Shown here: in pieces, positions 1 through 64,000 of the stretch
Position numbering within the stretch: position 1 is the first letter of the stretch
How the letters are laid out: every line of letters starts with the position of its first letter
Assembly: GCF_024807615.1 (NCBI RefSeq)
Contig: NZ_JANUCJ010000002.1
Coordinates: forward strand, 248,001 to 312,000
From: Tsukamurella ocularis
Lineage (GTDB): Bacteria > Actinomycetota > Actinomycetes > Mycobacteriales > Mycobacteriaceae
Direction: 5' to 3'
Length of the DNA: 64,000 bases
Program-made: the position numbers and the translations under genes
Notes under the pieces: generated by a model
Told to the model about the DNA's origin: nothing
Databases searched by the model: none
Seen by the model: only the letters and a program-made list of their open reading frames with translations

Positions 1-70
1 CCAGGGCTCCGGCGACGACGACGGTTCCAGCGGCGGACAGGGAGATCGCGTGCACGAGACGACATACCAT
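1..70 (-). CDS. N-terminus of an unidentified protein, cut by the window edge
   Basis: Reading leftward from an ATG at 70 (or an in-frame GTG at 55), 23 codons stay open to the window edge. They encode a hydrophobic, Ala/Val-rich start that could be a signal peptide or membrane anchor. The frame diverges from the monooxygenase gene starting at 172, so a promoter pair in the gap is plausible. The fragment is too short to identify and could be chance. Confidence 0.3.
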   Translation of the reverse strand, partial: MVCRLVHAISLSAAGTVVVAGAL

Positions 71-171
71 TCGTCGAACCTAGGCCACCGCGGCGCTGGC
101 CCCTGCCGGAATACGTTCACGGCGCGGCGAACCCTCGTCAGCAGATCGTTCGCAGACCACAGTTGTCGGCC

Positions 172-1386
172 ATGACCACTTCGCTGACGCCCCCGAAGAC
201 CGACGCCGAGCTCGACGCGAATCTCGGCCCCGTGTACACCCGGATCGCGGAGGGCGCCGTCGCCCGCGAGCGCGACCGCGAGCTCGTCCACGAGCCGATC
301 GCACAGCTCAAGGAGGCGGGTTTCACCGCCCTGCGCGTGCCGCAGGAGCTCGGCGGCGGCGGCGTGACGCTACGACAGTTCTTCCGCCAGCTCATCAACC
401 TGGCGGCTGCCGACTCCAACATCCCGCAGGCGCTGCGCGTGCACGTGAACTTCGTCGAGGACCAGCGGCTCGCGAACACTCCCGCGGGCGATGCGTGGCT
501 GCGTGCCGCGGCCGACGGCACGGTCGTCGGGAACGCGATCACCGAGCCCGGCGCCGGGTCGGTCGGCGGCTACGCCACGACATTGACCGCGGCCCCCGAC
601 GGCGGCTACCGCCTCACCGGCACCAAGTTCTACTCGACCGGCTCGCTCTACGCCGACCAGATCCTGGTGGCCGCCGACCTCGACGGTGAGCGCGTCGGCG
701 TCCTCGTCGACGCGGACGCGCCGGGTGTCGAGCGGGTCGACGACTGGAACGGCTTCGGGCAGCGCCTCACCGCGAGCGGCACCACCGTCTTCACCGATGT
801 CGCCGTCCCCGCAGACCGGCTGCTCGGCCCCGGCTACGGCGCGCCGGGCGCCACGTACGCGACCTCCTACCTGCAGTTGGTACAGCTCGCGGGCCTCGCC
901 GGGATCGCGCAGCGCGCCACCGACGACACTGTCGCCTGGGTGCAGGCCCGCACCCGCACGTTCTCGCACGCCGCAGCCGACCTGCAGCGCCACGATCCGC
1001 TCGTGCAGCAGGTGATCGGCCGCCTGTCCAGCGCCGCGTGGTCGGCGAAGCAGTCCGTGCTCGCCGTCGCCGACGTGCTCGACGACGCCCTGGCGGACCG
1101 TCGGGTGCACGAGGACCTGGTGCCGGAGGCCGAGTTGGCCGCCGCGCACGCGCAGCTCGCCGTCATCGACACCGTCCTCAAGGCGACCACCGAGCTGTTC
1201 GAGGTGGGCGGTGCGTCGATCGTCGACGCCGACCTGCGCCTCGACCGGCACTGGCGCAACGCCCGCACCCTCGCGGTGCACAACCCCGCGATCCAGAAGG
1301 CCCGCGCCATCGGTGACCTCCTGCTCAACGGCGCCGATCTGCCCTACGCCTGGAACGCGGGCGCCCGCACCGCCTCCACCTCCTAG
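172..1386 (+). CDS. acyl-CoA dehydrogenase-fold flavin monooxygenase (DszC/SfnB-like)
   Basis: This 404-residue protein has the acyl-CoA dehydrogenase fold but looks like the DszC/SfnB branch. Those enzymes use reduced flavin and oxygen to oxidise sulfur or nitrogen compounds rather than acyl-CoA. The middle-domain motif EPGAGSVGG lies near residue 124. The C-terminal HWRNART segment near residue 360, followed by a histidine-containing loop, is typical of the DszC-type branch. An ATG at 172 and a TTG nine bases upstream are both possible starts; neither has a clear ribosome binding site. The next gene, 36 bases on, is a StyA-like monooxygenase, so the two are probably co-transcribed. No flavin reductase, which both families need, is encoded nearby. 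The substrate cannot be read from the sequence. Confidence 0.8.
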   Translation: MTTSLTPPKTDAELDANLGPVYTRIAEGAVARERDRELVHEPIAQLKEAGFTALRVPQELGGGGVTLRQFFRQLINLAAADSNIPQALRVHVNFVEDQRLANTPAGDAWLRAAADGTVVGNAITEPGAGSVGGYATTLTAAPDGGYRLTGTKFYSTGSLYADQILVAADLDGERVGVLVDADAPGVERVDDWNGFGQRLTASGTTVFTDVAVPADRLLGPGYGAPGATYATSYLQLVQLAGLAGIAQRATDDTVAWVQARTRTFSHAAADLQRHDPLVQQVIGRLSSAAWSAKQSVLAVADVLDDALADRRVHEDLVPEAELAAAHAQLAVIDTVLKATTELFEVGGASIVDADLRLDRHWRNARTLAVHNPAIQKARAIGDLLLNGADLPYAWNAGARTASTS

Positions 1387-1422
1387 TCCCACCCCCATGT
1401 CCGACCACCGAAAGGCACGACC

Positions 1423-2718
1423 ATGACCCAGGCACGCATCGCCATCATCGGCGCCGGAGTGGTGGGAGCCACCGCCGCGCTCGTCCTCGCCCGCGCCGGC
1501 CACCCCGTCGACCTCTACAGCGACCGCACCGCGGAGCAGCTGCGCGACGAGGTCCCCGCGACCGGCACCGCCGTCCTCTTCGGGCACTCCCGGGACGTCG
1601 ACCACACGCTCGTCGAGGAGCTCTACCCCGACGCCCCGCTCTCGACCGGCATGAACACCCGTCTCAACACCGGGGCGCCGGGTGCGCTCGAGCAGGTGCT
1701 CGCCTTCGACCCGGACTTCACCTACACCGCCGCCGGGATCGACGTGCGCTTGCGCGCGCACGACCGGATCCGCCTGTTCGAGCAGGCCGGCGGGAACTTC
1801 CACGTCGAGACCGTCACTCCCGAGAACCTCGATAACATCGCCGGAGCGCACGACCTCACGCTGGTCTCCACCGGCAAGGGCGGCTTGTCCGGCCTGTTCC
1901 CCGTCGATGAGGCACGCACCCTCTATCGCGCCCCGCAGCGCCACCTGCTGGCCGCCGCCTTCACCGGGCTCGGCCACGGCGACGATGTCTTCACCGCGCG
2001 CGGGCACGGCGCCGGGAAGCACAATGTCTTCAACCTGCACACCGACCAGGGAGAGATCTGGATCGGCCCCTACTGGCACAAGGACGCGGGCGCGTCGTGG
2101 AGCGTGCTCGGGTTCGCCAAGCCCGACGGCGACTGGGTGCAGAGGTTCGGCGAGGTGACCGACGCGCAGAGCGCCCTCGAGGTGGTGGTCAGCGTCTACC
2201 GCGACTACTTCCCCGACGACCTCCCCGACATCGAGAAGCTCCGCGTCATCGACGAGGACAAGCACTCATGGCTTCGCGGCGCCGTGACCCCGACGGTCCG
2301 CCAGGGCGTCGGCCACACCCGCGGCGGCCGTCCCGTCCTTGCGCTCGGCGACTCCGCGATCGCCTTCGACCCGATCGCCGGGCAGGGCGCTCAGACCGGC
2401 CTCATCCAGGTCGCGGCGCTCGTCAAGGCCATCGAGGCGCGCGGCTCGGACTTCACCGCCGAGTGGATCACCGACCAGTTCGACCGGCACTGGGAGGAGC
2501 GCGGCCACGCTGCGGCCGAGGTCACCCGCCTGTTCCTGGGCGACCCGGACTACGCCTTCGCCGCGGGCCTGCTGTTCGCCGGCGCAGTCGCCGACGATGC
2601 GGTGGGCGCCGCGTTGTTCGGGCTGCTCTCCGAGCCCGCGCCGATCCTCGACTTCCACACGGAGGCCGACGTCGAGCGCTTCATCGCCGAGGCGAAGACC
2701 GCTCTGGTGCGCGCCTGA
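1423..2718 (+). CDS. styrene/indole monooxygenase-family FAD oxygenase (StyA-like)
   Basis: The 431-residue protein starts with a dinucleotide-binding GxGxxG motif (IIGAGVVG, residues 8-15). Its overall organisation matches the styrene/indole monooxygenase StyA family: an STGKGGL segment mid-protein and a second FAD motif, GDSAIAFDPIAGQGAQ, near residue 309. StyA enzymes epoxidise styrene or indole with FADH2 supplied by a separate reductase (StyB). No StyB-like gene is visible. It sits 36 bases after the DszC-like gene on the same strand, suggesting a two-monooxygenase operon with shared reduced flavin. The family call is firm; the actual substrate is open. Confidence 0.85.
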   Translation: MTQARIAIIGAGVVGATAALVLARAGHPVDLYSDRTAEQLRDEVPATGTAVLFGHSRDVDHTLVEELYPDAPLSTGMNTRLNTGAPGALEQVLAFDPDFTYTAAGIDVRLRAHDRIRLFEQAGGNFHVETVTPENLDNIAGAHDLTLVSTGKGGLSGLFPVDEARTLYRAPQRHLLAAAFTGLGHGDDVFTARGHGAGKHNVFNLHTDQGEIWIGPYWHKDAGASWSVLGFAKPDGDWVQRFGEVTDAQSALEVVVSVYRDYFPDDLPDIEKLRVIDEDKHSWLRGAVTPTVRQGVGHTRGGRPVLALGDSAIAFDPIAGQGAQTGLIQVAALVKAIEARGSDFTAEWITDQFDRHWEERGHAAAEVTRLFLGDPDYAFAAGLLFAGAVADDAVGAALFGLLSEPAPILDFHTEADVERFIAEAKTALVRA

Positions 2719-2736
2719 TCGGCCTCCCCGCACTGC

Positions 2737-2800
2737 ACCCGGCGCCGGGTGGTTCGTCCACGTCTGCCGCTTCGCAGACGAGGGCAATACCACCCGGCGC
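2737..2800. repeat. nested inverted repeat between two operons
   Basis: The 137-base gap after the StyA-like gene holds a layered dyad. Arms GCGCCGGGTGG (2742-2752) and CCACCCGGCGC (2790-2800) are perfect complements. Between them lies a second perfect 7-bp hairpin, CGTCTGC (2761-2767) and GCAGACG (2774-2780), with a 6-base loop. The left outer arm also sits in a 14-base palindrome (2737-2750). It could act as a terminator for the monooxygenase operon, as an RNA attenuator, or be a REP-like element. It has no U-tract. Confidence 0.6.
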
Positions 2801-2855
2801 GCGGTCGTCACCGCTCTGTGGCCAGTCGGGAAGTCACCATGGCAGACTCTGGCGA

Positions 2856-3734
2856 GTGACAGTGCGCATCGGTCTGGTCGGAGCGGGTCCCTGGGCGCGG
2901 GAAACCCATGCCCCGGCGCTCGCTGCGCACCCGGGTGTCGACTTCGTCGGCGGTTGGGCCCGCGACCCCGGCGCCGCCGCCGAGGTGTTCCCCCGAACCT
3001 TCGACAGCCCCGCCGCGTTGTTCGATGCCGTCGATGCCGTCGCCTTCGCTGTACCGCCGGACGTCCAGGCTCCCCTCGCCGCAGAGGCGGCCCGCGCAGG
3101 CAAGCATCTCGTCCTCGACAAGCCGATCGCATTGGACCTGCCGTCGGCGACGGAACTCGCGGAGACGGTGGCCGCCGCGGATGTCCGGTCGATCGTCGCC
3201 TTCACCCGGCGGTTCGCACCGGAGACCAGAGAGTTCCTCTCTCGCGCCGCCGAGCTGGTCCCCGTGGCTGCCGAAGCACAGTGGCTCTCCGGAGCCGCGC
3301 TCGCCGGGAAGTTCGCGGCCTCCACATGGCGTCAGGAGCAGGGAGCGCTGTTCGACGTAGGGCCGCATGTCCTGGATCTGCTCGACGCTGTCGCCGGCCC
3401 GATCACCGGTGTGGACGCCGCTCGATACGACGCCGGGAGCGACACCTGGACCGCGCAGCTCGCACACGTCGGCGGCGGCGCCTCGACCGTCTCACTGTCG
3501 CTCCGCACGCCGGTGCTCCCGACGGTGATGCGCGTGTCCGCGCATTCCACGCGGGGCACGGCCGTACTCGAGCGCCGCGACACCTCGTCGACCGAGTGCT
3601 TCCGCGTGCTCCTCGACGAGTTCCTCACCGCGATCGCGACTAGCACTGCTCACCCATTGGACGTACGTCGCGGACTCGAGGTGCAGCGCGTCATCGGGCA
3701 GATCCGGGCCGGCGCCGGCCCGACGGCGCAGTGA
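2856..3734 (+). CDS. Gfo/Idh/MocA-family NAD(P)-dependent oxidoreductase
   Basis: This 292-residue protein has the family layout. An N-terminal Rossmann fold carries GLVGAGPWA at residues 6-14. The EKP-type motif appears as DKPIAL near residues 88-93, where the lysine normally contacts nicotinamide and substrate. A C-terminal substrate domain contains the GPHVLDLLDAV segment with the conserved histidine. Members oxidise or reduce sugars, inositols and related polyols. It is somewhat shorter than the usual 330-390 residues. I chose the GTG at 2856; a GTG six bases later is an alternative. The stop overlaps the next start by four bases (GTGA), so it is translationally coupled to the GGDEF-EAL gene, an odd partnership. 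Confidence 0.8.
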   Translation: MTVRIGLVGAGPWARETHAPALAAHPGVDFVGGWARDPGAAAEVFPRTFDSPAALFDAVDAVAFAVPPDVQAPLAAEAARAGKHLVLDKPIALDLPSATELAETVAAADVRSIVAFTRRFAPETREFLSRAAELVPVAAEAQWLSGAALAGKFAASTWRQEQGALFDVGPHVLDLLDAVAGPITGVDAARYDAGSDTWTAQLAHVGGGASTVSLSLRTPVLPTVMRVSAHSTRGTAVLERRDTSSTECFRVLLDEFLTAIATSTAHPLDVRRGLEVQRVIGQIRAGAGPTAQ

Positions 3735-6259
3735 GCGACGAAGTCGGGGACGCGCTGGACGGCTCCCCGGACGAAGTCGACATCGCGCGCGCGTTCATCG
3801 ACCACTCCATCGACGGATTCTTCGTCCACGACGAGGGTGGCCGCCTGGTCGAGGTCAACGAGGCAGCCTGCACCAGCACGGGCTACACCCGGGCCGAGCT
3901 CCTCCGCATGAACGCCCTCGACATCGCGCAGGTCACCGTCGACGAGGCCCGCCGCAGCTGGGGCATTGCGCTGGCCGGACAGTCCTTCGTGCTGCCCGCG
4001 ATGCATCGTCGCAAGGACGGGAGCACCTTCCCTGTGGAGGCGCACCTCTTCGTCCGCGAGGTCGGTGGTCGCAAGTACATCGCCGGCCTGGCGCGCGATA
4101 TCTCCGAGCGCGTCGCCTCCGTCCGAGCGATGAGCGATGCTCAACGCCGGCTCGAGGAGCGCGTGGTCGAGTCGGCGAATCACTCGGAGCGGGTCGCGGG
4201 CCTCCTGCAGGCTGTCATCGACGCCGCGCCCGACCTCGTCTACATCAAGGACAGGCAGGGGCGTTACCAGTACATCAACTACGGGGTCGCGGAAGTCGCG
4301 GGTATCCCGCCCACCCCCGCGATCGGAAACGACGACACGGTCGTCTTCCCCGCAATCGCGGAGACGCTGATGGCGACGGACCGCGCGATCATGGAGACCG
4401 GCATCGGCAACGAGGTCGAGGAGTACCCCGAGGTCGACGGCCAACTACGGACCTATCTGTCCAACAAGGCGCCCTACCGAAACTCCGCCGGCGAGATCGT
4501 CGGCCTCATCGGCATCTCACGCGACATCACCGCCGCGCGGCGGGATCAGGCGCTGCTGCGGCATGCAGAAGCCCGGTGGCAGTTCGCGATCGACGGCGCC
4601 GGCGACGGCATCTGGGACTGGGACGTCCCCTCGGGCACCGTTTTCTACTCGCAGCAGTGGAAGGCGACGCTCGGCTACTCGGCCGAGGACGTGGGCACGA
4701 CGGTCGAGGACTGGTCCTCCCGCGTTCACCCCGACGACTACGAACAATCGTGGCTCATCGTCCAGGAAGTCTTGCACGGGAGGGCCGCGGAGTTCTCGCT
4801 CGAACACCGGATGCGGACCAAGGATGGCGGATGGTTGTGGATCCACGACCGCGGGCGCGCAATGGAGACGGGGCCCGACGGTCTGCCGATCCGCCTCATC
4901 GGTACCCACACCGACATCACCGACCGCCGGCGCGCCGAGTCGGAGATCCGGGAGCTCAACCGCCGCCTGCGGTGGCGGGCGGACCACGACGACCTCACGG
5001 GCCTGCTCGGCCGGGTCGGCTTCATCGAACGCGCCGCGCAAGTCGTCGAGCAGAGACGGGCCGACGGCGGCACCCTCGCCGTCCTCTGGATCGACCTCGA
5101 CTCCTTCAAGCGGATCAACGACTCGCTCGGGCACAAGCTCGGCGATCAGGTACTGCAGGTCGTCGCCCGGCGGCTGCAGTCCGCGAGCCTCCCCACCGAC
5201 CTGGTCGCACGCCTCGGTGGCGACGAATTCGTGGTGCTGCGGCCGCGCGTGGACGCCGCGCGCCGGACGCCGGACTGGGCGGAGCGGGTCCGGGCGGCGA
5301 TGGCGAAACCCGTAGAGGTCGACGGCCTGCAGCTCACCGTCACCTGTTCGATCGGTCTGGTCGAATCGGGCGCGACGGACGACGGCATCACGCAACTGCT
5401 CATCGACGGGGACCTGGCGTTGTTGCAGGCCAAGCGCGACGGCCGGAACCGAATCGTCCAGCACTCTGTCGGCCTGCAGGTCCCCCAGCAGGAACGAGTA
5501 GCGCTGGCTACTCACGTCCGCTCGATGATCGACCGCGGCGAGGTCATCGTCCGCTACCAACCGGTGGTGGACCTCGCGACCGGCGCAATGGTGGGCGCGG
5601 AGGCCCTGTCGCGGGTGCCCGGCCCCGACGGTGACGAGCTGGCCCCGTCGGGCTTTCTCCCACATCTGGAGGCGCTCGGGATGCTCCCCCATTTGGCGCG
5701 GATCGTGCTCGATCGCGCGTGCGCCGATTTCGCCGCCGCACCGGAGCTCGGGTGGGTCTCGGTGAATCTCACCTCGGAGGACCTCGCCGACCCTCAGTTG
5801 CCGTACGCCGTCGAGAGCGCCCTGAACCGCAGCGGCCTCGATCCCGCGCGGCTGATCCTCGAGATCAACGAGAGGGTCGTCCCGGAGCGCCACGTGCTGG
5901 CGGCCACGCACCGGCTCATCGAACTCGGCATCCGAATCGCGCTCGACGACTTCGGCACCGGCTGGTCGAGCCTGGCACAACTGCGGGACCTGAACCTCGC
6001 GCTGGTGAAGATCGACCGATCCGTGGTCACAGCCTCGACCGGCCACGACGACCCACAGCTCGAGGCGATGCTGGACGCCGCGGTCGCCATGGCCCGGGCC
6101 CTCGATCTCGACGTCATCGCCGAGGGCGTCGAGTGCCCCGCCGAGTCCACAGCGCTCGCCGCCGCCGGCGCCCACTTCGCGCAGGGCTTCCTGTGGTCCC
6201 GAGCGTTGGACGTCGACCACCTGCAGCAGTGGGCAACACCGCAAGGCGACGGCGCCTAA
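3731..6259 (+). CDS. PAS-PAS-PAS-GGDEF-EAL cyclic-di-GMP signalling protein
   Basis: The 842-residue protein has three PAS sensor domains (about residues 15-130, 155-275 and 285-410). A GGDEF diguanylate cyclase domain (about 425-580) and an EAL phosphodiesterase domain (about 590-835) follow. The cyclase signature LGGDEF is intact near residue 496. The usual RxxD inhibitory site just before it reads LPTD, so product inhibition through that site is probably missing. In the EAL half, the metal and catalytic signatures are all present: EAL, VNL, DDFGTG, KID, EGVE and QGF. Both activities may therefore be functional. No transmembrane segment is evident, so it should be cytoplasmic. It overlaps the upstream oxidoreductase by four bases. 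Confidence 0.92.
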   Translation: MSDEVGDALDGSPDEVDIARAFIDHSIDGFFVHDEGGRLVEVNEAACTSTGYTRAELLRMNALDIAQVTVDEARRSWGIALAGQSFVLPAMHRRKDGSTFPVEAHLFVREVGGRKYIAGLARDISERVASVRAMSDAQRRLEERVVESANHSERVAGLLQAVIDAAPDLVYIKDRQGRYQYINYGVAEVAGIPPTPAIGNDDTVVFPAIAETLMATDRAIMETGIGNEVEEYPEVDGQLRTYLSNKAPYRNSAGEIVGLIGISRDITAARRDQALLRHAEARWQFAIDGAGDGIWDWDVPSGTVFYSQQWKATLGYSAEDVGTTVEDWSSRVHPDDYEQSWLIVQEVLHGRAAEFSLEHRMRTKDGGWLWIHDRGRAMETGPDGLPIRLIGTHTDITDRRRAESEIRELNRRLRWRADHDDLTGLLGRVGFIERAAQVVEQRRADGGTLAVLWIDLDSFKRINDSLGHKLGDQVLQVVARRLQSASLPTDLVARLGGDEFVVLRPRVDAARRTPDWAERVRAAMAKPVEVDGLQLTVTCSIGLVESGATDDGITQLLIDGDLALLQAKRDGRNRIVQHSVGLQVPQQERVALATHVRSMIDRGEVIVRYQPVVDLATGAMVGAEALSRVPGPDGDELAPSGFLPHLEALGMLPHLARIVLDRACADFAAAPELGWVSVNLTSEDLADPQLPYAVESALNRSGLDPARLILEINERVVPERHVLAATHRLIELGIRIALDDFGTGWSSLAQLRDLNLALVKIDRSVVTASTGHDDPQLEAMLDAAVAMARALDLDVIAEGVECPAESTALAAAGAHFAQGFLWSRALDVDHLQQWATPQGDGA

Positions 6260-6265
6260 CCCTCA

Positions 6266-6295
6266 CGGTCGACGAGTCCGTGTGTCCGTCGACCG
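6266..6295 (+). terminator. hairpin after the GGDEF-EAL gene
   Basis: A perfect 9-bp stem (CGGTCGACG at 6266-6274 and CGTCGACCG at 6287-6295) with a 12-base loop starts seven bases after the stop codon. There is no U-tract, which is common for high-GC actinobacterial terminators. It also lies in the promoter region of the gene at 6312, so an operator role is possible. Confidence 0.5.
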
Positions 6296-6311
6296 GCGCT
6301 ACGCTGGGGGC

Positions 6312-6698
6312 ATGACGCACCCCGGCGACCCCCCGCAGCCCTCGGCCCCCGAGCCCACGCCCACGGACCCGGCCGTCACCGACCCGGCTTCCCCCGCCTC
6401 GGAGCCCATCGAGGCGGAGATCGTCGACCTTCCGCCGAGCGGGCCCGTCGCACCGTCGTACGAGCAGGTCACCGGCTACACCACCGCCGGCGTTCCCACC
6501 TTCGACCACGTGCGGGAGAAGATCGAGCGCCGCACGACCACCGCGCTCGGCGCCGAGGAGCTCGCGCACGGCACCTCCGCCGGGCAGGACGCCGTCCGCG
6601 CCTTCGAGGAGCGGGAAAAGGCGGCGAAGGCGAAGCTTGACGAGATCCGCCGGTCGCTGGGCTCGCCCGCCGCGCCCCCGGAGACCCCGGGGGCGTAG
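6312..6698 (+). CDS. small Pro-rich hypothetical protein
   Basis: I do not recognise this 128-residue protein. The first 55 residues are rich in Pro, Thr, Ser and Glu and look disordered. The C-terminal half is a charged helix (about residues 70-120, many Lys, Glu, Arg and Ala) that could form a coiled coil or bind a partner. A GGGGG stretch precedes the ATG, and TACGCT at 6299-6304 resembles a -10 box, so the transcript may have a very short leader. The gene converges on the TrpB-like gene with a 10-base gap. Confidence 0.7.
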   Translation: MTHPGDPPQPSAPEPTPTDPAVTDPASPASEPIEAEIVDLPPSGPVAPSYEQVTGYTTAGVPTFDHVREKIERRTTTALGAEELAHGTSAGQDAVRAFEEREKAAKAKLDEIRRSLGSPAAPPETPGA

Positions 6699-6708
6699 TT
6701 GAGCGCAG

Positions 6709-8007
6709 TCAGGCCAGGCCGCCCGCGAGGTACTCCGCGTAGGCGGGCAGGTCGAGCTGGCCGTGGCCCGAGAGACCAATGACGAGCACCTCGTCGGAGT
6801 GCTCCCGCGCGTAATCCGCGGCCGCAGCGATCGCATGCGTCGACTCCGGGGCGGGGACGATGCCCTGCGTCCGCGCGAACAGCACGCCCGCGGCGAAGGC
6901 GTCGTTCTGCTCGATCGCGATACCCTCCACGAGGCCCAGCTCCACGGTGTGGCTGAGCGCCGGCGACATCCCGTGATAGCGCAGGCCGCCGGCGTGGATC
7001 GGGTCCGGGACGAAGTCCATCCCCAGGGTGTGCATCTTCAGCAGCGGAGTGAGGCCGGCGACGTCGCCGTGGTCGTAGCGGTACTCGCCCTTCGTGATCG
7101 ACGGGCACGCCACGGGCTCGGCGGCGACGATGCGCGGGTCCTGCCTTCCGTGGATCTTCTCCCGGAGGAACGGGAAGGCGAGGCCCGCGAGGTTGGAACC
7201 GCCTCCGGCGCAGCCGAAGACGACCTCGGCGCCCTTCTCGTGCAGGTTCAGCTGGTCGACGGCCTCGAGCCCGATCACCGACTGGTGCAGCACCACGTGG
7301 TTGAGGACGCTTCCCAGCGCGTACCGGGCGTCGGGATCCTGGGCGGCAACCTCGACGGCCTCCGAGACGGCCATGCCGAGACTGCCAGTGGTGTTCGGAT
7401 CCTTCGCCAGCATCGCGTGGCCGGACTCGGTGAGCTCCGACGGGCTCGGGTGCACAGTGCCGCCGTAGGTGCGCATGAGGTGGCCGCGGTAGGGCTTCGA
7501 GTCGTAGGAGGCGCGCACCTGCCACACCTCGACGTCGATGCCGAACTGGGCACCGGCGAAGGAGAGGGCGCTGCCCCACTGGCCGGCGCCGGTCTCGGTG
7601 GTCAGCTTCGTCACGCCGTCCACCGAGTTGTAGTACGCCTGCGCGACGGCCGAATTCGTCTTGTGCGAGCCGACGGGACTCACGCCCTCGTACTTGACGT
7701 AGATGCGGCACGTGGTGCCGAGCGCCTGCTCGAACTTCCGGGCCCTAATCAGCGGCGACGGGCGCCACATCGCGAGAATCTCGCGGACCGGCTCCGGGAT
7801 CTCGTGGTAGGCCTCGGTGGACGCCTCCTGCGCGATGAGGCCCGACGCGAACAGCGGCGCCAGGTCCTCGGGCTGCACGGGCTCCTTGGTGCCGGGGTGC
7901 AGGTGCGGTGGGATGGGCGTGTCCAGTTCCGCGGCCAGGTTGTACCAGTGGGTGGGGACCTCGACGGTCGTGATGTCCTGGTGCGCGGCGGCGTCCGAGA
8001 GTGTCAT
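6709..8007 (-). CDS. TrpB-like PLP-dependent enzyme (TrpB2 type)
   Basis: The 432-residue protein belongs to the stand-alone tryptophan synthase beta-like group (TrpB2), fold type II PLP enzymes that join indole and serine to give tryptophan, or act on related substrates. The Schiff-base lysine is in GSHKTNSA (Lys116). The phosphate-binding glycine loop appears as GCAGGGSN in the middle of the protein. An N-terminal extension rich in acidic and proline residues is typical of TrpB2 rather than TrpB1. No trpA or other tryptophan gene adjoins it, which fits an accessory rather than a primary tryptophan synthase. The transcript starts divergently from the esterase gene at about 8107. Confidence 0.88.
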   Translation of the reverse strand: MTLSDAAAHQDITTVEVPTHWYNLAAELDTPIPPHLHPGTKEPVQPEDLAPLFASGLIAQEASTEAYHEIPEPVREILAMWRPSPLIRARKFEQALGTTCRIYVKYEGVSPVGSHKTNSAVAQAYYNSVDGVTKLTTETGAGQWGSALSFAGAQFGIDVEVWQVRASYDSKPYRGHLMRTYGGTVHPSPSELTESGHAMLAKDPNTTGSLGMAVSEAVEVAAQDPDARYALGSVLNHVVLHQSVIGLEAVDQLNLHEKGAEVVFGCAGGGSNLAGLAFPFLREKIHGRQDPRIVAAEPVACPSITKGEYRYDHGDVAGLTPLLKMHTLGMDFVPDPIHAGGLRYHGMSPALSHTVELGLVEGIAIEQNDAFAAGVLFARTQGIVPAPESTHAIAAAADYAREHSDEVLVIGLSGHGQLDLPAYAEYLAGGLA

Positions 8008-8106
8008 GGCTCACAGAGTAGAACGCCGGGAATGCCGCCCTTTCCCACAGGTCCGTCTTATCGGGCGCACCTATTCTGGACGCGTGCGAGGACGGGAGTG
8101 CGGCCG

Positions 8107-9351
8107 GTGAATCCCCTGCGGAACCTGCAGCTCACGGCAGGTCCCGTACCGCTCCTCCTGCTCCTCACCGGAGCGGCTGCGCTCGCCGGCCTGATCTCCG
8201 CGACCCGTCGCGGCGGGTCAACGCGCACCGTCCTTGTCTGCGTGGCCGCCGCGCTCGCTGCGACAGCGTTCGTGGACTACCTGGTCGAGTTCGTGTGGAA
8301 GCCCTTCCCTGACCGCCTCGACCCGCTGGTGCTGCTGTGGATCGCCCTCGGTGTGCTGGCCCTGCTGCTCGCCGGGGTGCGGGTGGTCCGGGCACCGTCG
8401 TGGCGGTCCACGGCGCTGAGCACCGCGGCGGTCGGCCTGGTGGTCCTGATGGGCGCCGGCCAGGTGAACTCGCTGTACTCGGCGTACCCGTCGGTGGAGG
8501 ACCTGCTGCCCGTCGACTACCCGGCGACGGTGCCTCGTCCCTCCCCCGGCGCGACCGCCGAGCGCGGCGTGGTCGTGCGGGCGACGGTGCCGCCCACGCG
8601 CTCCCGGTTCGCGGCCCGCCAGGCGCTGGTCTACCTGCCGCCGGCGTACCTGTCCGGTGCGCGCGAGCGGCTGCCGGTGCTCATGCTCCTGCACGGGCAG
8701 CCGGGCTCGCCGCGGGACTGGTTCTCAGGCGGGAAGCTGGCCCGGACGATGGACTCCTATGCGCAGCGGCGGGGCGGCGTCGCGCCCGTCGTGGTGGTGC
8801 CGGACGCGACGGGCGGGCAGTTCGCGAACCCGCTCTGCGCCGACACCCGGCGCGCTCGGGCAGCGACCTATCTCGCCGAGGACGTGCCCGCATGGGTGCG
8901 CCAGAATCTGGCAGTGGATGCTGCCCCGCAGGCGTGGGCGGTCGGCGGCTACTCCTACGGCGGCACCTGCGCGCTGCAGCTGGCGACCCGGTTCCCGGAG
9001 GTCTTCCGGACCTTCCTGGCACTCTCGCCCGACGCGGAGCCGGACTTGGGCGGCGGGCGCGAGGCCACCGTCCGGGACGCCTTCGCCGGCGATCGCGGCG
9101 CGTACGCGCGGGCGGATCCGCTCACCCAGCTGTCGCTGCGGCGCTTCCCCGACAGTGCGGGCGTGCTCGTGGCCGGCACGGAAGACCCCGCGTCGACCGC
9201 AGCCGCGAAGCGGGTGGCCCTCGCCGCCGCGGGAGCCGGAATGACGGTGCGCACCCGATGGATCCGGGGCGGGCACGACTTCACTGTGTGGTCCGGCGGC
9301 CTGACGGCGGAACTCGACTGGCTCGGCGGCCGCCTGGGCCTCCCCACTTAG
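8107..9351 (+). CDS. membrane-anchored alpha/beta-hydrolase (esterase D / mycolyltransferase-like fold)
   Basis: The 414-residue protein begins with about four hydrophobic helices (residues 12-32, 40-62, 72-90 and 98-118). An extracytoplasmic esterase-D-type hydrolase domain follows. The nucleophile elbow is GGYSYGG (Ser283). An Asp in the GTEDP loop and His390 in GGHDF complete a plausible triad. The same architecture and family occur in mycolate-containing actinobacteria near trehalose mycolyltransferase relatives, but the antigen-85 signature is not obvious, so I call only the fold. GTG starts at 8098 and 8107 are both possible; GGGAG at 8094-8098 spaces better for 8107. Confidence 0.75.
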   Translation: MNPLRNLQLTAGPVPLLLLLTGAAALAGLISATRRGGSTRTVLVCVAAALAATAFVDYLVEFVWKPFPDRLDPLVLLWIALGVLALLLAGVRVVRAPSWRSTALSTAAVGLVVLMGAGQVNSLYSAYPSVEDLLPVDYPATVPRPSPGATAERGVVVRATVPPTRSRFAARQALVYLPPAYLSGARERLPVLMLLHGQPGSPRDWFSGGKLARTMDSYAQRRGGVAPVVVVPDATGGQFANPLCADTRRARAATYLAEDVPAWVRQNLAVDAAPQAWAVGGYSYGGTCALQLATRFPEVFRTFLALSPDAEPDLGGGREATVRDAFAGDRGAYARADPLTQLSLRRFPDSAGVLVAGTEDPASTAAAKRVALAAAGAGMTVRTRWIRGGHDFTVWSGGLTAELDWLGGRLGLPT

Positions 9352-9375
9352 CCCGGAACGGGTGGCCCGGAACGA

Positions 9376-10401
9376 CTAGGTGCGCAACAGCGCCCCGGCT
9401 GCGAAGTCGCCGGCGTGCGCGAAGGCCGCGAGGACCACGTCCTCCCCTGCGCCGATCCGCCCGTCCGCGCGGGCGATGGCGAAGGTGTGCGGGACGCCGA
9501 CCGCGAAGAGGTTGCCGCACTCGTCGAAGGTGTCGGGGTGCCGCTCCGGCGGGAGCTCGAGGGCCTCGCGCCAATTACGCAGGAACGTCCGGTTGGGCTG
9601 ATTGGTCACGAGGTGCCCGACGTCGGGGCCGCGCAGGCCTCCCGCAGCCGCGGCGGCGAGCGCGACCTCCGGCACGAGCCGGTTGCCCCGGGCGAGGACC
9701 TTCGCGATCTTGGCCTCGGTGAAGCCCACGTGCAGCTGCCCCTCGCCGGCCTCCCAGTACTTGCGCGGCGGCTCGACGGCGGCGGTCATGTCGCCCGCGT
9801 ACTCGCTGTGCTGCGCGCAGATCACCTCCCGGACCTCCAGCCCACCCGCCTGCGGGTCGGCGACGACGAGCGCGGCGGCGGCACCGTCGCCCGGGATGGC
9901 GGCCTGCGGCAGGTTCCGGACCCGGTCCTGGGTGAAGACGTTCCCGGCCGCGTTGGTCGCGGTGAGCAGCAGCGCCGACCGCGCGGTCCCCGCGGTGAAC
10001 ATCGTGCGCGCGAGCTGCAGCATGAGCAGGAAGGCGGCGCAGCCGCCGTTGTGGATGTCCAGGACCAGCGAGGGCCGGGTGCCGAGCCGGCGCACGACGT
10101 CGCCACCGCAGCCAACGACCGGCAGGTCCGGCAACTGCGAGTGGCTCAGCACCACATCGGCCTGCAGGGCCTCGTCCCCGACCTGCTCCCGGAGCCGGTC
10201 GATCGCCGCGCACATCAGGTCGACGTTCGACTCCCCCGCCGCCGCATGGTGCCGGTACGCGGGCGGCGCGAACATCGGGTTCGAGGTGAGCGTGCGACTG
10301 TCGGCGTCGGCGAACTCCCGGAAGTACTCGGCGGGTACCCGGTTCTCGGGCAGGTACGAGGCCAACCCGACGATCCGCGGGTTCACGAGCGGGGCGGTCA
10401 C
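9376..10401 (-). CDS. beta-ketoacyl-ACP synthase III-like protein with altered catalytic triad
   Basis: This 341-residue thiolase-fold protein resembles FabH/KAS III. The nucleophile is Cys121 in GGCAAF. The position of the catalytic His of FabH (HQAN motif) reads NQPN, so His is replaced by Asn267. The second polar residue, Asn297 in CGNLFAVG, is kept. A Cys-Asn-Asn set argues against ordinary decarboxylative condensation and for acyl transfer or an unusual condensation, as in secondary-metabolite KAS III enzymes. The GTG at 10401 overlaps the stop of the SRPBCC gene by four bases. An ATG at 10413 is possible but gives a long overlap. It is the last gene of a three-gene operon. Confidence 0.8.
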   Translation of the reverse strand: MTAPLVNPRIVGLASYLPENRVPAEYFREFADADSRTLTSNPMFAPPAYRHHAAAGESNVDLMCAAIDRLREQVGDEALQADVVLSHSQLPDLPVVGCGGDVVRRLGTRPSLVLDIHNGGCAAFLLMLQLARTMFTAGTARSALLLTATNAAGNVFTQDRVRNLPQAAIPGDGAAAALVVADPQAGGLEVREVICAQHSEYAGDMTAAVEPPRKYWEAGEGQLHVGFTEAKIAKVLARGNRLVPEVALAAAAAGGLRGPDVGHLVTNQPNRTFLRNWREALELPPERHPDTFDECGNLFAVGVPHTFAIARADGRIGAGEDVVLAAFAHAGDFAAGALLRT

Positions 10402-11030
10402 GACGTCATCCATTCGGGCTTGATCGGCTCCCCGTGCGCATGCCGGTGTTCGGCGATCGCCTTGAGGTTCTCGAGTTCCATCTGGTGGCCCGCTCCGAAC
10501 GTGTCCCACAGGTCGCCGACCCAGACGGGCCGCTCGGGCGGCGCCGTCTCGGGGTACGGGTTCTCGTCGTAGAAGGGGTGGTGGCAGTTGACCCACAGCA
10601 CCACGGAGCCGGGCCTGTTCAGCACGAGCCGCGCATCGACGATCCGCATCAGGTAGATCATCCAGAGATGCTTCCCCTGGTCCCAGGCGCAGTGGTAGTC
10701 GACGGTCCGCGCGTCCGGGTGGGCGACGGTGCGCGTGTAGATCTCGGTGTCGGCGCCGAGCATGTCGCGCGCGACCCACAGGCCGGCCTCGTCGGTCTCG
10801 CGGAAGCCGCGCAGGCTGTAGGTCCACTCCTCGAGGGAGCGGGTGTCGGAGAGCCAGTCGTAGAGATCGTCGGGCGGGGCGTTGACGTAGGACTGCACGG
10901 GGCAGAAGTCGCCGTAGATCTGCTGGTGCGGGTACACCGAGCGCATGCGGTCGACGAGGATCGGCTGCGCCACCGGGCGCGGGTGACTCTCGATCCGGAT
11001 GGTTCCTTCGATGTCGATGACGGGGATCAT
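10398..11030 (-). CDS. SRPBCC-type (START-like) protein, putative cyclase or ligand-binding partner
   Basis: The 210-residue protein looks like the SRPBCC helix-grip fold (START/polyketide cyclase superfamily), judged from its length and the WTYSLRGF and WDQGKHLWM segments. Members bind hydrophobic ligands and some cyclise or aromatise polyketides. The sequence has many aromatic and histidine residues in its second half. Four-base overlaps on both sides (ATGA with the ThDP enzyme, GTGA with the KAS III gene) make co-translation very likely, so its substrate is probably the product of those two enzymes. I cannot assign a specific reaction. Confidence 0.7.
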   Translation of the reverse strand: MIPVIDIEGTIRIESHPRPVAQPILVDRMRSVYPHQQIYGDFCPVQSYVNAPPDDLYDWLSDTRSLEEWTYSLRGFRETDEAGLWVARDMLGADTEIYTRTVAHPDARTVDYHCAWDQGKHLWMIYLMRIVDARLVLNRPGSVVLWVNCHHPFYDENPYPETAPPERPVWVGDLWDTFGAGHQMELENLKAIAEHRHAHGEPIKPEWMTS

Positions 11031-12682
11031 TGCCGCTCCTTCGCGGTATCGGGCAGCAGCGCTGCGAACGGCGGGATCTCCGCAGGGTCGGTCCCGATCT
11101 CCAGGCACGACGGTCCGCCGCCGGACCCGGTCAGGAGCTCGGCCGCGGCGGACCGCACACCGTCGGGCGTGGTGGCCGAGCGGACGGGCAGGGTGGGGAA
11201 CATGGCGGCCAGGCCGTCAGCGATCCGGCTGGGCCGGAACCGGTTGATGCTGGGCAGGTCGGGGAAGAACTTCCCCTCGCGGGCCACGCACATACCGTGA
11301 GCGTCGTTGTTGAGCACCACCAGTAGGACGGACGCCCGCGCCTCGATCGCGGTGTGGATCTCCATGCCGTGCATGAAGAATGCACCGTCACCGGCGAGGA
11401 TCACGGTGGGCCGGCCGGTGGCTATCGCGGCGCCGATCCCCGCGGCGATGCCGTGCCCCATGCCGCCCATACCTAGTGCGACGAGGAAGCGGTCGCCGGT
11501 GCCGAGCGGGAGGCGGTGCACCGCGGCGGCACCGGCGTTGCCGGCATCGGCGAAGACGAGTGCGTCAGCGGGGATCGCGGCGGCCATCGCGTCGACGGCA
11601 TCGGCGCAGGTGAGCAACCCGGAGTCGTTCCGCGGCACGGTGATCGGGACGGGCGCCGCGGCGGTCCACGGGACGCGCGCGCGTGCGCCGACCGCGTCCG
11701 CGAGGGCCCTCGCGTAGGCGGCGAGGTCGCGGGCGGGCTCGTGGACCGTCACGTCGCGCAGCGGCGGCTCGGCGGCGACGTGCACCGTGCAGGTGACGTC
11801 CATCGCGTCGTCCAGCCCGGTGCGGTCCATGAGGTCGAGCTCGGTGCCCAGCGCCAGGATGAGGTCCGCGTCGGCGGCGACCCGTGGCACCGAGGGATGC
11901 CCCATGACGCCCGCGACGCCCACGACGCCGGTCCGGGGCGCGGCGTCGCGCCCGTTGGGGCCGACCGCGATCACGGCGCCCGTCGCCGCCGCCAGCGCCG
12001 CGACGGGTCCGGCGAGCCGGGCCCGGGACGCGGCCTCGCCGAGCAGGATCAAGGGCCTCCGTGCCGCGCGGACGAGCCGCACCACCTCCTGCGACGGTGC
12101 CTCCGGCCCGGGTGGGATCGGTGCGCGCCCCGCCGGTCCGGGACAGTCGGCGAGCTGGACGTCCTTGGGCAGGAGCAGCGCTGCGGGCAGCCCCTGCTCG
12201 ATCGCCGCAAAGGCACCTTCGAGCGCGGGGGCGAGATCCTCCGGCACGGAAACCTTCGCGGCGAAGCCGGTCACGCCACGCAGGACGGCGAGGACGTCGA
12301 CGGTGCGCGGGGCCGCGCACATGTCCTGGAAGGCGCCGCGCCCCTCGGCGGCGGTCGGCGGACTCCCGATGAGTGCGAGGACGGGCGAACGGGACTGGTA
12401 CGCCTCGGCCAGGGCTGGGACGCAATTCATCGCCGCGCCGCCGGAGGTGGCGATCAAGCAGCCTGGCCGGCCGGTCATGCGCGCCGCTCCGTCCGCCATG
12501 GCGCCGGCGCCGAACTCGTGCTTGGCAATGGTCACCGTGAGGCGGCGGTCCTCGGGGGCGCGAAGCAGTGCGGCGAACAGGTCCTCGGAATTGGCCCCGT
12601 GAATGCCGTATGCGTGGCGAAACCCATACGCATACAAAGCATTTGCAATCCTGTCAGCGACCTTTGACGTCACAAGCCTCAC
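11027..12682 (-). CDS. thiamine diphosphate-dependent enzyme (acetolactate synthase/decarboxylase family)
   Basis: The 551-residue protein has the three-domain ThDP layout. The N-terminal PYR domain carries the activating glutamate in KHEFG (Glu56). A central Rossmann-like domain follows. The C-terminal PP domain has the Mg-ThDP motif from GDG (about residue 432) to NN. Family members decarboxylate 2-oxo acids and transfer the aldehyde unit; the exact donor and acceptor are unknown. The HGANSEDLF start is unlike housekeeping acetolactate synthase, and no small regulatory subunit is present. GTG starts at 12682 and 12673 are candidates. It heads the operon with the SRPBCC and KAS III genes, and a perfect CRP-type palindrome lies just upstream. 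Confidence 0.85.
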   Translation of the reverse strand: MRLVTSKVADRIANALYAYGFRHAYGIHGANSEDLFAALLRAPEDRRLTVTIAKHEFGAGAMADGAARMTGRPGCLIATSGGAAMNCVPALAEAYQSRSPVLALIGSPPTAAEGRGAFQDMCAAPRTVDVLAVLRGVTGFAAKVSVPEDLAPALEGAFAAIEQGLPAALLLPKDVQLADCPGPAGRAPIPPGPEAPSQEVVRLVRAARRPLILLGEAASRARLAGPVAALAAATGAVIAVGPNGRDAAPRTGVVGVAGVMGHPSVPRVAADADLILALGTELDLMDRTGLDDAMDVTCTVHVAAEPPLRDVTVHEPARDLAAYARALADAVGARARVPWTAAAPVPITVPRNDSGLLTCADAVDAMAAAIPADALVFADAGNAGAAAVHRLPLGTGDRFLVALGMGGMGHGIAAGIGAAIATGRPTVILAGDGAFFMHGMEIHTAIEARASVLLVVLNNDAHGMCVAREGKFFPDLPSINRFRPSRIADGLAAMFPTLPVRSATTPDGVRSAAAELLTGSGGGPSCLEIGTDPAEIPPFAALLPDTAKERQ

Positions 12683-12692
12683 AGTAGGCCGG

Positions 12693-12708
12693 TGTGACCG
12701 GCTTCACA
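12693..12708. promoter_or_regulatory. CRP/GlxR-type binding site
   Basis: TGTGACCGGCTTCACA fits the consensus TGTGA-N6-TCACA exactly. It is centred about 18 bases upstream of the ThDP gene start. A second overlapping dyad (GCCGGT-GTG-ACCGGC, 12688-12702) shares its centre region. This close to the start a cAMP-CRP-family regulator would more likely repress than activate, unless the true start is further downstream. The match is seen; binding is inferred. Confidence 0.6.
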
Positions 12709-12741
12709 ACAGAGCAGGCGAACGCTGTCCGCTTATCCCTG

Positions 12742-13200
12742 CTACCCGAGCAGGTTGCGCGCGAACGCCTCGGCGCCTGCAAGATCCGCCGCGCTCGGGC
12801 GACCCTTGTTCATACCTCCGACCAGCGCGAACGGCCCCATCGTGTCGAGCCCGCGGCAGTGGAAGACCTCGGGCGCGAGCCGGAATCCGGCGTCGGTGAG
12901 GAGATTCGCGAGCGTACGGGTGTACCGGCGCAGCGGCGTCTCGGGCAGTCCGCTGGTGGCGTAGACGAAGGCCGTCCCGCGCGGCTTCGCGGCGAGGCCG
13001 CGGACGAGGCCGACGAGGGCCGGGTCGAAGGCCATCCAGTACACGCCCGAGCCGAAACCGACCAGGTCGGCGGCGTCGATCTGATCCGCCGTCACCTCCC
13101 CGGGGGTGAGCACCGGCGCGTTCAGGACCCCGCCGATCCGATCGGCCACCTTCCGGGTGTTGCCGTGGTGCTTGGACGCGCAGATCACGAGTGCCGACAT
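12742..13200 (-). CDS. flavodoxin-family protein
   Basis: The 152-residue protein has the flavodoxin fold. The FMN phosphate-binding loop is near the N-terminus (CASKHHGNTRKVA, residues 8-20). The middle VGFGSGVYW segment resembles the first isoalloxazine loop, and YATSGLPE resembles the second. Such proteins carry electrons or act as small FMN oxidoreductases. It lies 60 bases upstream of the ThDP gene on the same strand, but the intervening dyads suggest separate control. It could still supply electrons to that pathway. Confidence 0.8.
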   Translation of the reverse strand: MSALVICASKHHGNTRKVADRIGGVLNAPVLTPGEVTADQIDAADLVGFGSGVYWMAFDPALVGLVRGLAAKPRGTAFVYATSGLPETPLRRYTRTLANLLTDAGFRLAPEVFHCRGLDTMGPFALVGGMNKGRPSAADLAGAEAFARNLLG

Positions 13201-13227
13201 GATCCCATCGTGGCACGGATCAGCAGG

Positions 13228-13686
13228 TCACGCTCCGGACCAGCGGTCCACGTCGGCCTGCGTGACCTCGACCGGGGCCTGCTTCCGCTGGGTGATCCGG
13301 ATGTGGTTGCCGAACGGGTCTCGCAGCGCGCAGTCGATGCCGTAGGGCTGCTCCTGCGGCTCCTCCGTGAACTCGACGCCCTGCGCGCTCAGCTTCTCGA
13401 AGACACCGCGGCAGTCGTCGGTGTTGAGGATGCAGGCCACACCGAGCGCGCCCTTGGTGAGCAGATCCCGTTGCGCGGCGACGGTCTCCGGGCTCCCGCC
13501 TCCCACGCCCAGGACCTCCAGTACCAGTTCGCGCTGGGGGTCGGACGGCAGGGCGATGGTGAGCCAGCGCATGAAGCCCATATCGACGTCGTCGTGGACT
13601 TCGAAGCCCAACTTGCCGACGTAGAAGTCGAGGGCCTCGTCCTGGTCGAGAACGAAGACGGACGTGATAGCGATCGAAGTGAACAT
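13228..13686 (-). CDS. VOC-superfamily (glyoxalase/bleomycin-resistance fold) protein
   Basis: The 152-residue protein is a single VOC module with two beta-alpha-beta-beta-beta repeats. An N-terminal VLDQDEALDFYVGKLGFEV segment and a C-terminal RDPFGNHIRI segment carry the usual metal-ligand region. VOC proteins include glyoxalases, dioxygenases and antibiotic-binding proteins, and the substrate cannot be told. It follows the AraC-type gene by 48 bases on the same strand. This regulator-plus-VOC pair is common in actinobacteria and suggests the neighbour controls it. Confidence 0.85.
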   Translation of the reverse strand: MFTSIAITSVFVLDQDEALDFYVGKLGFEVHDDVDMGFMRWLTIALPSDPQRELVLEVLGVGGGSPETVAAQRDLLTKGALGVACILNTDDCRGVFEKLSAQGVEFTEEPQEQPYGIDCALRDPFGNHIRITQRKQAPVEVTQADVDRWSGA

Positions 13687-13734
13687 GGGACCGAGCCTAC
13701 GAAGCCCGAGCGGACACCGCTTATCCGAAACTGC

Positions 13735-14133
13735 TCAGTGCACGGGACGGGTCCACGCCCGCACGACGCAGCCCGGGGCGCGCACCGACGCCACGTCGCG
13801 CCGGTATTCCGAGGGCGAGCGCCCGACGATCGCGCGGAAGGTCCGGCTGAACGTGCCGGACGAGCCGAAGCCGACCTCGTAGGCGATCTCGGTGATCGCG
13901 CGGTCGGTGTCGCGGAGCCGCGCCATGGCCCGCTCGATCCGGCGCCGCTGCAGGTACCGGTGCGGCGTCTCGCCGAAGGCGGCGGCGAACTCCCGGGAGA
14001 AGTGGGCGGGCGACATGAGGGCGATCCGCGCCACCGCCGCGACGTCGAGCGGCTCCGAGTAGCGCCGGTCCATCGCGTCCCGCGCCCGCAGGAGTCGGCG
14101 GTTCGCGTCCTCCTGCGGCGTGAGCTCGGGCAC
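13735..14133 (-). CDS. AraC/XylS-type transcriptional regulator, DNA-binding domain only
   Basis: The 132-residue protein consists almost entirely of the double helix-turn-helix of the AraC family. The first helix-turn-helix is near DVAAVARIALMSPAHFSREF and the second ends in the conserved VGFGSSGTFSRTFR-type segment. There is no room for a ligand-binding domain, so it may be a compact regulator of the VOC gene. The GTG at 14133 lies 14 bases after the meaB stop, so read-through from the mut operon is possible. No good ribosome binding site supports this start. Confidence 0.8.
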   Translation of the reverse strand: MPELTPQEDANRRLLRARDAMDRRYSEPLDVAAVARIALMSPAHFSREFAAAFGETPHRYLQRRRIERAMARLRDTDRAITEIAYEVGFGSSGTFSRTFRAIVGRSPSEYRRDVASVRAPGCVVRAWTRPVH

Positions 14134-14147
14134 GGCGTCAGTACCGG

Positions 14148-15127
14148 TCAGCGGCCGTCGAAGGCGTCGAGGATGCGCTGCGCGGCGAGGGCGGGCGTCA
14201 GCGAGCCGTCCTGCACGGAAGCCTCGACGCCGGACCGCACGAACCGCACACCGTCGGAATGCTCGACCCGGCCGAGGATGGCGTCCCGGACCATCGTCCA
14301 GGTCCAGTCGACCTGCTGCTGCCGGCGGCGACGGTCGAACTCCCCCGCCTCCTGCAGCGTGCTGCGGTGCCGCAGGACGGCGTCCCAGAACTCGGGGATG
14401 CCAGTGCCTTCGACGGCGCTCTGCGTGAGCACGGGCGGACGCCACAGGGAGCCGCGCGGGTGGATGAGGCGCAGCGCGCTCGACAGCTCGCGTGCCGCGA
14501 CGCGCGCCTCGACCACGTGGTCACCGTCGGCCTTGTTGACGGCCACCACGTCGGCGAGCTCGAGCACACCCTTCTTGATGCCCTGCAACTGGTCGCCCGT
14601 GCGCGCGAGGGTGAGGAAGGTGAAGGTGTCGACCATGTTCGCGACGGTGACCTCGGACTGCCCGACGCCGACGGTCTCGACCAGGATGACGTCGAAGCCG
14701 GCGGCCTCCATCAGCACCATGGTCTCGCGCGTGGCCTTCGCGACGCCGCCGAGCGTGCCCGAGGTGGGCGACGGCCGGATGTACGCGCGCGGGTTCACTG
14801 CGAGGGTGCCCATCCGGGTCTTGTCGCCCAGGATGGAGCCGCCGCTGCGGGTGGACGACGGGTCCACCGCGAGCACGGCGACCTTGTGGCCCAACGAGAT
14901 CAGATGGTTGCCCAGGGCCTCGATGGTGGTGGACTTCCCCACCCCGGGCACGCCGGTGATCCCGACGCGGGTGGCGATCGGCGCGTCCGGTCCCGGCGTC
15001 ACCGCGAGCAGCAGCTCCTGCGCGAGGGCCTGGTGGTCGGGGCGCCGGGACTCGACGAGGGTGATGGCGCGCGCCAGCAGGGCGCGCTTGTCGGCCCGGA
15101 CCCCGTCCGTGAGTTCGGCGACGGTGA

Positions 15128-15131
<4 letters not shown>
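14148..15131 (-). CDS. meaB: methylmalonyl-CoA mutase-associated GTPase MeaB
   Basis: The 327-residue G3E-type P-loop GTPase loads and protects adenosylcobalamin in methylmalonyl-CoA mutase. The Walker A motif is GVPGVGKST (about residues 55-63). The switch region contains the ETVGVGQSE segment and the base-specificity motif is VNKAD. A C-terminal dimerisation arm rich in Arg and Gln is present. The GTG start overlaps the mutB stop by four bases, matching the mutA-mutB-meaB order known from mycobacteria (Rv1496 is the M. tuberculosis counterpart, from memory). Confidence 0.95.
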
Positions 15132-17368
<2,237 letters not shown>

Positions 17369-17369
17369 C

Positions 17370-19163
17370 TCAGGCCCCCAGCCGGGTCAGCAGGTCGTCG
17401 AGCGCGGCGGCCGCGTCGATCTTCGCGTGCAGGTAGATGTCGATCAGGCCGTCGTCGACGGTGCCCGGCGCGCCCGCGAGCAGCACGAGGGCGCCCTCCT
17501 CGCGCAGCGAGCGGGCCAGGGCCTCGCCCTCCTCGGCGTAGCCGGGGTCGGATCCGGCCAGGGCGGCGATCCGCGCCCCCGGCGAACCGTCGAGCGTGGC
17601 GGTGCCCGCGGCCTGCTCGGTCGCGTCCAGCACCGTTTCGATGCCGCCGGAGGCGAGCAAGTTCGTCAGGAAGGTGGACCGGCCGTTGTACTGGGCGACG
17701 GTGCCGATGGTCACCATTCGGATCCGGGGCCGGACGCCGTGCTCGCGGAGGAAGGCGTCGGACCGGGCCCGCAGGGACTCGAACGGCGCGGCGTACGACC
17801 GCACGACGGGGCCGTTGGTCGCGGCCGACGGGTCGATCGGCGGCTCGGCCAGGTTCGGGAACTCATTGACGCCGGTGAGCTTGCGCGCGCGCCGCGCCAC
17901 GGCATCGTCCCGGCGGTCCGCGGACTCACCGAGCTGCCTCGCGACGGTCTCCTCCGCGGCGCCGCGGGCGAAGCCCCCCGCACCCTCGACGGACTGGAAG
18001 ACGCCCCACGCCGCACGGGCGAGGTCGTCGGTGAGGGATTCGACGTGCCACGAGCCGGCACCGGGATCGATGACGCGGCCGAGGTTCGACTCCTCGAGCA
18101 GGAGCAGCTGCGTGTTGCGGGCGATGCGCCGCGCGAAGGCGGGCGAGTAGCCCTCGATGCCGCCGGGCAGGGCCTCGTCGTAGTCGAGGGTGGTCACGTA
18201 GTCCGCCCCGCCGAGACCGGCGCCGAAGGCGGCGACGGTGGTGCGCAGCAGGTTCACCCACGGGTCGCGCTGCGTGGTCGCGGCAAGCGAGGTGACGGCG
18301 TGCACGGGGGGGTTCCCGGCCTCGGGCGCGCCGAGATGCTGCGCGACGCGGGCCCAGACGGTGCGCCAGGCGCGGATCTTGGCAAGGGTGAGGAACTGGT
18401 CGTCGGTGGCGGCCAGGCGGATAGTGAACTGGTTGAGCGCGGCGGCGGTGGTCAGGCCGGCCGCGGTGAGGGCGCGCACCTGGTCGAGGGCGGCGGCGGC
18501 AGTCATGCCCAGCTCCTGTGCGGCGGTGGCACCGGCGTTGTGCAGGTCGGCACCGTCGGCGACGAGGGCACGCACGTCCTCGGTGCGGGCATCGGCGGTG
18601 CGGGCGAGCTCGACGGCCTCGTCGAGGGAGACGTCCGCGCGCCCCACGACCTCGGAGGTCAGCGGCGCGGCGCCCAGGCTGACACGCACCAGGTCGGCGC
18701 GGTAGGCGTCGGATTCGGCGGCCTTGTCCAGCGCCGCGTACACCTGCGCCGCGGCCTCGGCGGCACGACCGCCGGCGGTGAGCAGGATCGGCGCCATGTC
18801 CGGGTAGACGCCGTCGAGGAGCGGCGCGGGGTCGGGGCGCATGAACCAGAGGGCGCTCGCGCCGGACTCCAGGGCGCCGAGCACGTCGGCGGAGTCGGTG
18901 GTCGCGTCGAACCGCTCGGCGACCTTCCAGCCCAGGCGGACGTCCGGGGTGGGGTTGCCGCCGCGCACATAGGGGAAGGTGCCGGGCAACGGGGCCTCAG
19001 GGAGCTCGTCGCGCTGCGAGTACAGCGGCGCGATCTGCACGCCGTCGTCCTCGGTGAGGGTGGTCAGCGCGGCGATCGGGTCCTCGGGCGGCGTGCCGCC
19101 GCGCGACTTCGCGAGCACGGCGCCGACGGACTCGCGCCATGCCTGAAAGGGACTGTCCACCAC
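17370..19163 (-). CDS. mutA: methylmalonyl-CoA mutase small subunit
   Basis: The 597-residue small subunit resembles MutB but has a degenerate, non-catalytic B12 region and serves as the structural partner of the heterodimer. The barrel segments ([37 protein letters not shown]) are well conserved. A strong AGGAGG (19169-19174, minus strand) supports the start. Two adjacent GTG codons (19163 and 19160) are 5 and 8 bases from it, and either could be used. The promoter should lie in the 120-base gap shared with the divergent TVP38-type gene. Confidence 0.95.
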
Positions 19164-19283
19164 GTGGGCCTCCTCACCTGTGGCCGCGCACACGCACGAC
19201 CGGGCACCGGCCGTCGCGTCACATCGGCGGCCGAGAACCCACGTTAACCGATTGCTGTTGCTACGCCCCAGTAGGGTCGTCCC

Positions 19284-19973
19284 GTGGGTGCCAACGACTC
19301 TCGGATCCGGCCCGGCGACCGCGGACTGGTGATCCGGGCGGTCGGCGGGGGTGCCGCCATCCTCGGGCTCGTCGCGCTCGGCATGTTCCTTCCGCACCCC
19401 GGGGCCGCCACCATTCGGGCGTGGGCGGATTCGACCGGGCCCTGGTTCCTCGCCCTGTTCTTTGTGGCGCACGCCGTGATCACGGTGTTCCCGATCCCCC
19501 GCACTGTGTTCACGGTCTCGGCGGGCTTCCTGTTCGGGCCCGTCGTCGGCATCGCGGTCTGTATGGCAGCGTCGACCGTCGCGGCGTCCGTCGCCTTCCT
19601 CGGCGTTCGGGAGATCGACCGGCGCCATCCCTCGCGCGTGATCGCCCGCGCCCGCGAGCACCGCGCCTACGCGCCGATCGCCGCCCGACTCCGAGCGCGC
19701 GGGTGGCTGGCCGTCGGGTCGCTGCGGCTCATCGCCGCCGCGCCGTTCTCTCTCGTCAATTACGCCTCGGCGCTGTCCCCGGTGCCGTTCTGGCCGTACT
19801 TCGGCGCGACGGTGGCGGGCCTCGCGCCCGGCACCGTCGCCGTCGTCCTCCTCGGCGATGCGCTGACCGGGGAATCCTCGCCGTGGCTCGTGGTGATCAG
19901 CGGCGCGCTCATGGCCACCGGGATCGCGGGACTACTCCTCGACGCCCGCATGCCCGCAAGGCCAGAGGCTTGA
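19284..19973 (+). CDS. TVP38/TMEM64-family (VTT/DedA-like) membrane protein
   Basis: The 229-residue integral membrane protein has about five hydrophobic segments and the VTT-domain signature. The FPIPRTVFTVSAGFLFG region resembles the re-entrant loop, followed by a glycine-rich stretch, and SLVNYASAL lies near the second re-entrant segment. These proteins are thought to move or scramble lipids or lipid-linked precursors. It is divergent from mutA, the same arrangement as Rv1491c beside mutA in M. tuberculosis (from memory), so it belongs to the conserved backbone. Confidence 0.87.
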   Translation: MGANDSRIRPGDRGLVIRAVGGGAAILGLVALGMFLPHPGAATIRAWADSTGPWFLALFFVAHAVITVFPIPRTVFTVSAGFLFGPVVGIAVCMAASTVAASVAFLGVREIDRRHPSRVIARAREHRAYAPIAARLRARGWLAVGSLRLIAAAPFSLVNYASALSPVPFWPYFGATVAGLAPGTVAVVLLGDALTGESSPWLVVISGALMATGIAGLLLDARMPARPEA

Positions 19974-20002
19974 TTGATTTTATCGCAAGCTTCTGACCTT
20001 GC
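19956..20002. terminator. bidirectional hairpin between convergent genes
   Basis: Arms of 17 bases at 19956-19972 and 19986-20002 pair with only two mismatched positions, each a wobble on one strand, around a 13-base loop. The loop contains the AT-rich run GATTTTAT. The hairpin spans the stop of the TVP38-type gene and ends just before the stop of the phosphonatase-like gene, as expected for a shared terminator. Confidence 0.7.
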
Positions 20003-20004
20003 CT

Positions 20005-20703
20005 CTAGATGTTCAGCAGGCCGGGGATGTCGACAACGCCGGCGAGCACGTGGTCGGCGCCCGCGTCGGCGAGTACCTGCGGGTCAGCCTTGCCGGTGAG
20101 TACGCCGACGGAGACGGCGCCGGCGTTGGTCGCGGCCTGCGCGTCGACGGCCGTATCGCCCGCGGCGAGCACGCGGCGGACGTCGCGGACGCCGGTGCGC
20201 TCCATCGCGCGGTGGATCATGTACGGCGCCGGCCGGCCCGCGGCCACGTCGGACGTGGTGACCACGGCGTCGACGACCGCGTCGGCACCGTCGCCGATCT
20301 TCCAGCCGAGCGCGGCGAGGAGCGGGAGGGCGACGGCATCGTCGAATCCTGTGGTGAGAGCCACCTTGATCCCTCGACCCCGGAGCTCGGAGAGGGCGGC
20401 GGGCACGCCGTCGATCGCGGTGGGCGGGGTCGACGAGTAGGCCTCCTGCAGACGCTCCCGGAACCGGTCGAAGCCGGCGTCGACGCGCTCGGTCGTCGGC
20501 TCGACGCCGCCGAGACGGAGCAGATTGGTGATCGCCTCGACCTTGTCGGTGCCCATCCACACCTGCAGGTCGGCCTGCGCCACGGTGGCCCCGCCGTCCT
20601 CGACGGCGCCGCGGAGCGCCTCGTAGACGGCGCCGCCGTCGTCGATCGTGGTGCCGGCCATGTCCAGCGCGACGAGCTCGATGGTGCGGTCGGATTCGGT
20701 CAT
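20005..20703 (-). CDS. phosphonatase-like HAD hydrolase (PhnX-like)
   Basis: This 232-residue HAD enzyme resembles phosphonoacetaldehyde hydrolase, which cleaves the C-P bond of phosphonoacetaldehyde. The HAD nucleophile motif is DMAGTT (Asp14). A lysine in MGTDK (Lys54) sits where PhnX has its Schiff-base lysine (position 53 in the Bacillus enzyme, from memory), so C-P cleavage through an imine is plausible. The C-terminal motif GDTAVDA supplies the metal ligands. It matches the PhnX-like group usually found with a GntR regulator, an FAD oxidoreductase and a phosphonate importer, all present here. It overlaps the gntR stop by four bases. Confidence 0.85.
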   Translation of the reverse strand: MTESDRTIELVALDMAGTTIDDGGAVYEALRGAVEDGGATVAQADLQVWMGTDKVEAITNLLRLGGVEPTTERVDAGFDRFRERLQEAYSSTPPTAIDGVPAALSELRGRGIKVALTTGFDDAVALPLLAALGWKIGDGADAVVDAVVTTSDVAAGRPAPYMIHRAMERTGVRDVRRVLAAGDTAVDAQAATNAGAVSVGVLTGKADPQVLADAGADHVLAGVVDIPGLLNI

Positions 20704-21473
20704 GCGTCTCTCCTGACGGGTACTGATCGCAGCACGGGCGGGTTCGCGGTGGGCGCTGCGAAGAGTCGGTTCTCGACGATCACGGTGGTCACGCCGGGGA
20801 CGTAGCGGTCCTCGGAGTATTCGACGACGTCGCCGGCGGCGTCGGTGGTGGTGCGGCGCACCCGCAGCAGCGGGGCACCCTCGGACAGGCCGAGCTGTAC
20901 CGCGTCCTCGGCAGTCGCGGCGACGGCGTCGATCTGATGGGTGGAGGCGTAGAGGTCGGCGCCGGCGTCGAGCAGGAAGCGGTTCACCGAGCCCGAGTCG
21001 GGGTCGAACTCCATGAGGCGCTTGCCCAGCGCCCAGACGAAGAACATGGTCTCGCAGAGCGCGGGGGCGCCGTCGAGCGTGCGGATCCGGCGAAGCTCGA
21101 GCACCGGCTCCCCTGGCTCCACCTGCAGGCGCTCGGCGATGTCCGGCGACGCAGGGACGCGCGCCTGGAGCGTGGTGCGTTGTCCGGGTTCACGGCCCTG
21201 TTCGCGGGCCCAGGCGGTGAACGAGCCGAGGGCGCTCGCGCTGTGGCTGGGGACGTTGCGGCGGACGATCGGCGAACGGCCCTGACCGCCGACGATCAGC
21301 CCCTCCGCGCGCAGGGTGGCGAGCGCCTGGCGAACCGGCCCGCGGGAGGTGCCGAACTCCTCGCACAGCAACGCCTCGCTGGGTGCCTGCTCCCCCTCCG
21401 GCCAACGACCGGAGGCGATGCGCGAACGGAACTCCGCGGCGAGACGTTGATGAAGCGGCTGAGCTGCGACCAC
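20700..21473 (-). CDS. GntR-family regulator, HutC/PhnF type
   Basis: The 257-residue protein has an N-terminal winged helix of the GntR family (about residues 8-75, with PSEALLCEEFGTSRGPVRQAL) and a C-terminal UTRA ligand-binding domain as in HutC and PhnF. The GTG at 21473 is the in-frame start. It is co-transcribed with the phosphonatase-like gene and divergent from the FAD oxidoreductase and ABC importer. It should repress both arms until an aminophosphonate-type ligand binds. Two matching 10-base repeats in the shared promoter are the likely operators. Confidence 0.88.
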   Translation of the reverse strand: MVAAQPLHQRLAAEFRSRIASGRWPEGEQAPSEALLCEEFGTSRGPVRQALATLRAEGLIVGGQGRSPIVRRNVPSHSASALGSFTAWAREQGREPGQRTTLQARVPASPDIAERLQVEPGEPVLELRRIRTLDGAPALCETMFFVWALGKRLMEFDPDSGSVNRFLLDAGADLYASTHQIDAVAATAEDAVQLGLSEGAPLLRVRRTTTDAAGDVVEYSEDRYVPGVTTVIVENRLFAAPTANPPVLRSVPVRRDA

Positions 21474-21482
21474 GCCATTGAG

Positions 21483-21576
21483 TATACAAGTTAAAGCATT
21501 GCCCGGCTGCACGCACGGTGAACATGGGATGAACAACCGCGTTACCTCGATGTACATCGGACCAACTTGTATAGAC
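21483..21576. promoter_or_regulatory. paired GntR operator candidates in divergent promoter
   Basis: TATACAAGTT at 21483-21492 and its exact complement AACTTGTATA at 21564-21573 lie 81 bases apart, one near each gene start. The second runs into GTATAGAC, the core of the PhnF operator (TGGTATAGACCA, from memory), and the first contains the palindrome GTATAC. The region is AT-richer than its surroundings, as expected for a divergent promoter. Confidence 0.6.
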
Positions 21577-21628
21577 ATCGAACGTTCGGGCTTGCCAAGC
21601 TCGGCGTCGGGACGCCACGCTGGGTGCC

Positions 21629-22735
21629 ATGAACACCGCAACGGACGTCCTCGTCGTCGGCGCCGGCGTCGTGGGCCTGGCGCACGCCGTCGAGGCGCTC
21701 GACCGGGGCCTCACCGTCACCGTCGTCGAGCGAGACAGCCGCGCCGTGGGCGCCTCCATCCGCAACTTCGGGCACGCGTGCGTGACCGGGCAGTCGGGCG
21801 ACCTCGCCGACCTCGCGCACCTGGCGCGCGAGCGCTGGCTCGACCTGGACGGCCGCGCCGGCCTCGGCGCCCGCGCCACCGGCGGCCTCGCCGTCGCGCG
21901 CCACGCCACCGAGCTCGCCGTGCTCGAGGAACTCGCCGCGGCCCGGCCCGACGAGGTCGAGCTCCGCACCGCCGACGAGGTCCGCACCGAACTCCCCGGC
22001 GGCGGCGCCGAGGACGTCGTGGGCGGCGCCGCGCTGCTCGCGGACCTGCGGGTGGACCCGCGCGTCACCGTCGCGCGACTGGCCGCCTGGGTCGATGCGC
22101 AGGCGGGCGCCGAGGTTCGGTTCGGCACCGCGTACCTCGGCTTCGACGGCACCCGCGCCCACACCAGCCGCGGCCCCATCGCAGCGCAGCGGGTGATCGT
22201 CTGCGTCGGGCACGACCTGGACCACCTGTACCCCGGACTCGCGGAGGAGCACCGCATCGAGCGGTGCGCCCTGCAGATGGCCCGCGCGGCGGACCCCGGC
22301 GCGGTCGTCACGCCCGCGGTGCTCACCGCGACCTCGCTGCTGCGCTACCCCGCGTTCGCCGAAACCGCCAGCGCCGCAGCGCTCCGCACCCGAATGGAGA
22401 CCGACCGGCCCGACCTGCTGGACATCGACGCGAACGTCATGTTCACCCAGCGTCCCGACGGCACCCTGCTCATCGGCGACTCGCACCACACCGCGCGCAC
22501 CGTCGCCCCGTTCCTCGACGAGGCGGTCACCGAGACTCTCCGCGCCGAAGCCGCCCGCGTCCTCGGCGTCGACCGGCTGCGCATCATCGAGCGCTGGCAG
22601 GGCGTCTACGCCTCCAGCCCCCTGCACCCCTACCTCATCGCCGAGCCGGAGAAGCGCCTCAGCGTGCGCATCGTGACCTCCGGCGTAGGTATGACCATCG
22701 CCCACGGCCTCGCCCGCCGGCACTTCCCGATCTGA
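21629..22735 (+). CDS. FAD-dependent oxidoreductase of the phosphonate-associated type (TIGR03364-like)
   Basis: The 368-residue protein is a DAO-fold amine/amino-acid oxidase. The FAD-binding GxGxxG motif is near residue 12 (VVGAGVVGLAHA). The C-terminal TSGVGMTIAHG segment contacts FAD. Its family is known mainly from gene neighbourhoods with PhnX-like hydrolases and is proposed to deaminate an aminophosphonate related to 2-aminoethylphosphonate. No PhnW transaminase is present, so this enzyme could make the aldehyde that the PhnX-like hydrolase cleaves. The substrate is inferred from context only. Confidence 0.85.
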   Translation: MNTATDVLVVGAGVVGLAHAVEALDRGLTVTVVERDSRAVGASIRNFGHACVTGQSGDLADLAHLARERWLDLDGRAGLGARATGGLAVARHATELAVLEELAAARPDEVELRTADEVRTELPGGGAEDVVGGAALLADLRVDPRVTVARLAAWVDAQAGAEVRFGTAYLGFDGTRAHTSRGPIAAQRVIVCVGHDLDHLYPGLAEEHRIERCALQMARAADPGAVVTPAVLTATSLLRYPAFAETASAAALRTRMETDRPDLLDIDANVMFTQRPDGTLLIGDSHHTARTVAPFLDEAVTETLRAEAARVLGVDRLRIIERWQGVYASSPLHPYLIAEPEKRLSVRIVTSGVGMTIAHGLARRHFPI

Positions 22736-22801
22736 CCCGACCGAACACCTCGTCCCACCACCACCTCACCTCCGCTCCACTCGAACGAAGGGCAATCCCT
22801 C

Positions 22802-23833
22802 ATGCGCATCACCCGATCCCTCTCCGCGATCACGGCCGTGGCCGCGGTCTTCGCGGTCGCCGCGTGCGGCGGCACCGGCGGCGGCGCCGGCTCCTCCGAC
22901 ACCGTCACCGTCTACAGCGCCGACGGCCTCGGCGACTGGTACAAGGCCGAATTCGAGGACTTCACCAAGCACACCGGAGTCAAGGTCGCCCTGGTCGAGG
23001 CCGGCTCGGGTGAGGTCGTCTCCCGGGCCCAGAAGGAGAAGGCGAACCCGCAGGTCGACGTCCTCGTCACGCTGCCGCCGTTCATCCAGCAGGCACAGCA
23101 GCAGGGTTCGCTGGTGAAGTCGGACGTCGACACCTCCGCGGTGCCCGACACATTGAAGGCCGCCGACGGCACCTACGTCGCCGTGGTCAACAACTACTTC
23201 GCGATGATCCGCAACACGGCCGCGCAACCGATGCCCGCCGACTGGGCCGAGTTCACCAGTCCCGCGTACAAGCAGAAGATCCAGTACTCGACGCCCGGCA
23301 AGGCCGGCGACGGCACCGCCCTGCTCCTCCTTCTCCAGCACGTCATGGGCAAGGAAGCCGCGCTGAAGTACCTCACCGATCTCCAGCCGAACAACGTCGG
23401 CCCGTCGACGTCCACCGGCAAGCTCGGCCCGAAGACCTCCAAGGGCGAGCTCACCGTCGCGAACTCGGACGTCCAGATGGCCCTCGCGGCCATCGCCGCC
23501 GACAAGGTCGCCTACGAGGTCTTCTACCCCGCGTGGGGCGGAAAGCGCACCACGCTGCCACTGCCGTACTACATGGGTCTCGCCGACAAGGCGCCCCACG
23601 CGGCGAACGGTAAGAAGCTCATGGAGCACCTGCTGTCCAAGGACGTCCAGCAGAACGTGCCCGCCCGTGCCTGGGGAGCACCGGTCCGCAGCGATGTCAC
23701 CCCGTCGGGTCCGCAATGGGACGCCTTCCAGAAGGCGATCGACGGCGTCGAGATCTGGTACCCGAACTGGGACCAGGTCCTCACCGGGCTGGACGCCGAC
23801 GTCAAGGCCTACGAGAAGGCAACCGGCCAGTGA
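22802..23833 (+). CDS. ABC transporter substrate-binding lipoprotein, 2-aminoethylphosphonate type
   Basis: The 343-residue protein has a lipoprotein signal: an Arg-containing start, a hydrophobic core, and a lipobox ending at Cys22 (AVAAC). A type II periplasmic-binding fold follows, like the iron/AEP-binding group (PhnS-like). It should sit on the outside of the membrane and hand an aminophosphonate to the two permeases. It is the first importer gene after the FAD oxidoreductase and overlaps the ATPase start by four bases (GTGA). Confidence 0.88.
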   Translation: MRITRSLSAITAVAAVFAVAACGGTGGGAGSSDTVTVYSADGLGDWYKAEFEDFTKHTGVKVALVEAGSGEVVSRAQKEKANPQVDVLVTLPPFIQQAQQQGSLVKSDVDTSAVPDTLKAADGTYVAVVNNYFAMIRNTAAQPMPADWAEFTSPAYKQKIQYSTPGKAGDGTALLLLLQHVMGKEAALKYLTDLQPNNVGPSTSTGKLGPKTSKGELTVANSDVQMALAAIAADKVAYEVFYPAWGGKRTTLPLPYYMGLADKAPHAANGKKLMEHLLSKDVQQNVPARAWGAPVRSDVTPSGPQWDAFQKAIDGVEIWYPNWDQVLTGLDADVKAYEKATGQ

Positions 23834-24912
23834 CCGCCCCCAAGCGCACCGTTCAGGCGCCGAAGGGCCTGGACGACGACGCCGTGGACCGGACGGTCCG
23901 CCGCACGGTCGCCGTGGGCCTGACCGACGTGAGCGTCACGTACGGCGACACCGTCGCCCTGCGGGACTGCAGCTTCGAGGTCGCGCGCGGGGAGACGGTC
24001 GCGCTGCTCGGGCCGTCCGGATCCGGAAAGTCGACCGCGCTCAAGGCGATCGCCGGCTTCGAGCGGGTCTCCTCGGGCGCCGTCACCATCGACGGCCGCG
24101 ACGTCACGCACCTGTCCCCCGCGAAGCGCGGCATCGGCATCGTCGTCCAGAGCTACGCCCTGTTCCCGCACATGACCGTGGCGAAAAACGTCGCCTTCGG
24201 CCTCCGCTCGCGCGGCGCCGACCGGTCGGCGATCGCGCCCCGCGTCGCAGAGGTACTCGGCATGGTCGGGATGGCGGAGTACGCGGATCGCCTGCCGCGG
24301 CAGCTGTCCGGCGGCCAGCAGCAGCGCGTCGCGATCGCCCGCGCGCTGGCCACCCGGCCGAATGTCGTGCTGCTCGACGAGCCGCTCTCGGCCCTCGACG
24401 CGGGCATGCGCAAGGACATGCTCGGCGAGCTGCAGCGCCTGCGCGCCGAGCTGCCCGACGTCGCGATGGTCTACGTGACGCACGACCAGAGCGAGGCGCT
24501 CGCGCTGGCGGATCGCGTCGCGATCATGCGCGACGCCAGACTCGAGGCGATCGGCACGACCGACGAGCTCTTCCACCGCCCGCCGACCCGCTTCACCGCG
24601 ACCTTCCTCGGCGGCGCCGACGTTCTGCCGGGTGGGGCGCTGCGCACCTCACGGCCGCTGCCCGACGGTGACCACCTGCTCGCGGTCCGCCCGTGGGCGT
24701 GGCGGTTCACGCGGACGGCACCGTCGAACGGCCTACGGGTGACCGTCGAGCAGGAGCAGTGGCGCGGCGCCGTCCGGCACGTGACGGCGCGGGTCGCCGA
24801 GACGGGCGAGACGATCGGCGTCGACGTGCCGGTGCTGACCGAGGCGCCGCTCAAGGCGGAGTCGCTGTGGGCCGAGGTCGACCCCGCAGACGTGATGGTG
24901 GTGCCGCGATGA
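23830..24912 (+). CDS. ABC importer ATPase, 2-aminoethylphosphonate type
   Basis: The 360-residue ATPase has Walker A GPSGSGKST, signature LSGGQQQR and Walker B VVLLDEP, plus the H-loop in YVTHDQSEA. A C-terminal TOBE-type regulatory domain fills the last 90 residues. It energises the PhnS-PhnU-PhnV-like importer. The GTG at 23830 gives a 4-base overlap with the binding-protein gene, and its stop overlaps the next ATG in the same way, so the operon is tightly coupled. Confidence 0.92.
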   Translation: MTAPKRTVQAPKGLDDDAVDRTVRRTVAVGLTDVSVTYGDTVALRDCSFEVARGETVALLGPSGSGKSTALKAIAGFERVSSGAVTIDGRDVTHLSPAKRGIGIVVQSYALFPHMTVAKNVAFGLRSRGADRSAIAPRVAEVLGMVGMAEYADRLPRQLSGGQQQRVAIARALATRPNVVLLDEPLSALDAGMRKDMLGELQRLRAELPDVAMVYVTHDQSEALALADRVAIMRDARLEAIGTTDELFHRPPTRFTATFLGGADVLPGGALRTSRPLPDGDHLLAVRPWAWRFTRTAPSNGLRVTVEQEQWRGAVRHVTARVAETGETIGVDVPVLTEAPLKAESLWAEVDPADVMVVPR

Positions 24913-25769
24913 CGGCCGTGCTGGACGCGCCGCCCGCGCCCCCGGCCCCGCCCGCCGGACAGTCGTTCGCGGTGCCGCGCTGGGTGTGGGTACTGCCGCC
25001 GGTGGCGTTCATCCTCGTCGCCGTCGTGTACCCGCTGGTCGGGATCGTCGCGCGCACGTTCACCGACAAGGCCGAGCGCCCGGCCGGCCTCGCGACCTGG
25101 CGCGAGACCCTCACCGACGGTGCCGTACTGAGCGCCCTGGGCACGACGGTGAAGGTCGCGGCGCTGTCGACGGCCGGCTGCCTCGTCGCGGGGACCTTCC
25201 TGGCGCTGGTGCTGGCCTTCGTGCCCTTCCCGGGCGCGGCGGCGATCTCCCGGCTGATCGAGGTCGTGGTCTCCTTCCCCAGCTTCCTCATCCCGCTCGC
25301 CCTGGGCGTGCTGCTCGGCCCGGTGGGCGTGGCGCAGGCGATCGGCGTCCCGACCGGCTCGTTCACCACGTCGCTGTGGGGCGTGGTGCTCGCGGAGATC
25401 GCCTTCTACACGCCGTTCGTGGTGCGCCCTATGCTGGCCGCCTTCGGCCAGTTCCCGACGGTGCAGATCGACGTCGCGTCGTCGCTGGGCGCGGGGCCGC
25501 TCCGGATCATCGCCCGCGTGATCCTGCCGGCGGTGCTGCCCGCGCTGGCCGCCGCGGGCTCGCTCACCTTCCTGCTCACGCTCAACGAGTTCGGGATCGT
25601 ACTGTTCACCGGCGCCAAGGACGTGATCACGGTGCCGATGCTGATCTACACCCGGTCGATCGTGGGCCAGGACTTCGCGTCGGCGGCCGTCCTCGCGACG
25701 GTGCAGTTACTCATCTCCATCGGTGCGTACGTGACGTACCGCGTGCTCGTGAAGAAGGGAGTGCGCTGA
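24909..25769 (+). CDS. ABC importer permease 1, 2-aminoethylphosphonate type
   Basis: The 286-residue protein has a Pro/Ala-rich cytoplasmic start and six predicted membrane segments. The EAA-type loop that docks the ATPase reads around ASSLGAGPLRIIARVILPA, near residue 195. It pairs with the following permease in the importer. The start overlaps the ATPase stop by four bases and the stop shares a base with the next start. Confidence 0.9.
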   Translation: MTAVLDAPPAPPAPPAGQSFAVPRWVWVLPPVAFILVAVVYPLVGIVARTFTDKAERPAGLATWRETLTDGAVLSALGTTVKVAALSTAGCLVAGTFLALVLAFVPFPGAAAISRLIEVVVSFPSFLIPLALGVLLGPVGVAQAIGVPTGSFTTSLWGVVLAEIAFYTPFVVRPMLAAFGQFPTVQIDVASSLGAGPLRIIARVILPAVLPALAAAGSLTFLLTLNEFGIVLFTGAKDVITVPMLIYTRSIVGQDFASAAVLATVQLLISIGAYVTYRVLVKKGVR

Positions 25770-26560
25770 TGCTGGTGCGCAATCCGGCCGCCCGCGTCGG
25801 GGTCTGGGCCGCCTTCGCCGTCGTCCTGGTGACGCTGGTGATCACGCCGATCGCCGTCACGGTGATCACCGCGTTCAGCGCGAGCTGGACCTCGGTACTG
25901 CCATCCGCGCTGACCACCGACCACGTCGCCGACGTCTTCACGCCGGAGAACGCGGCCAGCATCGGCGTCTCGGTGCAGACCGCGCTCCTCGCCTCGGCGC
26001 TCGCAGTCGCGACCGGGACGTGGGCGGCGCTGGCGGTGCCGAGTCTGCCCGCGCAACTCCGCGGCGCGATCGACGCGTTCTTCCACCTGCCCGTCGCCGT
26101 GCCCTCGGTGGTGGTCGGCCTCGGTGTGCTCGTGGCCTTCTCGGCGCCTCCGATCGTCCTGGGCGGCACCCCGTCGATCGTGATCCTGGTACAGGCGATC
26201 CTGGTCTTCGCCTTCGCCTATTCGATGGTCTCGGCGGCGGTCTCGCAGCTGGATCCGATGCTCGACAAGGTCGGCGGCTCGCTCGGCGCGTCCCCGCTGC
26301 GGCTGCTGCTGACGGTGCGCCTGCCTTTGCTCCTGCCGTCGATCGCCGCGGCGGCCGGACTGTCGGTGGCGCTGTGCATGGGCGAGCTCGGCGCAACCAT
26401 CATGGTCTACCCGGCGTCGTGGCGGACCCTGCCGGTCACGGTGTTCACCCAGTCGGATCGCGGGGACCTGTTCGGCGCGGCCGCGAACACGATGTTCCTG
26501 GTTCTGATCACCGTGGTGATCCTCGGCGTGCTCTCGGCGTTCCGGCGGCGCGCCCGCTAG
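25769..26560 (+). CDS. ABC importer permease 2, 2-aminoethylphosphonate type
   Basis: The 263-residue second permease has six predicted membrane helices and its own EAA loop (GGSLGASPLRLLLTVRLPL). TGATG overlap couples it to permease 1. It is the last gene of the phosphonate-type cluster. Its 3' end overlaps the convergent LysR gene by about 50 bases, so the two transcripts are antisense there. Confidence 0.9.
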   Translation: MLVRNPAARVGVWAAFAVVLVTLVITPIAVTVITAFSASWTSVLPSALTTDHVADVFTPENAASIGVSVQTALLASALAVATGTWAALAVPSLPAQLRGAIDAFFHLPVAVPSVVVGLGVLVAFSAPPIVLGGTPSIVILVQAILVFAFAYSMVSAAVSQLDPMLDKVGGSLGASPLRLLLTVRLPLLLPSIAAAAGLSVALCMGELGATIMVYPASWRTLPVTVFTQSDRGDLFGAAANTMFLVLITVVILGVLSAFRRRAR

Positions 26561-27437
26561 CCACCGCCAGCAACGTATCGACCACCTCGCGCGGTGCGGC
26601 GTCCTTGCGCCGCACCGCGCGCAGGCGTCGGTGCAGGTCGACGCCGTCGGTGGGGATTTCGACGAGCCGGCCGTCGCGCAGCTCCGCATTCACCGCGAGT
26701 TCGCTGAGCACGGCGGCCCGGCCGCCCGCGGCGACCATGATCTTCACGGCGGCGTTCGTGCCGAGCGCGATGGATCGCGGGTCCGGCTCGAGCCCCACCC
26801 TCCGCAGCGCGGCCTCGAGCGCGTCGCGGGTGCCGGCCCCGGGCTCGCGGGTGACCAGTGGCAGTTCCGCGAGCTCCGCGGCGGTGACGGGGCGGTCGTC
26901 CCGCCGCCGCGCCAGCCGGTCCTCCGGCGCCGCGACCAGCACCATCCGGTCGGTCCGCACGGTCCGCGAGACGAGGTCGTCGGGCACCGTCGGGCCTTCG
27001 ATGAAGCCCAGGTCGGCGACGTGAGCACGCACGTCGGCGATGACCGCGGCGGAGTTGCCCACGGTCAGGTGCACGGGCTCGTCGGTGTGCTCGCGCAGGC
27101 GGGCGAGCCACGCGGGCATGAGGTACTCGGCGATGGTCTGGCTGCAGGCGATCCGCACGGTGTGGTCGAAGCGCAGCGCCTCCGCGCCGGTCTGCAGGGC
27201 CGCCATCGCGGTCACCACCGACCGCGCCCACTCCGTGACAGCTGCGCCCTCAGGCGTCAGCTCGGCGCCGCGGGTGCGCCGGTCCAGCAGATCGAGCCGG
27301 AGCTGGCGCTCGAGGTGGCGCAGGCGGGAGCTGGCACTGGGCTGGGAGATCGAGCACTCCCGGGCTGCCGCCGAGATCGATCCCAGATCCGCCACGGCCA
27401 CCAGCAGGCGCAGAGATTCGACCGACGGCATGTCCAT
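26508..27437 (-). CDS. LysR-family transcriptional regulator
   Basis: The 309-residue protein has the LysR winged helix at residues 5-65 (LGSISAAARECSISQPSASSR) and a periplasmic-binding-type co-inducer domain. It is divergent from the TDT transporter gene, the classic LysR arrangement, so it probably controls that transporter. Two overlapping dyads in the 70-base gap are candidate operators. ATG at 27437 or 27431 could be used. The last residues are Arg/Gly/Pro-rich and overlap the end of the opposite permease gene. Confidence 0.9.
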   Translation of the reverse strand: MDMPSVESLRLLVAVADLGSISAAARECSISQPSASSRLRHLERQLRLDLLDRRTRGAELTPEGAAVTEWARSVVTAMAALQTGAEALRFDHTVRIACSQTIAEYLMPAWLARLREHTDEPVHLTVGNSAAVIADVRAHVADLGFIEGPTVPDDLVSRTVRTDRMVLVAAPEDRLARRRDDRPVTAAELAELPLVTREPGAGTRDALEAALRRVGLEPDPRSIALGTNAAVKIMVAAGGRAAVLSELAVNAELRDGRLVEIPTDGVDLHRRLRAVRRKDAAPREVVDTLLAVASGRAAGTPRARRGSPR

Positions 27438-27440
27438 AGT

Positions 27441-27461
27441 CCCATCCTATGGGTAGATAGG
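27441..27461. promoter_or_regulatory. overlapping dyads between lysR and the transporter
   Basis: CCCAT-CCT-ATGGG (27441-27453) and CCTAT-N6-ATAGG (27446-27461) overlap immediately upstream of the LysR start. LysR proteins bind interrupted dyads of this size, and a pair of alternative sites fits a sliding-dimer mechanism. This is inference from symmetry and position. Confidence 0.45.
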
Positions 27462-27507
27462 CGCCCTGTGGGTTCTGAATGCTGCGATCCGGCGACAGAG
27501 TGGTCCC

Positions 27508-28668
27508 ATGCACGTCATGACCACCGCCACCCGCGCCGCCAGCCCCGCCCCGACCGGGCTGTTGCGCGACCTCCGGAGCCCCTGGGAGGCCGTCTCCAAC
27601 CTGACGCCGAACTGGTTCGCCTCGGTCATGGGCACCGGCATCATCGCCAACGCGGCCGTGGGGCTCCCCGTCCACGTGCCCGGCCTGCGCACCGCGGCCG
27701 CCGCGGTGTGGGTCCTGGCTGCCGTCCTGCTCACGATGCTCACCCTCGGCACCGTCGCACACTGGATCCGGTACCCCGCGTTCGCCCGCCGCCACCACCG
27801 CGACCCCGTGATCGGCAACTTCTACGGCGCCATGGCGATGGCCTTCCTCACCGTCGGTATCGGGGCCGTCCTGGTGGGCCGCGACTGGATCGGCCTGACC
27901 GCCGCGCTCGCGCTGGGCACCACGCTCTGGGTGATCGGCTCGGTGCTCGGCCTGTTCTTCGCCATCCTGATCCCGGTACTGATGGTCCGCGGCGGCCACT
28001 ACCGCACGGACGCCGCATTCGCGGGCTGGCTGATGCCCGTCGTCTCCCCCATGGTCACCGCCGCCGGTGGCGCGGTGTTGCTGCCCTACGCGGCGGAGGG
28101 CGGCGTGCGCGTCGCGCTGCTGTGGTTCAGCTACGGGTGTTTCGCTTTCACCCTCGCCGCGTCGCTGATCGTGCTGCCAGCCGTCCTGCTGCGCCTCCTC
28201 CGCGGCGCTCTCTGGGCGGCACCGATGATCCCCACCGCGTGGATCGTGCTCGGCCCACTCGGGCAGTCGATCACCGCGGCGAACGGCCTCGGATCGACGG
28301 CCCACCTCGCGGTGGACCGCGACCTCGCGGCGAGCCTGCAGCGCTTCGGTACGGACTACGGCTGGACCGTCACGGTGGTCGTCCTCATGTGGACCGCAGT
28401 CGCGCTCGTGCTCACCGCCCGCACCGCCCTGGGCACGACCGAAGGCCTGCCGTACGCGCTGACCTGGTGGTCCTTCACCTTCCCCATCGGGACCTGCGCG
28501 ACCGGCTTCAGCGCGATGGCGGCGGCCACGGGCGCCACCGGATACGCGGTGCTCGCGGTCGTCTTCTTCCTCGGCCTGGTGTCCGGCTGGGTGGCCGCCG
28601 CACGCGGCACCGTCGCCCGCGCCGTGGTCAGCGGCGCGCTGCTCCGTCACCCCGAACTCACGGCCTGA
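27508..28668 (+). CDS. TDT-family membrane transporter (TehA/SLAC1 fold)
   Basis: The 386-residue protein has about ten hydrophobic segments in the tellurite-resistance/dicarboxylate transporter (TDT) pattern, with the family start LTPNWFASVMGTGIIA near residue 32. TDT proteins export or channel small anions such as malate, sulfite or chloride. The substrate here is unknown. The divergent LysR gene suggests induction by a small acid. The first 25 residues are an Ala/Pro-rich cytoplasmic tail. Confidence 0.87.
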   Translation: MHVMTTATRAASPAPTGLLRDLRSPWEAVSNLTPNWFASVMGTGIIANAAVGLPVHVPGLRTAAAAVWVLAAVLLTMLTLGTVAHWIRYPAFARRHHRDPVIGNFYGAMAMAFLTVGIGAVLVGRDWIGLTAALALGTTLWVIGSVLGLFFAILIPVLMVRGGHYRTDAAFAGWLMPVVSPMVTAAGGAVLLPYAAEGGVRVALLWFSYGCFAFTLAASLIVLPAVLLRLLRGALWAAPMIPTAWIVLGPLGQSITAANGLGSTAHLAVDRDLAASLQRFGTDYGWTVTVVVLMWTAVALVLTARTALGTTEGLPYALTWWSFTFPIGTCATGFSAMAAATGATGYAVLAVVFFLGLVSGWVAAARGTVARAVVSGALLRHPELTA

Positions 28669-28683
28669 GCCTCCCCACACAGA

Positions 28684-28736
28684 AAGCAAGCCTCAATACT
28701 TGCTTCCGCTCATCGCAAGTCATTACACTTGCGATG
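28684..28736. promoter_or_regulatory. two dyads before and over the start of the SatD-HTH gene
   Basis: AAGCAAG (28684-28690) and CTTGCTT (28699-28705) form one dyad. A longer perfect dyad has arms CATCGCAAGT (28711-28720) and ACTTGCGATG (28727-28736) with a 6-base spacer. Its last base is the first base of the GTG start. Both share the half-site GCAAG. The gene product carries a helix-turn-helix, so autorepression is likely. Confidence 0.65.
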
Positions 28737-29335
28737 TGATCGTCCTCACCGCCGACCAACGGAGCAGCCGCACCGACACCGACCGGGTCGAGGCGGCGCG
28801 CGCCCTCCTGGCCTCCCTCGCATGGCTCCGTCCGCCCGATCGCACCGCGGGCGATGAACTGCAGGCGGTCACCGACGACCCCACGGTCGCCGTCGACGCG
28901 GCGCTGGCCCTCCTCGCCGACGGGCACTGGAGCGTCGGCCTCGGAGCCGGCCCGGTCGAGTCACCACTTCCCGCCCAGACCCGCGCGGGCCGCGGCCGTG
29001 CCTTCGAGAAGGCACGGGAGGCGGTCGAGGCAGCCAAGGGCGCCGCGGTTCCCCTGCAGGTCCGAGGCGACGACGCCGCCGCAACGGCCCGCGCCGAGGC
29101 GATCCTGTCGGTGCTCGGCCTTATCGTGGGCCGCAGATCACGGGAGGGACAGGAGGTGACCGCCTTGTTGAACACGGGAATGTCGATCACGGCGGCCGCG
29201 GCGGAGCTCGGCGTCTCGCGGCAGGCAGCGTCGCAGCGCGCGGCGGCAGCGGGCTGGTCGGTGGAGCCGGCAGGCCGCGCCCTCGCTGTCGAGCTGCTGG
29301 CCGCGGCCGATCTCGGCACGGAGGCGACTCGATGA
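28736..29335 (+). CDS. SatD-like protein with C-terminal helix-turn-helix
   Basis: The 199-residue protein has an N-terminal half resembling the SatD family (VIVLTADQRSSR, a GDELQAV segment, and a GRAFEKAREAVEAAK helix). A C-terminal helix-turn-helix of the form MSITAAAAELGVSRQAASQRA lies at about residues 150-175. I infer a small DNA-binding regulator whose N-terminus senses something unknown. The GTG at 28736 sits inside a palindrome, consistent with self-repression. The membrane-protein gene at 29332 overlaps its stop by four bases. Confidence 0.7.
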   Translation: MIVLTADQRSSRTDTDRVEAARALLASLAWLRPPDRTAGDELQAVTDDPTVAVDAALALLADGHWSVGLGAGPVESPLPAQTRAGRGRAFEKAREAVEAAKGAAVPLQVRGDDAAATARAEAILSVLGLIVGRRSREGQEVTALLNTGMSITAAAAELGVSRQAASQRAAAAGWSVEPAGRALAVELLAAADLGTEATR

Positions 29336-29991
29336 TCGGCGTCGTCGTCGCACTGCTGCTCGCCGCCGCGGTGGCCGGTGTCCTCGTCGCGCGACGCGGC
29401 GCGCGCGGACCGGCGGGATTGGCGTGGGCAGCGGTTCCGGCGGTCCTCGTCGGCGCGGCGGCCGTCGTCGCGCTCGCCGCGCCGGCGACCAGCGGCTTCG
29501 GCCTGGCCGCGGTGCGCGTCGCCGCGGTGCTCGCGGCCATGGCAGGCGGCAGCGCCCTGGTCACCGCTGCGTTCGCGTTAGCCGGTGCCACCGGGGAGGA
29601 CGAACCCGCGGGCGAGTCCGAGTCCGAGGCCGAAACGGCGCCCGCGGATGGCACGGACGCACCGACTCCCGACGGCTCGGAGGGATCACCCGATGGCGAC
29701 GAAACCCGCCGGGCGGGCGGCGCGCCGAACGACGAGCCGCGCGATGAGCCCGTGCCCGCTTCGCCGCTGCGCGGCGGGCTGGCGATCGGCGTCCTCGAGC
29801 GGGCCGCCATCGCGGTGTGCGTGCTCGCGAATTTCGGCGGCGGCCTCGCGGTCATCATCGCCGCGAAGGGCCTCGCGCGCTACCCCGAGCTGCGCCACCC
29901 AGGCGCTGCGGAGCAGTTCATCATCGGCACTTTCGTCTCGGTGCTGTGGGCGGTCGCGTGCACCGGCGTCGCCGTGGCCCTGGGGCGCTGA
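29332..29991 (+). CDS. hypothetical multi-pass membrane protein
   Basis: I do not recognise this 219-residue protein. Hydrophobic segments fall near residues 1-20, 27-50 and 58-84, then 145-168 and 192-217. An acidic, Glu/Pro/Asp-rich loop separates them at about residues 87-138, probably disordered. The ATG overlaps the SatD-HTH stop, so the two form an operon and the regulator may respond to something this membrane protein handles. It converges on the SPFH gene. Confidence 0.7.
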   Translation: MIGVVVALLLAAAVAGVLVARRGARGPAGLAWAAVPAVLVGAAAVVALAAPATSGFGLAAVRVAAVLAAMAGGSALVTAAFALAGATGEDEPAGESESEAETAPADGTDAPTPDGSEGSPDGDETRRAGGAPNDEPRDEPVPASPLRGGLAIGVLERAAIAVCVLANFGGGLAVIIAAKGLARYPELRHPGAAEQFIIGTFVSVLWAVACTGVAVALGR

Positions 29992-30021
29992 CCGCCGCGG
30001 AGCTCCCTATCCGGCGCGGCG

Positions 30022-31287
30022 TCAACCCTCCTGCGGCGGCACCTGTTCCGGCTGCTGCGCCTCGGACGGCGCGAGGCTCTGCCAGCGCGTGTGCCCCTGG
30101 CCCAGCTGGCTCGCCGACTGGCCGCTCGGGAGCTGTGCGGTGCCGTCCGAGAGGAAGTCCGGTGCCGTCGCACGCGCAGAGGGCGACGGCGCGGAGGACC
30201 CGATCGGCGCATCGGGCACCTCGTCCTTCGTCACGACCACGGGCGCCACGGGTTCCGGCGTATCGAACCAGCCTTCGGTGTTGATGTCCGGTGCGGTCGT
30301 GGGCGCGTCCTCGGAAGGCTCGAACCGGAAGACCCCGTCGGATCCTGGCGTGCCGAGGTTGCGCATGAAGCCCTGCAGGGCCGCGTTGAAGTCGCTCGGC
30401 ACCACCCACACCTTGTTCGCGTCGCCCTGCGCCATCTCCGGCAGGGTCTGCAGGTACTGGTAGGCGAGCAGCTCGGGCGTCGGACGCCCTGACTTGATCG
30501 CGGAGAACGTGGTCTCGATGGCCTTCGCCTCGCCCTGGGCCTCCAGGTACGCGGCGGCGCGGCGACCCTCGGCCCGCAGGATCTCCGCCTGCCGGTCGGC
30601 CTCCGCGGCGAGGATGGCGGCCTGCCGCTCGCCCTCCGCCAGCAGGATCCGGCTGGCCTTGTCACCCTCGGCTGACTTGATCGCGGCCTCGCGGTGCCCC
30701 TCGGCGGAGAGGATGGTGGCCCGCTTTTCGCGGTCGGCCTTCATCTGCTTCTCCATCGATTCTTGGATCGACGGGGGCGGGAAGATCGACTTGAGTTCGA
30801 CCCGGGCGACGCGCAGGCCCCACCGCGACGTGGCCTCGTCGAGCACGCCGCGGAGCTGGCCGTTGATCTTCTCGCGCGAGGTCAGCGTCTCCTCCAGCGT
30901 CATGCCGCCGACCACGTTGCGCAGCGTGGTCGTGGTGATCTGCTCGACGCCGACCACGTAGTTGCTGATCTCGTACACCGCGGCCTCGGGCCGGGTCACC
31001 TGGAAGTAGACGACGGTGTCGATGTTCACCGTCAGGTTGTCCTGCGTGATCACCGGTTGGGGTGGGAACGAGACCACCTGCTCACGCAGGTCTACCCGTG
31101 CGCGGACCTTGTCGACGAACGGGATCAGCAGCGCCAGTTGGCCGGAAACCGTTCGCGTGTACCGACCGAGCCGCTCGATCACCGCGGCCTGCGCCTGCGG
31201 GACGAGCACCAGCGACTTCACCAGCACGACCACCGCCGCGAGGATCAGTACGAGGAGTACGACCAGTCCGATTCCTATGCCATCCAT
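30022..31287 (-). CDS. SPFH/Band 7 (stomatin-like) membrane protein
   Basis: The 421-residue protein has one N-terminal transmembrane helix (residues 5-28). An SPFH domain follows (about 30-200). Then comes a long Glu/Ala/Arg-rich coiled coil with repeated AEG motifs (about 195-275) that drives oligomer formation. The last 90 residues are Pro/Ser-rich and disordered. SPFH proteins form large rings or microdomains at the membrane and partner with NfeD proteins, and the nfeD gene lies directly upstream. It corresponds by position and domain to Rv1488 of M. tuberculosis. Confidence 0.92.
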   Translation of the reverse strand: MDGIGIGLVVLLVLILAAVVVLVKSLVLVPQAQAAVIERLGRYTRTVSGQLALLIPFVDKVRARVDLREQVVSFPPQPVITQDNLTVNIDTVVYFQVTRPEAAVYEISNYVVGVEQITTTTLRNVVGGMTLEETLTSREKINGQLRGVLDEATSRWGLRVARVELKSIFPPPSIQESMEKQMKADREKRATILSAEGHREAAIKSAEGDKASRILLAEGERQAAILAAEADRQAEILRAEGRRAAAYLEAQGEAKAIETTFSAIKSGRPTPELLAYQYLQTLPEMAQGDANKVWVVPSDFNAALQGFMRNLGTPGSDGVFRFEPSEDAPTTAPDINTEGWFDTPEPVAPVVVTKDEVPDAPIGSSAPSPSARATAPDFLSDGTAQLPSGQSASQLGQGHTRWQSLAPSEAQQPEQVPPQEG

Positions 31288-31309
31288 GGATATGCCTCTC
31301 GTTGTCGGC

Positions 31310-31741
31310 TCAACTGTCCACTACGACGGCGACCGCGCCGTCGATCTCGACGATGGTCACCTCCACGCCCACGGGGATCGGCGCACCGTCGTACGGCGTC
31401 CGCGCGGACCACTCCTCGCCGCCGATCAGCACCCGGCCGGCCTCGCCCGAGACGGATTGCAGCACAGTCGCCGTCGTGCCCGGGAGCGATTCGAGATACG
31501 ACGGTGCCTCACCCCGTTTGCTCTCGACGTATCGCCGCAGCGGCGGCCGTACGAGCACCAGAAGGAGGACGGACGACACCGCGAATACGAGGCCCTGCGC
31601 CCACAGCGGTACATCGAAGACACTGGTGACGCCGGCGGTGACAAGGGCTCCGCCACCCAGCATGAGCAGAGTGAATTCGCCGGCCGCGACTTCCGCGACG
31701 GCCAGCAGGATCGCTCCGATGAGCCACAGCGCCGCTGCCAT
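31310..31741 (-). CDS. NfeD-family membrane protein, partner of the SPFH protein
   Basis: The 143-residue protein has three or four hydrophobic segments in the first 75 residues. A soluble OB-fold NfeD domain follows (about 85-143, with GEEWSARTPYDGAPIPVG). It is the short NfeD form lacking the ClpP-like protease domain. NfeD and SPFH proteins work as pairs in membrane organisation. The gene precedes the SPFH gene by 22 bases. The ATG at 31741 is the plausible start and the promoter faces the divergent hydrolase gene. Confidence 0.9.
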   Translation of the reverse strand: MAAALWLIGAILLAVAEVAAGEFTLLMLGGGALVTAGVTSVFDVPLWAQGLVFAVSSVLLLVLVRPPLRRYVESKRGEAPSYLESLPGTTATVLQSVSGEAGRVLIGGEEWSARTPYDGAPIPVGVEVTIVEIDGAVAVVVDS

Positions 31742-31823
31742 ACCTCGATCCTGCCAGAACCGGACAGGCGCGGCGAGGACCTTCCGTGTTAGGTTCGCCT
31801 TAGTAGTCGATGACGGGGGTCCG

Positions 31824-32696
31824 ATGCACACACAGGGCGAGAGCGCCCACCTGCCCACCCGCGACGGACGGACGCTCCACGCGGCGGTCCTGCCGGGGCC
31901 GGAGGACGCGCCGATCGTGGTCTTCGAGGCGGGCGCCGCGGCGAGCCGATCCACCTGGGCCGCCGTCCAGCCGGCGGTCGCTGGGTTCGCGACGGCAGTC
32001 GCCTACGACCGGTCCGGCCTCGGCCGCAGCGCACCGGATCCCGTGGCGCGCACGCTCGATCGGATGGCCGACGACCTGAATGACCTTCTCGACGGGCTCG
32101 GTGCGGACCGGCGGTTCATCCTCGTCGGCCACAGCGCCGGCGGCCCGATCGTGCGGCTCGCGGCGTCCCGCCGCCCTGAACGGATCGCGGCTCTGGTGCT
32201 CGTCGATCCGACGGACGAGGCCGCCGACGTGCTCTTCGGTGCGCCGTTCAGGATCCTCGAGCAAGTGATGGTCCGGGTCGGCTGGGTGCTCGCCCGGCTG
32301 GGCCTGCTGGAGCGGGTCTACGCGGCCCAGTTCGCGGATGCGCCCGCCGATGTCCGCGAGGACGCGCACCGTGAGGCCTTCACACCGGGCGTGATGACCA
32401 CCCATCGCCGGCAGGCGCGGACCTTCCTCGCCGAGCTCGCGGCGTGGCGCGGCGGAGCTCCGGACCTCGGCGACATCCCGGTCACCGTGATCTCGGGTGC
32501 GAACGCCGGCGATGGGATGAACGCGTCGATGCGCGCCGCCGCCAACGACTCTCACGCCACGCGGGCTCAGGCCTCTCCGCGGGGACGCCACGTGCTCGCG
32601 GAGAACTCGGGGCACCTCGTGCCGATGACCGACCCGGAGCTGATCGTCGAGGAGATCCGACGCCTCGTCTCCGGGCCGGCGGCCGAGATGGGCTGA
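31824..32696 (+). CDS. alpha/beta-hydrolase
   Basis: The 290-residue hydrolase has the nucleophile elbow GHSAGG (Ser104), an acid in the VLVDPTDE region and a C-terminal histidine in ENSGHLVPM. An oxyanion-hole glycine pair is missing; the FEAGAAASRSTW loop replaces the usual HGxP. It resembles the general carboxylesterase/epoxide-hydrolase class. No substrate is evident. It is divergent from nfeD and converges on the DUF4873 gene with one base between stops. Confidence 0.85.
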   Translation: MHTQGESAHLPTRDGRTLHAAVLPGPEDAPIVVFEAGAAASRSTWAAVQPAVAGFATAVAYDRSGLGRSAPDPVARTLDRMADDLNDLLDGLGADRRFILVGHSAGGPIVRLAASRRPERIAALVLVDPTDEAADVLFGAPFRILEQVMVRVGWVLARLGLLERVYAAQFADAPADVREDAHREAFTPGVMTTHRRQARTFLAELAAWRGGAPDLGDIPVTVISGANAGDGMNASMRAAANDSHATRAQASPRGRHVLAENSGHLVPMTDPELIVEEIRRLVSGPAAEMG

Positions 32697-32697
32697 G

Positions 32698-33462
32698 TCA
32701 GAGCGGATATGGCGGCGCGCCCACGCCGACCAGGCGGTAGGTGCCCCATACCGTCTTATCGGTGACCATCGCCGGCGCGGCTTCTCCCCCGCCGACGGAC
32801 ACGGTCACGCTGCCACGGGGCATCTTCTTGAGCGCCGCGCCGATCTCCAGGTCGTCGACGGTGCCGTACCAGTGGTAGCGACCGTCGAGCGGCTCGAGGT
32901 GTCCGGCGAGCCGGACGGGCGAGACCACCTCGTAATCGCCTGAACGAAGCACCGCCTCGCCGGCGTAGACGCCCTCGTCGCGCACGTGGTCGTTCGAGAG
33001 GTCGATCGCATCGCGGTCCGGCCGGGCCGGCGCGCGCCGCCCCCTCTGGATCCATCGCGCGGTCACCGGCGGCCGCGAGAGCAGGCGCGTCGCCGCCTCC
33101 GTGTACATCCACCGCAGCCATGCGTCCAGCGTGTCCAGCTGGAGCCGGGAGCCGTCGGTGAGCACCAGGTTCGGCACTCCGTTAACGAGCATGCCCAGGT
33201 AGGCGCGCTCAGCGTCGGCGGGCCCGACCGTACGGGGCGGCGCGACGCGCGGGTCCACCGCCGGGACCTCGATCGCGGCCGTCGTCCCCGCGAGCACCAC
33301 GAGGTCGTAGTCGACCGCGCCGGCCGCGGTCGTCAGCGTCCAGGCGTCGCGGTCGGGCCGGAAGCGCAGGCCCGCCACGTCCGACGGTGCCACGACGGCA
33401 CCGTCGACTCCGGGAACACGCGTCCCGATGACGACGATCCGCGGCGGCTCCTCCGACGTCAC
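32698..33462 (-). CDS. DUF4873 protein with a degenerate monooxygenase-like N-terminus
   Basis: The 254-residue protein ends in a DUF4873 domain (about 160-254, with GEAVLRSGDYEVVSPVRLAG and YHWYGTV). That domain in actinobacteria is often fused to flavin monooxygenases. Its N-terminal half (PRIVVIGTR, then DYDLVVLAG) looks like the remnant of a flavin monooxygenase that has lost the GxGxxG loop. It overlaps the AurF-like gene by four bases, so it is likely a partner or adaptor in the same reaction. Function is unknown. Confidence 0.75.
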   Translation of the reverse strand: MTSEEPPRIVVIGTRVPGVDGAVVAPSDVAGLRFRPDRDAWTLTTAAGAVDYDLVVLAGTTAAIEVPAVDPRVAPPRTVGPADAERAYLGMLVNGVPNLVLTDGSRLQLDTLDAWLRWMYTEAATRLLSRPPVTARWIQRGRRAPARPDRDAIDLSNDHVRDEGVYAGEAVLRSGDYEVVSPVRLAGHLEPLDGRYHWYGTVDDLEIGAALKKMPRGSVTVSVGGGEAAPAMVTDKTVWGTYRLVGVGAPPYPL

Positions 33463-34364
33463 GCGAGGAACCCCGCCTTCTTCCACGACCACCGCGCGAG
33501 CGGGCCCATGAGGCCGACGGAATCCAGGAAGCGGCCGAGGTCGCGGAAACCGTCCTGCTTGGCCTTGATGTGGTGCGGGTTGGTGATCGCCGCGCGGTAG
33601 GCCGCCTTCGGGTCGAGGCCCACGCGGGCGTACATGCGCGGATTGGCGAACAGCATGCGGAATCCGAACGCCGCAGCGGCATGAAGGTTGCCGACGAGCA
33701 GCGTCTGCAACCGGCTCCGGTCGGCCACACCTCGGCGCGCGCCGTCGCGGGCGTAGCCGATGTGCCGCGCCTCCTCTGTCACGTGGATCTGCATGAGCCG
33801 CGCGACGATGGGCTGCAGCTCTGGATCATCCTTGATCTGCCGCTGCTGGGCATCGAAGATCTCCTCACCGACGAGCGCGGCAATCCACACGGCCTGGCCA
33901 CGGATGATGGGAGCCAAGGCGTACTTCACGACGCCGAGCTGCCAGCCGCGCAGTCGGAAGGGCCGTTCCCCGACACGGTCGATGACCTTGCCGAACATCA
34001 CCATATGGCGGCACTCGTCACCCATCTCGGTGAGCGAATAGAAGGCGTCGCGCGAGGTGGGGTCCTTGGACAGGAGGTCACGGAGCAGGAGGCGGTTGAG
34101 GAGGTTCTCGAACCAGATTCCCATCGACAGCAGATTGACCATCTCCTGGCGGGAGAGGGCGATCTGCTGCTCGCGGGTCATGCCGTTCCAGATGTCCGTG
34201 CCGTACAGGGTGCACATGTGTGGCGGCAGGAAGAACTTGTCGGGGTCGATCGGGGCGTCCCAGTCGATGTCGACGACGGGCGCATAGGAGCGCTTGACGG
34301 AGCCGCCGAGGAGCCGGTCGGCAACCGCATCGCGGGTACGTTCGGGCAGAGTCGTATCGGTCAT
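33459..34364 (-). CDS. AurF-family diiron oxygenase-like protein
   Basis: The 301-residue all-helical protein matches the AurF-type diiron family (PF11583-like). AurF itself oxidises an aromatic amine to a nitro group. The iron-binding helices are visible as EMGDECRHM (about residue 112), GEEIFDAQ (about 165) and HVTEEARHIGY (about 190). The substrate is unknown; some annotations call this group a metal-dependent hydrolase. It is followed by the overlapping DUF4873 gene and preceded by a TetR gene on the same strand, with a dyad in its promoter. Confidence 0.82.
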   Translation of the reverse strand: MTDTTLPERTRDAVADRLLGGSVKRSYAPVVDIDWDAPIDPDKFFLPPHMCTLYGTDIWNGMTREQQIALSRQEMVNLLSMGIWFENLLNRLLLRDLLSKDPTSRDAFYSLTEMGDECRHMVMFGKVIDRVGERPFRLRGWQLGVVKYALAPIIRGQAVWIAALVGEEIFDAQQRQIKDDPELQPIVARLMQIHVTEEARHIGYARDGARRGVADRSRLQTLLVGNLHAAAAFGFRMLFANPRMYARVGLDPKAAYRAAITNPHHIKAKQDGFRDLGRFLDSVGLMGPLARWSWKKAGFLA

Positions 34365-34388
34365 GTGGCGAACGTAACACCACTACCG

Positions 34389-34409
34389 GACAGTCCGCAA
34401 TAAACTGTC
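34389..34409. promoter_or_regulatory. TetR-type operator candidate upstream of the AurF-like gene
   Basis: GACAGT (34389-34394) and ACTGTC (34404-34409) form a perfect dyad with a 9-base AT-rich spacer. It lies between the TetR stop and the AurF-like start. Size and spacing suit a TetR dimer. It suggests that the upstream TetR protein represses the AurF-DUF4873 operon, an inference from position. Confidence 0.5.
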
Positions 34410-34432
34410 TATCTCAGCAGGTCCAGGGCGTG

Positions 34433-35056
34433 TCAGGGCGCGATCGTCGCCCGCACCGGAAGCACGAAGGCCTGGGCGTACCGCCGGCCCGCTTCGACGT
34501 TCGCCGAGCTCGGTCCCCTGTGGTCTGCACCGTCGATGACGCCCTCGACGGCAGGCAGCGGAGTCAGCAGCAGCGAGTGCAGTTGCCGGACGAAGTAGTC
34601 GGCAAAGGCATGCACGTCGGCGCCGTCGCGGTACTCGCCGCGCCGGATCTCCCCCAGGAAGAACCGCCGCCCCTGCTGGATCTGCGGCGAATCCCCTGTG
34701 ATGTACGGCAGCAGCAACGCCGGGTTCGAGGCCAGCACATGCTGCAGCGCGCGGTGCTCCCGCAGATAGGCGTACGCGTAGCCGAATCCGGACGCGAGTC
34801 GTTCGTCGTTGTCGGTGATCCCGTCCGCGAAGTCGTGGATCCGCCGGTAGAACTTGTCCAGCTCGCTCGCGACGAGGGCCTCCACCAGCGCGTCCTTGCC
34901 GGTGAAGTGCTGGTAGAGCGTCGCCCGCGCCAGGCGAGCGCGCTTGGCCAGCGCGCCCATGGAGATCCGCGTCAGGCCGGCCTCGTCGACCCAGTCGAGA
35001 GCCGCGCGCAAGATCTGCTGCCGGGTGTCGGGTTTCGTCGTCGGGGTCGATGCCAC
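34433..35056 (-). CDS. TetR-family transcriptional regulator
   Basis: The 207-residue protein has the TetR DNA-binding helix-turn-helix at residues 12-58 (RISMGALAKRARLARATLYQHF) and a ligand-binding helical domain. It is 68 bases upstream of the AurF-like gene on the same strand. It probably controls that operon through the dyad at 34389-34409. GTG start; C-terminus Val/Pro-rich and short. Confidence 0.87.
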   Translation of the reverse strand: MASTPTTKPDTRQQILRAALDWVDEAGLTRISMGALAKRARLARATLYQHFTGKDALVEALVASELDKFYRRIHDFADGITDNDERLASGFGYAYAYLREHRALQHVLASNPALLLPYITGDSPQIQQGRRFFLGEIRRGEYRDGADVHAFADYFVRQLHSLLLTPLPAVEGVIDGADHRGPSSANVEAGRRYAQAFVLPVRATIAP

Positions 35057-35091
35057 CTGCGGATTCTATCCCCGGGCGGGGACTGCCGCGG

Positions 35092-35913
35092 TCAGGAAGC
35101 GGGATCGGTGACGAAGTCCACGAGCCGTTCGACGGCACCGATGAGCGAGGCGTCGAGATCGCGGAAGGAGGTGACCGCGCCCTGCACGCGGCGCCAGCCG
35201 TCCTGCGGCGTGCCCCAGCCGAGGCGTTCGCAGGTGCCGGTCTTCCAGTCCTCGCCGCGCGGCACGTCGGGCCAGGCCGCGATGCCGACCGATGCGGGCC
35301 TCACCGCCGCCCAGATGTCAATGAACGGGTGGCCGGTGACCATGACGTACTTGCCGAGAGACTGCGTCATCCGGGACTCCTTCGAGCCCTCGACGAGGTG
35401 GTCGGCGAGCACGCCCACCTTGCGGCCGGGCCCGGGCTGGAACTCGGCGAGCCGGGCTCCCAGGTGGTCGAGGCCCTCGAGCTGCTCGACGACGACGCCC
35501 TCGACCCGCAGATCGTGTCCCCAGACGCGTTCGACGAGCGCAGCGTCGTGGATGCCCTCGACCCAGATCCGACTGGGCAGCGCGACACGGGCCTTGACGC
35601 CCTCCACTCGAGTCGAGCCCGACGCGCTCCGCTGCGGGCCCGACGGTGCCTTCGCCCGCGGCTTCACCAGGGTGACGGGCTTCCCGTCGATGAGGAAGGC
35701 GGCCGTGCGCATCGCGAAGACGCGGACGGCGCCGCGGCCGTCCTCGAGCTTGACGAGGTCGCCATCGTAACTCTTGTCGAAGCCGACGACGGCGCCGCAG
35801 AAGCCGGTCGCCGCGTCCTCGACCACGAGGTCGCGGTCGGCGGGAACCTCGGGGACCACCCGCGCCTTCTTGCTCGCGTGCCCCGCGTAGATGTCGCCAT
35901 AGCCGTGTCCCAC
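35092..35913 (-). CDS. DUF3097-family protein
   Basis: The 273-residue protein belongs to the actinobacterial DUF3097 family of unknown function. It has a basic, Lys-rich segment at the start of its first third (GHASKKARVVPEVPA). A central RIWVEGIHDAALVERVWG and a TGHPFIDIWAAVRP segment look like a TOPRIM-like nucleic-acid or nucleotide domain. I infer nucleic-acid contact only weakly. The GTG at 35913 gives a start lacking any shadow extension, and the gene does not overlap its neighbours. Confidence 0.78.
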   Translation of the reverse strand: MGHGYGDIYAGHASKKARVVPEVPADRDLVVEDAATGFCGAVVGFDKSYDGDLVKLEDGRGAVRVFAMRTAAFLIDGKPVTLVKPRAKAPSGPQRSASGSTRVEGVKARVALPSRIWVEGIHDAALVERVWGHDLRVEGVVVEQLEGLDHLGARLAEFQPGPGRKVGVLADHLVEGSKESRMTQSLGKYVMVTGHPFIDIWAAVRPASVGIAAWPDVPRGEDWKTGTCERLGWGTPQDGWRRVQGAVTSFRDLDASLIGAVERLVDFVTDPAS

Positions 35914-35924
35914 GGCGGATGATT

Positions 35925-37043
35925 CTACGGCGCGGGATCCACGTAGTGCTGGAAGCCGTAGCGCGTGTGCGGCCCGATCGCGCCGAACTCGAACAGGCCC
36001 TCGCCCTCCTCCGTGCGCCCGTTCGGGTGCCGGACGGTGCACGTCGCGAGGTACTCGACGGGGACCAGCATGGTGAGGTTCACGTCGAGTTCGGACACGC
36101 GGAAGCGCCGCCCCTCGACCTTCTCCTCGCCCTGCCACATGCCGTGCCGCCAGTCCTGATCGAGGCCGTAGCCCGTGCCGAAGCCGAAGTGGTTGGCAGT
36201 GGTGATGCGCACGTCGACGGTGGTGGCGGCACCGTCGGACCCCGTGAAGACGAGCCGGGCCGCGCGGGCCTGGCGGGTGCCCGGCACGAAGTCGATGTCG
36301 TGCGCGACGTGGCCGAGCCAGCGCGGTTCGGAGCCGTCGTGCGGGATCCAGGTGGCGTCCTCGACGACGGGGCGGCCCCGGACGTCCTCCTGCAGCACGA
36401 CGCAGATCGCTGCGTCGGCTGTGGTGAAGACCGAGTAGATCCAGAAGAAGTTGCCGGCCTCGGTGACCCGGCGCCCGGGCGGCTCAGCCTCGCCGACGGG
36501 GCGCACGCCCCAGGAGCGGTCGCGGTTGCCGCGCCAGGTGCTCGCGTCGAACGTCACCCCGTCCACGGTGAGGGCGCCCGCCCACGTCCCGACCTGGACG
36601 AACCGCTGGGTGTCGAAGGTGACGCGCTCGAGCTGACGGTGGAAGTGCCGCGGCTCGAGGTGCGCGGGGCCGGTGCCGGTGAACGTGAGGTCGAAGGAGA
36701 CGTCGTAGTCCGGGCCCGACTCGAGGGCGACGCGCAGGCGCTGCAGCCCGTCGAGCACCTCGACGCGCATCGGCCCGACGGTGGTGTCGGCGCGATCGGC
36801 ACCGAGTGCCTTGGAGGCGCGGAAGACGATCTGGTCGTCGCCGTGCCGGGCGACGGCGAAACAGTCGACGACGCCCAGGTTCGGGTAGACGCCGAGACCC
36901 AGCACGAGGAAGGGCTCGTCGCCGGTGCCGTTGTGGGCGTTGAAGTAGTAGCGGTCGTAGAAGTTGCGGTCCGACGTCGCGGGGTGCCGGATCACCTCCG
37001 CGACCTGATGGATCGGATAGTCGTCGAAGGGCGACAGCGTCAT
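35925..37043 (-). CDS. hypothetical beta-rich protein paired with a phosphotransferase
   Basis: I do not firmly recognise this 372-residue protein. It has no signal peptide or membrane helix. It is rich in beta-forming stretches with many Trp, His, Arg and Gly residues, resembling AttH/carotenoid-hydratase-like lipocalin proteins of actinobacteria. ATGA overlap with the phosphotransferase gene makes the two a conserved-looking pair, so it may act on, or carry, the phosphotransferase substrate. Confidence 0.65.
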   Translation of the reverse strand: MTLSPFDDYPIHQVAEVIRHPATSDRNFYDRYYFNAHNGTGDEPFLVLGLGVYPNLGVVDCFAVARHGDDQIVFRASKALGADRADTTVGPMRVEVLDGLQRLRVALESGPDYDVSFDLTFTGTGPAHLEPRHFHRQLERVTFDTQRFVQVGTWAGALTVDGVTFDASTWRGNRDRSWGVRPVGEAEPPGRRVTEAGNFFWIYSVFTTADAAICVVLQEDVRGRPVVEDATWIPHDGSEPRWLGHVAHDIDFVPGTRQARAARLVFTGSDGAATTVDVRITTANHFGFGTGYGLDQDWRHGMWQGEEKVEGRRFRVSELDVNLTMLVPVEYLATCTVRHPNGRTEEGEGLFEFGAIGPHTRYGFQHYVDPAP

Positions 37044-38158
37044 ACGACGGACTCCCAGTACGTGCCGGCGAGCATCTTCTCGATGCTGGCACGGTGCAGG
37101 ATCATGTCGTCGGGGTTCTCCGGCGGCGCCGCCGCGCCGAAATCGATGGCGCGGGTCTGGATCCGGTACATGATCACGCCGTGGACGATCGCCGCGTAGG
37201 CGGTGTAGAAGTCCATGTCGCGGGGCAGATGGCCAGTGCGGTCGGCGTACCGTCTCTCGACGTGCTGCCGGCGCAGGAAGCCGGGGAGACCGGGCAGCCC
37301 GGCGAGCTCGGCCAGATCCTGGAAGAAGCGGTGCAGATAGACGAACCAGCCGAGGTCCAGCTCGCAGGGTCCGACCGTCGCCATCTCCCAGTCGAGGACC
37401 GCGACAGGCGTGTTGCCGGCCGGGCCGGCGTACATGAGATTGCCGATGCGGGCGTCGCCCCAGTTGAGCACCTGGTCGGCGTGCGGCGGGAGGTTGTCCT
37501 CAGCCCAGGCGAGCGCACGATCCAGGAGGGGCGCGCCGCCGTGCTTCTGCGCCGCCCAGTCGTAGAACGCGCGGAGCCGGCGCAGGTGCGCCTCGAGCGC
37601 GGTCTCCCCCGGTTCGGGCATGGGGATCAGGCCGTCGACGGGGACGGGCACGGAGTGGATCATGGCGATCACGTCGACAGAGGCGTCGGACAGTTCGCAC
37701 AGATCCGCGTCGGTTGAGTCGGGCCGCCAGGCGCCGAAGGTGTAGGGCATGACGTCGGGCGGGACGTCGCCGTCGACACGATCCATGACGAGGAACGGGG
37801 CGCCGATCACCGCCGGGTCCTCCTCCACCCAGAGGCACGACGGCGCCGCGACCCCGTACGCCGCGACGTGGCGCATCACCGCGAACTGGGCGGGCAGGTC
37901 GTAGGTCGGGAACACCGGGTCGGACTCCGGCCGTGGCGCGACGCGGATGACGAGCCGCTGCTCGTCGTCGCCGAAGCGGACGGTCGCGAGCAGGGTCTCG
38001 CTCGACATGCCGTTGCCCTCGGGCAGGTGCAGGTCGAACACCTCCGCGCCCAGCTCGCGCGCGGCGAACCACTGCTGCAACTGGGCGCGCACCTCGTCCG
38101 GGGTGCGCTGCGAGGAGGCCGGGCGGGCCTGCTCGGCGAAGGTGTCCGATTCGGTCAT
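37040..38158 (-). CDS. APH-fold phosphotransferase
   Basis: The 372-residue protein has the protein-kinase-like aminoglycoside phosphotransferase (APH) fold. The catalytic loop reads NWGDARIGNLM (about residues 233-243), with the Asp acting as base, and the metal motif is DWEMA (about 255). The N-terminal FGDDEQRLVIRVAP supplies the ATP-binding lysine-like position. This family in mycobacteria is linked to acyl-CoA metabolism (FadE-type fusions) rather than antibiotic resistance. The following hypothetical gene overlaps it by four bases. Confidence 0.85.
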   Translation of the reverse strand: MTESDTFAEQARPASSQRTPDEVRAQLQQWFAARELGAEVFDLHLPEGNGMSSETLLATVRFGDDEQRLVIRVAPRPESDPVFPTYDLPAQFAVMRHVAAYGVAAPSCLWVEEDPAVIGAPFLVMDRVDGDVPPDVMPYTFGAWRPDSTDADLCELSDASVDVIAMIHSVPVPVDGLIPMPEPGETALEAHLRRLRAFYDWAAQKHGGAPLLDRALAWAEDNLPPHADQVLNWGDARIGNLMYAGPAGNTPVAVLDWEMATVGPCELDLGWFVYLHRFFQDLAELAGLPGLPGFLRRQHVERRYADRTGHLPRDMDFYTAYAAIVHGVIMYRIQTRAIDFGAAAPPENPDDMILHRASIEKMLAGTYWESVV

Positions 38159-38263
38159 GCAGGTCAGGGTAGATCCGCGCGGACCTCGCTAGAACATGTT
38201 TCAGAAATCTCGGCGGGTTCTCGCGAGCTCCGCGGCCGCGCGGCACGACTAGAGTGGATGCCC

Positions 38264-39046
38264 ATGAGCTCCCCCGTCGTCACCCTCGCCCGCCGCGCCA
38301 CCGCGGGGCCCGCCCAGGGCTTCGCAATGTGGTCGGCGGCGTGGCTGGCGGGCTCGGCCGGCACAGACGAACTGCTGGAGGCGCTCGGGGAGTGGGCGCC
38401 GGTGCAGTCGGTGGTCGACGGCGACCTCCCCGACCTGCTCGCGGAGATCCGCGCGCTGGAGCCGCACACCGTCCGGCTGCTGCTCCCCGCTCCGGGTGAT
38501 GCGCGGGGCCTGCACGCGGGTAGCGACCTGGAGGAGGCTGCGATGGCCCGCGGCGAGGTGGCGCTCTTCGACGGCGCGACGTCCACGATCGCGCTGGTGC
38601 CGACCCCTGAGGCCGGCGACGTGATGCGCTGGCAGGCGTTCCTGCACGAGCCTGCGCTCGTCGATCCGGATCCAATTTCCCTCGGCGCGGCCGAGCACGC
38701 CCTGCGGGACGCCGTCCGGGAAGCGCCGTCGGCCCTGGCCAGCCTGCCGCCCGCGCCTGACGCCGCGTCGGATCCGCGCGGCGTGGTCATGGAGTTGACC
38801 CGCTACCTGGGCGCGCACCGGCTGCCAGTGGGCGCCACCGAGCGGGCCCACCGCGTGCTCGACAGCGCCGGGATGGTGGAGGCGATCCTGCTGGTCGCGG
38901 GTGCGGAGAACCCGTACGCCGGGCTCACCCTCGCCTCCGCGCAAGGCGGCGACGCCGCCTACCGCGACCTGTGGCGCACCGTCCGCGCCGCGCGGGTGGC
39001 CGCCGTCAATGCGGTGTGCCGCGACGAACTGCGCGGAGCATTCTGA
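38264..39046 (+). CDS. conserved hypothetical protein (Rv1486c-like by position)
   Basis: The 260-residue protein is helical and Ala/Glu/Leu-rich, with no membrane segment or catalytic motif that I recognise. By position between hemH and nfeD in the conserved backbone, it corresponds to Rv1486c of M. tuberculosis (from memory). ATG at 38264 or 38258 is possible; the first leaves AGAG at a better distance. It converges on hemH. Confidence 0.75.
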   Translation: MSSPVVTLARRATAGPAQGFAMWSAAWLAGSAGTDELLEALGEWAPVQSVVDGDLPDLLAEIRALEPHTVRLLLPAPGDARGLHAGSDLEEAAMARGEVALFDGATSTIALVPTPEAGDVMRWQAFLHEPALVDPDPISLGAAEHALRDAVREAPSALASLPPAPDAASDPRGVVMELTRYLGAHRLPVGATERAHRVLDSAGMVEAILLVAGAENPYAGLTLASAQGGDAAYRDLWRTVRAARVAAVNAVCRDELRGAF

Positions 39047-39107
39047 AACCGGCGTTCAGATGAGGGACGCTCGAAATACTGCGCCGCGGATCAGCTGAGC
39101 GCGGATT

Positions 39108-40121
39108 TCAGGTGCGAACCGGACGCCGGACCGCCGGGCAGCAGCCCTCGACGCAGGCGGCGCCGTCGACACTGACGCCGAGCCCGCTGGACCGGCCCGC
39201 ATCCGCGTCGTCGACCAGGTCGGCGACCATCGCGGCGAACCGCGGGTCGTGGATCGGCGTGGCGGCGCGGGCGAAGGGCATGCCCAACTCTGCCGCGAGA
39301 TCGCGCGCCTCGGTGTCGAGGTCCCAGATCACCTCGAGATGGTCGGAGATGAACCCGATGGGCACGACCGCCACGCCGGGCACCCGGTCGTCCCACAGGG
39401 CCTGGATGTGGTCGCAGATGTCGGGCTCAAGCCACGGCACCTGCGGCGGGCCGGACCGGGACTGCCAGACCACGTCGTGATCCGTCCCCAGCCGGGCGGC
39501 GACGTTCGCGGCCGCATCCCGGACCTGCCGGGAGTACAAATTGGACACCCCGGGCGGGCCCGCGTTCACGTCCGCCGCCTCCGGGATCGAGTGTGCCGTG
39601 AACACCAGGCGCGAGCCGAAGGGCACCGTCGCCAGGGCGGCCTGCGCCGCGTCGGCGAAGCAGTCCAGGAACAGCTCGTGATCGTGGAACTGCGGCAGCT
39701 TGGTCAGCCGCGGCGCGCCGGGACCCACGGCCGCGAGGGCGCGGGCGATGTCCTCGTCGTACTGGCGGCACCCGGAGAAGCCGCCCCACGCGGAGGTGGC
39801 GAAGACGAGCGCGTCGCGCACGCCGTCGTCCTTCATGGTCTGCACGGAGTCCTCGACCATCGGGTGCCAGTTCCGGTTGCCGAAGTACACCGGCAGCTCC
39901 CGGCCCCGCCGGTCGAACTCCGCCTCGATGGCCGCGATCAGCGCACGGTTCTGCTCATTGATCGGCGAGACGCCGCCGAACCGCAGGTAGTGCTGTTCGA
40001 CGGCGTCCAGGCGCTCGGGCGGTACGCCGCGACCACGCACGACGTTCTCGAGAAACGGTCGTACGTGGTCGGGGTGCTCGGGCCCACCGAAGGAGAGCAC
40101 GAGCAGCGCATCGTGGGTCAC
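39108..40121 (-). CDS. hemH: ferrochelatase (coproporphyrin type), actinobacterial Fe-S form
   Basis: The 337-residue enzyme inserts iron into the porphyrin ring in the last part of heme synthesis. The catalytic region TAHSIP and the metal-site GFISDHLE segment are present. Four cysteines placed like the 2Fe-2S ligands of actinobacterial ferrochelatases are visible: one in GFSGC and a C-terminal group CVEGCC. The function as a coproporphyrin ferrochelatase is the accepted reading for this group. GTG start overlaps the inhA stop by four bases, reproducing the fabG1-inhA-hemH operon. Confidence 0.95.
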
Positions 40122-40960
40122 GACTGCGCGTTGATCATTTCCTCGGGGAACCAGGTGTTGTGGCTGGCGCCGCCGTCGACGTAGACGATGGAGCCGGTCG
40201 TGCCGGGCAGCCAGTCGGAGAGCAGCGCGCAGATGCTCTTGCCCACGACCTCCGGGTCGTCGACGTTCCAGCCGATGGGCGAGGCGCCGTCCCAGTACTG
40301 GTTGAGCATGTTGAGCTTCTTGGCGTCGTCCGTCGCGGTGCCCGAGATTGCCTTGGCGGCCAGGGTCTTGATCGGACCGGCGGCCACCAGGTTCGAGCGG
40401 ATCTTCTTGGCGTAGCCGACCTCGCGCGCGACGTAGCGGTTGACCGACTCCAGGGCGGCCTTCTGCACGCCCATCCAGTTGTAGTCGGGCATCGCGGTGC
40501 GGGGATCGAAGTCCATGCCCACGATGGAGCCGCCCTCGTTCATGACGGGCAGCACAGCGCGTGCCAGCGAGGCATAGCTCCACGCGGAGATCTCGAAGGA
40601 CTTCGCCACGTCGGGGCCGGGGCCCTCGAGGAAGGGCACGGCGTCCGGACCCATCAGGGTGCGGGGCGCGAAGGCGATGGAGTGCAGCACGCCGTCGATG
40701 CCCTCGGGCGCGAGCTCGCGGACCTTGTCGGCCAGCGTGCCCAGGTACTCCTCGTCGGTGATGTCGAGCGGGATCGCCGGCGGCACCTCCTGCGGGAGGC
40801 GCTTGGCGATGCGGTCGATCAGGCGGAGCCGGTCCGGGATGCCGGTGATGATCACCTTGGCGCCCTGCTCCTGGGCCACCTTGGCGGCCGAGAAGGCGAT
40901 GGAGGCATCGGTGATGATGCCGGTGATGAGGATGGTCTTGCCTTCGAGCAGTCCGGTCAC
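40118..40960 (-). CDS. inhA: NADH-dependent enoyl-ACP reductase InhA
   Basis: The 280-residue short-chain reductase reduces trans-2-enoyl-ACP in the FAS-II system that extends mycolic-acid precursors. NADH-binding GITDASIA-type start, Ser94 and the catalytic Tyr160 with Lys167 (Y-x6-K) are visible. These match M. tuberculosis InhA Ser94, Tyr158 and Lys165 (from memory). It has about 11 extra residues at the C-terminus relative to that enzyme. It lies 71 bases after fabG1 and overlaps hemH. Confidence 0.97.
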
Positions 40961-41031
40961 GGACGTGCCTCCTTCAGTGTGTTCGTGATGTGGCTGGTGC
41001 GCGGGGCGCCTAGTGGCCTGTTGTCTGGGGC

Positions 41032-41844
<813 letters not shown>

Positions 41845-41870
41845 TCAACGATCGACGCCTCCGGTACCGA

Positions 41871-42878
41871 TCACGGGAGGCGCCGGTTGAAGGCGACCGC
41901 TCCGGCGGCGCCGAGCACCAGCAGGCCGGTGGCCCAGAGCACCCAGATCCGCGAGTTGTCGCCTTTCTGCATCTCCCAACCGATCTCGTCCCGCAGGGTG
42001 CCGTACGCCTCGTTGAGGTCGTTCAACGACGAGGCGGAGAAGAACTGGCCGCCGGAGAGGTCGGCGATCTGCTTGAGCGACTCGTCGTCGACGGGGACGG
42101 GGATGTTCTGGCCTTCGATGTTCACCGTGCCGTTCGGCGTGCCGAAGGAGATGGTGGAGATGGGGATCCCCGCTTCCTTCGCCTTGCGGGCGGCGGTGAA
42201 GCCGCCGCGCGGGTCGTCGAGGTCGGTGGGCACCGTCTGCTTGCCATCGGACTCGAGAATGATCCGGGCGGGCGGCGCGTTGTCCTTGCCGCCGAGCACG
42301 TCCCGGATGTTGGTGATCGACTGGATGGCGGCATAGATGCCCTCGCCGGTGGCGGTGCGCTGGGCGAGTTCGAGGTGGTCGATCGCGTTGGTCGCGAGCG
42401 ACCGGTCCGGGGTCGGCGAGACCAGCAGCTGCGCCGTGCCGGCGTACGAGACGATGCCGAGGTTCATGCCCTGCGGGAGCTCGCCGACGAATTTCTTCGC
42501 CGCCTCCTTGGCCGCGTCCAGTCGGTTAGGGCTGACGTCGGTGGCCTGCATCGACAGCGAAGTGTCGATGACGAGCACGACCGTGGCCTTGCTCCGCGGT
42601 ACCTTGCGCATGGCCTGCGGCCCGGACAGCGCGACCATGAGCAGGATCATCCCGATGCTGAGCAGTGCAATGGGGACGTGCCGCCACCGGTTGGGCCCGG
42701 GCGGCGCCACGGAGTCGAGCACCGACATGTTCGCGAACTTCAGGGCGCGCTTGCTGCGCCGTAGCTCGTTGTAGACGTAGCCCGCCAGGATGGCAAGCAC
42801 GACGAGGATTCCGAGCAGCCAGATCGGGGTGGCGAGCGAGGTCAATCCGCCCATGTCAGGAAGCACCAGCCAATCCAC
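41871..42878 (-). CDS. VWA-domain membrane protein (MoxR-VWA operon)
   Basis: The 335-residue protein has two N-terminal transmembrane helices. A von Willebrand A domain with the MIDAS metal motif DTSLSMQ follows (about residues 90-270), then a C-terminal transmembrane helix. It resembles Rv1481. VWA proteins of this type work with MoxR ATPases as chaperone-like or periplasm-facing assembly factors. The start (GTG at 42878) overlaps the DUF58 gene by 23 bases; an ATG at 42854 would remove the overlap. Confidence 0.9.
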
Positions 42879-43839
42879 GTCGACGCGCGGCGACGAACCG
42901 CACGATGTCGGCGAGCCAGTCGCGGTCGGTGCGCAGTTCGAGGACGGGCGCGCCGACTCCGCGCAGGGTGCGCGCCACCTGTTTGCGATGCTCCTGTGCT
43001 GCCGCGGCGAACCGCTGCTGCAGCTCGGGGGTCACGGTCAGTTCGCGCACGGCGCCGGACTCGGCGTCGCGGAGCGCGATCTCGCCGACCACGGGGAGCT
43101 CGACGTCGCGGGGATCGAGGACCTCGACCGCGAGCACCTCGTGCCGCGCTGCGATGCCACGGAGCTCGCGGACGTAGTCCACGTCGCCGAGGAAATCGCT
43201 GATCACCACGACGAGACCGCGGGGCTGTTCCGGCCGGCGCAGGGCGTCGAGCGCGACACGCAGGTCGCCGCGGGTGCCCTCGACGGCGCGGGGCGCGGTG
43301 GCGATAGCCCCCAGCACCTTCTGCCGCTGCGCGCGGCCGGACTTGGGCTGCACGCGCACGAGCTGCGCGCCGTTGGTGACGAGGCAGCCGACGCGGTTCG
43401 CGGCGCTGCTCACCAGGTGCACGACGGCGGCGGACGCGGCGACGGCGAGGTCGCGCTTCGTGCCGCCCGTGGAGCCGAAGTCCATCGACGCGGACAGGTC
43501 CACCACGATCCAGGTCTGCAGCTCGCGGTCGGCGATCATCTGCCGCACGTGCGGGTGCGTCGTGCGGGCGGTGACCGACCAGTCCATGAGGCGGACGTCG
43601 TCGCCGGGCGTGTAGGGCCGCGACTCCCCCGGCTCGGAGCCCGGTCCGGGGAGTAGGCCCTGGTGATCGCCCTTGAGGACGCCGTCGAGCCGCCGGCGCA
43701 CCAGCAGTTCGAGCATCTTCAGGGACGCCTGCATGCGGGTCTCGTCGACCTCGCCGGCGGCGACGCTCGGGAGCGGGCTGCGCCCGGGTCCGGGGCCGCT
43801 CGGGTTGCGCGCAGGCGTGCCGGGGGGTGTGGCCGGCAT
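42856..43839 (-). CDS. DUF58 (VWA-like) protein of the MoxR operon
   Basis: The 327-residue protein has a Pro/Gly-rich N-terminus. A DUF58 region follows (about 60-130, with [20 protein letters not shown]). Then comes a VWA-like fold carrying [11 protein letters not shown], a near-MIDAS motif. It corresponds to Rv1480. It binds the MoxR ATPase in this class of operons. It starts two bases before the moxR stop region, so translation is coupled. Confidence 0.9.
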
Positions 43840-43841
43840 CG

Positions 43842-44912
43842 TCAGCCCTGCGGCTGCTGCGCGGGGGCGTACTGCTGCGGGGCGGGCGCCGGGGGCGCGG
43901 CCGGCTGCGGGACCGGCTGCCCGACGACCTGCGGCAGCGCGACGGTCTGCAGCACGCGGTTGATCGCCTGGTCGGCGGTCACCTCGTCGGCGAGGGCGTC
44001 GTAGCTCATCACGAGGCGGTGGCGCAGCACGTCCGGGATGATCTCGACGACGTCCTGCGGGACGACGTAGTCGCGGCCGCGGAGCAGCGCGAGCGCCCGG
44101 GCGGCGGCGACGATGCCGAGGGTGGCGCGGGGCGACGCGCCGTAGGTGATCCACGAGGCCACGTCGTCGAGACCGAACTCGCGCGGGGTGCGGGTCGCGG
44201 CGATGACGCGGACGACGTAATCGACGAGGGCGTGGTGGACGAAGACCTCGCTCGCGGCACGCTGCAGGCGCTGCACGGTGCCGGGGTCGAGCACCTGCGA
44301 GGGCACGGGCGGGACGGTGCCCATGCGGTAGACGATCTCCCGCTCCTCCTCGATGGAGGGGTAGCCGACGACGACCTTGAACAGGAAGCGGTCGCGCTGG
44401 GCCTCGGGCAGCGGGTAGACGCCCTCGTTCTCAATGGGGTTCTGGGTCGCGAGCACGAGGAAGGGGTCGGGCATCGCGTACGTCTGGCCGCCGATGGAGA
44501 CCTTGCGCTCGGCCATGACCTCGAGCAGCGCGGACTGCACCTTCGCCGGAGCACGGTTGATCTCGTCGGCGAGCAGGAAGTTCGCGGAGACCGGGCCGAT
44601 CTCGGTATCGAACTGCTCCTTGCCCTGCCGGTAGATGCGGGTACCGACGAGGTCGGAGGGCACCAGGTCGGGCGTGAACTGGATGCGGGAGAAGGAGCCG
44701 CCCACGACGGTGGCGAAGGTCTCGACCGCGAGTGTCTTGGCGACGCCGGGGACGCCCTCGAGGAGTACGTGGCCCTTGGCGAGCATGCCCACCAGGATCC
44801 GCTCGACGAGCTGATCCTGGCCCACGATCACGCGCTTGACCTCGTAGACCGCCCGCTCCAGCAGCTTGACCTCATCGCTCGACGCGATGTCCTGCCCCTG
44901 TGAGTGCGTCAC
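43842..44912 (-). CDS. moxR: MoxR-family AAA+ ATPase
   Basis: The 356-residue AAA+ protein has Walker A GVPGVAKT, Walker B LLADEIN, a sensor-1 TQNP region and an arginine finger. The C-terminus is a Pro/Gln-rich tail ([13 protein letters not shown]). MoxR proteins help assemble metalloenzymes or envelope complexes with VWA partners. It corresponds to Rv1479 (moxR1). The GTG at 44912 is preceded by an AAGGGG ribosome site at good distance. Confidence 0.93.
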
Positions 44913-45012
44913 GCAAAAGTCCCCTTCGTCGTCGTTCCCCCGGCCCGTGCGGGCCCGTCCGATCCCGGGCCGCAGCGGGCCCGTTCCCACGAGCGTACTG
45001 AATCGCGCGCGG

Positions 45013-46488
45013 TCAGCTGTTGATCACACGGACGCCCTGCGACAGGAACGTCGAGGCGTCGAAGGGGGCGATCCGCACCGCGCCGCCCGACTGGGGCGAC
45101 TCGAGGATCTGGTTGTTGCCGAGGTACATCGCCACATGCTGCGTGCCGCCGGGGCCGCGGAAGACCATGTCGCCGCGCTTGAGCTGGCTGATCGGCACCT
45201 TGTTGCCGGTCGTGTACTGGTAGCCCGAGTACTTGGGGAGCGCGATCCCGACCGCGGCGTACATGTACGCCATCAGGCCCGAGCAGTCGAAGCCGATCCG
45301 GTTGAAGTCGCCGTAGCTGTCGGCGACGCCTCCGTCTCGGACGCCCTTCGTCGCGCCCCAGGCGTTGCCGCCGCCCCAGGCATACTGCACACCGATGACC
45401 GACATGCCGCGCTGAATCACGGTCTCGATCATCTGCGCGCCGCTCATGCTTCCGACGCCCGGCACAGCCTGCGAGGCCGGGGCTGTGGGCTGCTGGGCCG
45501 CGCTGGACTGGCCGGTGATGGCGCCGAACGGGTTGCTGAACAGCGACGACGCCTGGCCGACGATGCCCTGGGCGAAGGACCGGGCCGCCGCCAGCGGATC
45601 CGCGGTGTCGACGGTGCCGGCCTGCGCGGCTGGGGCCGCGGGAGCGGCCGCCTGCGCAGCGGGAGCGGCGGGCGCCGCCGGGGCGGCGATCTGCTGGGTC
45701 TGCTGCTCGTCGACGACGTACTGCGCATAGATCTTCTGCTGCGCCGCACGGTCCTCGGCGCGCTTGGCCTGCTCGAGCGCGCGCTGCGCCAGCTCGCGCT
45801 GGGTGCTGAGCGTGGTCTGCTCCCGCTGCTGGGTGGTGAGCGCGGCGACGGTCTGCGTGATGGATTCCTCAGCGGTCGTCTTGCGCTCGGCCGCGGCGGC
45901 GGTGGCGGCGTCGGCCTGGACCTTGGCCGCGCGGGCGGCGGTGCGGGAAGCCTCGGCGCGGGTCTTGGCGGCCCGGAGGTCGCCGAGGGCGGTCTTCTGC
46001 TTATCGGCGACGATCCGCAGCGTGGTCGCGCGGTCGACAGCCTCGCCAGGGTCGTTGCCGCCGAGGGTGTTGACGAGCGCGCCGGCACTGTTGCCCTGCG
46101 CGTACGCGGCGCGAACCACCTTGTCGAAGGAGTCCTGCGCGGTCTTGATCTTGGCATCGGAGTCCGCGACCGCGGTCTCGGAGACCGTGATCGCGCCGGT
46201 CGCGGCGGTCGCGGCGTCGCGGGCCGACTGCAGGTCGACGACGGCGCGGTTGACGGACTGCCGCTTAGCGGCGACGTCGCCGCGCAGATCCGCGATGCGC
46301 TGGTCGGTCTGTGCGATGCGGTCGACGAGCGCGGCGACGACGTTGGCGGGGTTCGCGTCGGGGCCGTTGGGCTCGGCGAAGACCGATCCCGCACCCGCGA
46401 CAGAGCCGGCCACCAGCGAGCCGGTGGCGACTGCCGCGAGCAACGACCGCGCAGCGAAGTTCGTGGCGGGGTGTGCCGTACGCCTCAA
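45013..46488 (-). CDS. ripA: NlpC/P60 peptidoglycan endopeptidase, RipA type
   Basis: The 491-residue secreted enzyme cleaves peptide crosslinks in peptidoglycan for cell separation. It has a signal peptide ending near residue 38 (VFA-EPN), a long coiled coil (about 45-260), an Ala/Pro-rich linker, and a C-terminal NlpC/P60 domain. The triad Cys402 (DCSG), His451 and Glu463 has the same spacing as RipA Cys383/His432/Glu444 (from memory). Unlike M. tuberculosis, there is no adjacent ripB. A TTG start with GGGAGA upstream fits best. The AT-rich promoter region upstream carries direct repeats. Confidence 0.93.
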   Translation of the reverse strand: MRRTAHPATNFAARSLLAAVATGSLVAGSVAGAGSVFAEPNGPDANPANVVAALVDRIAQTDQRIADLRGDVAAKRQSVNRAVVDLQSARDAATAATGAITVSETAVADSDAKIKTAQDSFDKVVRAAYAQGNSAGALVNTLGGNDPGEAVDRATTLRIVADKQKTALGDLRAAKTRAEASRTAARAAKVQADAATAAAAERKTTAEESITQTVAALTTQQREQTTLSTQRELAQRALEQAKRAEDRAAQQKIYAQYVVDEQQTQQIAAPAAPAAPAAQAAAPAAPAAQAGTVDTADPLAAARSFAQGIVGQASSLFSNPFGAITGQSSAAQQPTAPASQAVPGVGSMSGAQMIETVIQRGMSVIGVQYAWGGGNAWGATKGVRDGGVADSYGDFNRIGFDCSGLMAYMYAAVGIALPKYSGYQYTTGNKVPISQLKRGDMVFRGPGGTQHVAMYLGNNQILESPQSGGAVRIAPFDASTFLSQGVRVINS

Positions 46489-46599
46489 GGTGTCTCCCTC
46501 AACTCAAGACTCGTTCAGACCCGATGAGTGCGCATGGGCAACACGCACAACATTGGCTTCAGACGTACCGTACGGCACTTTCGCAACAATAGAAAACAG

Positions 46600-46729
46600 G
46601 ATTCACAAATTACACAGCTGTGAGTCGGAAAATATCGAGGTTGACCTGCGCAGATAATTATCTACTGAATTGCATTCCAACTGGACCGGCGCCGCTAATT
46701 ACACAGCTGGAATTTCGAATGAATGTGCG
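46600..46729. promoter_or_regulatory. AT-rich ripA promoter region with direct repeats
   Basis: The 241-base gap upstream of ripA is the most AT-rich stretch in the window. AATTACACAGCTG occurs twice (46608-46620 and 46697-46709), 89 bases apart. The first copy is preceded by TTCACA, giving CACA at a 9-base interval, like the direct-repeat sites of the MtrA response regulator, which controls ripA in mycobacteria (from memory). Binding by MtrA is inference. Confidence 0.5.
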
Positions 46730-50364
<3,635 letters not shown>

Positions 50365-50384
50365 TCGCTTCGGTCTCGACCAGT

Positions 50385-50421
50385 GACGGCGGGTCCGGCC
50401 CCAGCGGCCGGGCCCGCCGTC
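50385..50421 (+). terminator. strong hairpin between acn and acnR
   Basis: Arms from 50385 and to 50421 form a near-perfect 16-bp stem (one G-U pair) with a 5-base loop. It lies between the acn stop and the acnR start. Without a U-tract it may terminate only part of the transcripts, letting some pass into acnR. Confidence 0.6.
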
Positions 50422-50470
50422 CGCGTAGTGGACAACGAACAACCGTCCCCGTTCGATCAGGAGCACCCAC

Positions 50471-51034
50471 ATGCCCAAGGTGAGCGATGATCACCTCGCC
50501 GCGCGGCGCCGCCAGATCCTCGACGGCGCGCGGACCTGCTTCGCCGAGTACGGCTACGACGGAGCCACCGTCCGCCGGCTCGAGGCCGCGACCGACCTCT
50601 CGCGCGGCGCGATCTTCCACCACTTCCGCGACAAGGACGCGCTGTTTCTGGCGCTGGCCCGCGAGGACGCCCAGCGGATGGCCGACATCGCCGCGGAAGA
50701 GGGCCTCGTGCAGGTCATGCGCGACATGCTCAGCCATCCGGAACGCTTCGACTGGCTGGGGACCCGGCTGGAGATCGCCCGGCGGCTCAAGAACGACGGC
50801 GACTTCCGCGCGGAGTGGACCGAGCGCAGCGCCGAACTCACCGAGGCCACGCTGCGTCGCCTGGAGCGGCAGAAGCAGCGCGGCCGGCTGCGCGACGACC
50901 TGCCGACCGACGTGATCCTCAGCTACCTCGACCTCGTACTCGACGGGCTGGTCACCCACCTCGCCTCCGGCCGCCCGACGGCGGGCCTCGAGGCGGTGCT
51001 CGACCTGGTCGAGGAGAGCGTGCGGCGTCCCTAG
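50471..51034 (+). CDS. acnR: TetR-family repressor of aconitase
   Basis: The 187-residue protein has a TetR helix-turn-helix at residues 11-60 (ATVRRLEAATDLSRGAIFHHF) and a helical ligand-binding domain. AcnR of corynebacteria represses acn. Position directly after acn and the operator match identify it. The strong hairpin before it suggests reduced expression relative to acn. Confidence 0.92.
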   Translation: MPKVSDDHLAARRRQILDGARTCFAEYGYDGATVRRLEAATDLSRGAIFHHFRDKDALFLALAREDAQRMADIAAEEGLVQVMRDMLSHPERFDWLGTRLEIARRLKNDGDFRAEWTERSAELTEATLRRLERQKQRGRLRDDLPTDVILSYLDLVLDGLVTHLASGRPTAGLEAVLDLVEESVRRP

Positions 51035-51272
51035 CGCTTCGTCAGGGCCGGGACGAGCGTCGCGATGCCCAGCCCCAGCATCGCAATGCCCGCGAGCAGG
51101 GTCAGGTAGAGGCCGATGCCGGCTGCCCGTACTGCGGATGCCCCAGCGACGGCTGCGGGGTGCCCCACGGCTGCGCGGGCTGCTGCGGGGGCCGGCCCTG
51201 GTGCGGCGGCACCTGGCCGCCGCCCTGGGGATGGGGACCGCCCTGCTGGTATCCGCCCTGGTTGTAGGTCAT
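51031..51272 (-). pseudogene. frameshifted small Pro/Gln-rich membrane protein
   Basis: From the ATG at 51272 the frame encodes a Gln/Pro/Gly-rich stretch (MTYNQGGYQQGG at its start) that stops at 51102. The frame starting about 51120 encodes a matching transmembrane helix (GIGLYLTLLAGIAMLGL) ending at 51031. One missing base near 51119, probably one G in a GG run, would join them into a typical actinobacterial small protein of about 80 residues. It is either a real frameshift or a sequencing error. Confidence 0.6.
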
Positions 51273-51341
51273 GCGGGGAGCGTAGCCCCGTCGGCCTTGC
51301 GATCCGGTTGCCGACGCCCAAACGTGATCCTCGGTTGCGGC

Positions 51342-52166
51342 TCAGCGCCCTTCGGGCGGCGTCGCGTAGAGGAAGACCGCACCGCCCGGATCCTTGGCCG
51401 AGCCCATGGTTCCCCAGGGAGTCACCTCCGCGGTGCGGAGGATCTCGCCGCCCGCGGCGACGATGCGCTGCTCGGCGGCAGCGGTGTCCTCGACGGTCAG
51501 ATACACCTGCCAGAACGACGGCATGCCCTCCCCGAAGACGCCCGACTCGAACAGTGGCGCCGCGTCCATGATCCCCGCGACGCCGTCCTTCCCGCCCTCG
51601 GGGCCGACGAGCACCTGGCTGTAGCGGTCCGGCCCGAAGGAGCCCTCTTTGCCTCCGCTGCCGATCTCCTGCAGAGTCCACCCGAAGACAGTGCGGTAGA
51701 AGGCGAGCGAGGCGTCGTAACTACGGCTCATGCAGTCGAACCAGTACGGGGCGCCGGGGATCCCGCGTTCGACGAATCCGGGATGAGTGCCGGGCTGCCA
51801 CACGCCGATCGCCGCACCCACCGGGTCGACGAAGAAGCCGAACCGTCCGAGATCGCCGACGTCAGCGACGGGGACGATGATCGACGCGCCGGCCTCGGTG
51901 GCCGCCGCGAGGGTCGCCTCCGCGTCATCGGCGCGCAGGTACGTCGACCACATGTCGCCTGGGCCTTCGCCGCCGTCAGTCGCGCCCATGAGGCCGGCAA
52001 CGAGGTGGCCGTTGTTCCGGAAGTTGCGGTAGCCACCGAACTCCGGGCTGGGCGGATCCGCCTCCCATCCGAAAACGGCACCGTAGAAGTCCGCCGCCCT
52101 ATCGGCATCGGAGCTCATGAGGTCGATCCACACGGGTGCGCCCAGCGGGGCGTGGTACGCGGTCAT
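51342..52166 (-). CDS. two-domain VOC-family protein
   Basis: The 274-residue protein contains two VOC modules, about residues 10-125 and 140-265. Each has the start DLMSSDADRAADFYG or FDCMSRSYDASLAFY and an end with a metal-ligand Glu or Asp. Such two-module proteins are common in actinobacteria, and no substrate is known. ATG at 52166 preferred. Confidence 0.85.
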   Translation of the reverse strand: MTAYHAPLGAPVWIDLMSSDADRAADFYGAVFGWEADPPSPEFGGYRNFRNNGHLVAGLMGATDGGEGPGDMWSTYLRADDAEATLAAATEAGASIIVPVADVGDLGRFGFFVDPVGAAIGVWQPGTHPGFVERGIPGAPYWFDCMSRSYDASLAFYRTVFGWTLQEIGSGGKEGSFGPDRYSQVLVGPEGGKDGVAGIMDAAPLFESGVFGEGMPSFWQVYLTVEDTAAAEQRIVAAGGEILRTAEVTPWGTMGSAKDPGGAVFLYATPPEGR

Positions 52167-52294
52167 GGCGATAACGGTGGCACACCGGGCCGACAAGTTC
52201 CAGCGTTCCCCGCACATCGGATTGCGATCGCAGTACGCACAGGGTGCTCCGATGACAGTGAGCGGGTGACGAACCCGCCCACGGCACCGTCGGA

Positions 52295-53056
52295 CTACAG
52301 GTTGGCGACGCCCCGGGCGTCCCGGTAGACGCCCGCCACGCCGCTCGCGGACATCGGTCCGGACTGGATCTTGGCGTCCGAGGCGACGACGGCCTGCAAG
52401 GTGACGCCGGCGACGAGGAAGTCGGCGACCGAGCGTCGGGTGTGGTCGGCGGAGGTGACGAGCACCGCGCCGTTGCCGAAGCCGTTCTGGCGCATGAGGA
52501 CCGCCGTGTTGATGGCGTTCCCCTGGGTCGAACCGGCCTTGTCCTCGGTGTAGATGCGGGTGCCGGAGACGCCCTGCGCCAGCAGCCACTCCTTCATCGC
52601 CGCGGCCTCGGTCTTGCCCGCCTTGGGCGCGCCGCCGGTCACGACGATCGGGAAGGCCGGGTAGGCCTGTGCGACCGCGAGGCCCTTGGTCAGGCGCTCG
52701 ACGAGGATCGGCCGCATCGCGCCGTTGTCCTCCAGGCCGAAGCCGAGGATGACGATGGCGGAGCCGGGGGCGACGCCGCCGGGCACCTGGTCGGTGAGCG
52801 GGAAGGTCAGCGCCTTGTTGACGTTCGTCATCAGCGCCACGACCTTCTGCGCCTGGTCGATCGGCATCTGATTGATGGCGGCCTGCGCGCCCGCGGTATC
52901 GCCCGCGGCCTGGCGGTCGATCGCCTGGTTGGTGAGGGACGTCGACGACGTCGAGGTCGACGGTGCCGCCCCCGCCGTCCCCGTCGCCAGGGTGGCGGCG
53001 ACCGCAACGGCGGCCGTCAGCGAAACGATCGAGCGGAAGAAACCAGAGACACGCAT
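52295..53056 (-). CDS. secreted DUF218/YdcF-family protein
   Basis: The 253-residue protein has a classical signal peptide (to about residue 30, GTAGA-AP). A DUF218 domain follows with the GFGLEDNGAMRPILVERL segment and the VTGGAPK and SADHTRR motifs. YdcF-like proteins of this group are involved in envelope or polysaccharide metabolism, but the reaction is uncertain. The upstream gap holds a small CGTGTG-TTG-CACACG hairpin (53108-53122). Confidence 0.85.
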   Translation of the reverse strand: MRVSGFFRSIVSLTAAVAVAATLATGTAGAAPSTSTSSTSLTNQAIDRQAAGDTAGAQAAINQMPIDQAQKVVALMTNVNKALTFPLTDQVPGGVAPGSAIVILGFGLEDNGAMRPILVERLTKGLAVAQAYPAFPIVVTGGAPKAGKTEAAAMKEWLLAQGVSGTRIYTEDKAGSTQGNAINTAVLMRQNGFGNGAVLVTSADHTRRSVADFLVAGVTLQAVVASDAKIQSGPMSASGVAGVYRDARGVANL

Positions 53057-53248
53057 GTAGCCCTCCGTGACAAATGAGTCTATCGGTGGAAAACTACACT
53101 ACTGAGTCGTGTGTTGCACACGTGAATGTTGATTCGTGCCCGAAGCCACGCCCGGGGCACGCTGAGAGCGCACAAGAGCCTCGGTGGATTCCTGCGGTCG
53201 GCGAGCGGCGCGTCGTCGCCGACACGCACCGAAACTGGTGGTCCGCCT

Positions 53249-54271
53249 CTACGACGAGGCGGGCAGGGCGATCCCGAGCTCACGGAACACCGCGCGGGCG
53301 CGGTCCGGATAGTCGGTGATCAGCCCGTCCGCGCCGTCCCGCAGCAGCGTCCGCATCGTCGCGGGATCGTTGACCGTCCACGGGATGACCTTCAGGCCCA
53401 GGTCGTGCGCGCGCCGGATCAGCGGAGCCGTCGTGAAGCGCACGAACTCCGCGTCGCCGACGCCGCCGTCCTGCGGGTCGCCCTGCACCGGCGAGATCGC
53501 GGTGAGTCCGGGGATGGTTGCCTTCGCCGCCCGCACCCAGTCGCCGCCGTAGCCGTCCACGTCCAGCCCCAGCCACGGAGACGCACCCGGCTTCCCCGTC
53601 TGCAGGAACTGCTCGCCGTTGGTCAGCGCGATCAGCCCGACGCCCGGGAGTAGCGGCCCGATCTCCCGTAGAGCGGTCCAGTCGAAGCTCTGGATCGTGA
53701 CCTGCCGGGCGAGGCCGGAGCGCGTGATCTCCCCCGCCACCGCGCGCACGAACTCGCCGCGCGGCGCCGTCTCCGACGGTGTGCCCGCCTCCACCTTGGT
53801 CTCGATGTTCATCCGCACGGGCGAGCGACGCGCGCGGACGAGGTCGAAGAGCTCGCGCAGCTCGGGGATGCGGGCTCCCGCCACCACGCGCTGCGAGGCG
53901 GTGACCTTCTCGTATCCGCAGTTCATAGTGCGGACCTGGGCGTAGGTCAGGTCGCGGACGTACTTGCCAACGTACGGGTACTGCGGGTCCCCGGGCGTCG
54001 CCGGCGCGGTGTCGGCACACTTCTTCGAGTCCACCTTCCGGTCGTGGGTGATCACGACCTTCCGGTCCTTCGTCACCTGCGTGTCCAGTTCCAGCGTCGT
54101 GACGCCGAGCCGCATCGCCGCGGAGAAGCCCTCCAGCGTGGACTCGGTCTGCAGGCCGAGCCCGCCCCGGTGCGCCTGCAGGTCGACGGTCCGCGGCGCC
54201 GCTCCGGCAGGAGCCGCTCCCACCAGCAACGCGAAGAACAGAGCGATGATCGACAGACGCCGCAGGTTCAT
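53249..54271 (-). CDS. secreted glycerophosphodiester phosphodiesterase
   Basis: The 340-residue protein has a signal peptide (to about residue 25, AGAAP). A GDPD TIM-barrel follows with the catalytic HRGG, ELDTQVTKDRKVVITHD and IETKVE motifs. These supply the two histidines and the metal-binding Glu and Asp. It should cleave glycerophosphodiesters outside the membrane to feed glycerol-3-phosphate uptake. ATG at 54271 preferred over an upstream GTG. Confidence 0.92.
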   Translation of the reverse strand: MNLRRLSIIALFFALLVGAAPAGAAPRTVDLQAHRGGLGLQTESTLEGFSAAMRLGVTTLELDTQVTKDRKVVITHDRKVDSKKCADTAPATPGDPQYPYVGKYVRDLTYAQVRTMNCGYEKVTASQRVVAGARIPELRELFDLVRARRSPVRMNIETKVEAGTPSETAPRGEFVRAVAGEITRSGLARQVTIQSFDWTALREIGPLLPGVGLIALTNGEQFLQTGKPGASPWLGLDVDGYGGDWVRAAKATIPGLTAISPVQGDPQDGGVGDAEFVRFTTAPLIRRAHDLGLKVIPWTVNDPATMRTLLRDGADGLITDYPDRARAVFRELGIALPASS

Positions 54272-54369
54272 GAACCGCACGCTAGGCCGCCACGGTGAAC
54301 CCGACCTGTCCGCGACGTGAAGGGCTCCCCGATACACTGGACCGTCGCATACGCAAGGGGAGGTACACG

Positions 54370-55875
54370 ATGGCGCAGTCGGCCGCGCAGCTGTACGCCG
54401 CGTTCACGGATAACGCCGACAACGACGTCGCGCTCCGCCTACTCCGCTCCCCCAACGCCGTCGCCTACCTGGCCCTCATGGCGGCGAGGCTGGGCACGGG
54501 CCCCGCCGACGCGGAGGAGCTGGGCGACGCGCTGACCGTCGACCTGCAGTCCCTCCAGAGCCACTTCACCGAGCGCGCGCGGCCGGTCCCCGCCGGGCCC
54601 GACGTCCTGGACCAGTGGGTCAAGCACGGCTTCGTATCGAGAACCCTCGATGAGGACGACCGCGAGGTCATCCAGCTCACCCGCGGCGCGACGACGGCCC
54701 TCGGCCAGGTGCAGGCCGTCTCGCTGGACCGCAACGTCGCCACCGAGACCGCGCTCGAGCTGGTCACGGCCCGACTGTCGGCGGTGGCGGTCACCGTCAG
54801 CGCCGATCCCGACGACCACCTCCGCGCCCTGGACCAGCAGATCGCCGAGCTCACCCAGCGACGCGAGGCCCTGCGCCAGGGCCTCATCCCCGAGTACGAC
54901 CGCGACAAGGTGGTCGACGACCTCAAGATCGTCAGCTCCCTCGCCGAGCGCATGCCCGCAGATATCCTGGGCTACGGCGAGAAGCTCCGCGAACACACGC
55001 GCGCCCTCCTCACCCACGGCCTCGACGCCTCCGACTCCAGCGAGGCCGAGGCCTACGCCAAGACCCTGCAGCGCCTCTTCGACGGCCACGACGAGCTCGC
55101 GAACACACCCGAGGGCAAGGCCTTCGACGCCTTCTACACGCTGCTCTCCGACCACCGCCTGCGCCGCCAGCTCGAGACGTCCGTCGCCTCCGTCGTGCAT
55201 GAGGTGGAGCTGCCGGACGACCTCAGAGACTCCCTCACCGGCTTCCTCGATCGCATGTGGATGCAGGTCCAGCGGGTCGACGAGATCCGCGGCCAGGTCT
55301 ATCGCCGCATCAACACCTTCGTCAAGGACGGCGACTTCCTGCAGTACCAGTCGCTGCGCGCCCGCATCACCGAGGCGCAGCGCGCGGCCGTCGACGCCTT
55401 CGACATCGTCTCCGCCGGCCGCGACACCGGCCTCGCCGTCCCCATGTCGGCCGTCGACACCAGCTCCGTCGGCGCCCTGCGCTTCCACGACGGCGTCGTC
55501 ACCCTGCCGCCCGAGGTGCGCGAGACCTCCGGCGAGTTCACCATCGACCCCGCGCGCCTCGTCGGCCGCGAGGCGATCGACTGGGACGCGCTCGCCTCCG
55601 CCGTCAACCAAGCCGTCAGCACGTCCGACGGTGCGACCCTCCTCGAGGTTCTCGCCGCGATCGACGCTCCCCGAGCCGGCGACGTCGTCGGCGTCTGGTC
55701 GCTCGGCGCGCGGTACGGCACCGTCGACGAGGACCGCCTGGTCACCGTCGTCGCGCACACCCAGCGCGGGCCCCGCGAGATGACGGTGCCGCACGTCGCC
55801 TTCGCCGCCGCGCTCCCGCCCCTGACCCCCGCCTCGGCCGCGCCCGAGCCCACCACGCTGTTCGAGCAGGAGTGA
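54370..55875 (+). CDS. jetA: JetA/MksF-type kleisin (DUF3375)
   Basis: The 501-residue protein is the kleisin of Wadjet/MksBEF SMC complexes (DUF3375). The N-terminal winged-helix region, a long coiled-coil (with LDQQIAELTQRREALRQG) and a C-terminal winged helix are consistent. In Wadjet it links the JetC ATPase heads and holds JetB. GGGGAGG (54357-54363) supports the ATG, and TACACT at 54333-54338 looks like a -10 box. It is followed after one base by jetB. Confidence 0.87.
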   Translation: MAQSAAQLYAAFTDNADNDVALRLLRSPNAVAYLALMAARLGTGPADAEELGDALTVDLQSLQSHFTERARPVPAGPDVLDQWVKHGFVSRTLDEDDREVIQLTRGATTALGQVQAVSLDRNVATETALELVTARLSAVAVTVSADPDDHLRALDQQIAELTQRREALRQGLIPEYDRDKVVDDLKIVSSLAERMPADILGYGEKLREHTRALLTHGLDASDSSEAEAYAKTLQRLFDGHDELANTPEGKAFDAFYTLLSDHRLRRQLETSVASVVHEVELPDDLRDSLTGFLDRMWMQVQRVDEIRGQVYRRINTFVKDGDFLQYQSLRARITEAQRAAVDAFDIVSAGRDTGLAVPMSAVDTSSVGALRFHDGVVTLPPEVRETSGEFTIDPARLVGREAIDWDALASAVNQAVSTSDGATLLEVLAAIDAPRAGDVVGVWSLGARYGTVDEDRLVTVVAHTQRGPREMTVPHVAFAAALPPLTPASAAPEPTTLFEQE

Positions 55876-55876
55876 C

Positions 55877-56671
55877 ATGACCGACGAATCGCTCGACGCC
55901 GCACTGGACATCGCGGACGACGTGCTCCCCGAGATCGACCTCGCCGACTTCAGCATCGCCGACGACGAGGCGATCACGTCGCTGCGCGGCGCCGACACCG
56001 CGCCCCGCTTCGACGGCGACACCTCCGCGCTGCCGAACTCGGTCTGTTACGCGCTGCAGGAGCTGATCGCGGCGCCGCACGTCTCGTCGCGGTCGAAGAA
56101 CTGGGCCGTGATCGAGGCCGAGGAGACGCTGCTGCGCAGCCGGCTCTCCGAGCTGAACCTGCTGCTCGAGATCAACCGCGAGACCAAGCACGCCTTCACC
56201 CGGCAGGTCAGCGAGAACGACCCGCGCCAGCGGAATCTGCTGCGCGCGCAGAGCCTCTCGCTCGCCGCGTCGGTGCTGGCGCTGTTCCTGCGCCTCAAGC
56301 ACCTGTCCAGCCCGGACGAGACGGCGGTCGTGGAGCGGCAGGAGATGATCGACCATCTGTTGACGTTCCGCCCCGCGCGCGACACCGACGAGGCCGGCTT
56401 CGTCAAGAAGGCCGACGCCGCGATCAACCAGCTCGAGACCCGCCGCCTGATCCGCCGCGTCGGCACCAGCGACCGGTACGCCGTGCACTCGGTGATCGCC
56501 TCGCTGCTCACCCCCGAGCAGGTGGACCTGTACACCGCCGCGTACCGCGACCTCGCCAGTACCGATCAGGACCTGGGCGAGGCGGCGGCCCCCGTCGACG
56601 ACGGCGAGGACGGCACCGTCGAGCCGGAGAACGACACCGAGCCCGAGAACGAGACGCAGGAGCAGCAGTGA
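55877..56671 (+). CDS. jetB: JetB/MksE-type KITE subunit (DUF4194)
   Basis: The 264-residue protein is the DUF4194 KITE-type subunit. The helical region around residues 55-215 has the typical WAVIEAEETLLRSRLSELNLLLEI and LLRAQSLSLAASVLALFLRL segments. An acidic C-terminal tail, rich in Asp and Glu, is an unusual extension. It bridges JetA in the complex. The stop overlaps the jetC start by four bases. Confidence 0.87.
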   Translation: MTDESLDAALDIADDVLPEIDLADFSIADDEAITSLRGADTAPRFDGDTSALPNSVCYALQELIAAPHVSSRSKNWAVIEAEETLLRSRLSELNLLLEINRETKHAFTRQVSENDPRQRNLLRAQSLSLAASVLALFLRLKHLSSPDETAVVERQEMIDHLLTFRPARDTDEAGFVKKADAAINQLETRRLIRRVGTSDRYAVHSVIASLLTPEQVDLYTAAYRDLASTDQDLGEAAAPVDDGEDGTVEPENDTEPENETQEQQ

Positions 56672-59600
56672 CCCGCAAGCATCTCGGCCAGTACCGCCTC
56701 ACCCGCCTGCAGGTGGTCAACTGGGGCACCTTCGACGGCTACAAGGACTTCCCGATCGACGAGCGGGGCGTGATCCTCACCGGCCCGTCAGGCTCGGGCA
56801 AGAGCTCGCTGATGGACGCGCATTCGGTGGTGCTGCTGCCCACCTACGACCAGTCCTTCAACGCCTCCGCGGACATGACGGCGAAGGGCGCCAAGCGCGC
56901 CGCCCGCTCGATGGCGGACTACGTGCGCGGTGCGTGGTCGGTCAACGACGACGAGCACCAGCAGTCCAAGGTCCAGTACCTGCGCGGCGACTCGGCCACC
57001 TGGTCGGCGGTCGCCGCGACCTACGACAACGGCGCGGGCAACGTGACCACGGCCGTCGCCGTGAAGTGGTTCCCCGGCAGCGGCACCGACGGCGCCTCGC
57101 TCAAGTCCTGGTACCAGTTGCATTCGGGCGGCTTCGATCTGCTGGACCTGCAGGAATGGGCCACCGCCGGCTTCGACACCCGCGGCTGGCGCTCTCGGCA
57201 CAGCGGCGTCGAATCCTTCGACACGCAGGCCGCCTACCAGGACGCGCTGCGCCGCCGTGTCGGCATCGGCACTTCCAGCGCCGCGCTGGCGCTGCTGGGC
57301 AAGGCCAAGGCCATGAAGAACGTCGGCGACCTCGACGCCTTCATCCGGACCTACATGCTCGACCGGCCGCAGACCTACGCGCGCGCCGAACGCCTCGTCG
57401 AGAACTTCACCCAGCTCGACGAGGCCTACCGGGCCGCCGCGCGCGCCGAGGCGCAGGAGAAGGTCCTGCGGCCGATGCCGGAGGCGTACGAGAAGTACCG
57501 CTCCGCCACCGTCGGGACGACGCGCGCGGCCGACCTGCTCGGCGCACCCGTGCGGTCCTACCTGCGCGGGCACAAGCTGCGACTGCTGCAGGAGCAGATG
57601 GACCGGATCGAGGGCGAGCGGGCCGGCACCGACGCGCAGATCGCCCGCTGGGAGGACCGCGCCGAGGAGCGCAAGATCCGCTACAACGACCTGCTGCACC
57701 GGCTCCGGCAGGAGCAGGGCGAGGTCGGGGTGCTCGAGGCGGAGCTCCAGTCGCGCGAGCTGCAGACCCAGGCCCGCCAGCGCGCCTACGAGCGCTTCGC
57801 CGCCGCGGTGGAGAAGCTCGGCGAGCGCGCGCCCGAGTCGGCGGAGGAGTTCGCCGCGCTGCGCGAGCAGGTCCCCGGCATCCGCGACCGCGCGACCGAG
57901 GCCGCCGAGGCCCTCGCGGGGCGCGTGCACTCCGCGTACACCGACGAGTCGGACGCGCGCCGGGCCGTCGAATCCGTGGACGACGAGCTGTCCGTGCTGG
58001 ACCGCCGCGCCTCGCTGCTGCCGCCCGCGCTGCTGGACCAGCGCGACGTGATCGCCCGCGCCACCGGCGTTCCCGCGGAGGAGCTTCCGTACGCGGCGGA
58101 GCTCATCGACGTCACGCCCGCGGAGCAGGCGACGTGGGCCGGCGCCGCCGAGCGCGTGCTGCGTCCGCTGGCCACGACGCTGTTGGTCCCCGCCGAGCAC
58201 CAGCGCGCGGTCGCCGACTACGTGAACGCCAACCGCGTGCAGGGCGTGCTCACGTACCAGGTGGTCGACGGTGCCGACCCCACCCGCCCGGAGCCCGGGT
58301 CCCTGGCCGCCAAGCTGACGGTCGACACCTCGACCGAGGCCGGACGGTGGCTGGCCGGCGCGGTGGCGCGCGCCGCGCGACACACCTGCGTGGACTCCCC
58401 CGCCGAGCTGGAGAAGCACGAGCAGGCCGTCACCGCCGAGGGCTTGGTCAAGGGCGCGGGCGGCCGGTTCCGCAAGGACGACCGTCGCGCCGTCGCGGAC
58501 CGCTCGCAGTGGGTGCTGGGCACCAACACCGGCAGTAAGCGCGAGGCACTGCAGCGCCGCCGCGACGAATTGGCCGCTGTGCACGCCAAGGCCGCCGAGG
58601 CGTCCGCGACGCTGCGCGACGACCTCGCCGAGCACAAGGCCGTCACCGACAGCGCCGCCGGCGTGCTGGGCTACACGTCCTGGGCTGAGCTCGACCACTG
58701 GGCGGCGAAGGCCGAGGCCGAGGAACTGGCCGACCGGATCTCCGACGCCCGCTCCGGCAACGCCGATCTCGGGGAGCTGGAGCTGCAGGCCGACAACGCC
58801 TACGGCGAACTGGCCGAAGCGCAGACCCGCATCGGCGCCCTCACCGAGACGATGAACCGCGCCGGCACCGAGTTCGACGACCTGCTGGCCGAATTCGAGA
58901 AGATCGACGCCGAGAGCGCCCCGAAGCTGACGAGTGAAGACGAGGACTTCCTCGCGACCGCCCTGTGGCACCTGCTCACCGCCGACGAGGCGAAACCCCG
59001 GCGGCTCACCCTCGACTCCTTCGGCGAGGTCCGCGCCGACCTCCGCGCCGAGCTGGAGCGCCAGCAGGCCGCGGCGACGGCCGATCGGGATGCCGCCGAG
59101 GCGCGGATCGTCCGCACCGCCGAGCAGTTCCTCCGCGAGTGGCCCGACGCCTCGACAGAACTCACCTCCGATGTCTCTTCGGCGCCTGACCTCGTCGCGG
59201 TGCACGAGAACCTCGTCGCGCACGGCCTCGCCGCCGCCACCGAGAAGTTCCGTCGGCTCATCACGACCGACGTCAGCCACTCGGTGTCGAACCTGTTCAA
59301 GGAAGTCGACGACACGCACCGGGCCATCACTCGCGGCATCGCCGACGTCAACGCTGGCCTGCGCCGGGTGGAGTTCAACGAGGGCACCTACCTGCAGATC
59401 GCCTACGCCGCCCGGCCCACGCCGGAGGCCACGGAGTTCGCGACGTTGGTCGACGAGATGGTGCGCGACGCACCTGCCGCGAAGCGCGCCGAGCCGGCGG
59501 CGATGGCCGCACAGTTCAAGCGGATCCGCGGGCTTGTGCTGCGCCTCACCGGCGACGACCCCGAGTCGCGCCGCTGGACGGAGAACGTCCTCGACGTGCG

Positions 59601-60030
59601 CACCGGCTACTCCTTCTACGGCAAGGAGAACGCGGTCGGCGCCGAGCCGGACGCACCCGCGGTGGTCACCTACCGCAACACCGCCACCAACTCCGGCGGC
59701 GAGCAGGAGAAGCTGGTCGCGTTCTGCCTCGCGGCGGCGCTCAGCTTCGCCCTGGGCAGCCACGGGATCGACGGCTCGAACGAACCCGCGTTCGCCCCGC
59801 TCATGCTAGACGAGGCGTTCAGCAAGTCCGACGAGCGCTTCTCCGCACAGTCGCTCCGAGCGTTCGAGCAGTTCGGCTTCCAGCTCCTGATCGCGGCCCC
59901 GATCCGGATGGTCGGCATCGTCGAGCCCTTCATCGGGCAGGTGATCCTCGTGGACAAGCAGGTCACGCCCGACGGTGCCCGCTCGGACGCCCGGTACGCC
60001 ACCTTCGGCGAGCTCGCCCCGGCCCGCTGA
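56668..60030 (+). CDS. jetC: JetC/MksB-type SMC-like ATPase
   Basis: The 1120-residue protein is the SMC/MukB-like ATPase of Wadjet/MksBEF. The Walker A motif is GPSGSGKSS (Lys45), followed by long coiled-coil arms with a hinge near the middle. The C-terminal head carries the ABC signature SGGEQ (from residue 1009) and Walker B MLDEA (Asp1048, Glu1049). All catalytic residues are intact, so it should hydrolyse ATP and extrude DNA loops. No JetD-type gene follows; a strong hairpin lies after its stop. Confidence 0.93.
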   Translation: MTRKHLGQYRLTRLQVVNWGTFDGYKDFPIDERGVILTGPSGSGKSSLMDAHSVVLLPTYDQSFNASADMTAKGAKRAARSMADYVRGAWSVNDDEHQQSKVQYLRGDSATWSAVAATYDNGAGNVTTAVAVKWFPGSGTDGASLKSWYQLHSGGFDLLDLQEWATAGFDTRGWRSRHSGVESFDTQAAYQDALRRRVGIGTSSAALALLGKAKAMKNVGDLDAFIRTYMLDRPQTYARAERLVENFTQLDEAYRAAARAEAQEKVLRPMPEAYEKYRSATVGTTRAADLLGAPVRSYLRGHKLRLLQEQMDRIEGERAGTDAQIARWEDRAEERKIRYNDLLHRLRQEQGEVGVLEAELQSRELQTQARQRAYERFAAAVEKLGERAPESAEEFAALREQVPGIRDRATEAAEALAGRVHSAYTDESDARRAVESVDDELSVLDRRASLLPPALLDQRDVIARATGVPAEELPYAAELIDVTPAEQATWAGAAERVLRPLATTLLVPAEHQRAVADYVNANRVQGVLTYQVVDGADPTRPEPGSLAAKLTVDTSTEAGRWLAGAVARAARHTCVDSPAELEKHEQAVTAEGLVKGAGGRFRKDDRRAVADRSQWVLGTNTGSKREALQRRRDELAAVHAKAAEASATLRDDLAEHKAVTDSAAGVLGYTSWAELDHWAAKAEAEELADRISDARSGNADLGELELQADNAYGELAEAQTRIGALTETMNRAGTEFDDLLAEFEKIDAESAPKLTSEDEDFLATALWHLLTADEAKPRRLTLDSFGEVRADLRAELERQQAAATADRDAAEARIVRTAEQFLREWPDASTELTSDVSSAPDLVAVHENLVAHGLAAATEKFRRLITTDVSHSVSNLFKEVDDTHRAITRGIADVNAGLRRVEFNEGTYLQIAYAARPTPEATEFATLVDEMVRDAPAAKRAEPAAMAAQFKRIRGLVLRLTGDDPESRRWTENVLDVRTGYSFYGKENAVGAEPDAPAVVTYRNTATNSGGEQEKLVAFCLAAALSFALGSHGIDGSNEPAFAPLMLDEAFSKSDERFSAQSLRAFEQFGFQLLIAAPIRMVGIVEPFIGQVILVDKQVTPDGARSDARYATFGELAPAR

Positions 60031-60033
60031 TCG

Positions 60034-60059
60034 GCCCGTCCGCGGCTGCTGCGGCGGGC
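60034..60059 (+). terminator. hairpin after jetC
   Basis: GCCCG and CCGC pair with GCGG and CGGGC around a 7-base loop (60034-60059), with one bulged T. It lies four bases after the jetC stop. The next gene has its own TTATAC box, so the jet operon probably ends here. Confidence 0.6.
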
Positions 60060-60086
60060 TGGGCAAGGAACTGTTATACAGAGCGC

Positions 60087-60863
60087 ATGGCCTCGGTCGT
60101 CGCGCTCAACGCCCACCCGGACGACGAGACGCTGCTCGCGGGCGGCACGCTGGCCCGCTTCGCGGCGGAGGGGCACCGGGTGGTGATCGTCGTCGCCACC
60201 GACGGGATGATGCACGGCGACGACGAGCCCGAGCCCCGACGACGGCTCGACGAGTTGTCCGCAGCGGCCGCGGAACTGGGCGTCCACGAGGTGCGTTGGC
60301 TGGGCTACGCGGACAGCGGCCACGGCGGGGAGCTGTACCCCGACCCACCCGGCCGGGTGCGGCTCGTCCGTGCGGGCGTGGACGAGCCGGCCGAGCGGCT
60401 CGCGGTGATCCTGCGCGAGGTCTCCGCCGACCTGCTGCTCGGCTCCGACGAGGCCGGCGGCTACCGGCACCGCGACCACCTCGCCGTGCACCACATCGCG
60501 CGCCGCGCAGCGGAACTCACCGGCGTTCGGCTCGCCGAGGCGACAGCGCCGCGCGAGTCGATCCTGCGCATCCTGGCGATCGCGGTGCGTCTCCGGTTCC
60601 TGCAACCCGGACACCTCGAGCAGGCGCGCACCTGGTTCACGCCGGGGGCGCAGATCACGCACCGCGTCGACGTGCGCCGACACGTCGCTGCCAAGCAGCG
60701 CGCGCTCGCCGCCCACCGGTCGGAGATCGCGAAGTCGGGGACCGTCGCACGGATCCTCCGGATGGTGCTGCGCCTGCCCGCATGGGTCCTCGCGCCGCTG
60801 GTCGGCACCGAGTACTACGTGGAGCCTTCCGGCCCCAGCACCCCGGCAGACCGGCTGCTCTGA
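60087..60863 (+). CDS. PIG-L-family deacetylase
   Basis: The 258-residue zinc deacetylase has the signature AHPDDE (residues 9-14) and the zinc-binding HRDHLAVHH (residues 128-136). The family removes N-acetyl groups from amino sugars in mycothiol-type and glycolipid pathways. The C-terminal tail includes a hydrophobic stretch (residues 226-243) that may contact the membrane. It has its own -10 box, so it is probably independent of jetABC. Confidence 0.87.
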   Translation: MASVVALNAHPDDETLLAGGTLARFAAEGHRVVIVVATDGMMHGDDEPEPRRRLDELSAAAAELGVHEVRWLGYADSGHGGELYPDPPGRVRLVRAGVDEPAERLAVILREVSADLLLGSDEAGGYRHRDHLAVHHIARRAAELTGVRLAEATAPRESILRILAIAVRLRFLQPGHLEQARTWFTPGAQITHRVDVRRHVAAKQRALAAHRSEIAKSGTVARILRMVLRLPAWVLAPLVGTEYYVEPSGPSTPADRLL

Positions 60864-60870
60864 CACGCAC

Positions 60871-60907
60871 ATAGATCGCTTGATCTATAGTTAGATCATG
60901 CGATCTA
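60871..60907. promoter_or_regulatory. two tandem TetR-type palindromes over a gene start
   Basis: TAGATC-N4-GATCTA occurs twice (60872-60887 and 60892-60907), with centres exactly 20 bases apart, about two DNA turns. The second copy includes the ATG of the TetR gene at 60898. Two TetR dimers on the same face would block both polymerase and ribosome. Very strong symmetry makes an operator role likely. Confidence 0.78.
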
Positions 60908-61509
60908 CGGATACCTTCACCGAGCACGCCCGGCGCGCCCAGATCACGGCGTGCGCCATCGAGGCCATCGCCGAGCTCGGCTACGCGCAGGCCTCCGTGC
61001 GGAAGATCGCCGACCGCGCCGGCGTCGCGATGAGCGTGGTGCTCTACCACTTCGGCGACAAGGACTCGTTGATCGCCGCTGTCGTCTCCGAGTGCTACCG
61101 CACCCTGTTCGAGGTCATGGTCCCCGCCGTTGACGCCGCGCCGAGCGCCGCGGGCAGGCTCGAGGCGCACATCCGCGCGCACCTCGGCTACCTGCGGACC
61201 CACCCCGCGCACCAGGTCGCGATCACCGAGATCGGCAACGGCTTCCGCGGCAAGGGCGGCGTCCGACTGTGGGACCTGCCGGTCGCCCCCGAATACGACG
61301 CGGCCCGCGCCCGCGTCGAGCTGGACGTGATCCTCCGCGACGGCGTCGAGGCCGGCGAGTTCCGCCCGGTCAACCCCGCATCCATCGCCTCCGCCGTCCG
61401 CGGCGCGATCGGGAACGCCATGTTCGCCGCGGTCGTCGACCCCGACTTCGACGTGGACGGCTACGCCGACGACCTCGTCGACGCCTTCCTCCGCGCGTGC
61501 GCGCCCTGA
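60898..61509 (+). CDS. TetR-family transcriptional regulator
   Basis: The 203-residue protein has a TetR helix-turn-helix at residues 18-65 (YAQASVRKIADRAGVAMSVVLYHF) and a helical C-terminal domain. The tandem palindromes over its own start imply autorepression. The glycosyltransferase gene follows by 22 bases, so it should be co-regulated. The AT-rich operator and an ATG inside it suggest a leaderless or very short leader transcript. Confidence 0.9.
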   Translation: MRSTDTFTEHARRAQITACAIEAIAELGYAQASVRKIADRAGVAMSVVLYHFGDKDSLIAAVVSECYRTLFEVMVPAVDAAPSAAGRLEAHIRAHLGYLRTHPAHQVAITEIGNGFRGKGGVRLWDLPVAPEYDAARARVELDVILRDGVEAGEFRPVNPASIASAVRGAIGNAMFAAVVDPDFDVDGYADDLVDAFLRACAP

Positions 61510-61531
61510 CCCCACCGAATCGAGGCACACC

Positions 61532-62695
61532 ATGGCCCACGTCCTGATCGCCACCTACGGCTCCCGCGGCGACACCATGCCGCTCGCCGGGCTCGGCTTG
61601 CGCCTGCAGGGCGCGGGCCACAGCGTCACCATCACCACCAACACCGACCTCGCCGCCGAGACGGCCGCGCTCGGCCTCGACGCCCGTGCGATCGACATCG
61701 ACCTCGGCGAACCGTCCGCCGAGCCCTCCCTGAGGGACGCGATGGCGCTGGTCAAGCCCGCAGGGATCCGGCAACTCAGCCGGAACCTGCTGGCCGCCGT
61801 CGACGACGTCCCCGCCGACGTCGTGCTGATGACGCCGTTCGCCGAACCCGCGGGCCAAGCGCTCGCGGAGGCAGGGGGCATCCCGGGAATCCCGCTGCGG
61901 CTACAGCCGATCTCCGCCACCCGCGCGTTCCCGCCGAGCCTCATCGGCGCCCGGTCGATGGGCGGCGCACTCAACCTCGCGGCGGGCCGGGCCGCAGAGC
62001 GCACCGTCGACACGCTGTACGGCGGCGTTATCGCCGACTTGCGCCGTGACCTCGGTCTCCCGAAACGCTCAGCCCGCCGGCTCCGGCACGACCGCGCGGC
62101 GGCGCAGCAACCCATCCTCTGCGGCTGGTCCCCCGCGGTGTTGCCGCGGCCGGCCGACTGGCGCCCCGGCATCGACGTGACCGGCTACTGGTGGTCCCCC
62201 GAGCCGGAGGGCTGGGCACCGTCGAGCGAGCTTGAGTCCTTTCTCGCCGACGGTCCGCCGCCCGTCCTCATCGGCCTCGGCTCGCTCATGGTCCCCGCAG
62301 CCGAGCGCGATCGACTCTCGGCGGTCTTTGACGAGGCGCTCTCCCGCGCCGGCGTCCGCGGCATCGTCCAGGCGGGTGGGGCCGGATTGCGCGCCCCGGA
62401 TCGCGCGGACGTCCTGAACATCGGCGCCGCCCCGTACTCGTGGCTGTTCCCGCGTCTCGCCGCCGTCGTGCACTCGTGCGGCGCGGGCACGACTGCGTCC
62501 GCCCTCCGGGCCGGCGTTCCGGCGGTGCCGCTCCCCTCGCCCGGCGCGGACCAATTCTTCTGGGCGCACGGATTCACGCCCTCGGCGCGGGGATCGCCCC
62601 GATCCCACGGACGAAGGTCACGGTTTCCGCTCTCGCCGACGCGATACGTGTCGCCGCGGACGACGCTGCGTACCGCACCGCCGCCGGGGCTCTGA
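61532..62695 (+). CDS. UGT/GT1-type glycosyltransferase, truncated by a frameshift
   Basis: The 387-residue product starts with YGSRGDTMPLAGLGL, the family acceptor-domain motif. It ends in a GT1 nucleotide-sugar segment HSCGAGTTASALRAGVPAVPL. Family members glycosylate lipids or small hydrophobic molecules. After the FFWAH segment (near 62569) it reads an Arg/Ser/Pro-rich tail of wrong frame. The expected RIHALG continuation lies in the next frame. A single missing C near 62569-62570 would restore about 412 residues. The last helix region is therefore absent as written, and activity is doubtful. Confidence 0.75.
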   Translation: MAHVLIATYGSRGDTMPLAGLGLRLQGAGHSVTITTNTDLAAETAALGLDARAIDIDLGEPSAEPSLRDAMALVKPAGIRQLSRNLLAAVDDVPADVVLMTPFAEPAGQALAEAGGIPGIPLRLQPISATRAFPPSLIGARSMGGALNLAAGRAAERTVDTLYGGVIADLRRDLGLPKRSARRLRHDRAAAQQPILCGWSPAVLPRPADWRPGIDVTGYWWSPEPEGWAPSSELESFLADGPPPVLIGLGSLMVPAAERDRLSAVFDEALSRAGVRGIVQAGGAGLRAPDRADVLNIGAAPYSWLFPRLAAVVHSCGAGTTASALRAGVPAVPLPSPGADQFFWAHGFTPSARGSPRSHGRRSRFPLSPTRYVSPRTTLRTAPPPGL

Positions 62696-62769
62696 CCAGC
62701 ACGATCACGGAGGAGGACGGGGCGGCCGCCGTGCTCTCCGCGGTGGAACGGGCCATAACAATCTCATAA
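62569..62769 (+). pseudogene. out-of-frame 3' end of the glycosyltransferase
   Basis: This 66-residue frame begins RIHALGAGIAPIPR, the usual continuation of the GT1 sugar-binding motif, and runs to a normal-looking end at 62769. It supports one missing base at about 62570 rather than a naturally short protein. Confidence 0.6.
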
Positions 62770-62854
62770 CACGGCTAACGAAATCCGCGGCGCGTCGCGA
62801 TTCCCTCATGTCGGCGGACATCGCCGCAGGGGGAATCACAACGAGGAGGACGCG

Positions 62855-64000
62855 ATGCGGAACACGACCCGGAGGAACCGGATCCGAGGCGCGCTGGCGC
62901 TGCCGGTGGTGCTCGTCCCGATGCTGGGCCTGGTGCCCACGGTCGCGGGAGCCGAGCCGACCACACCGGCGCCGGCGCCGGCGCCAGTGACGACACAGGC
63001 GCCGACCACCACGACGACCACACCGCCGGCGCCCACACCGACCCCGACGTCCACAACCCCGGCACCGAAGCCGAGCACACCGGCGACCACCACGACACCG
63101 CCCACCACGCTCCCCACCACACCCGCGCCGATCACCACGACGCCGCCGCAGGGCCCGCCCGGCCGGCTCACCGTGGGCGCGGTCCAGATCATCGACGCGA
63201 AGACGCAGGGCATCGGCGTCCCCGGCGCGACGGTCCGGGTCCAGGGCTGCTCCGGCGGCCCGGCGGCGACGCTCTCGCACGGCGGCGCGACGACGGTGAC
63301 CGGCCCCTGCGTCCGCGCCACCATGGCGAACGTGCCGACCAACTGGCACCTCGTCTCCCCGTCGGTACAGACGAAGACGTCGACCTCGGGACGCGTCGAC
63401 TTCCTCTTCAGCCTGGAACGCGGCGGGATCGTCCCGCCGACGTCGACCACGCCGCCGAACCGGAACGTCCGCTTCACGCTCGCCGCCCGCGACCAGGATG
63501 GCCGGGGCGTCGCATCGGAGTACGCCGTCGCTGAATGCGGCTCCTGGCGGCCGCTGGGCGGCGCGCGCACGGACAGCGCGGGCAACGGCGGGGGCGCCTT
63601 CCCGCGCGACTGCGTCAGCGTGGTGCCCACCGCGTGGCCGTCCTCGTGCGTCCTGCTCGGCCCGAACGCGTACTCCCGAGTGGAGGGCAACGGCGTGAAC
63701 CGCCTCGCCTTCCGGTTCCGGTGCGGCGTCGCGATCCCGCCCGGCGAGGTCGAGACCGAGGGCACGCTCGTCAAGACCGACCGCATCACCGGCGCCCCAC
63801 TCGCGGGTGCGTCCTTCGTGATCACCCGCTGCGGCTCCGACGAGGCCGTCCAGGCGGTGACGACGGGCGAGAACGGCGTCGCCGCCTTCGCCCTGCCGTC
63901 GGGCTGCTACCGGGCCATCGAGACCGCCGCGCCGGCGGGCTACGTCCGCGACGCCGCCGCCGTCTCGTTCGAGGTGCGCCTAACGCCTCGTTTCGAGGTC
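62855..64000 (+). CDS. secreted SpaA-domain surface protein (cut by the window edge)
   Basis: The reading frame stays open for 382 codons to the window edge. A GAGGAGGA ribosome site precedes the ATG at 62855. It has a signal peptide (to about residue 34, VAGAE). A long Pro/Thr-rich linker follows (about 36-105) and then Ig-like, Cys-containing repeats. The last segment is a prealbumin/SpaA-type domain starting VKTDRITGAPLAGASFVIT, with the isopeptide Lys and the Glu in IETAAPAGY. Such domains occur in wall-anchored adhesins and pilins. The sorting signal, if any, is beyond the window. Confidence 0.75.
   Translation, partial: MRNTTRRNRIRGALALPVVLVPMLGLVPTVAGAEPTTPAPAPAPVTTQAPTTTTTTPPAPTPTPTSTTPAPKPSTPATTTTPPTTLPTTPAPITTTPPQGPPGRLTVGAVQIIDAKTQGIGVPGATVRVQGCSGGPAATLSHGGATTVTGPCVRATMANVPTNWHLVSPSVQTKTSTSGRVDFLFSLERGGIVPPTSTTPPNRNVRFTLAARDQDGRGVASEYAVAECGSWRPLGGARTDSAGNGGGAFPRDCVSVVPTAWPSSCVLLGPNAYSRVEGNGVNRLAFRFRCGVAIPPGEVETEGTLVKTDRITGAPLAGASFVITRCGSDEAVQAVTTGENGVAAFALPSGCYRAIETAAPAGYVRDAAAVSFEVRLTPRFEV

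Follow-up and report, generated by a model that had tools for sequence, protein, structure and literature searches.

The Tsukamurella ocularis locus at positions 54370-60030 of the analysed window, a stretch of 64,000 nucleotides to which coordinates refer unless another locus is named, carries intact jetA, jetB and jetC genes of the type I Wadjet family, and their usual companion JetD is undetected both in the host genome and in 15 further Tsukamurella genomes. That jetABC is intact without a detectable JetD suggests a function that the motor performs by itself. From sequence comparison we hypothesize, with confidence that stands at about even, that the three genes encode a self-sufficient type I Wadjet core without JetD, most likely a condensin that organises DNA, comparable to MksBEF of Pseudomonas aeruginosa.

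The jetABC locus of T. ocularis

The first gene, jetA (54370..55875, + strand), encodes an MksF-like kleisin of 501 residues with a DUF3375 domain (PF11855, 322.6 bits), which matches the PADLOC JetA1 model PDLC00465 over residues 1-501 with 1013 bits and the type I JetA structure 8dk1_A in the PDB over residues 101-329 (E 1.3e-9). The second, jetB (55877..56671, + strand), encodes an MksE-like KITE protein of 264 residues from the DUF4194 family (PF13835, 108.2 bits; PF21980 MksE, 28.6 bits); residues 18-241 match the PADLOC JetB1 model PDLC00472 with 274 bits, and a comparison with PDB sequences gave no match at E 0.01. The N-terminus of this protein (window 55877-56000) is acidic and probably disordered, and contains a short recurring motif. 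The third, jetC (56668..60030, + strand, GTG start), encodes an MksB-like SMC ATPase of 1120 residues (PF13555, 80.4 bits; PF13558, 73.0 bits) that matches the PADLOC JetC1 model PDLC00518 over residues 5-1112 with 1073 bits and the type I JetC structure 8dk2_C with E 7.1e-56. Its Walker A (GPSGSGKSS), signature (SGGEQ) and Walker B (LMLDEAF) motifs are all present. The original prediction, that the three genes are intact, in normal order and furnished with the ATPase residues of JetC, is thus borne out by the Pfam and PADLOC type I matches to all three proteins and by these motifs; its further statement that the genes overlap holds for jetB and jetC, which share 4 bases, but not for jetA and jetB, since the jetA stop codon (55873-55875) and the jetB ATG at 55877 are one base apart.

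Upstream lies a divergent glycerophosphodiester phosphodiesterase gene (53249..54337, − strand; PF03009, 125.7 bits), which we regard as a flank outside the system. Downstream, a PIG-L deacetylase gene (60087..60863, + strand; PF02585, 83.6 bits) begins 57 bases past the jetC stop and occupies the position expected of jetD, without being a conserved partner. These are the flanks that had been described, and neither is JetD-like. The locus therefore shows the type I Wadjet JetA (DUF3375), JetB (DUF4194) and JetC (SMC ATPase with its motifs), no JetD (DUF3322 plus DUF2220) is encoded alongside them, and the gene content is that of an MksBEF-type system, namely kleisin, KITE protein and SMC without MksG/JetD.

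JetD in the genome, the genus and the family

Searches of the host genome (4,306,542 bases in 9 contigs, completeness 100) with PF09983 at E 0.001 and PF11795 at E 1 returned 0 matches, and the PADLOC JetD1 model PDLC00530 gave none at E 1; over the 16 Tsukamurella genomes, the best score with PDLC00530 was only E 0.155. When the Pfam profiles were run on 14 control genomes, PF09983 rose over its cut-off in one, C. glutamicum, and PF11795 had matches in four, one of them over cut-off. The claim that no JetD is found at the locus is upheld at the scale of the whole genome, and the accompanying suggestion that JetD might be encoded elsewhere in it loses ground by the same three profiles. JetA is present in all 16 Tsukamurella genomes and JetD_C in 0/16. 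Among 301 genomes of the family, 130 have a JetA match and 59 a JetD_C match, and none of the 59 genomes with a JetD match among these 301 belongs to the Williamsia-kin genera g7, g11, g13, g17 and g19.

Phylogeny of the JetD-less loci

We took 100 loci from the family, leaving out genome G203 and fragmentary JetA matches, and classed them by means of a JetD profile built on 22 JetD frames of the family itself, of which some had incorrect ends. Trees were inferred by fast searches, with branch support from SH-aLRT and not from bootstrapping. In the 99-row JetC tree, one clade (clade 1) unites 15 Tsukamurella with 20 Williamsia-kin sequences, and 0/35 of its loci have an adjacent jetD; a second clade of 30 rows from g9, g30 and g31 (clade 2) is likewise made up of loci with no adjacent jetD, which we call solo loci. 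A class-wide search, with a match at E 1e-20 in 24 of 394 genomes, added five genomes of g97, which is in another family; their five loci hold close relatives, and both jetD and an AlkZ-like gene are missing there. When four g97 rows were included (the fifth locus, L212, has its jetC in two frames and was excluded from the trees), g97 joined the Tsukamurella clade in the JetC tree with a support of 98. The JetA tree recovers the same clade, g97 included, with a support of 97, and places clade 2 apart from it. Since the T. ocularis locus lies in both trees within a clade wholly without adjacent jetD, it is not a recent deletion, a possibility that the original prediction had raised; the comparison of neighbourhoods across related genera found jetD consistently missing from the locus.

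The jetD-bearing genome G245 is the sister of clade 2 in the JetC tree, and the JetA tree does not settle the order of the two (support 43). A JetC topology in which the 37 solo rows of the superclade were united without G245 was rejected with a p-AU of 1.2e-79, a value to be read with the group having been chosen post hoc from the tree and G245 being a long branch. As one common solo clade is rejected, JetD would have been lost on two or more occasions in this part of the tree, unless a single loss was followed by a regain in the G245 line. The 99-row JetC tree implies 6 changes of jetD label, counted with L156 wrongly taken as jetD-less, a label put right by hand in the JetC tree that includes g97.

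We also observed smaller groups of solo JetABC inside JetD-bearing branches (L146-L149, L150, L151, L178, L099 and L113, from g9, g4 and g23); it seems that JetD has been lost repeatedly. At one locus (L163 of genome G176, positions 1381-13537), a JetABCD set with jetC in two frames stands in tandem, on one strand, with a JetD-less JetABC of a different branch, and another (L162, G229:C2) is of the JetABCD type with jetD present.

Conservation and selection

Over 13 of the 16 Tsukamurella species (G009, G010 and G011 were left out), median dN/dS was 0.072 for JetC, 0.125 for JetA and 0.161 for JetB; the medians of five neighbouring genes ranged from 0.141 to 0.317, and that of PIG-L was 0.250. 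These low ratios indicate that jetABC is under purifying selection and that the locus is not decaying. The Walker A pattern is found in 34 of the 35 clade-1 rows, the exception being the frame-broken JetC of G009, a single Tsukamurella assembly of completeness 83 (1/16) that also has a stop in JetA. Among the five g97 loci, one (L212) has jetC split over two frames.

The surroundings are less constant. Downstream genes are common to 15/16 Tsukamurella loci, and the sixteenth stops at a contig edge; upstream of jetA there is a GDPD or DUF218 gene in 11/16, another gene in 4/16 and a cut in 1/16. Solo cores occupy different sites in different genera, and the clade-2 core is patchy within g9, where it is present by tree in 17 of the 29 genomes that have an AlkZ match and, by JetA score only, in G203.

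Neighbouring genes and candidate partners

By gene call, PIG-L directly follows jetC in just 8/16 Tsukamurella loci, and it was rejected as a partner on that ground. In 5/16 an AraC-type gene on the opposite strand comes first, in 2/16 another gene and in 1/16 the contig edge. Five of the 16 Tsukamurella loci (L083, L086, L087, L088 and L092) have AraC-type regulator, cyclase-family and AMP-ligase genes between jetC and PIG-L. We saw no same-strand neighbour gene common to all five g97 loci. At 18 of 28 clade-2 loci the gene called after jetC has the opposite orientation, and the 28 genes called there, by a program that missed some genes, fall into 21 families. Open frames were listed for 14 loci, the codon-based caller having missed genes in several downstream gaps, and of the proteins from these frames 10 were run against Pfam and 10 against PADLOC. 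A SIR2/ThsA-like gene lies downstream of the clade-2 solo locus L122, and McrBC-like genes lie downstream of the g4 solo locus L150. Downstream of another clade-2 solo jetC is a Mutator-family transposase gene (L100:11261-12565). No linked partner is conserved across the solo loci. The idea of a different nuclease or non-canonical effector in place of JetD is thus not supported: the AlkZ-like gene next to jetC in Williamsia-kin, discussed below, has long been adjacent to this site, and among the remaining solo loci we found no linked gene in common.

The N-terminal motif of JetB reads, counted by eye, DLADF in 14/16 Tsukamurella and DLSHF in 20/20 Williamsia-kin best hits. The motif IFDR, which contacts JetD in one studied system according to the available part of a review (PMC10586767), is absent from the 101 best JetB hits, among which are JetD-bearing loci (at least one, L079, out of frame); being missing with or without JetD, it provides no test here. 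In g97, 2/5 genomes have a JetD elsewhere, and because each of these adjoins its own JetB and JetC, the two core proteins looked for there, we rejected the borrowing of JetD in trans.

Carriage on plasmids or phages was rejected as well. Only 15 of 72,556 plasmid records matched JetC, 14 of them at less than 60% identity. The close match is the "plasmid 2" of Tsukamurella tyrosinosolvens (NZ_LR134444.1; L220), on which we found trpA, trpB and a cut jetA, and which looks like a piece of chromosome. JetA had one weak hit among phages.

Function of the JetD-less core

If the core is a condensin, it would work in the manner of Wadjet and MukBEF: dimers of JetC, linked through the kleisin JetA and through JetB, would be loaded onto DNA and use ATP hydrolysis to drive loop extrusion. 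No JetD would be triggered when a small circle has been extruded to completion, and the known route to cleavage is missing; DNA would then be compacted or organised and not cut, and the most likely role would be that of an additional condensin of the MksBEF kind, operating next to SMC-ScpAB. We infer the extrusion of loops, this condensin role and the absence of a nuclease partner; ScpA, by which alone the SMC complex was judged, is present in the host genome. ATP-driven loop extrusion has been proposed for the family in the part of the review available (PMC10586767), where P. aeruginosa MksBEF is said to have probably derived from JetABCD through the loss of JetD, and the available text of another paper has SMC and MksBEF both functioning in chromosome segregation in that species (PMC7485682). 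The condensin reading follows this precedent, and it also draws on JetD being undetected in 16 Tsukamurella genomes, on the JetD-less clade, on purifying selection, on the Walker A pattern of clade 1, on fixation in 16/16 genomes and on the presence of ScpA. Against it stand the variable sites, the differing upstream genes, the defence-type genes at L122 and L150 and the patchiness of clade 2 in g9. The JetD-bearing MksBEFG of C. glutamicum has no part in chromosome organisation, as described in the accessible portions of two papers (PMC7083940; PMC10123090), so that the nearest studied relative is no chromosome condensin. In the literature that we searched, whose coverage leaves out preprints and most subscription papers, there was no paper on chromosome organisation in this clade.

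A broader view is that, in actinobacteria, the Wadjet motor has parted from its nuclease on several occasions and keeps circular DNA in check either without cutting or by way of an unlinked effector; we hold this to be rather doubtful. Its version without cutting, in which JetABC would measure and fully extrude small circles and suppress them through compaction, silencing or mis-segregation, we consider unlikely. The JetABC sequences do fall inside type I Wadjet by PADLOC and PDB comparison, the trio is found at several chromosomal sites, two solo loci of other clades (L122 and L150) adjoin the defence-type genes named above, and Smc5/6 has been proposed to act in this manner on viral circles, as given in the available part of the review (PMC10586767). 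However, deletion of the MksG nuclease in C. glutamicum raises plasmid copy number just as deletion of MksB or MksF does (PMC10123090, in its accessible part), which argues that the core alone is insufficient there, and presence in 16/16 species is in our judgement unusual for a defence system. The alternative version, in which JetABC would bring in a nuclease, or some other enzyme, from an unlinked gene, appears quite improbable. The JetB N-terminal motif (DLADF/DLSHF) recurs where IFDR contacts JetD in the one studied system, but IFDR is itself no feature of the JetD-bearing loci among our best hits, no candidate effector was found by the neighbourhood and JetD searches, JetD is undetected in the host and across the 16 Tsukamurella genomes, and the JetDs of g97 keep to their own JetB and JetC.

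That an AlkZ-type DNA glycosylase, or a winged-helix DNA binder, replaced JetD as effector in Williamsia-kin is very improbable, and we rejected it. An AlkZ-like gene does follow jetC on the same strand in 20/20 Williamsia-kin loci, it starts 0-40 bases after the jetC end in the 12 called at full length, and four tested proteins score 240-274 bits with PF06224. However, 29 g9 genomes have an AlkZ match at E 1e-30 or better, with best hits 45-61% identical, and in 12/12 of the g9 loci examined, four of them in genomes with no JetA match, the order is sodA, msrA, alkZ, with alkZ directly after msrA and no jetABC (msrA and sodA were checked on L107; the neighbours SppA and GDT1 were named from sequence). 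Moreover, msrA is still upstream of jetA in 6/20 Williamsia-kin loci, and there is no AlkZ orthologue at E 1e-30 in the 16 Tsukamurella genomes and no AlkZ-like gene at the g97 loci; the host genome has three full-length AlkZ-like genes elsewhere, none of them close to that of Williamsia-kin at E 1e-30. The difference is due either to an insertion of jetABC next to alkZ in Williamsia-kin or to a clean deletion of jetABC in g9, and because msrA and alkZ are paired in g9 without jetABC, the adjacency of jetC and alkZ is no evidence of function. Least credible of all is a relict, in which a Wadjet locus recently stripped of its nuclease is in decay. The broken genes of G009 and L212 would speak for it (1/16 Tsukamurella and 1/5 g97); against it are the dN/dS values of 0.07-0.16 across 13 species and the old JetD-less clade.

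Comparison with known systems

Accounts of Wadjet present a motor that measures DNA and is armed with a nuclease. Cores that are kept by selection without the nuclease make the motor's own activity directly testable, and they bear on how SMC complexes shift between chromosome upkeep and defence; a JetABC match alone is no evidence of an anti-plasmid system. The JetD-less state itself is already known in principle from P. aeruginosa MksBEF, as treated in the available part of the review (PMC10586767). What is new, as far as the literature searched extends, is a type I core that lacks JetD and has become fixed in a genus, together with several separate solo groups; our search, which did not cover preprints and most subscription papers, returned no paper on a Tsukamurella Wadjet or on cores lacking JetD or MksG.

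The locus has the gene order, the JetA, JetB and JetC families and the ATPase motifs of type I Wadjet JetABCD/MksBEFG, as represented by C. glutamicum, E. coli GF4-3, P. aeruginosa PA14 and EptABCD of M. smegmatis, and its JetA and JetC match solved type I proteins; it differs in that JetD is undetected, both beside jetABC and genome-wide. In C. glutamicum, by the accessible part of the report, JetD (MksG) is required for plasmid control (PMC10123090), whereas the Tsukamurella locus is without it. The clade-2 solo JetABC of g9, g30 and g31 belongs to the same superclade and likewise has no adjacent jetD in 30 rows, but it stands apart from the Tsukamurella clade in both the JetC and JetA trees, has a relative with jetD (G245) and is patchy in g9. 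P. aeruginosa MksBEF, to which we liken the locus by gene content, likewise combines SMC, kleisin and KITE protein, lacks JetD and coexists with a separate SMC complex, which for T. ocularis is represented by ScpA alone; the Tsukamurella locus scores as PADLOC type I, and its role as a condensin is a prediction.
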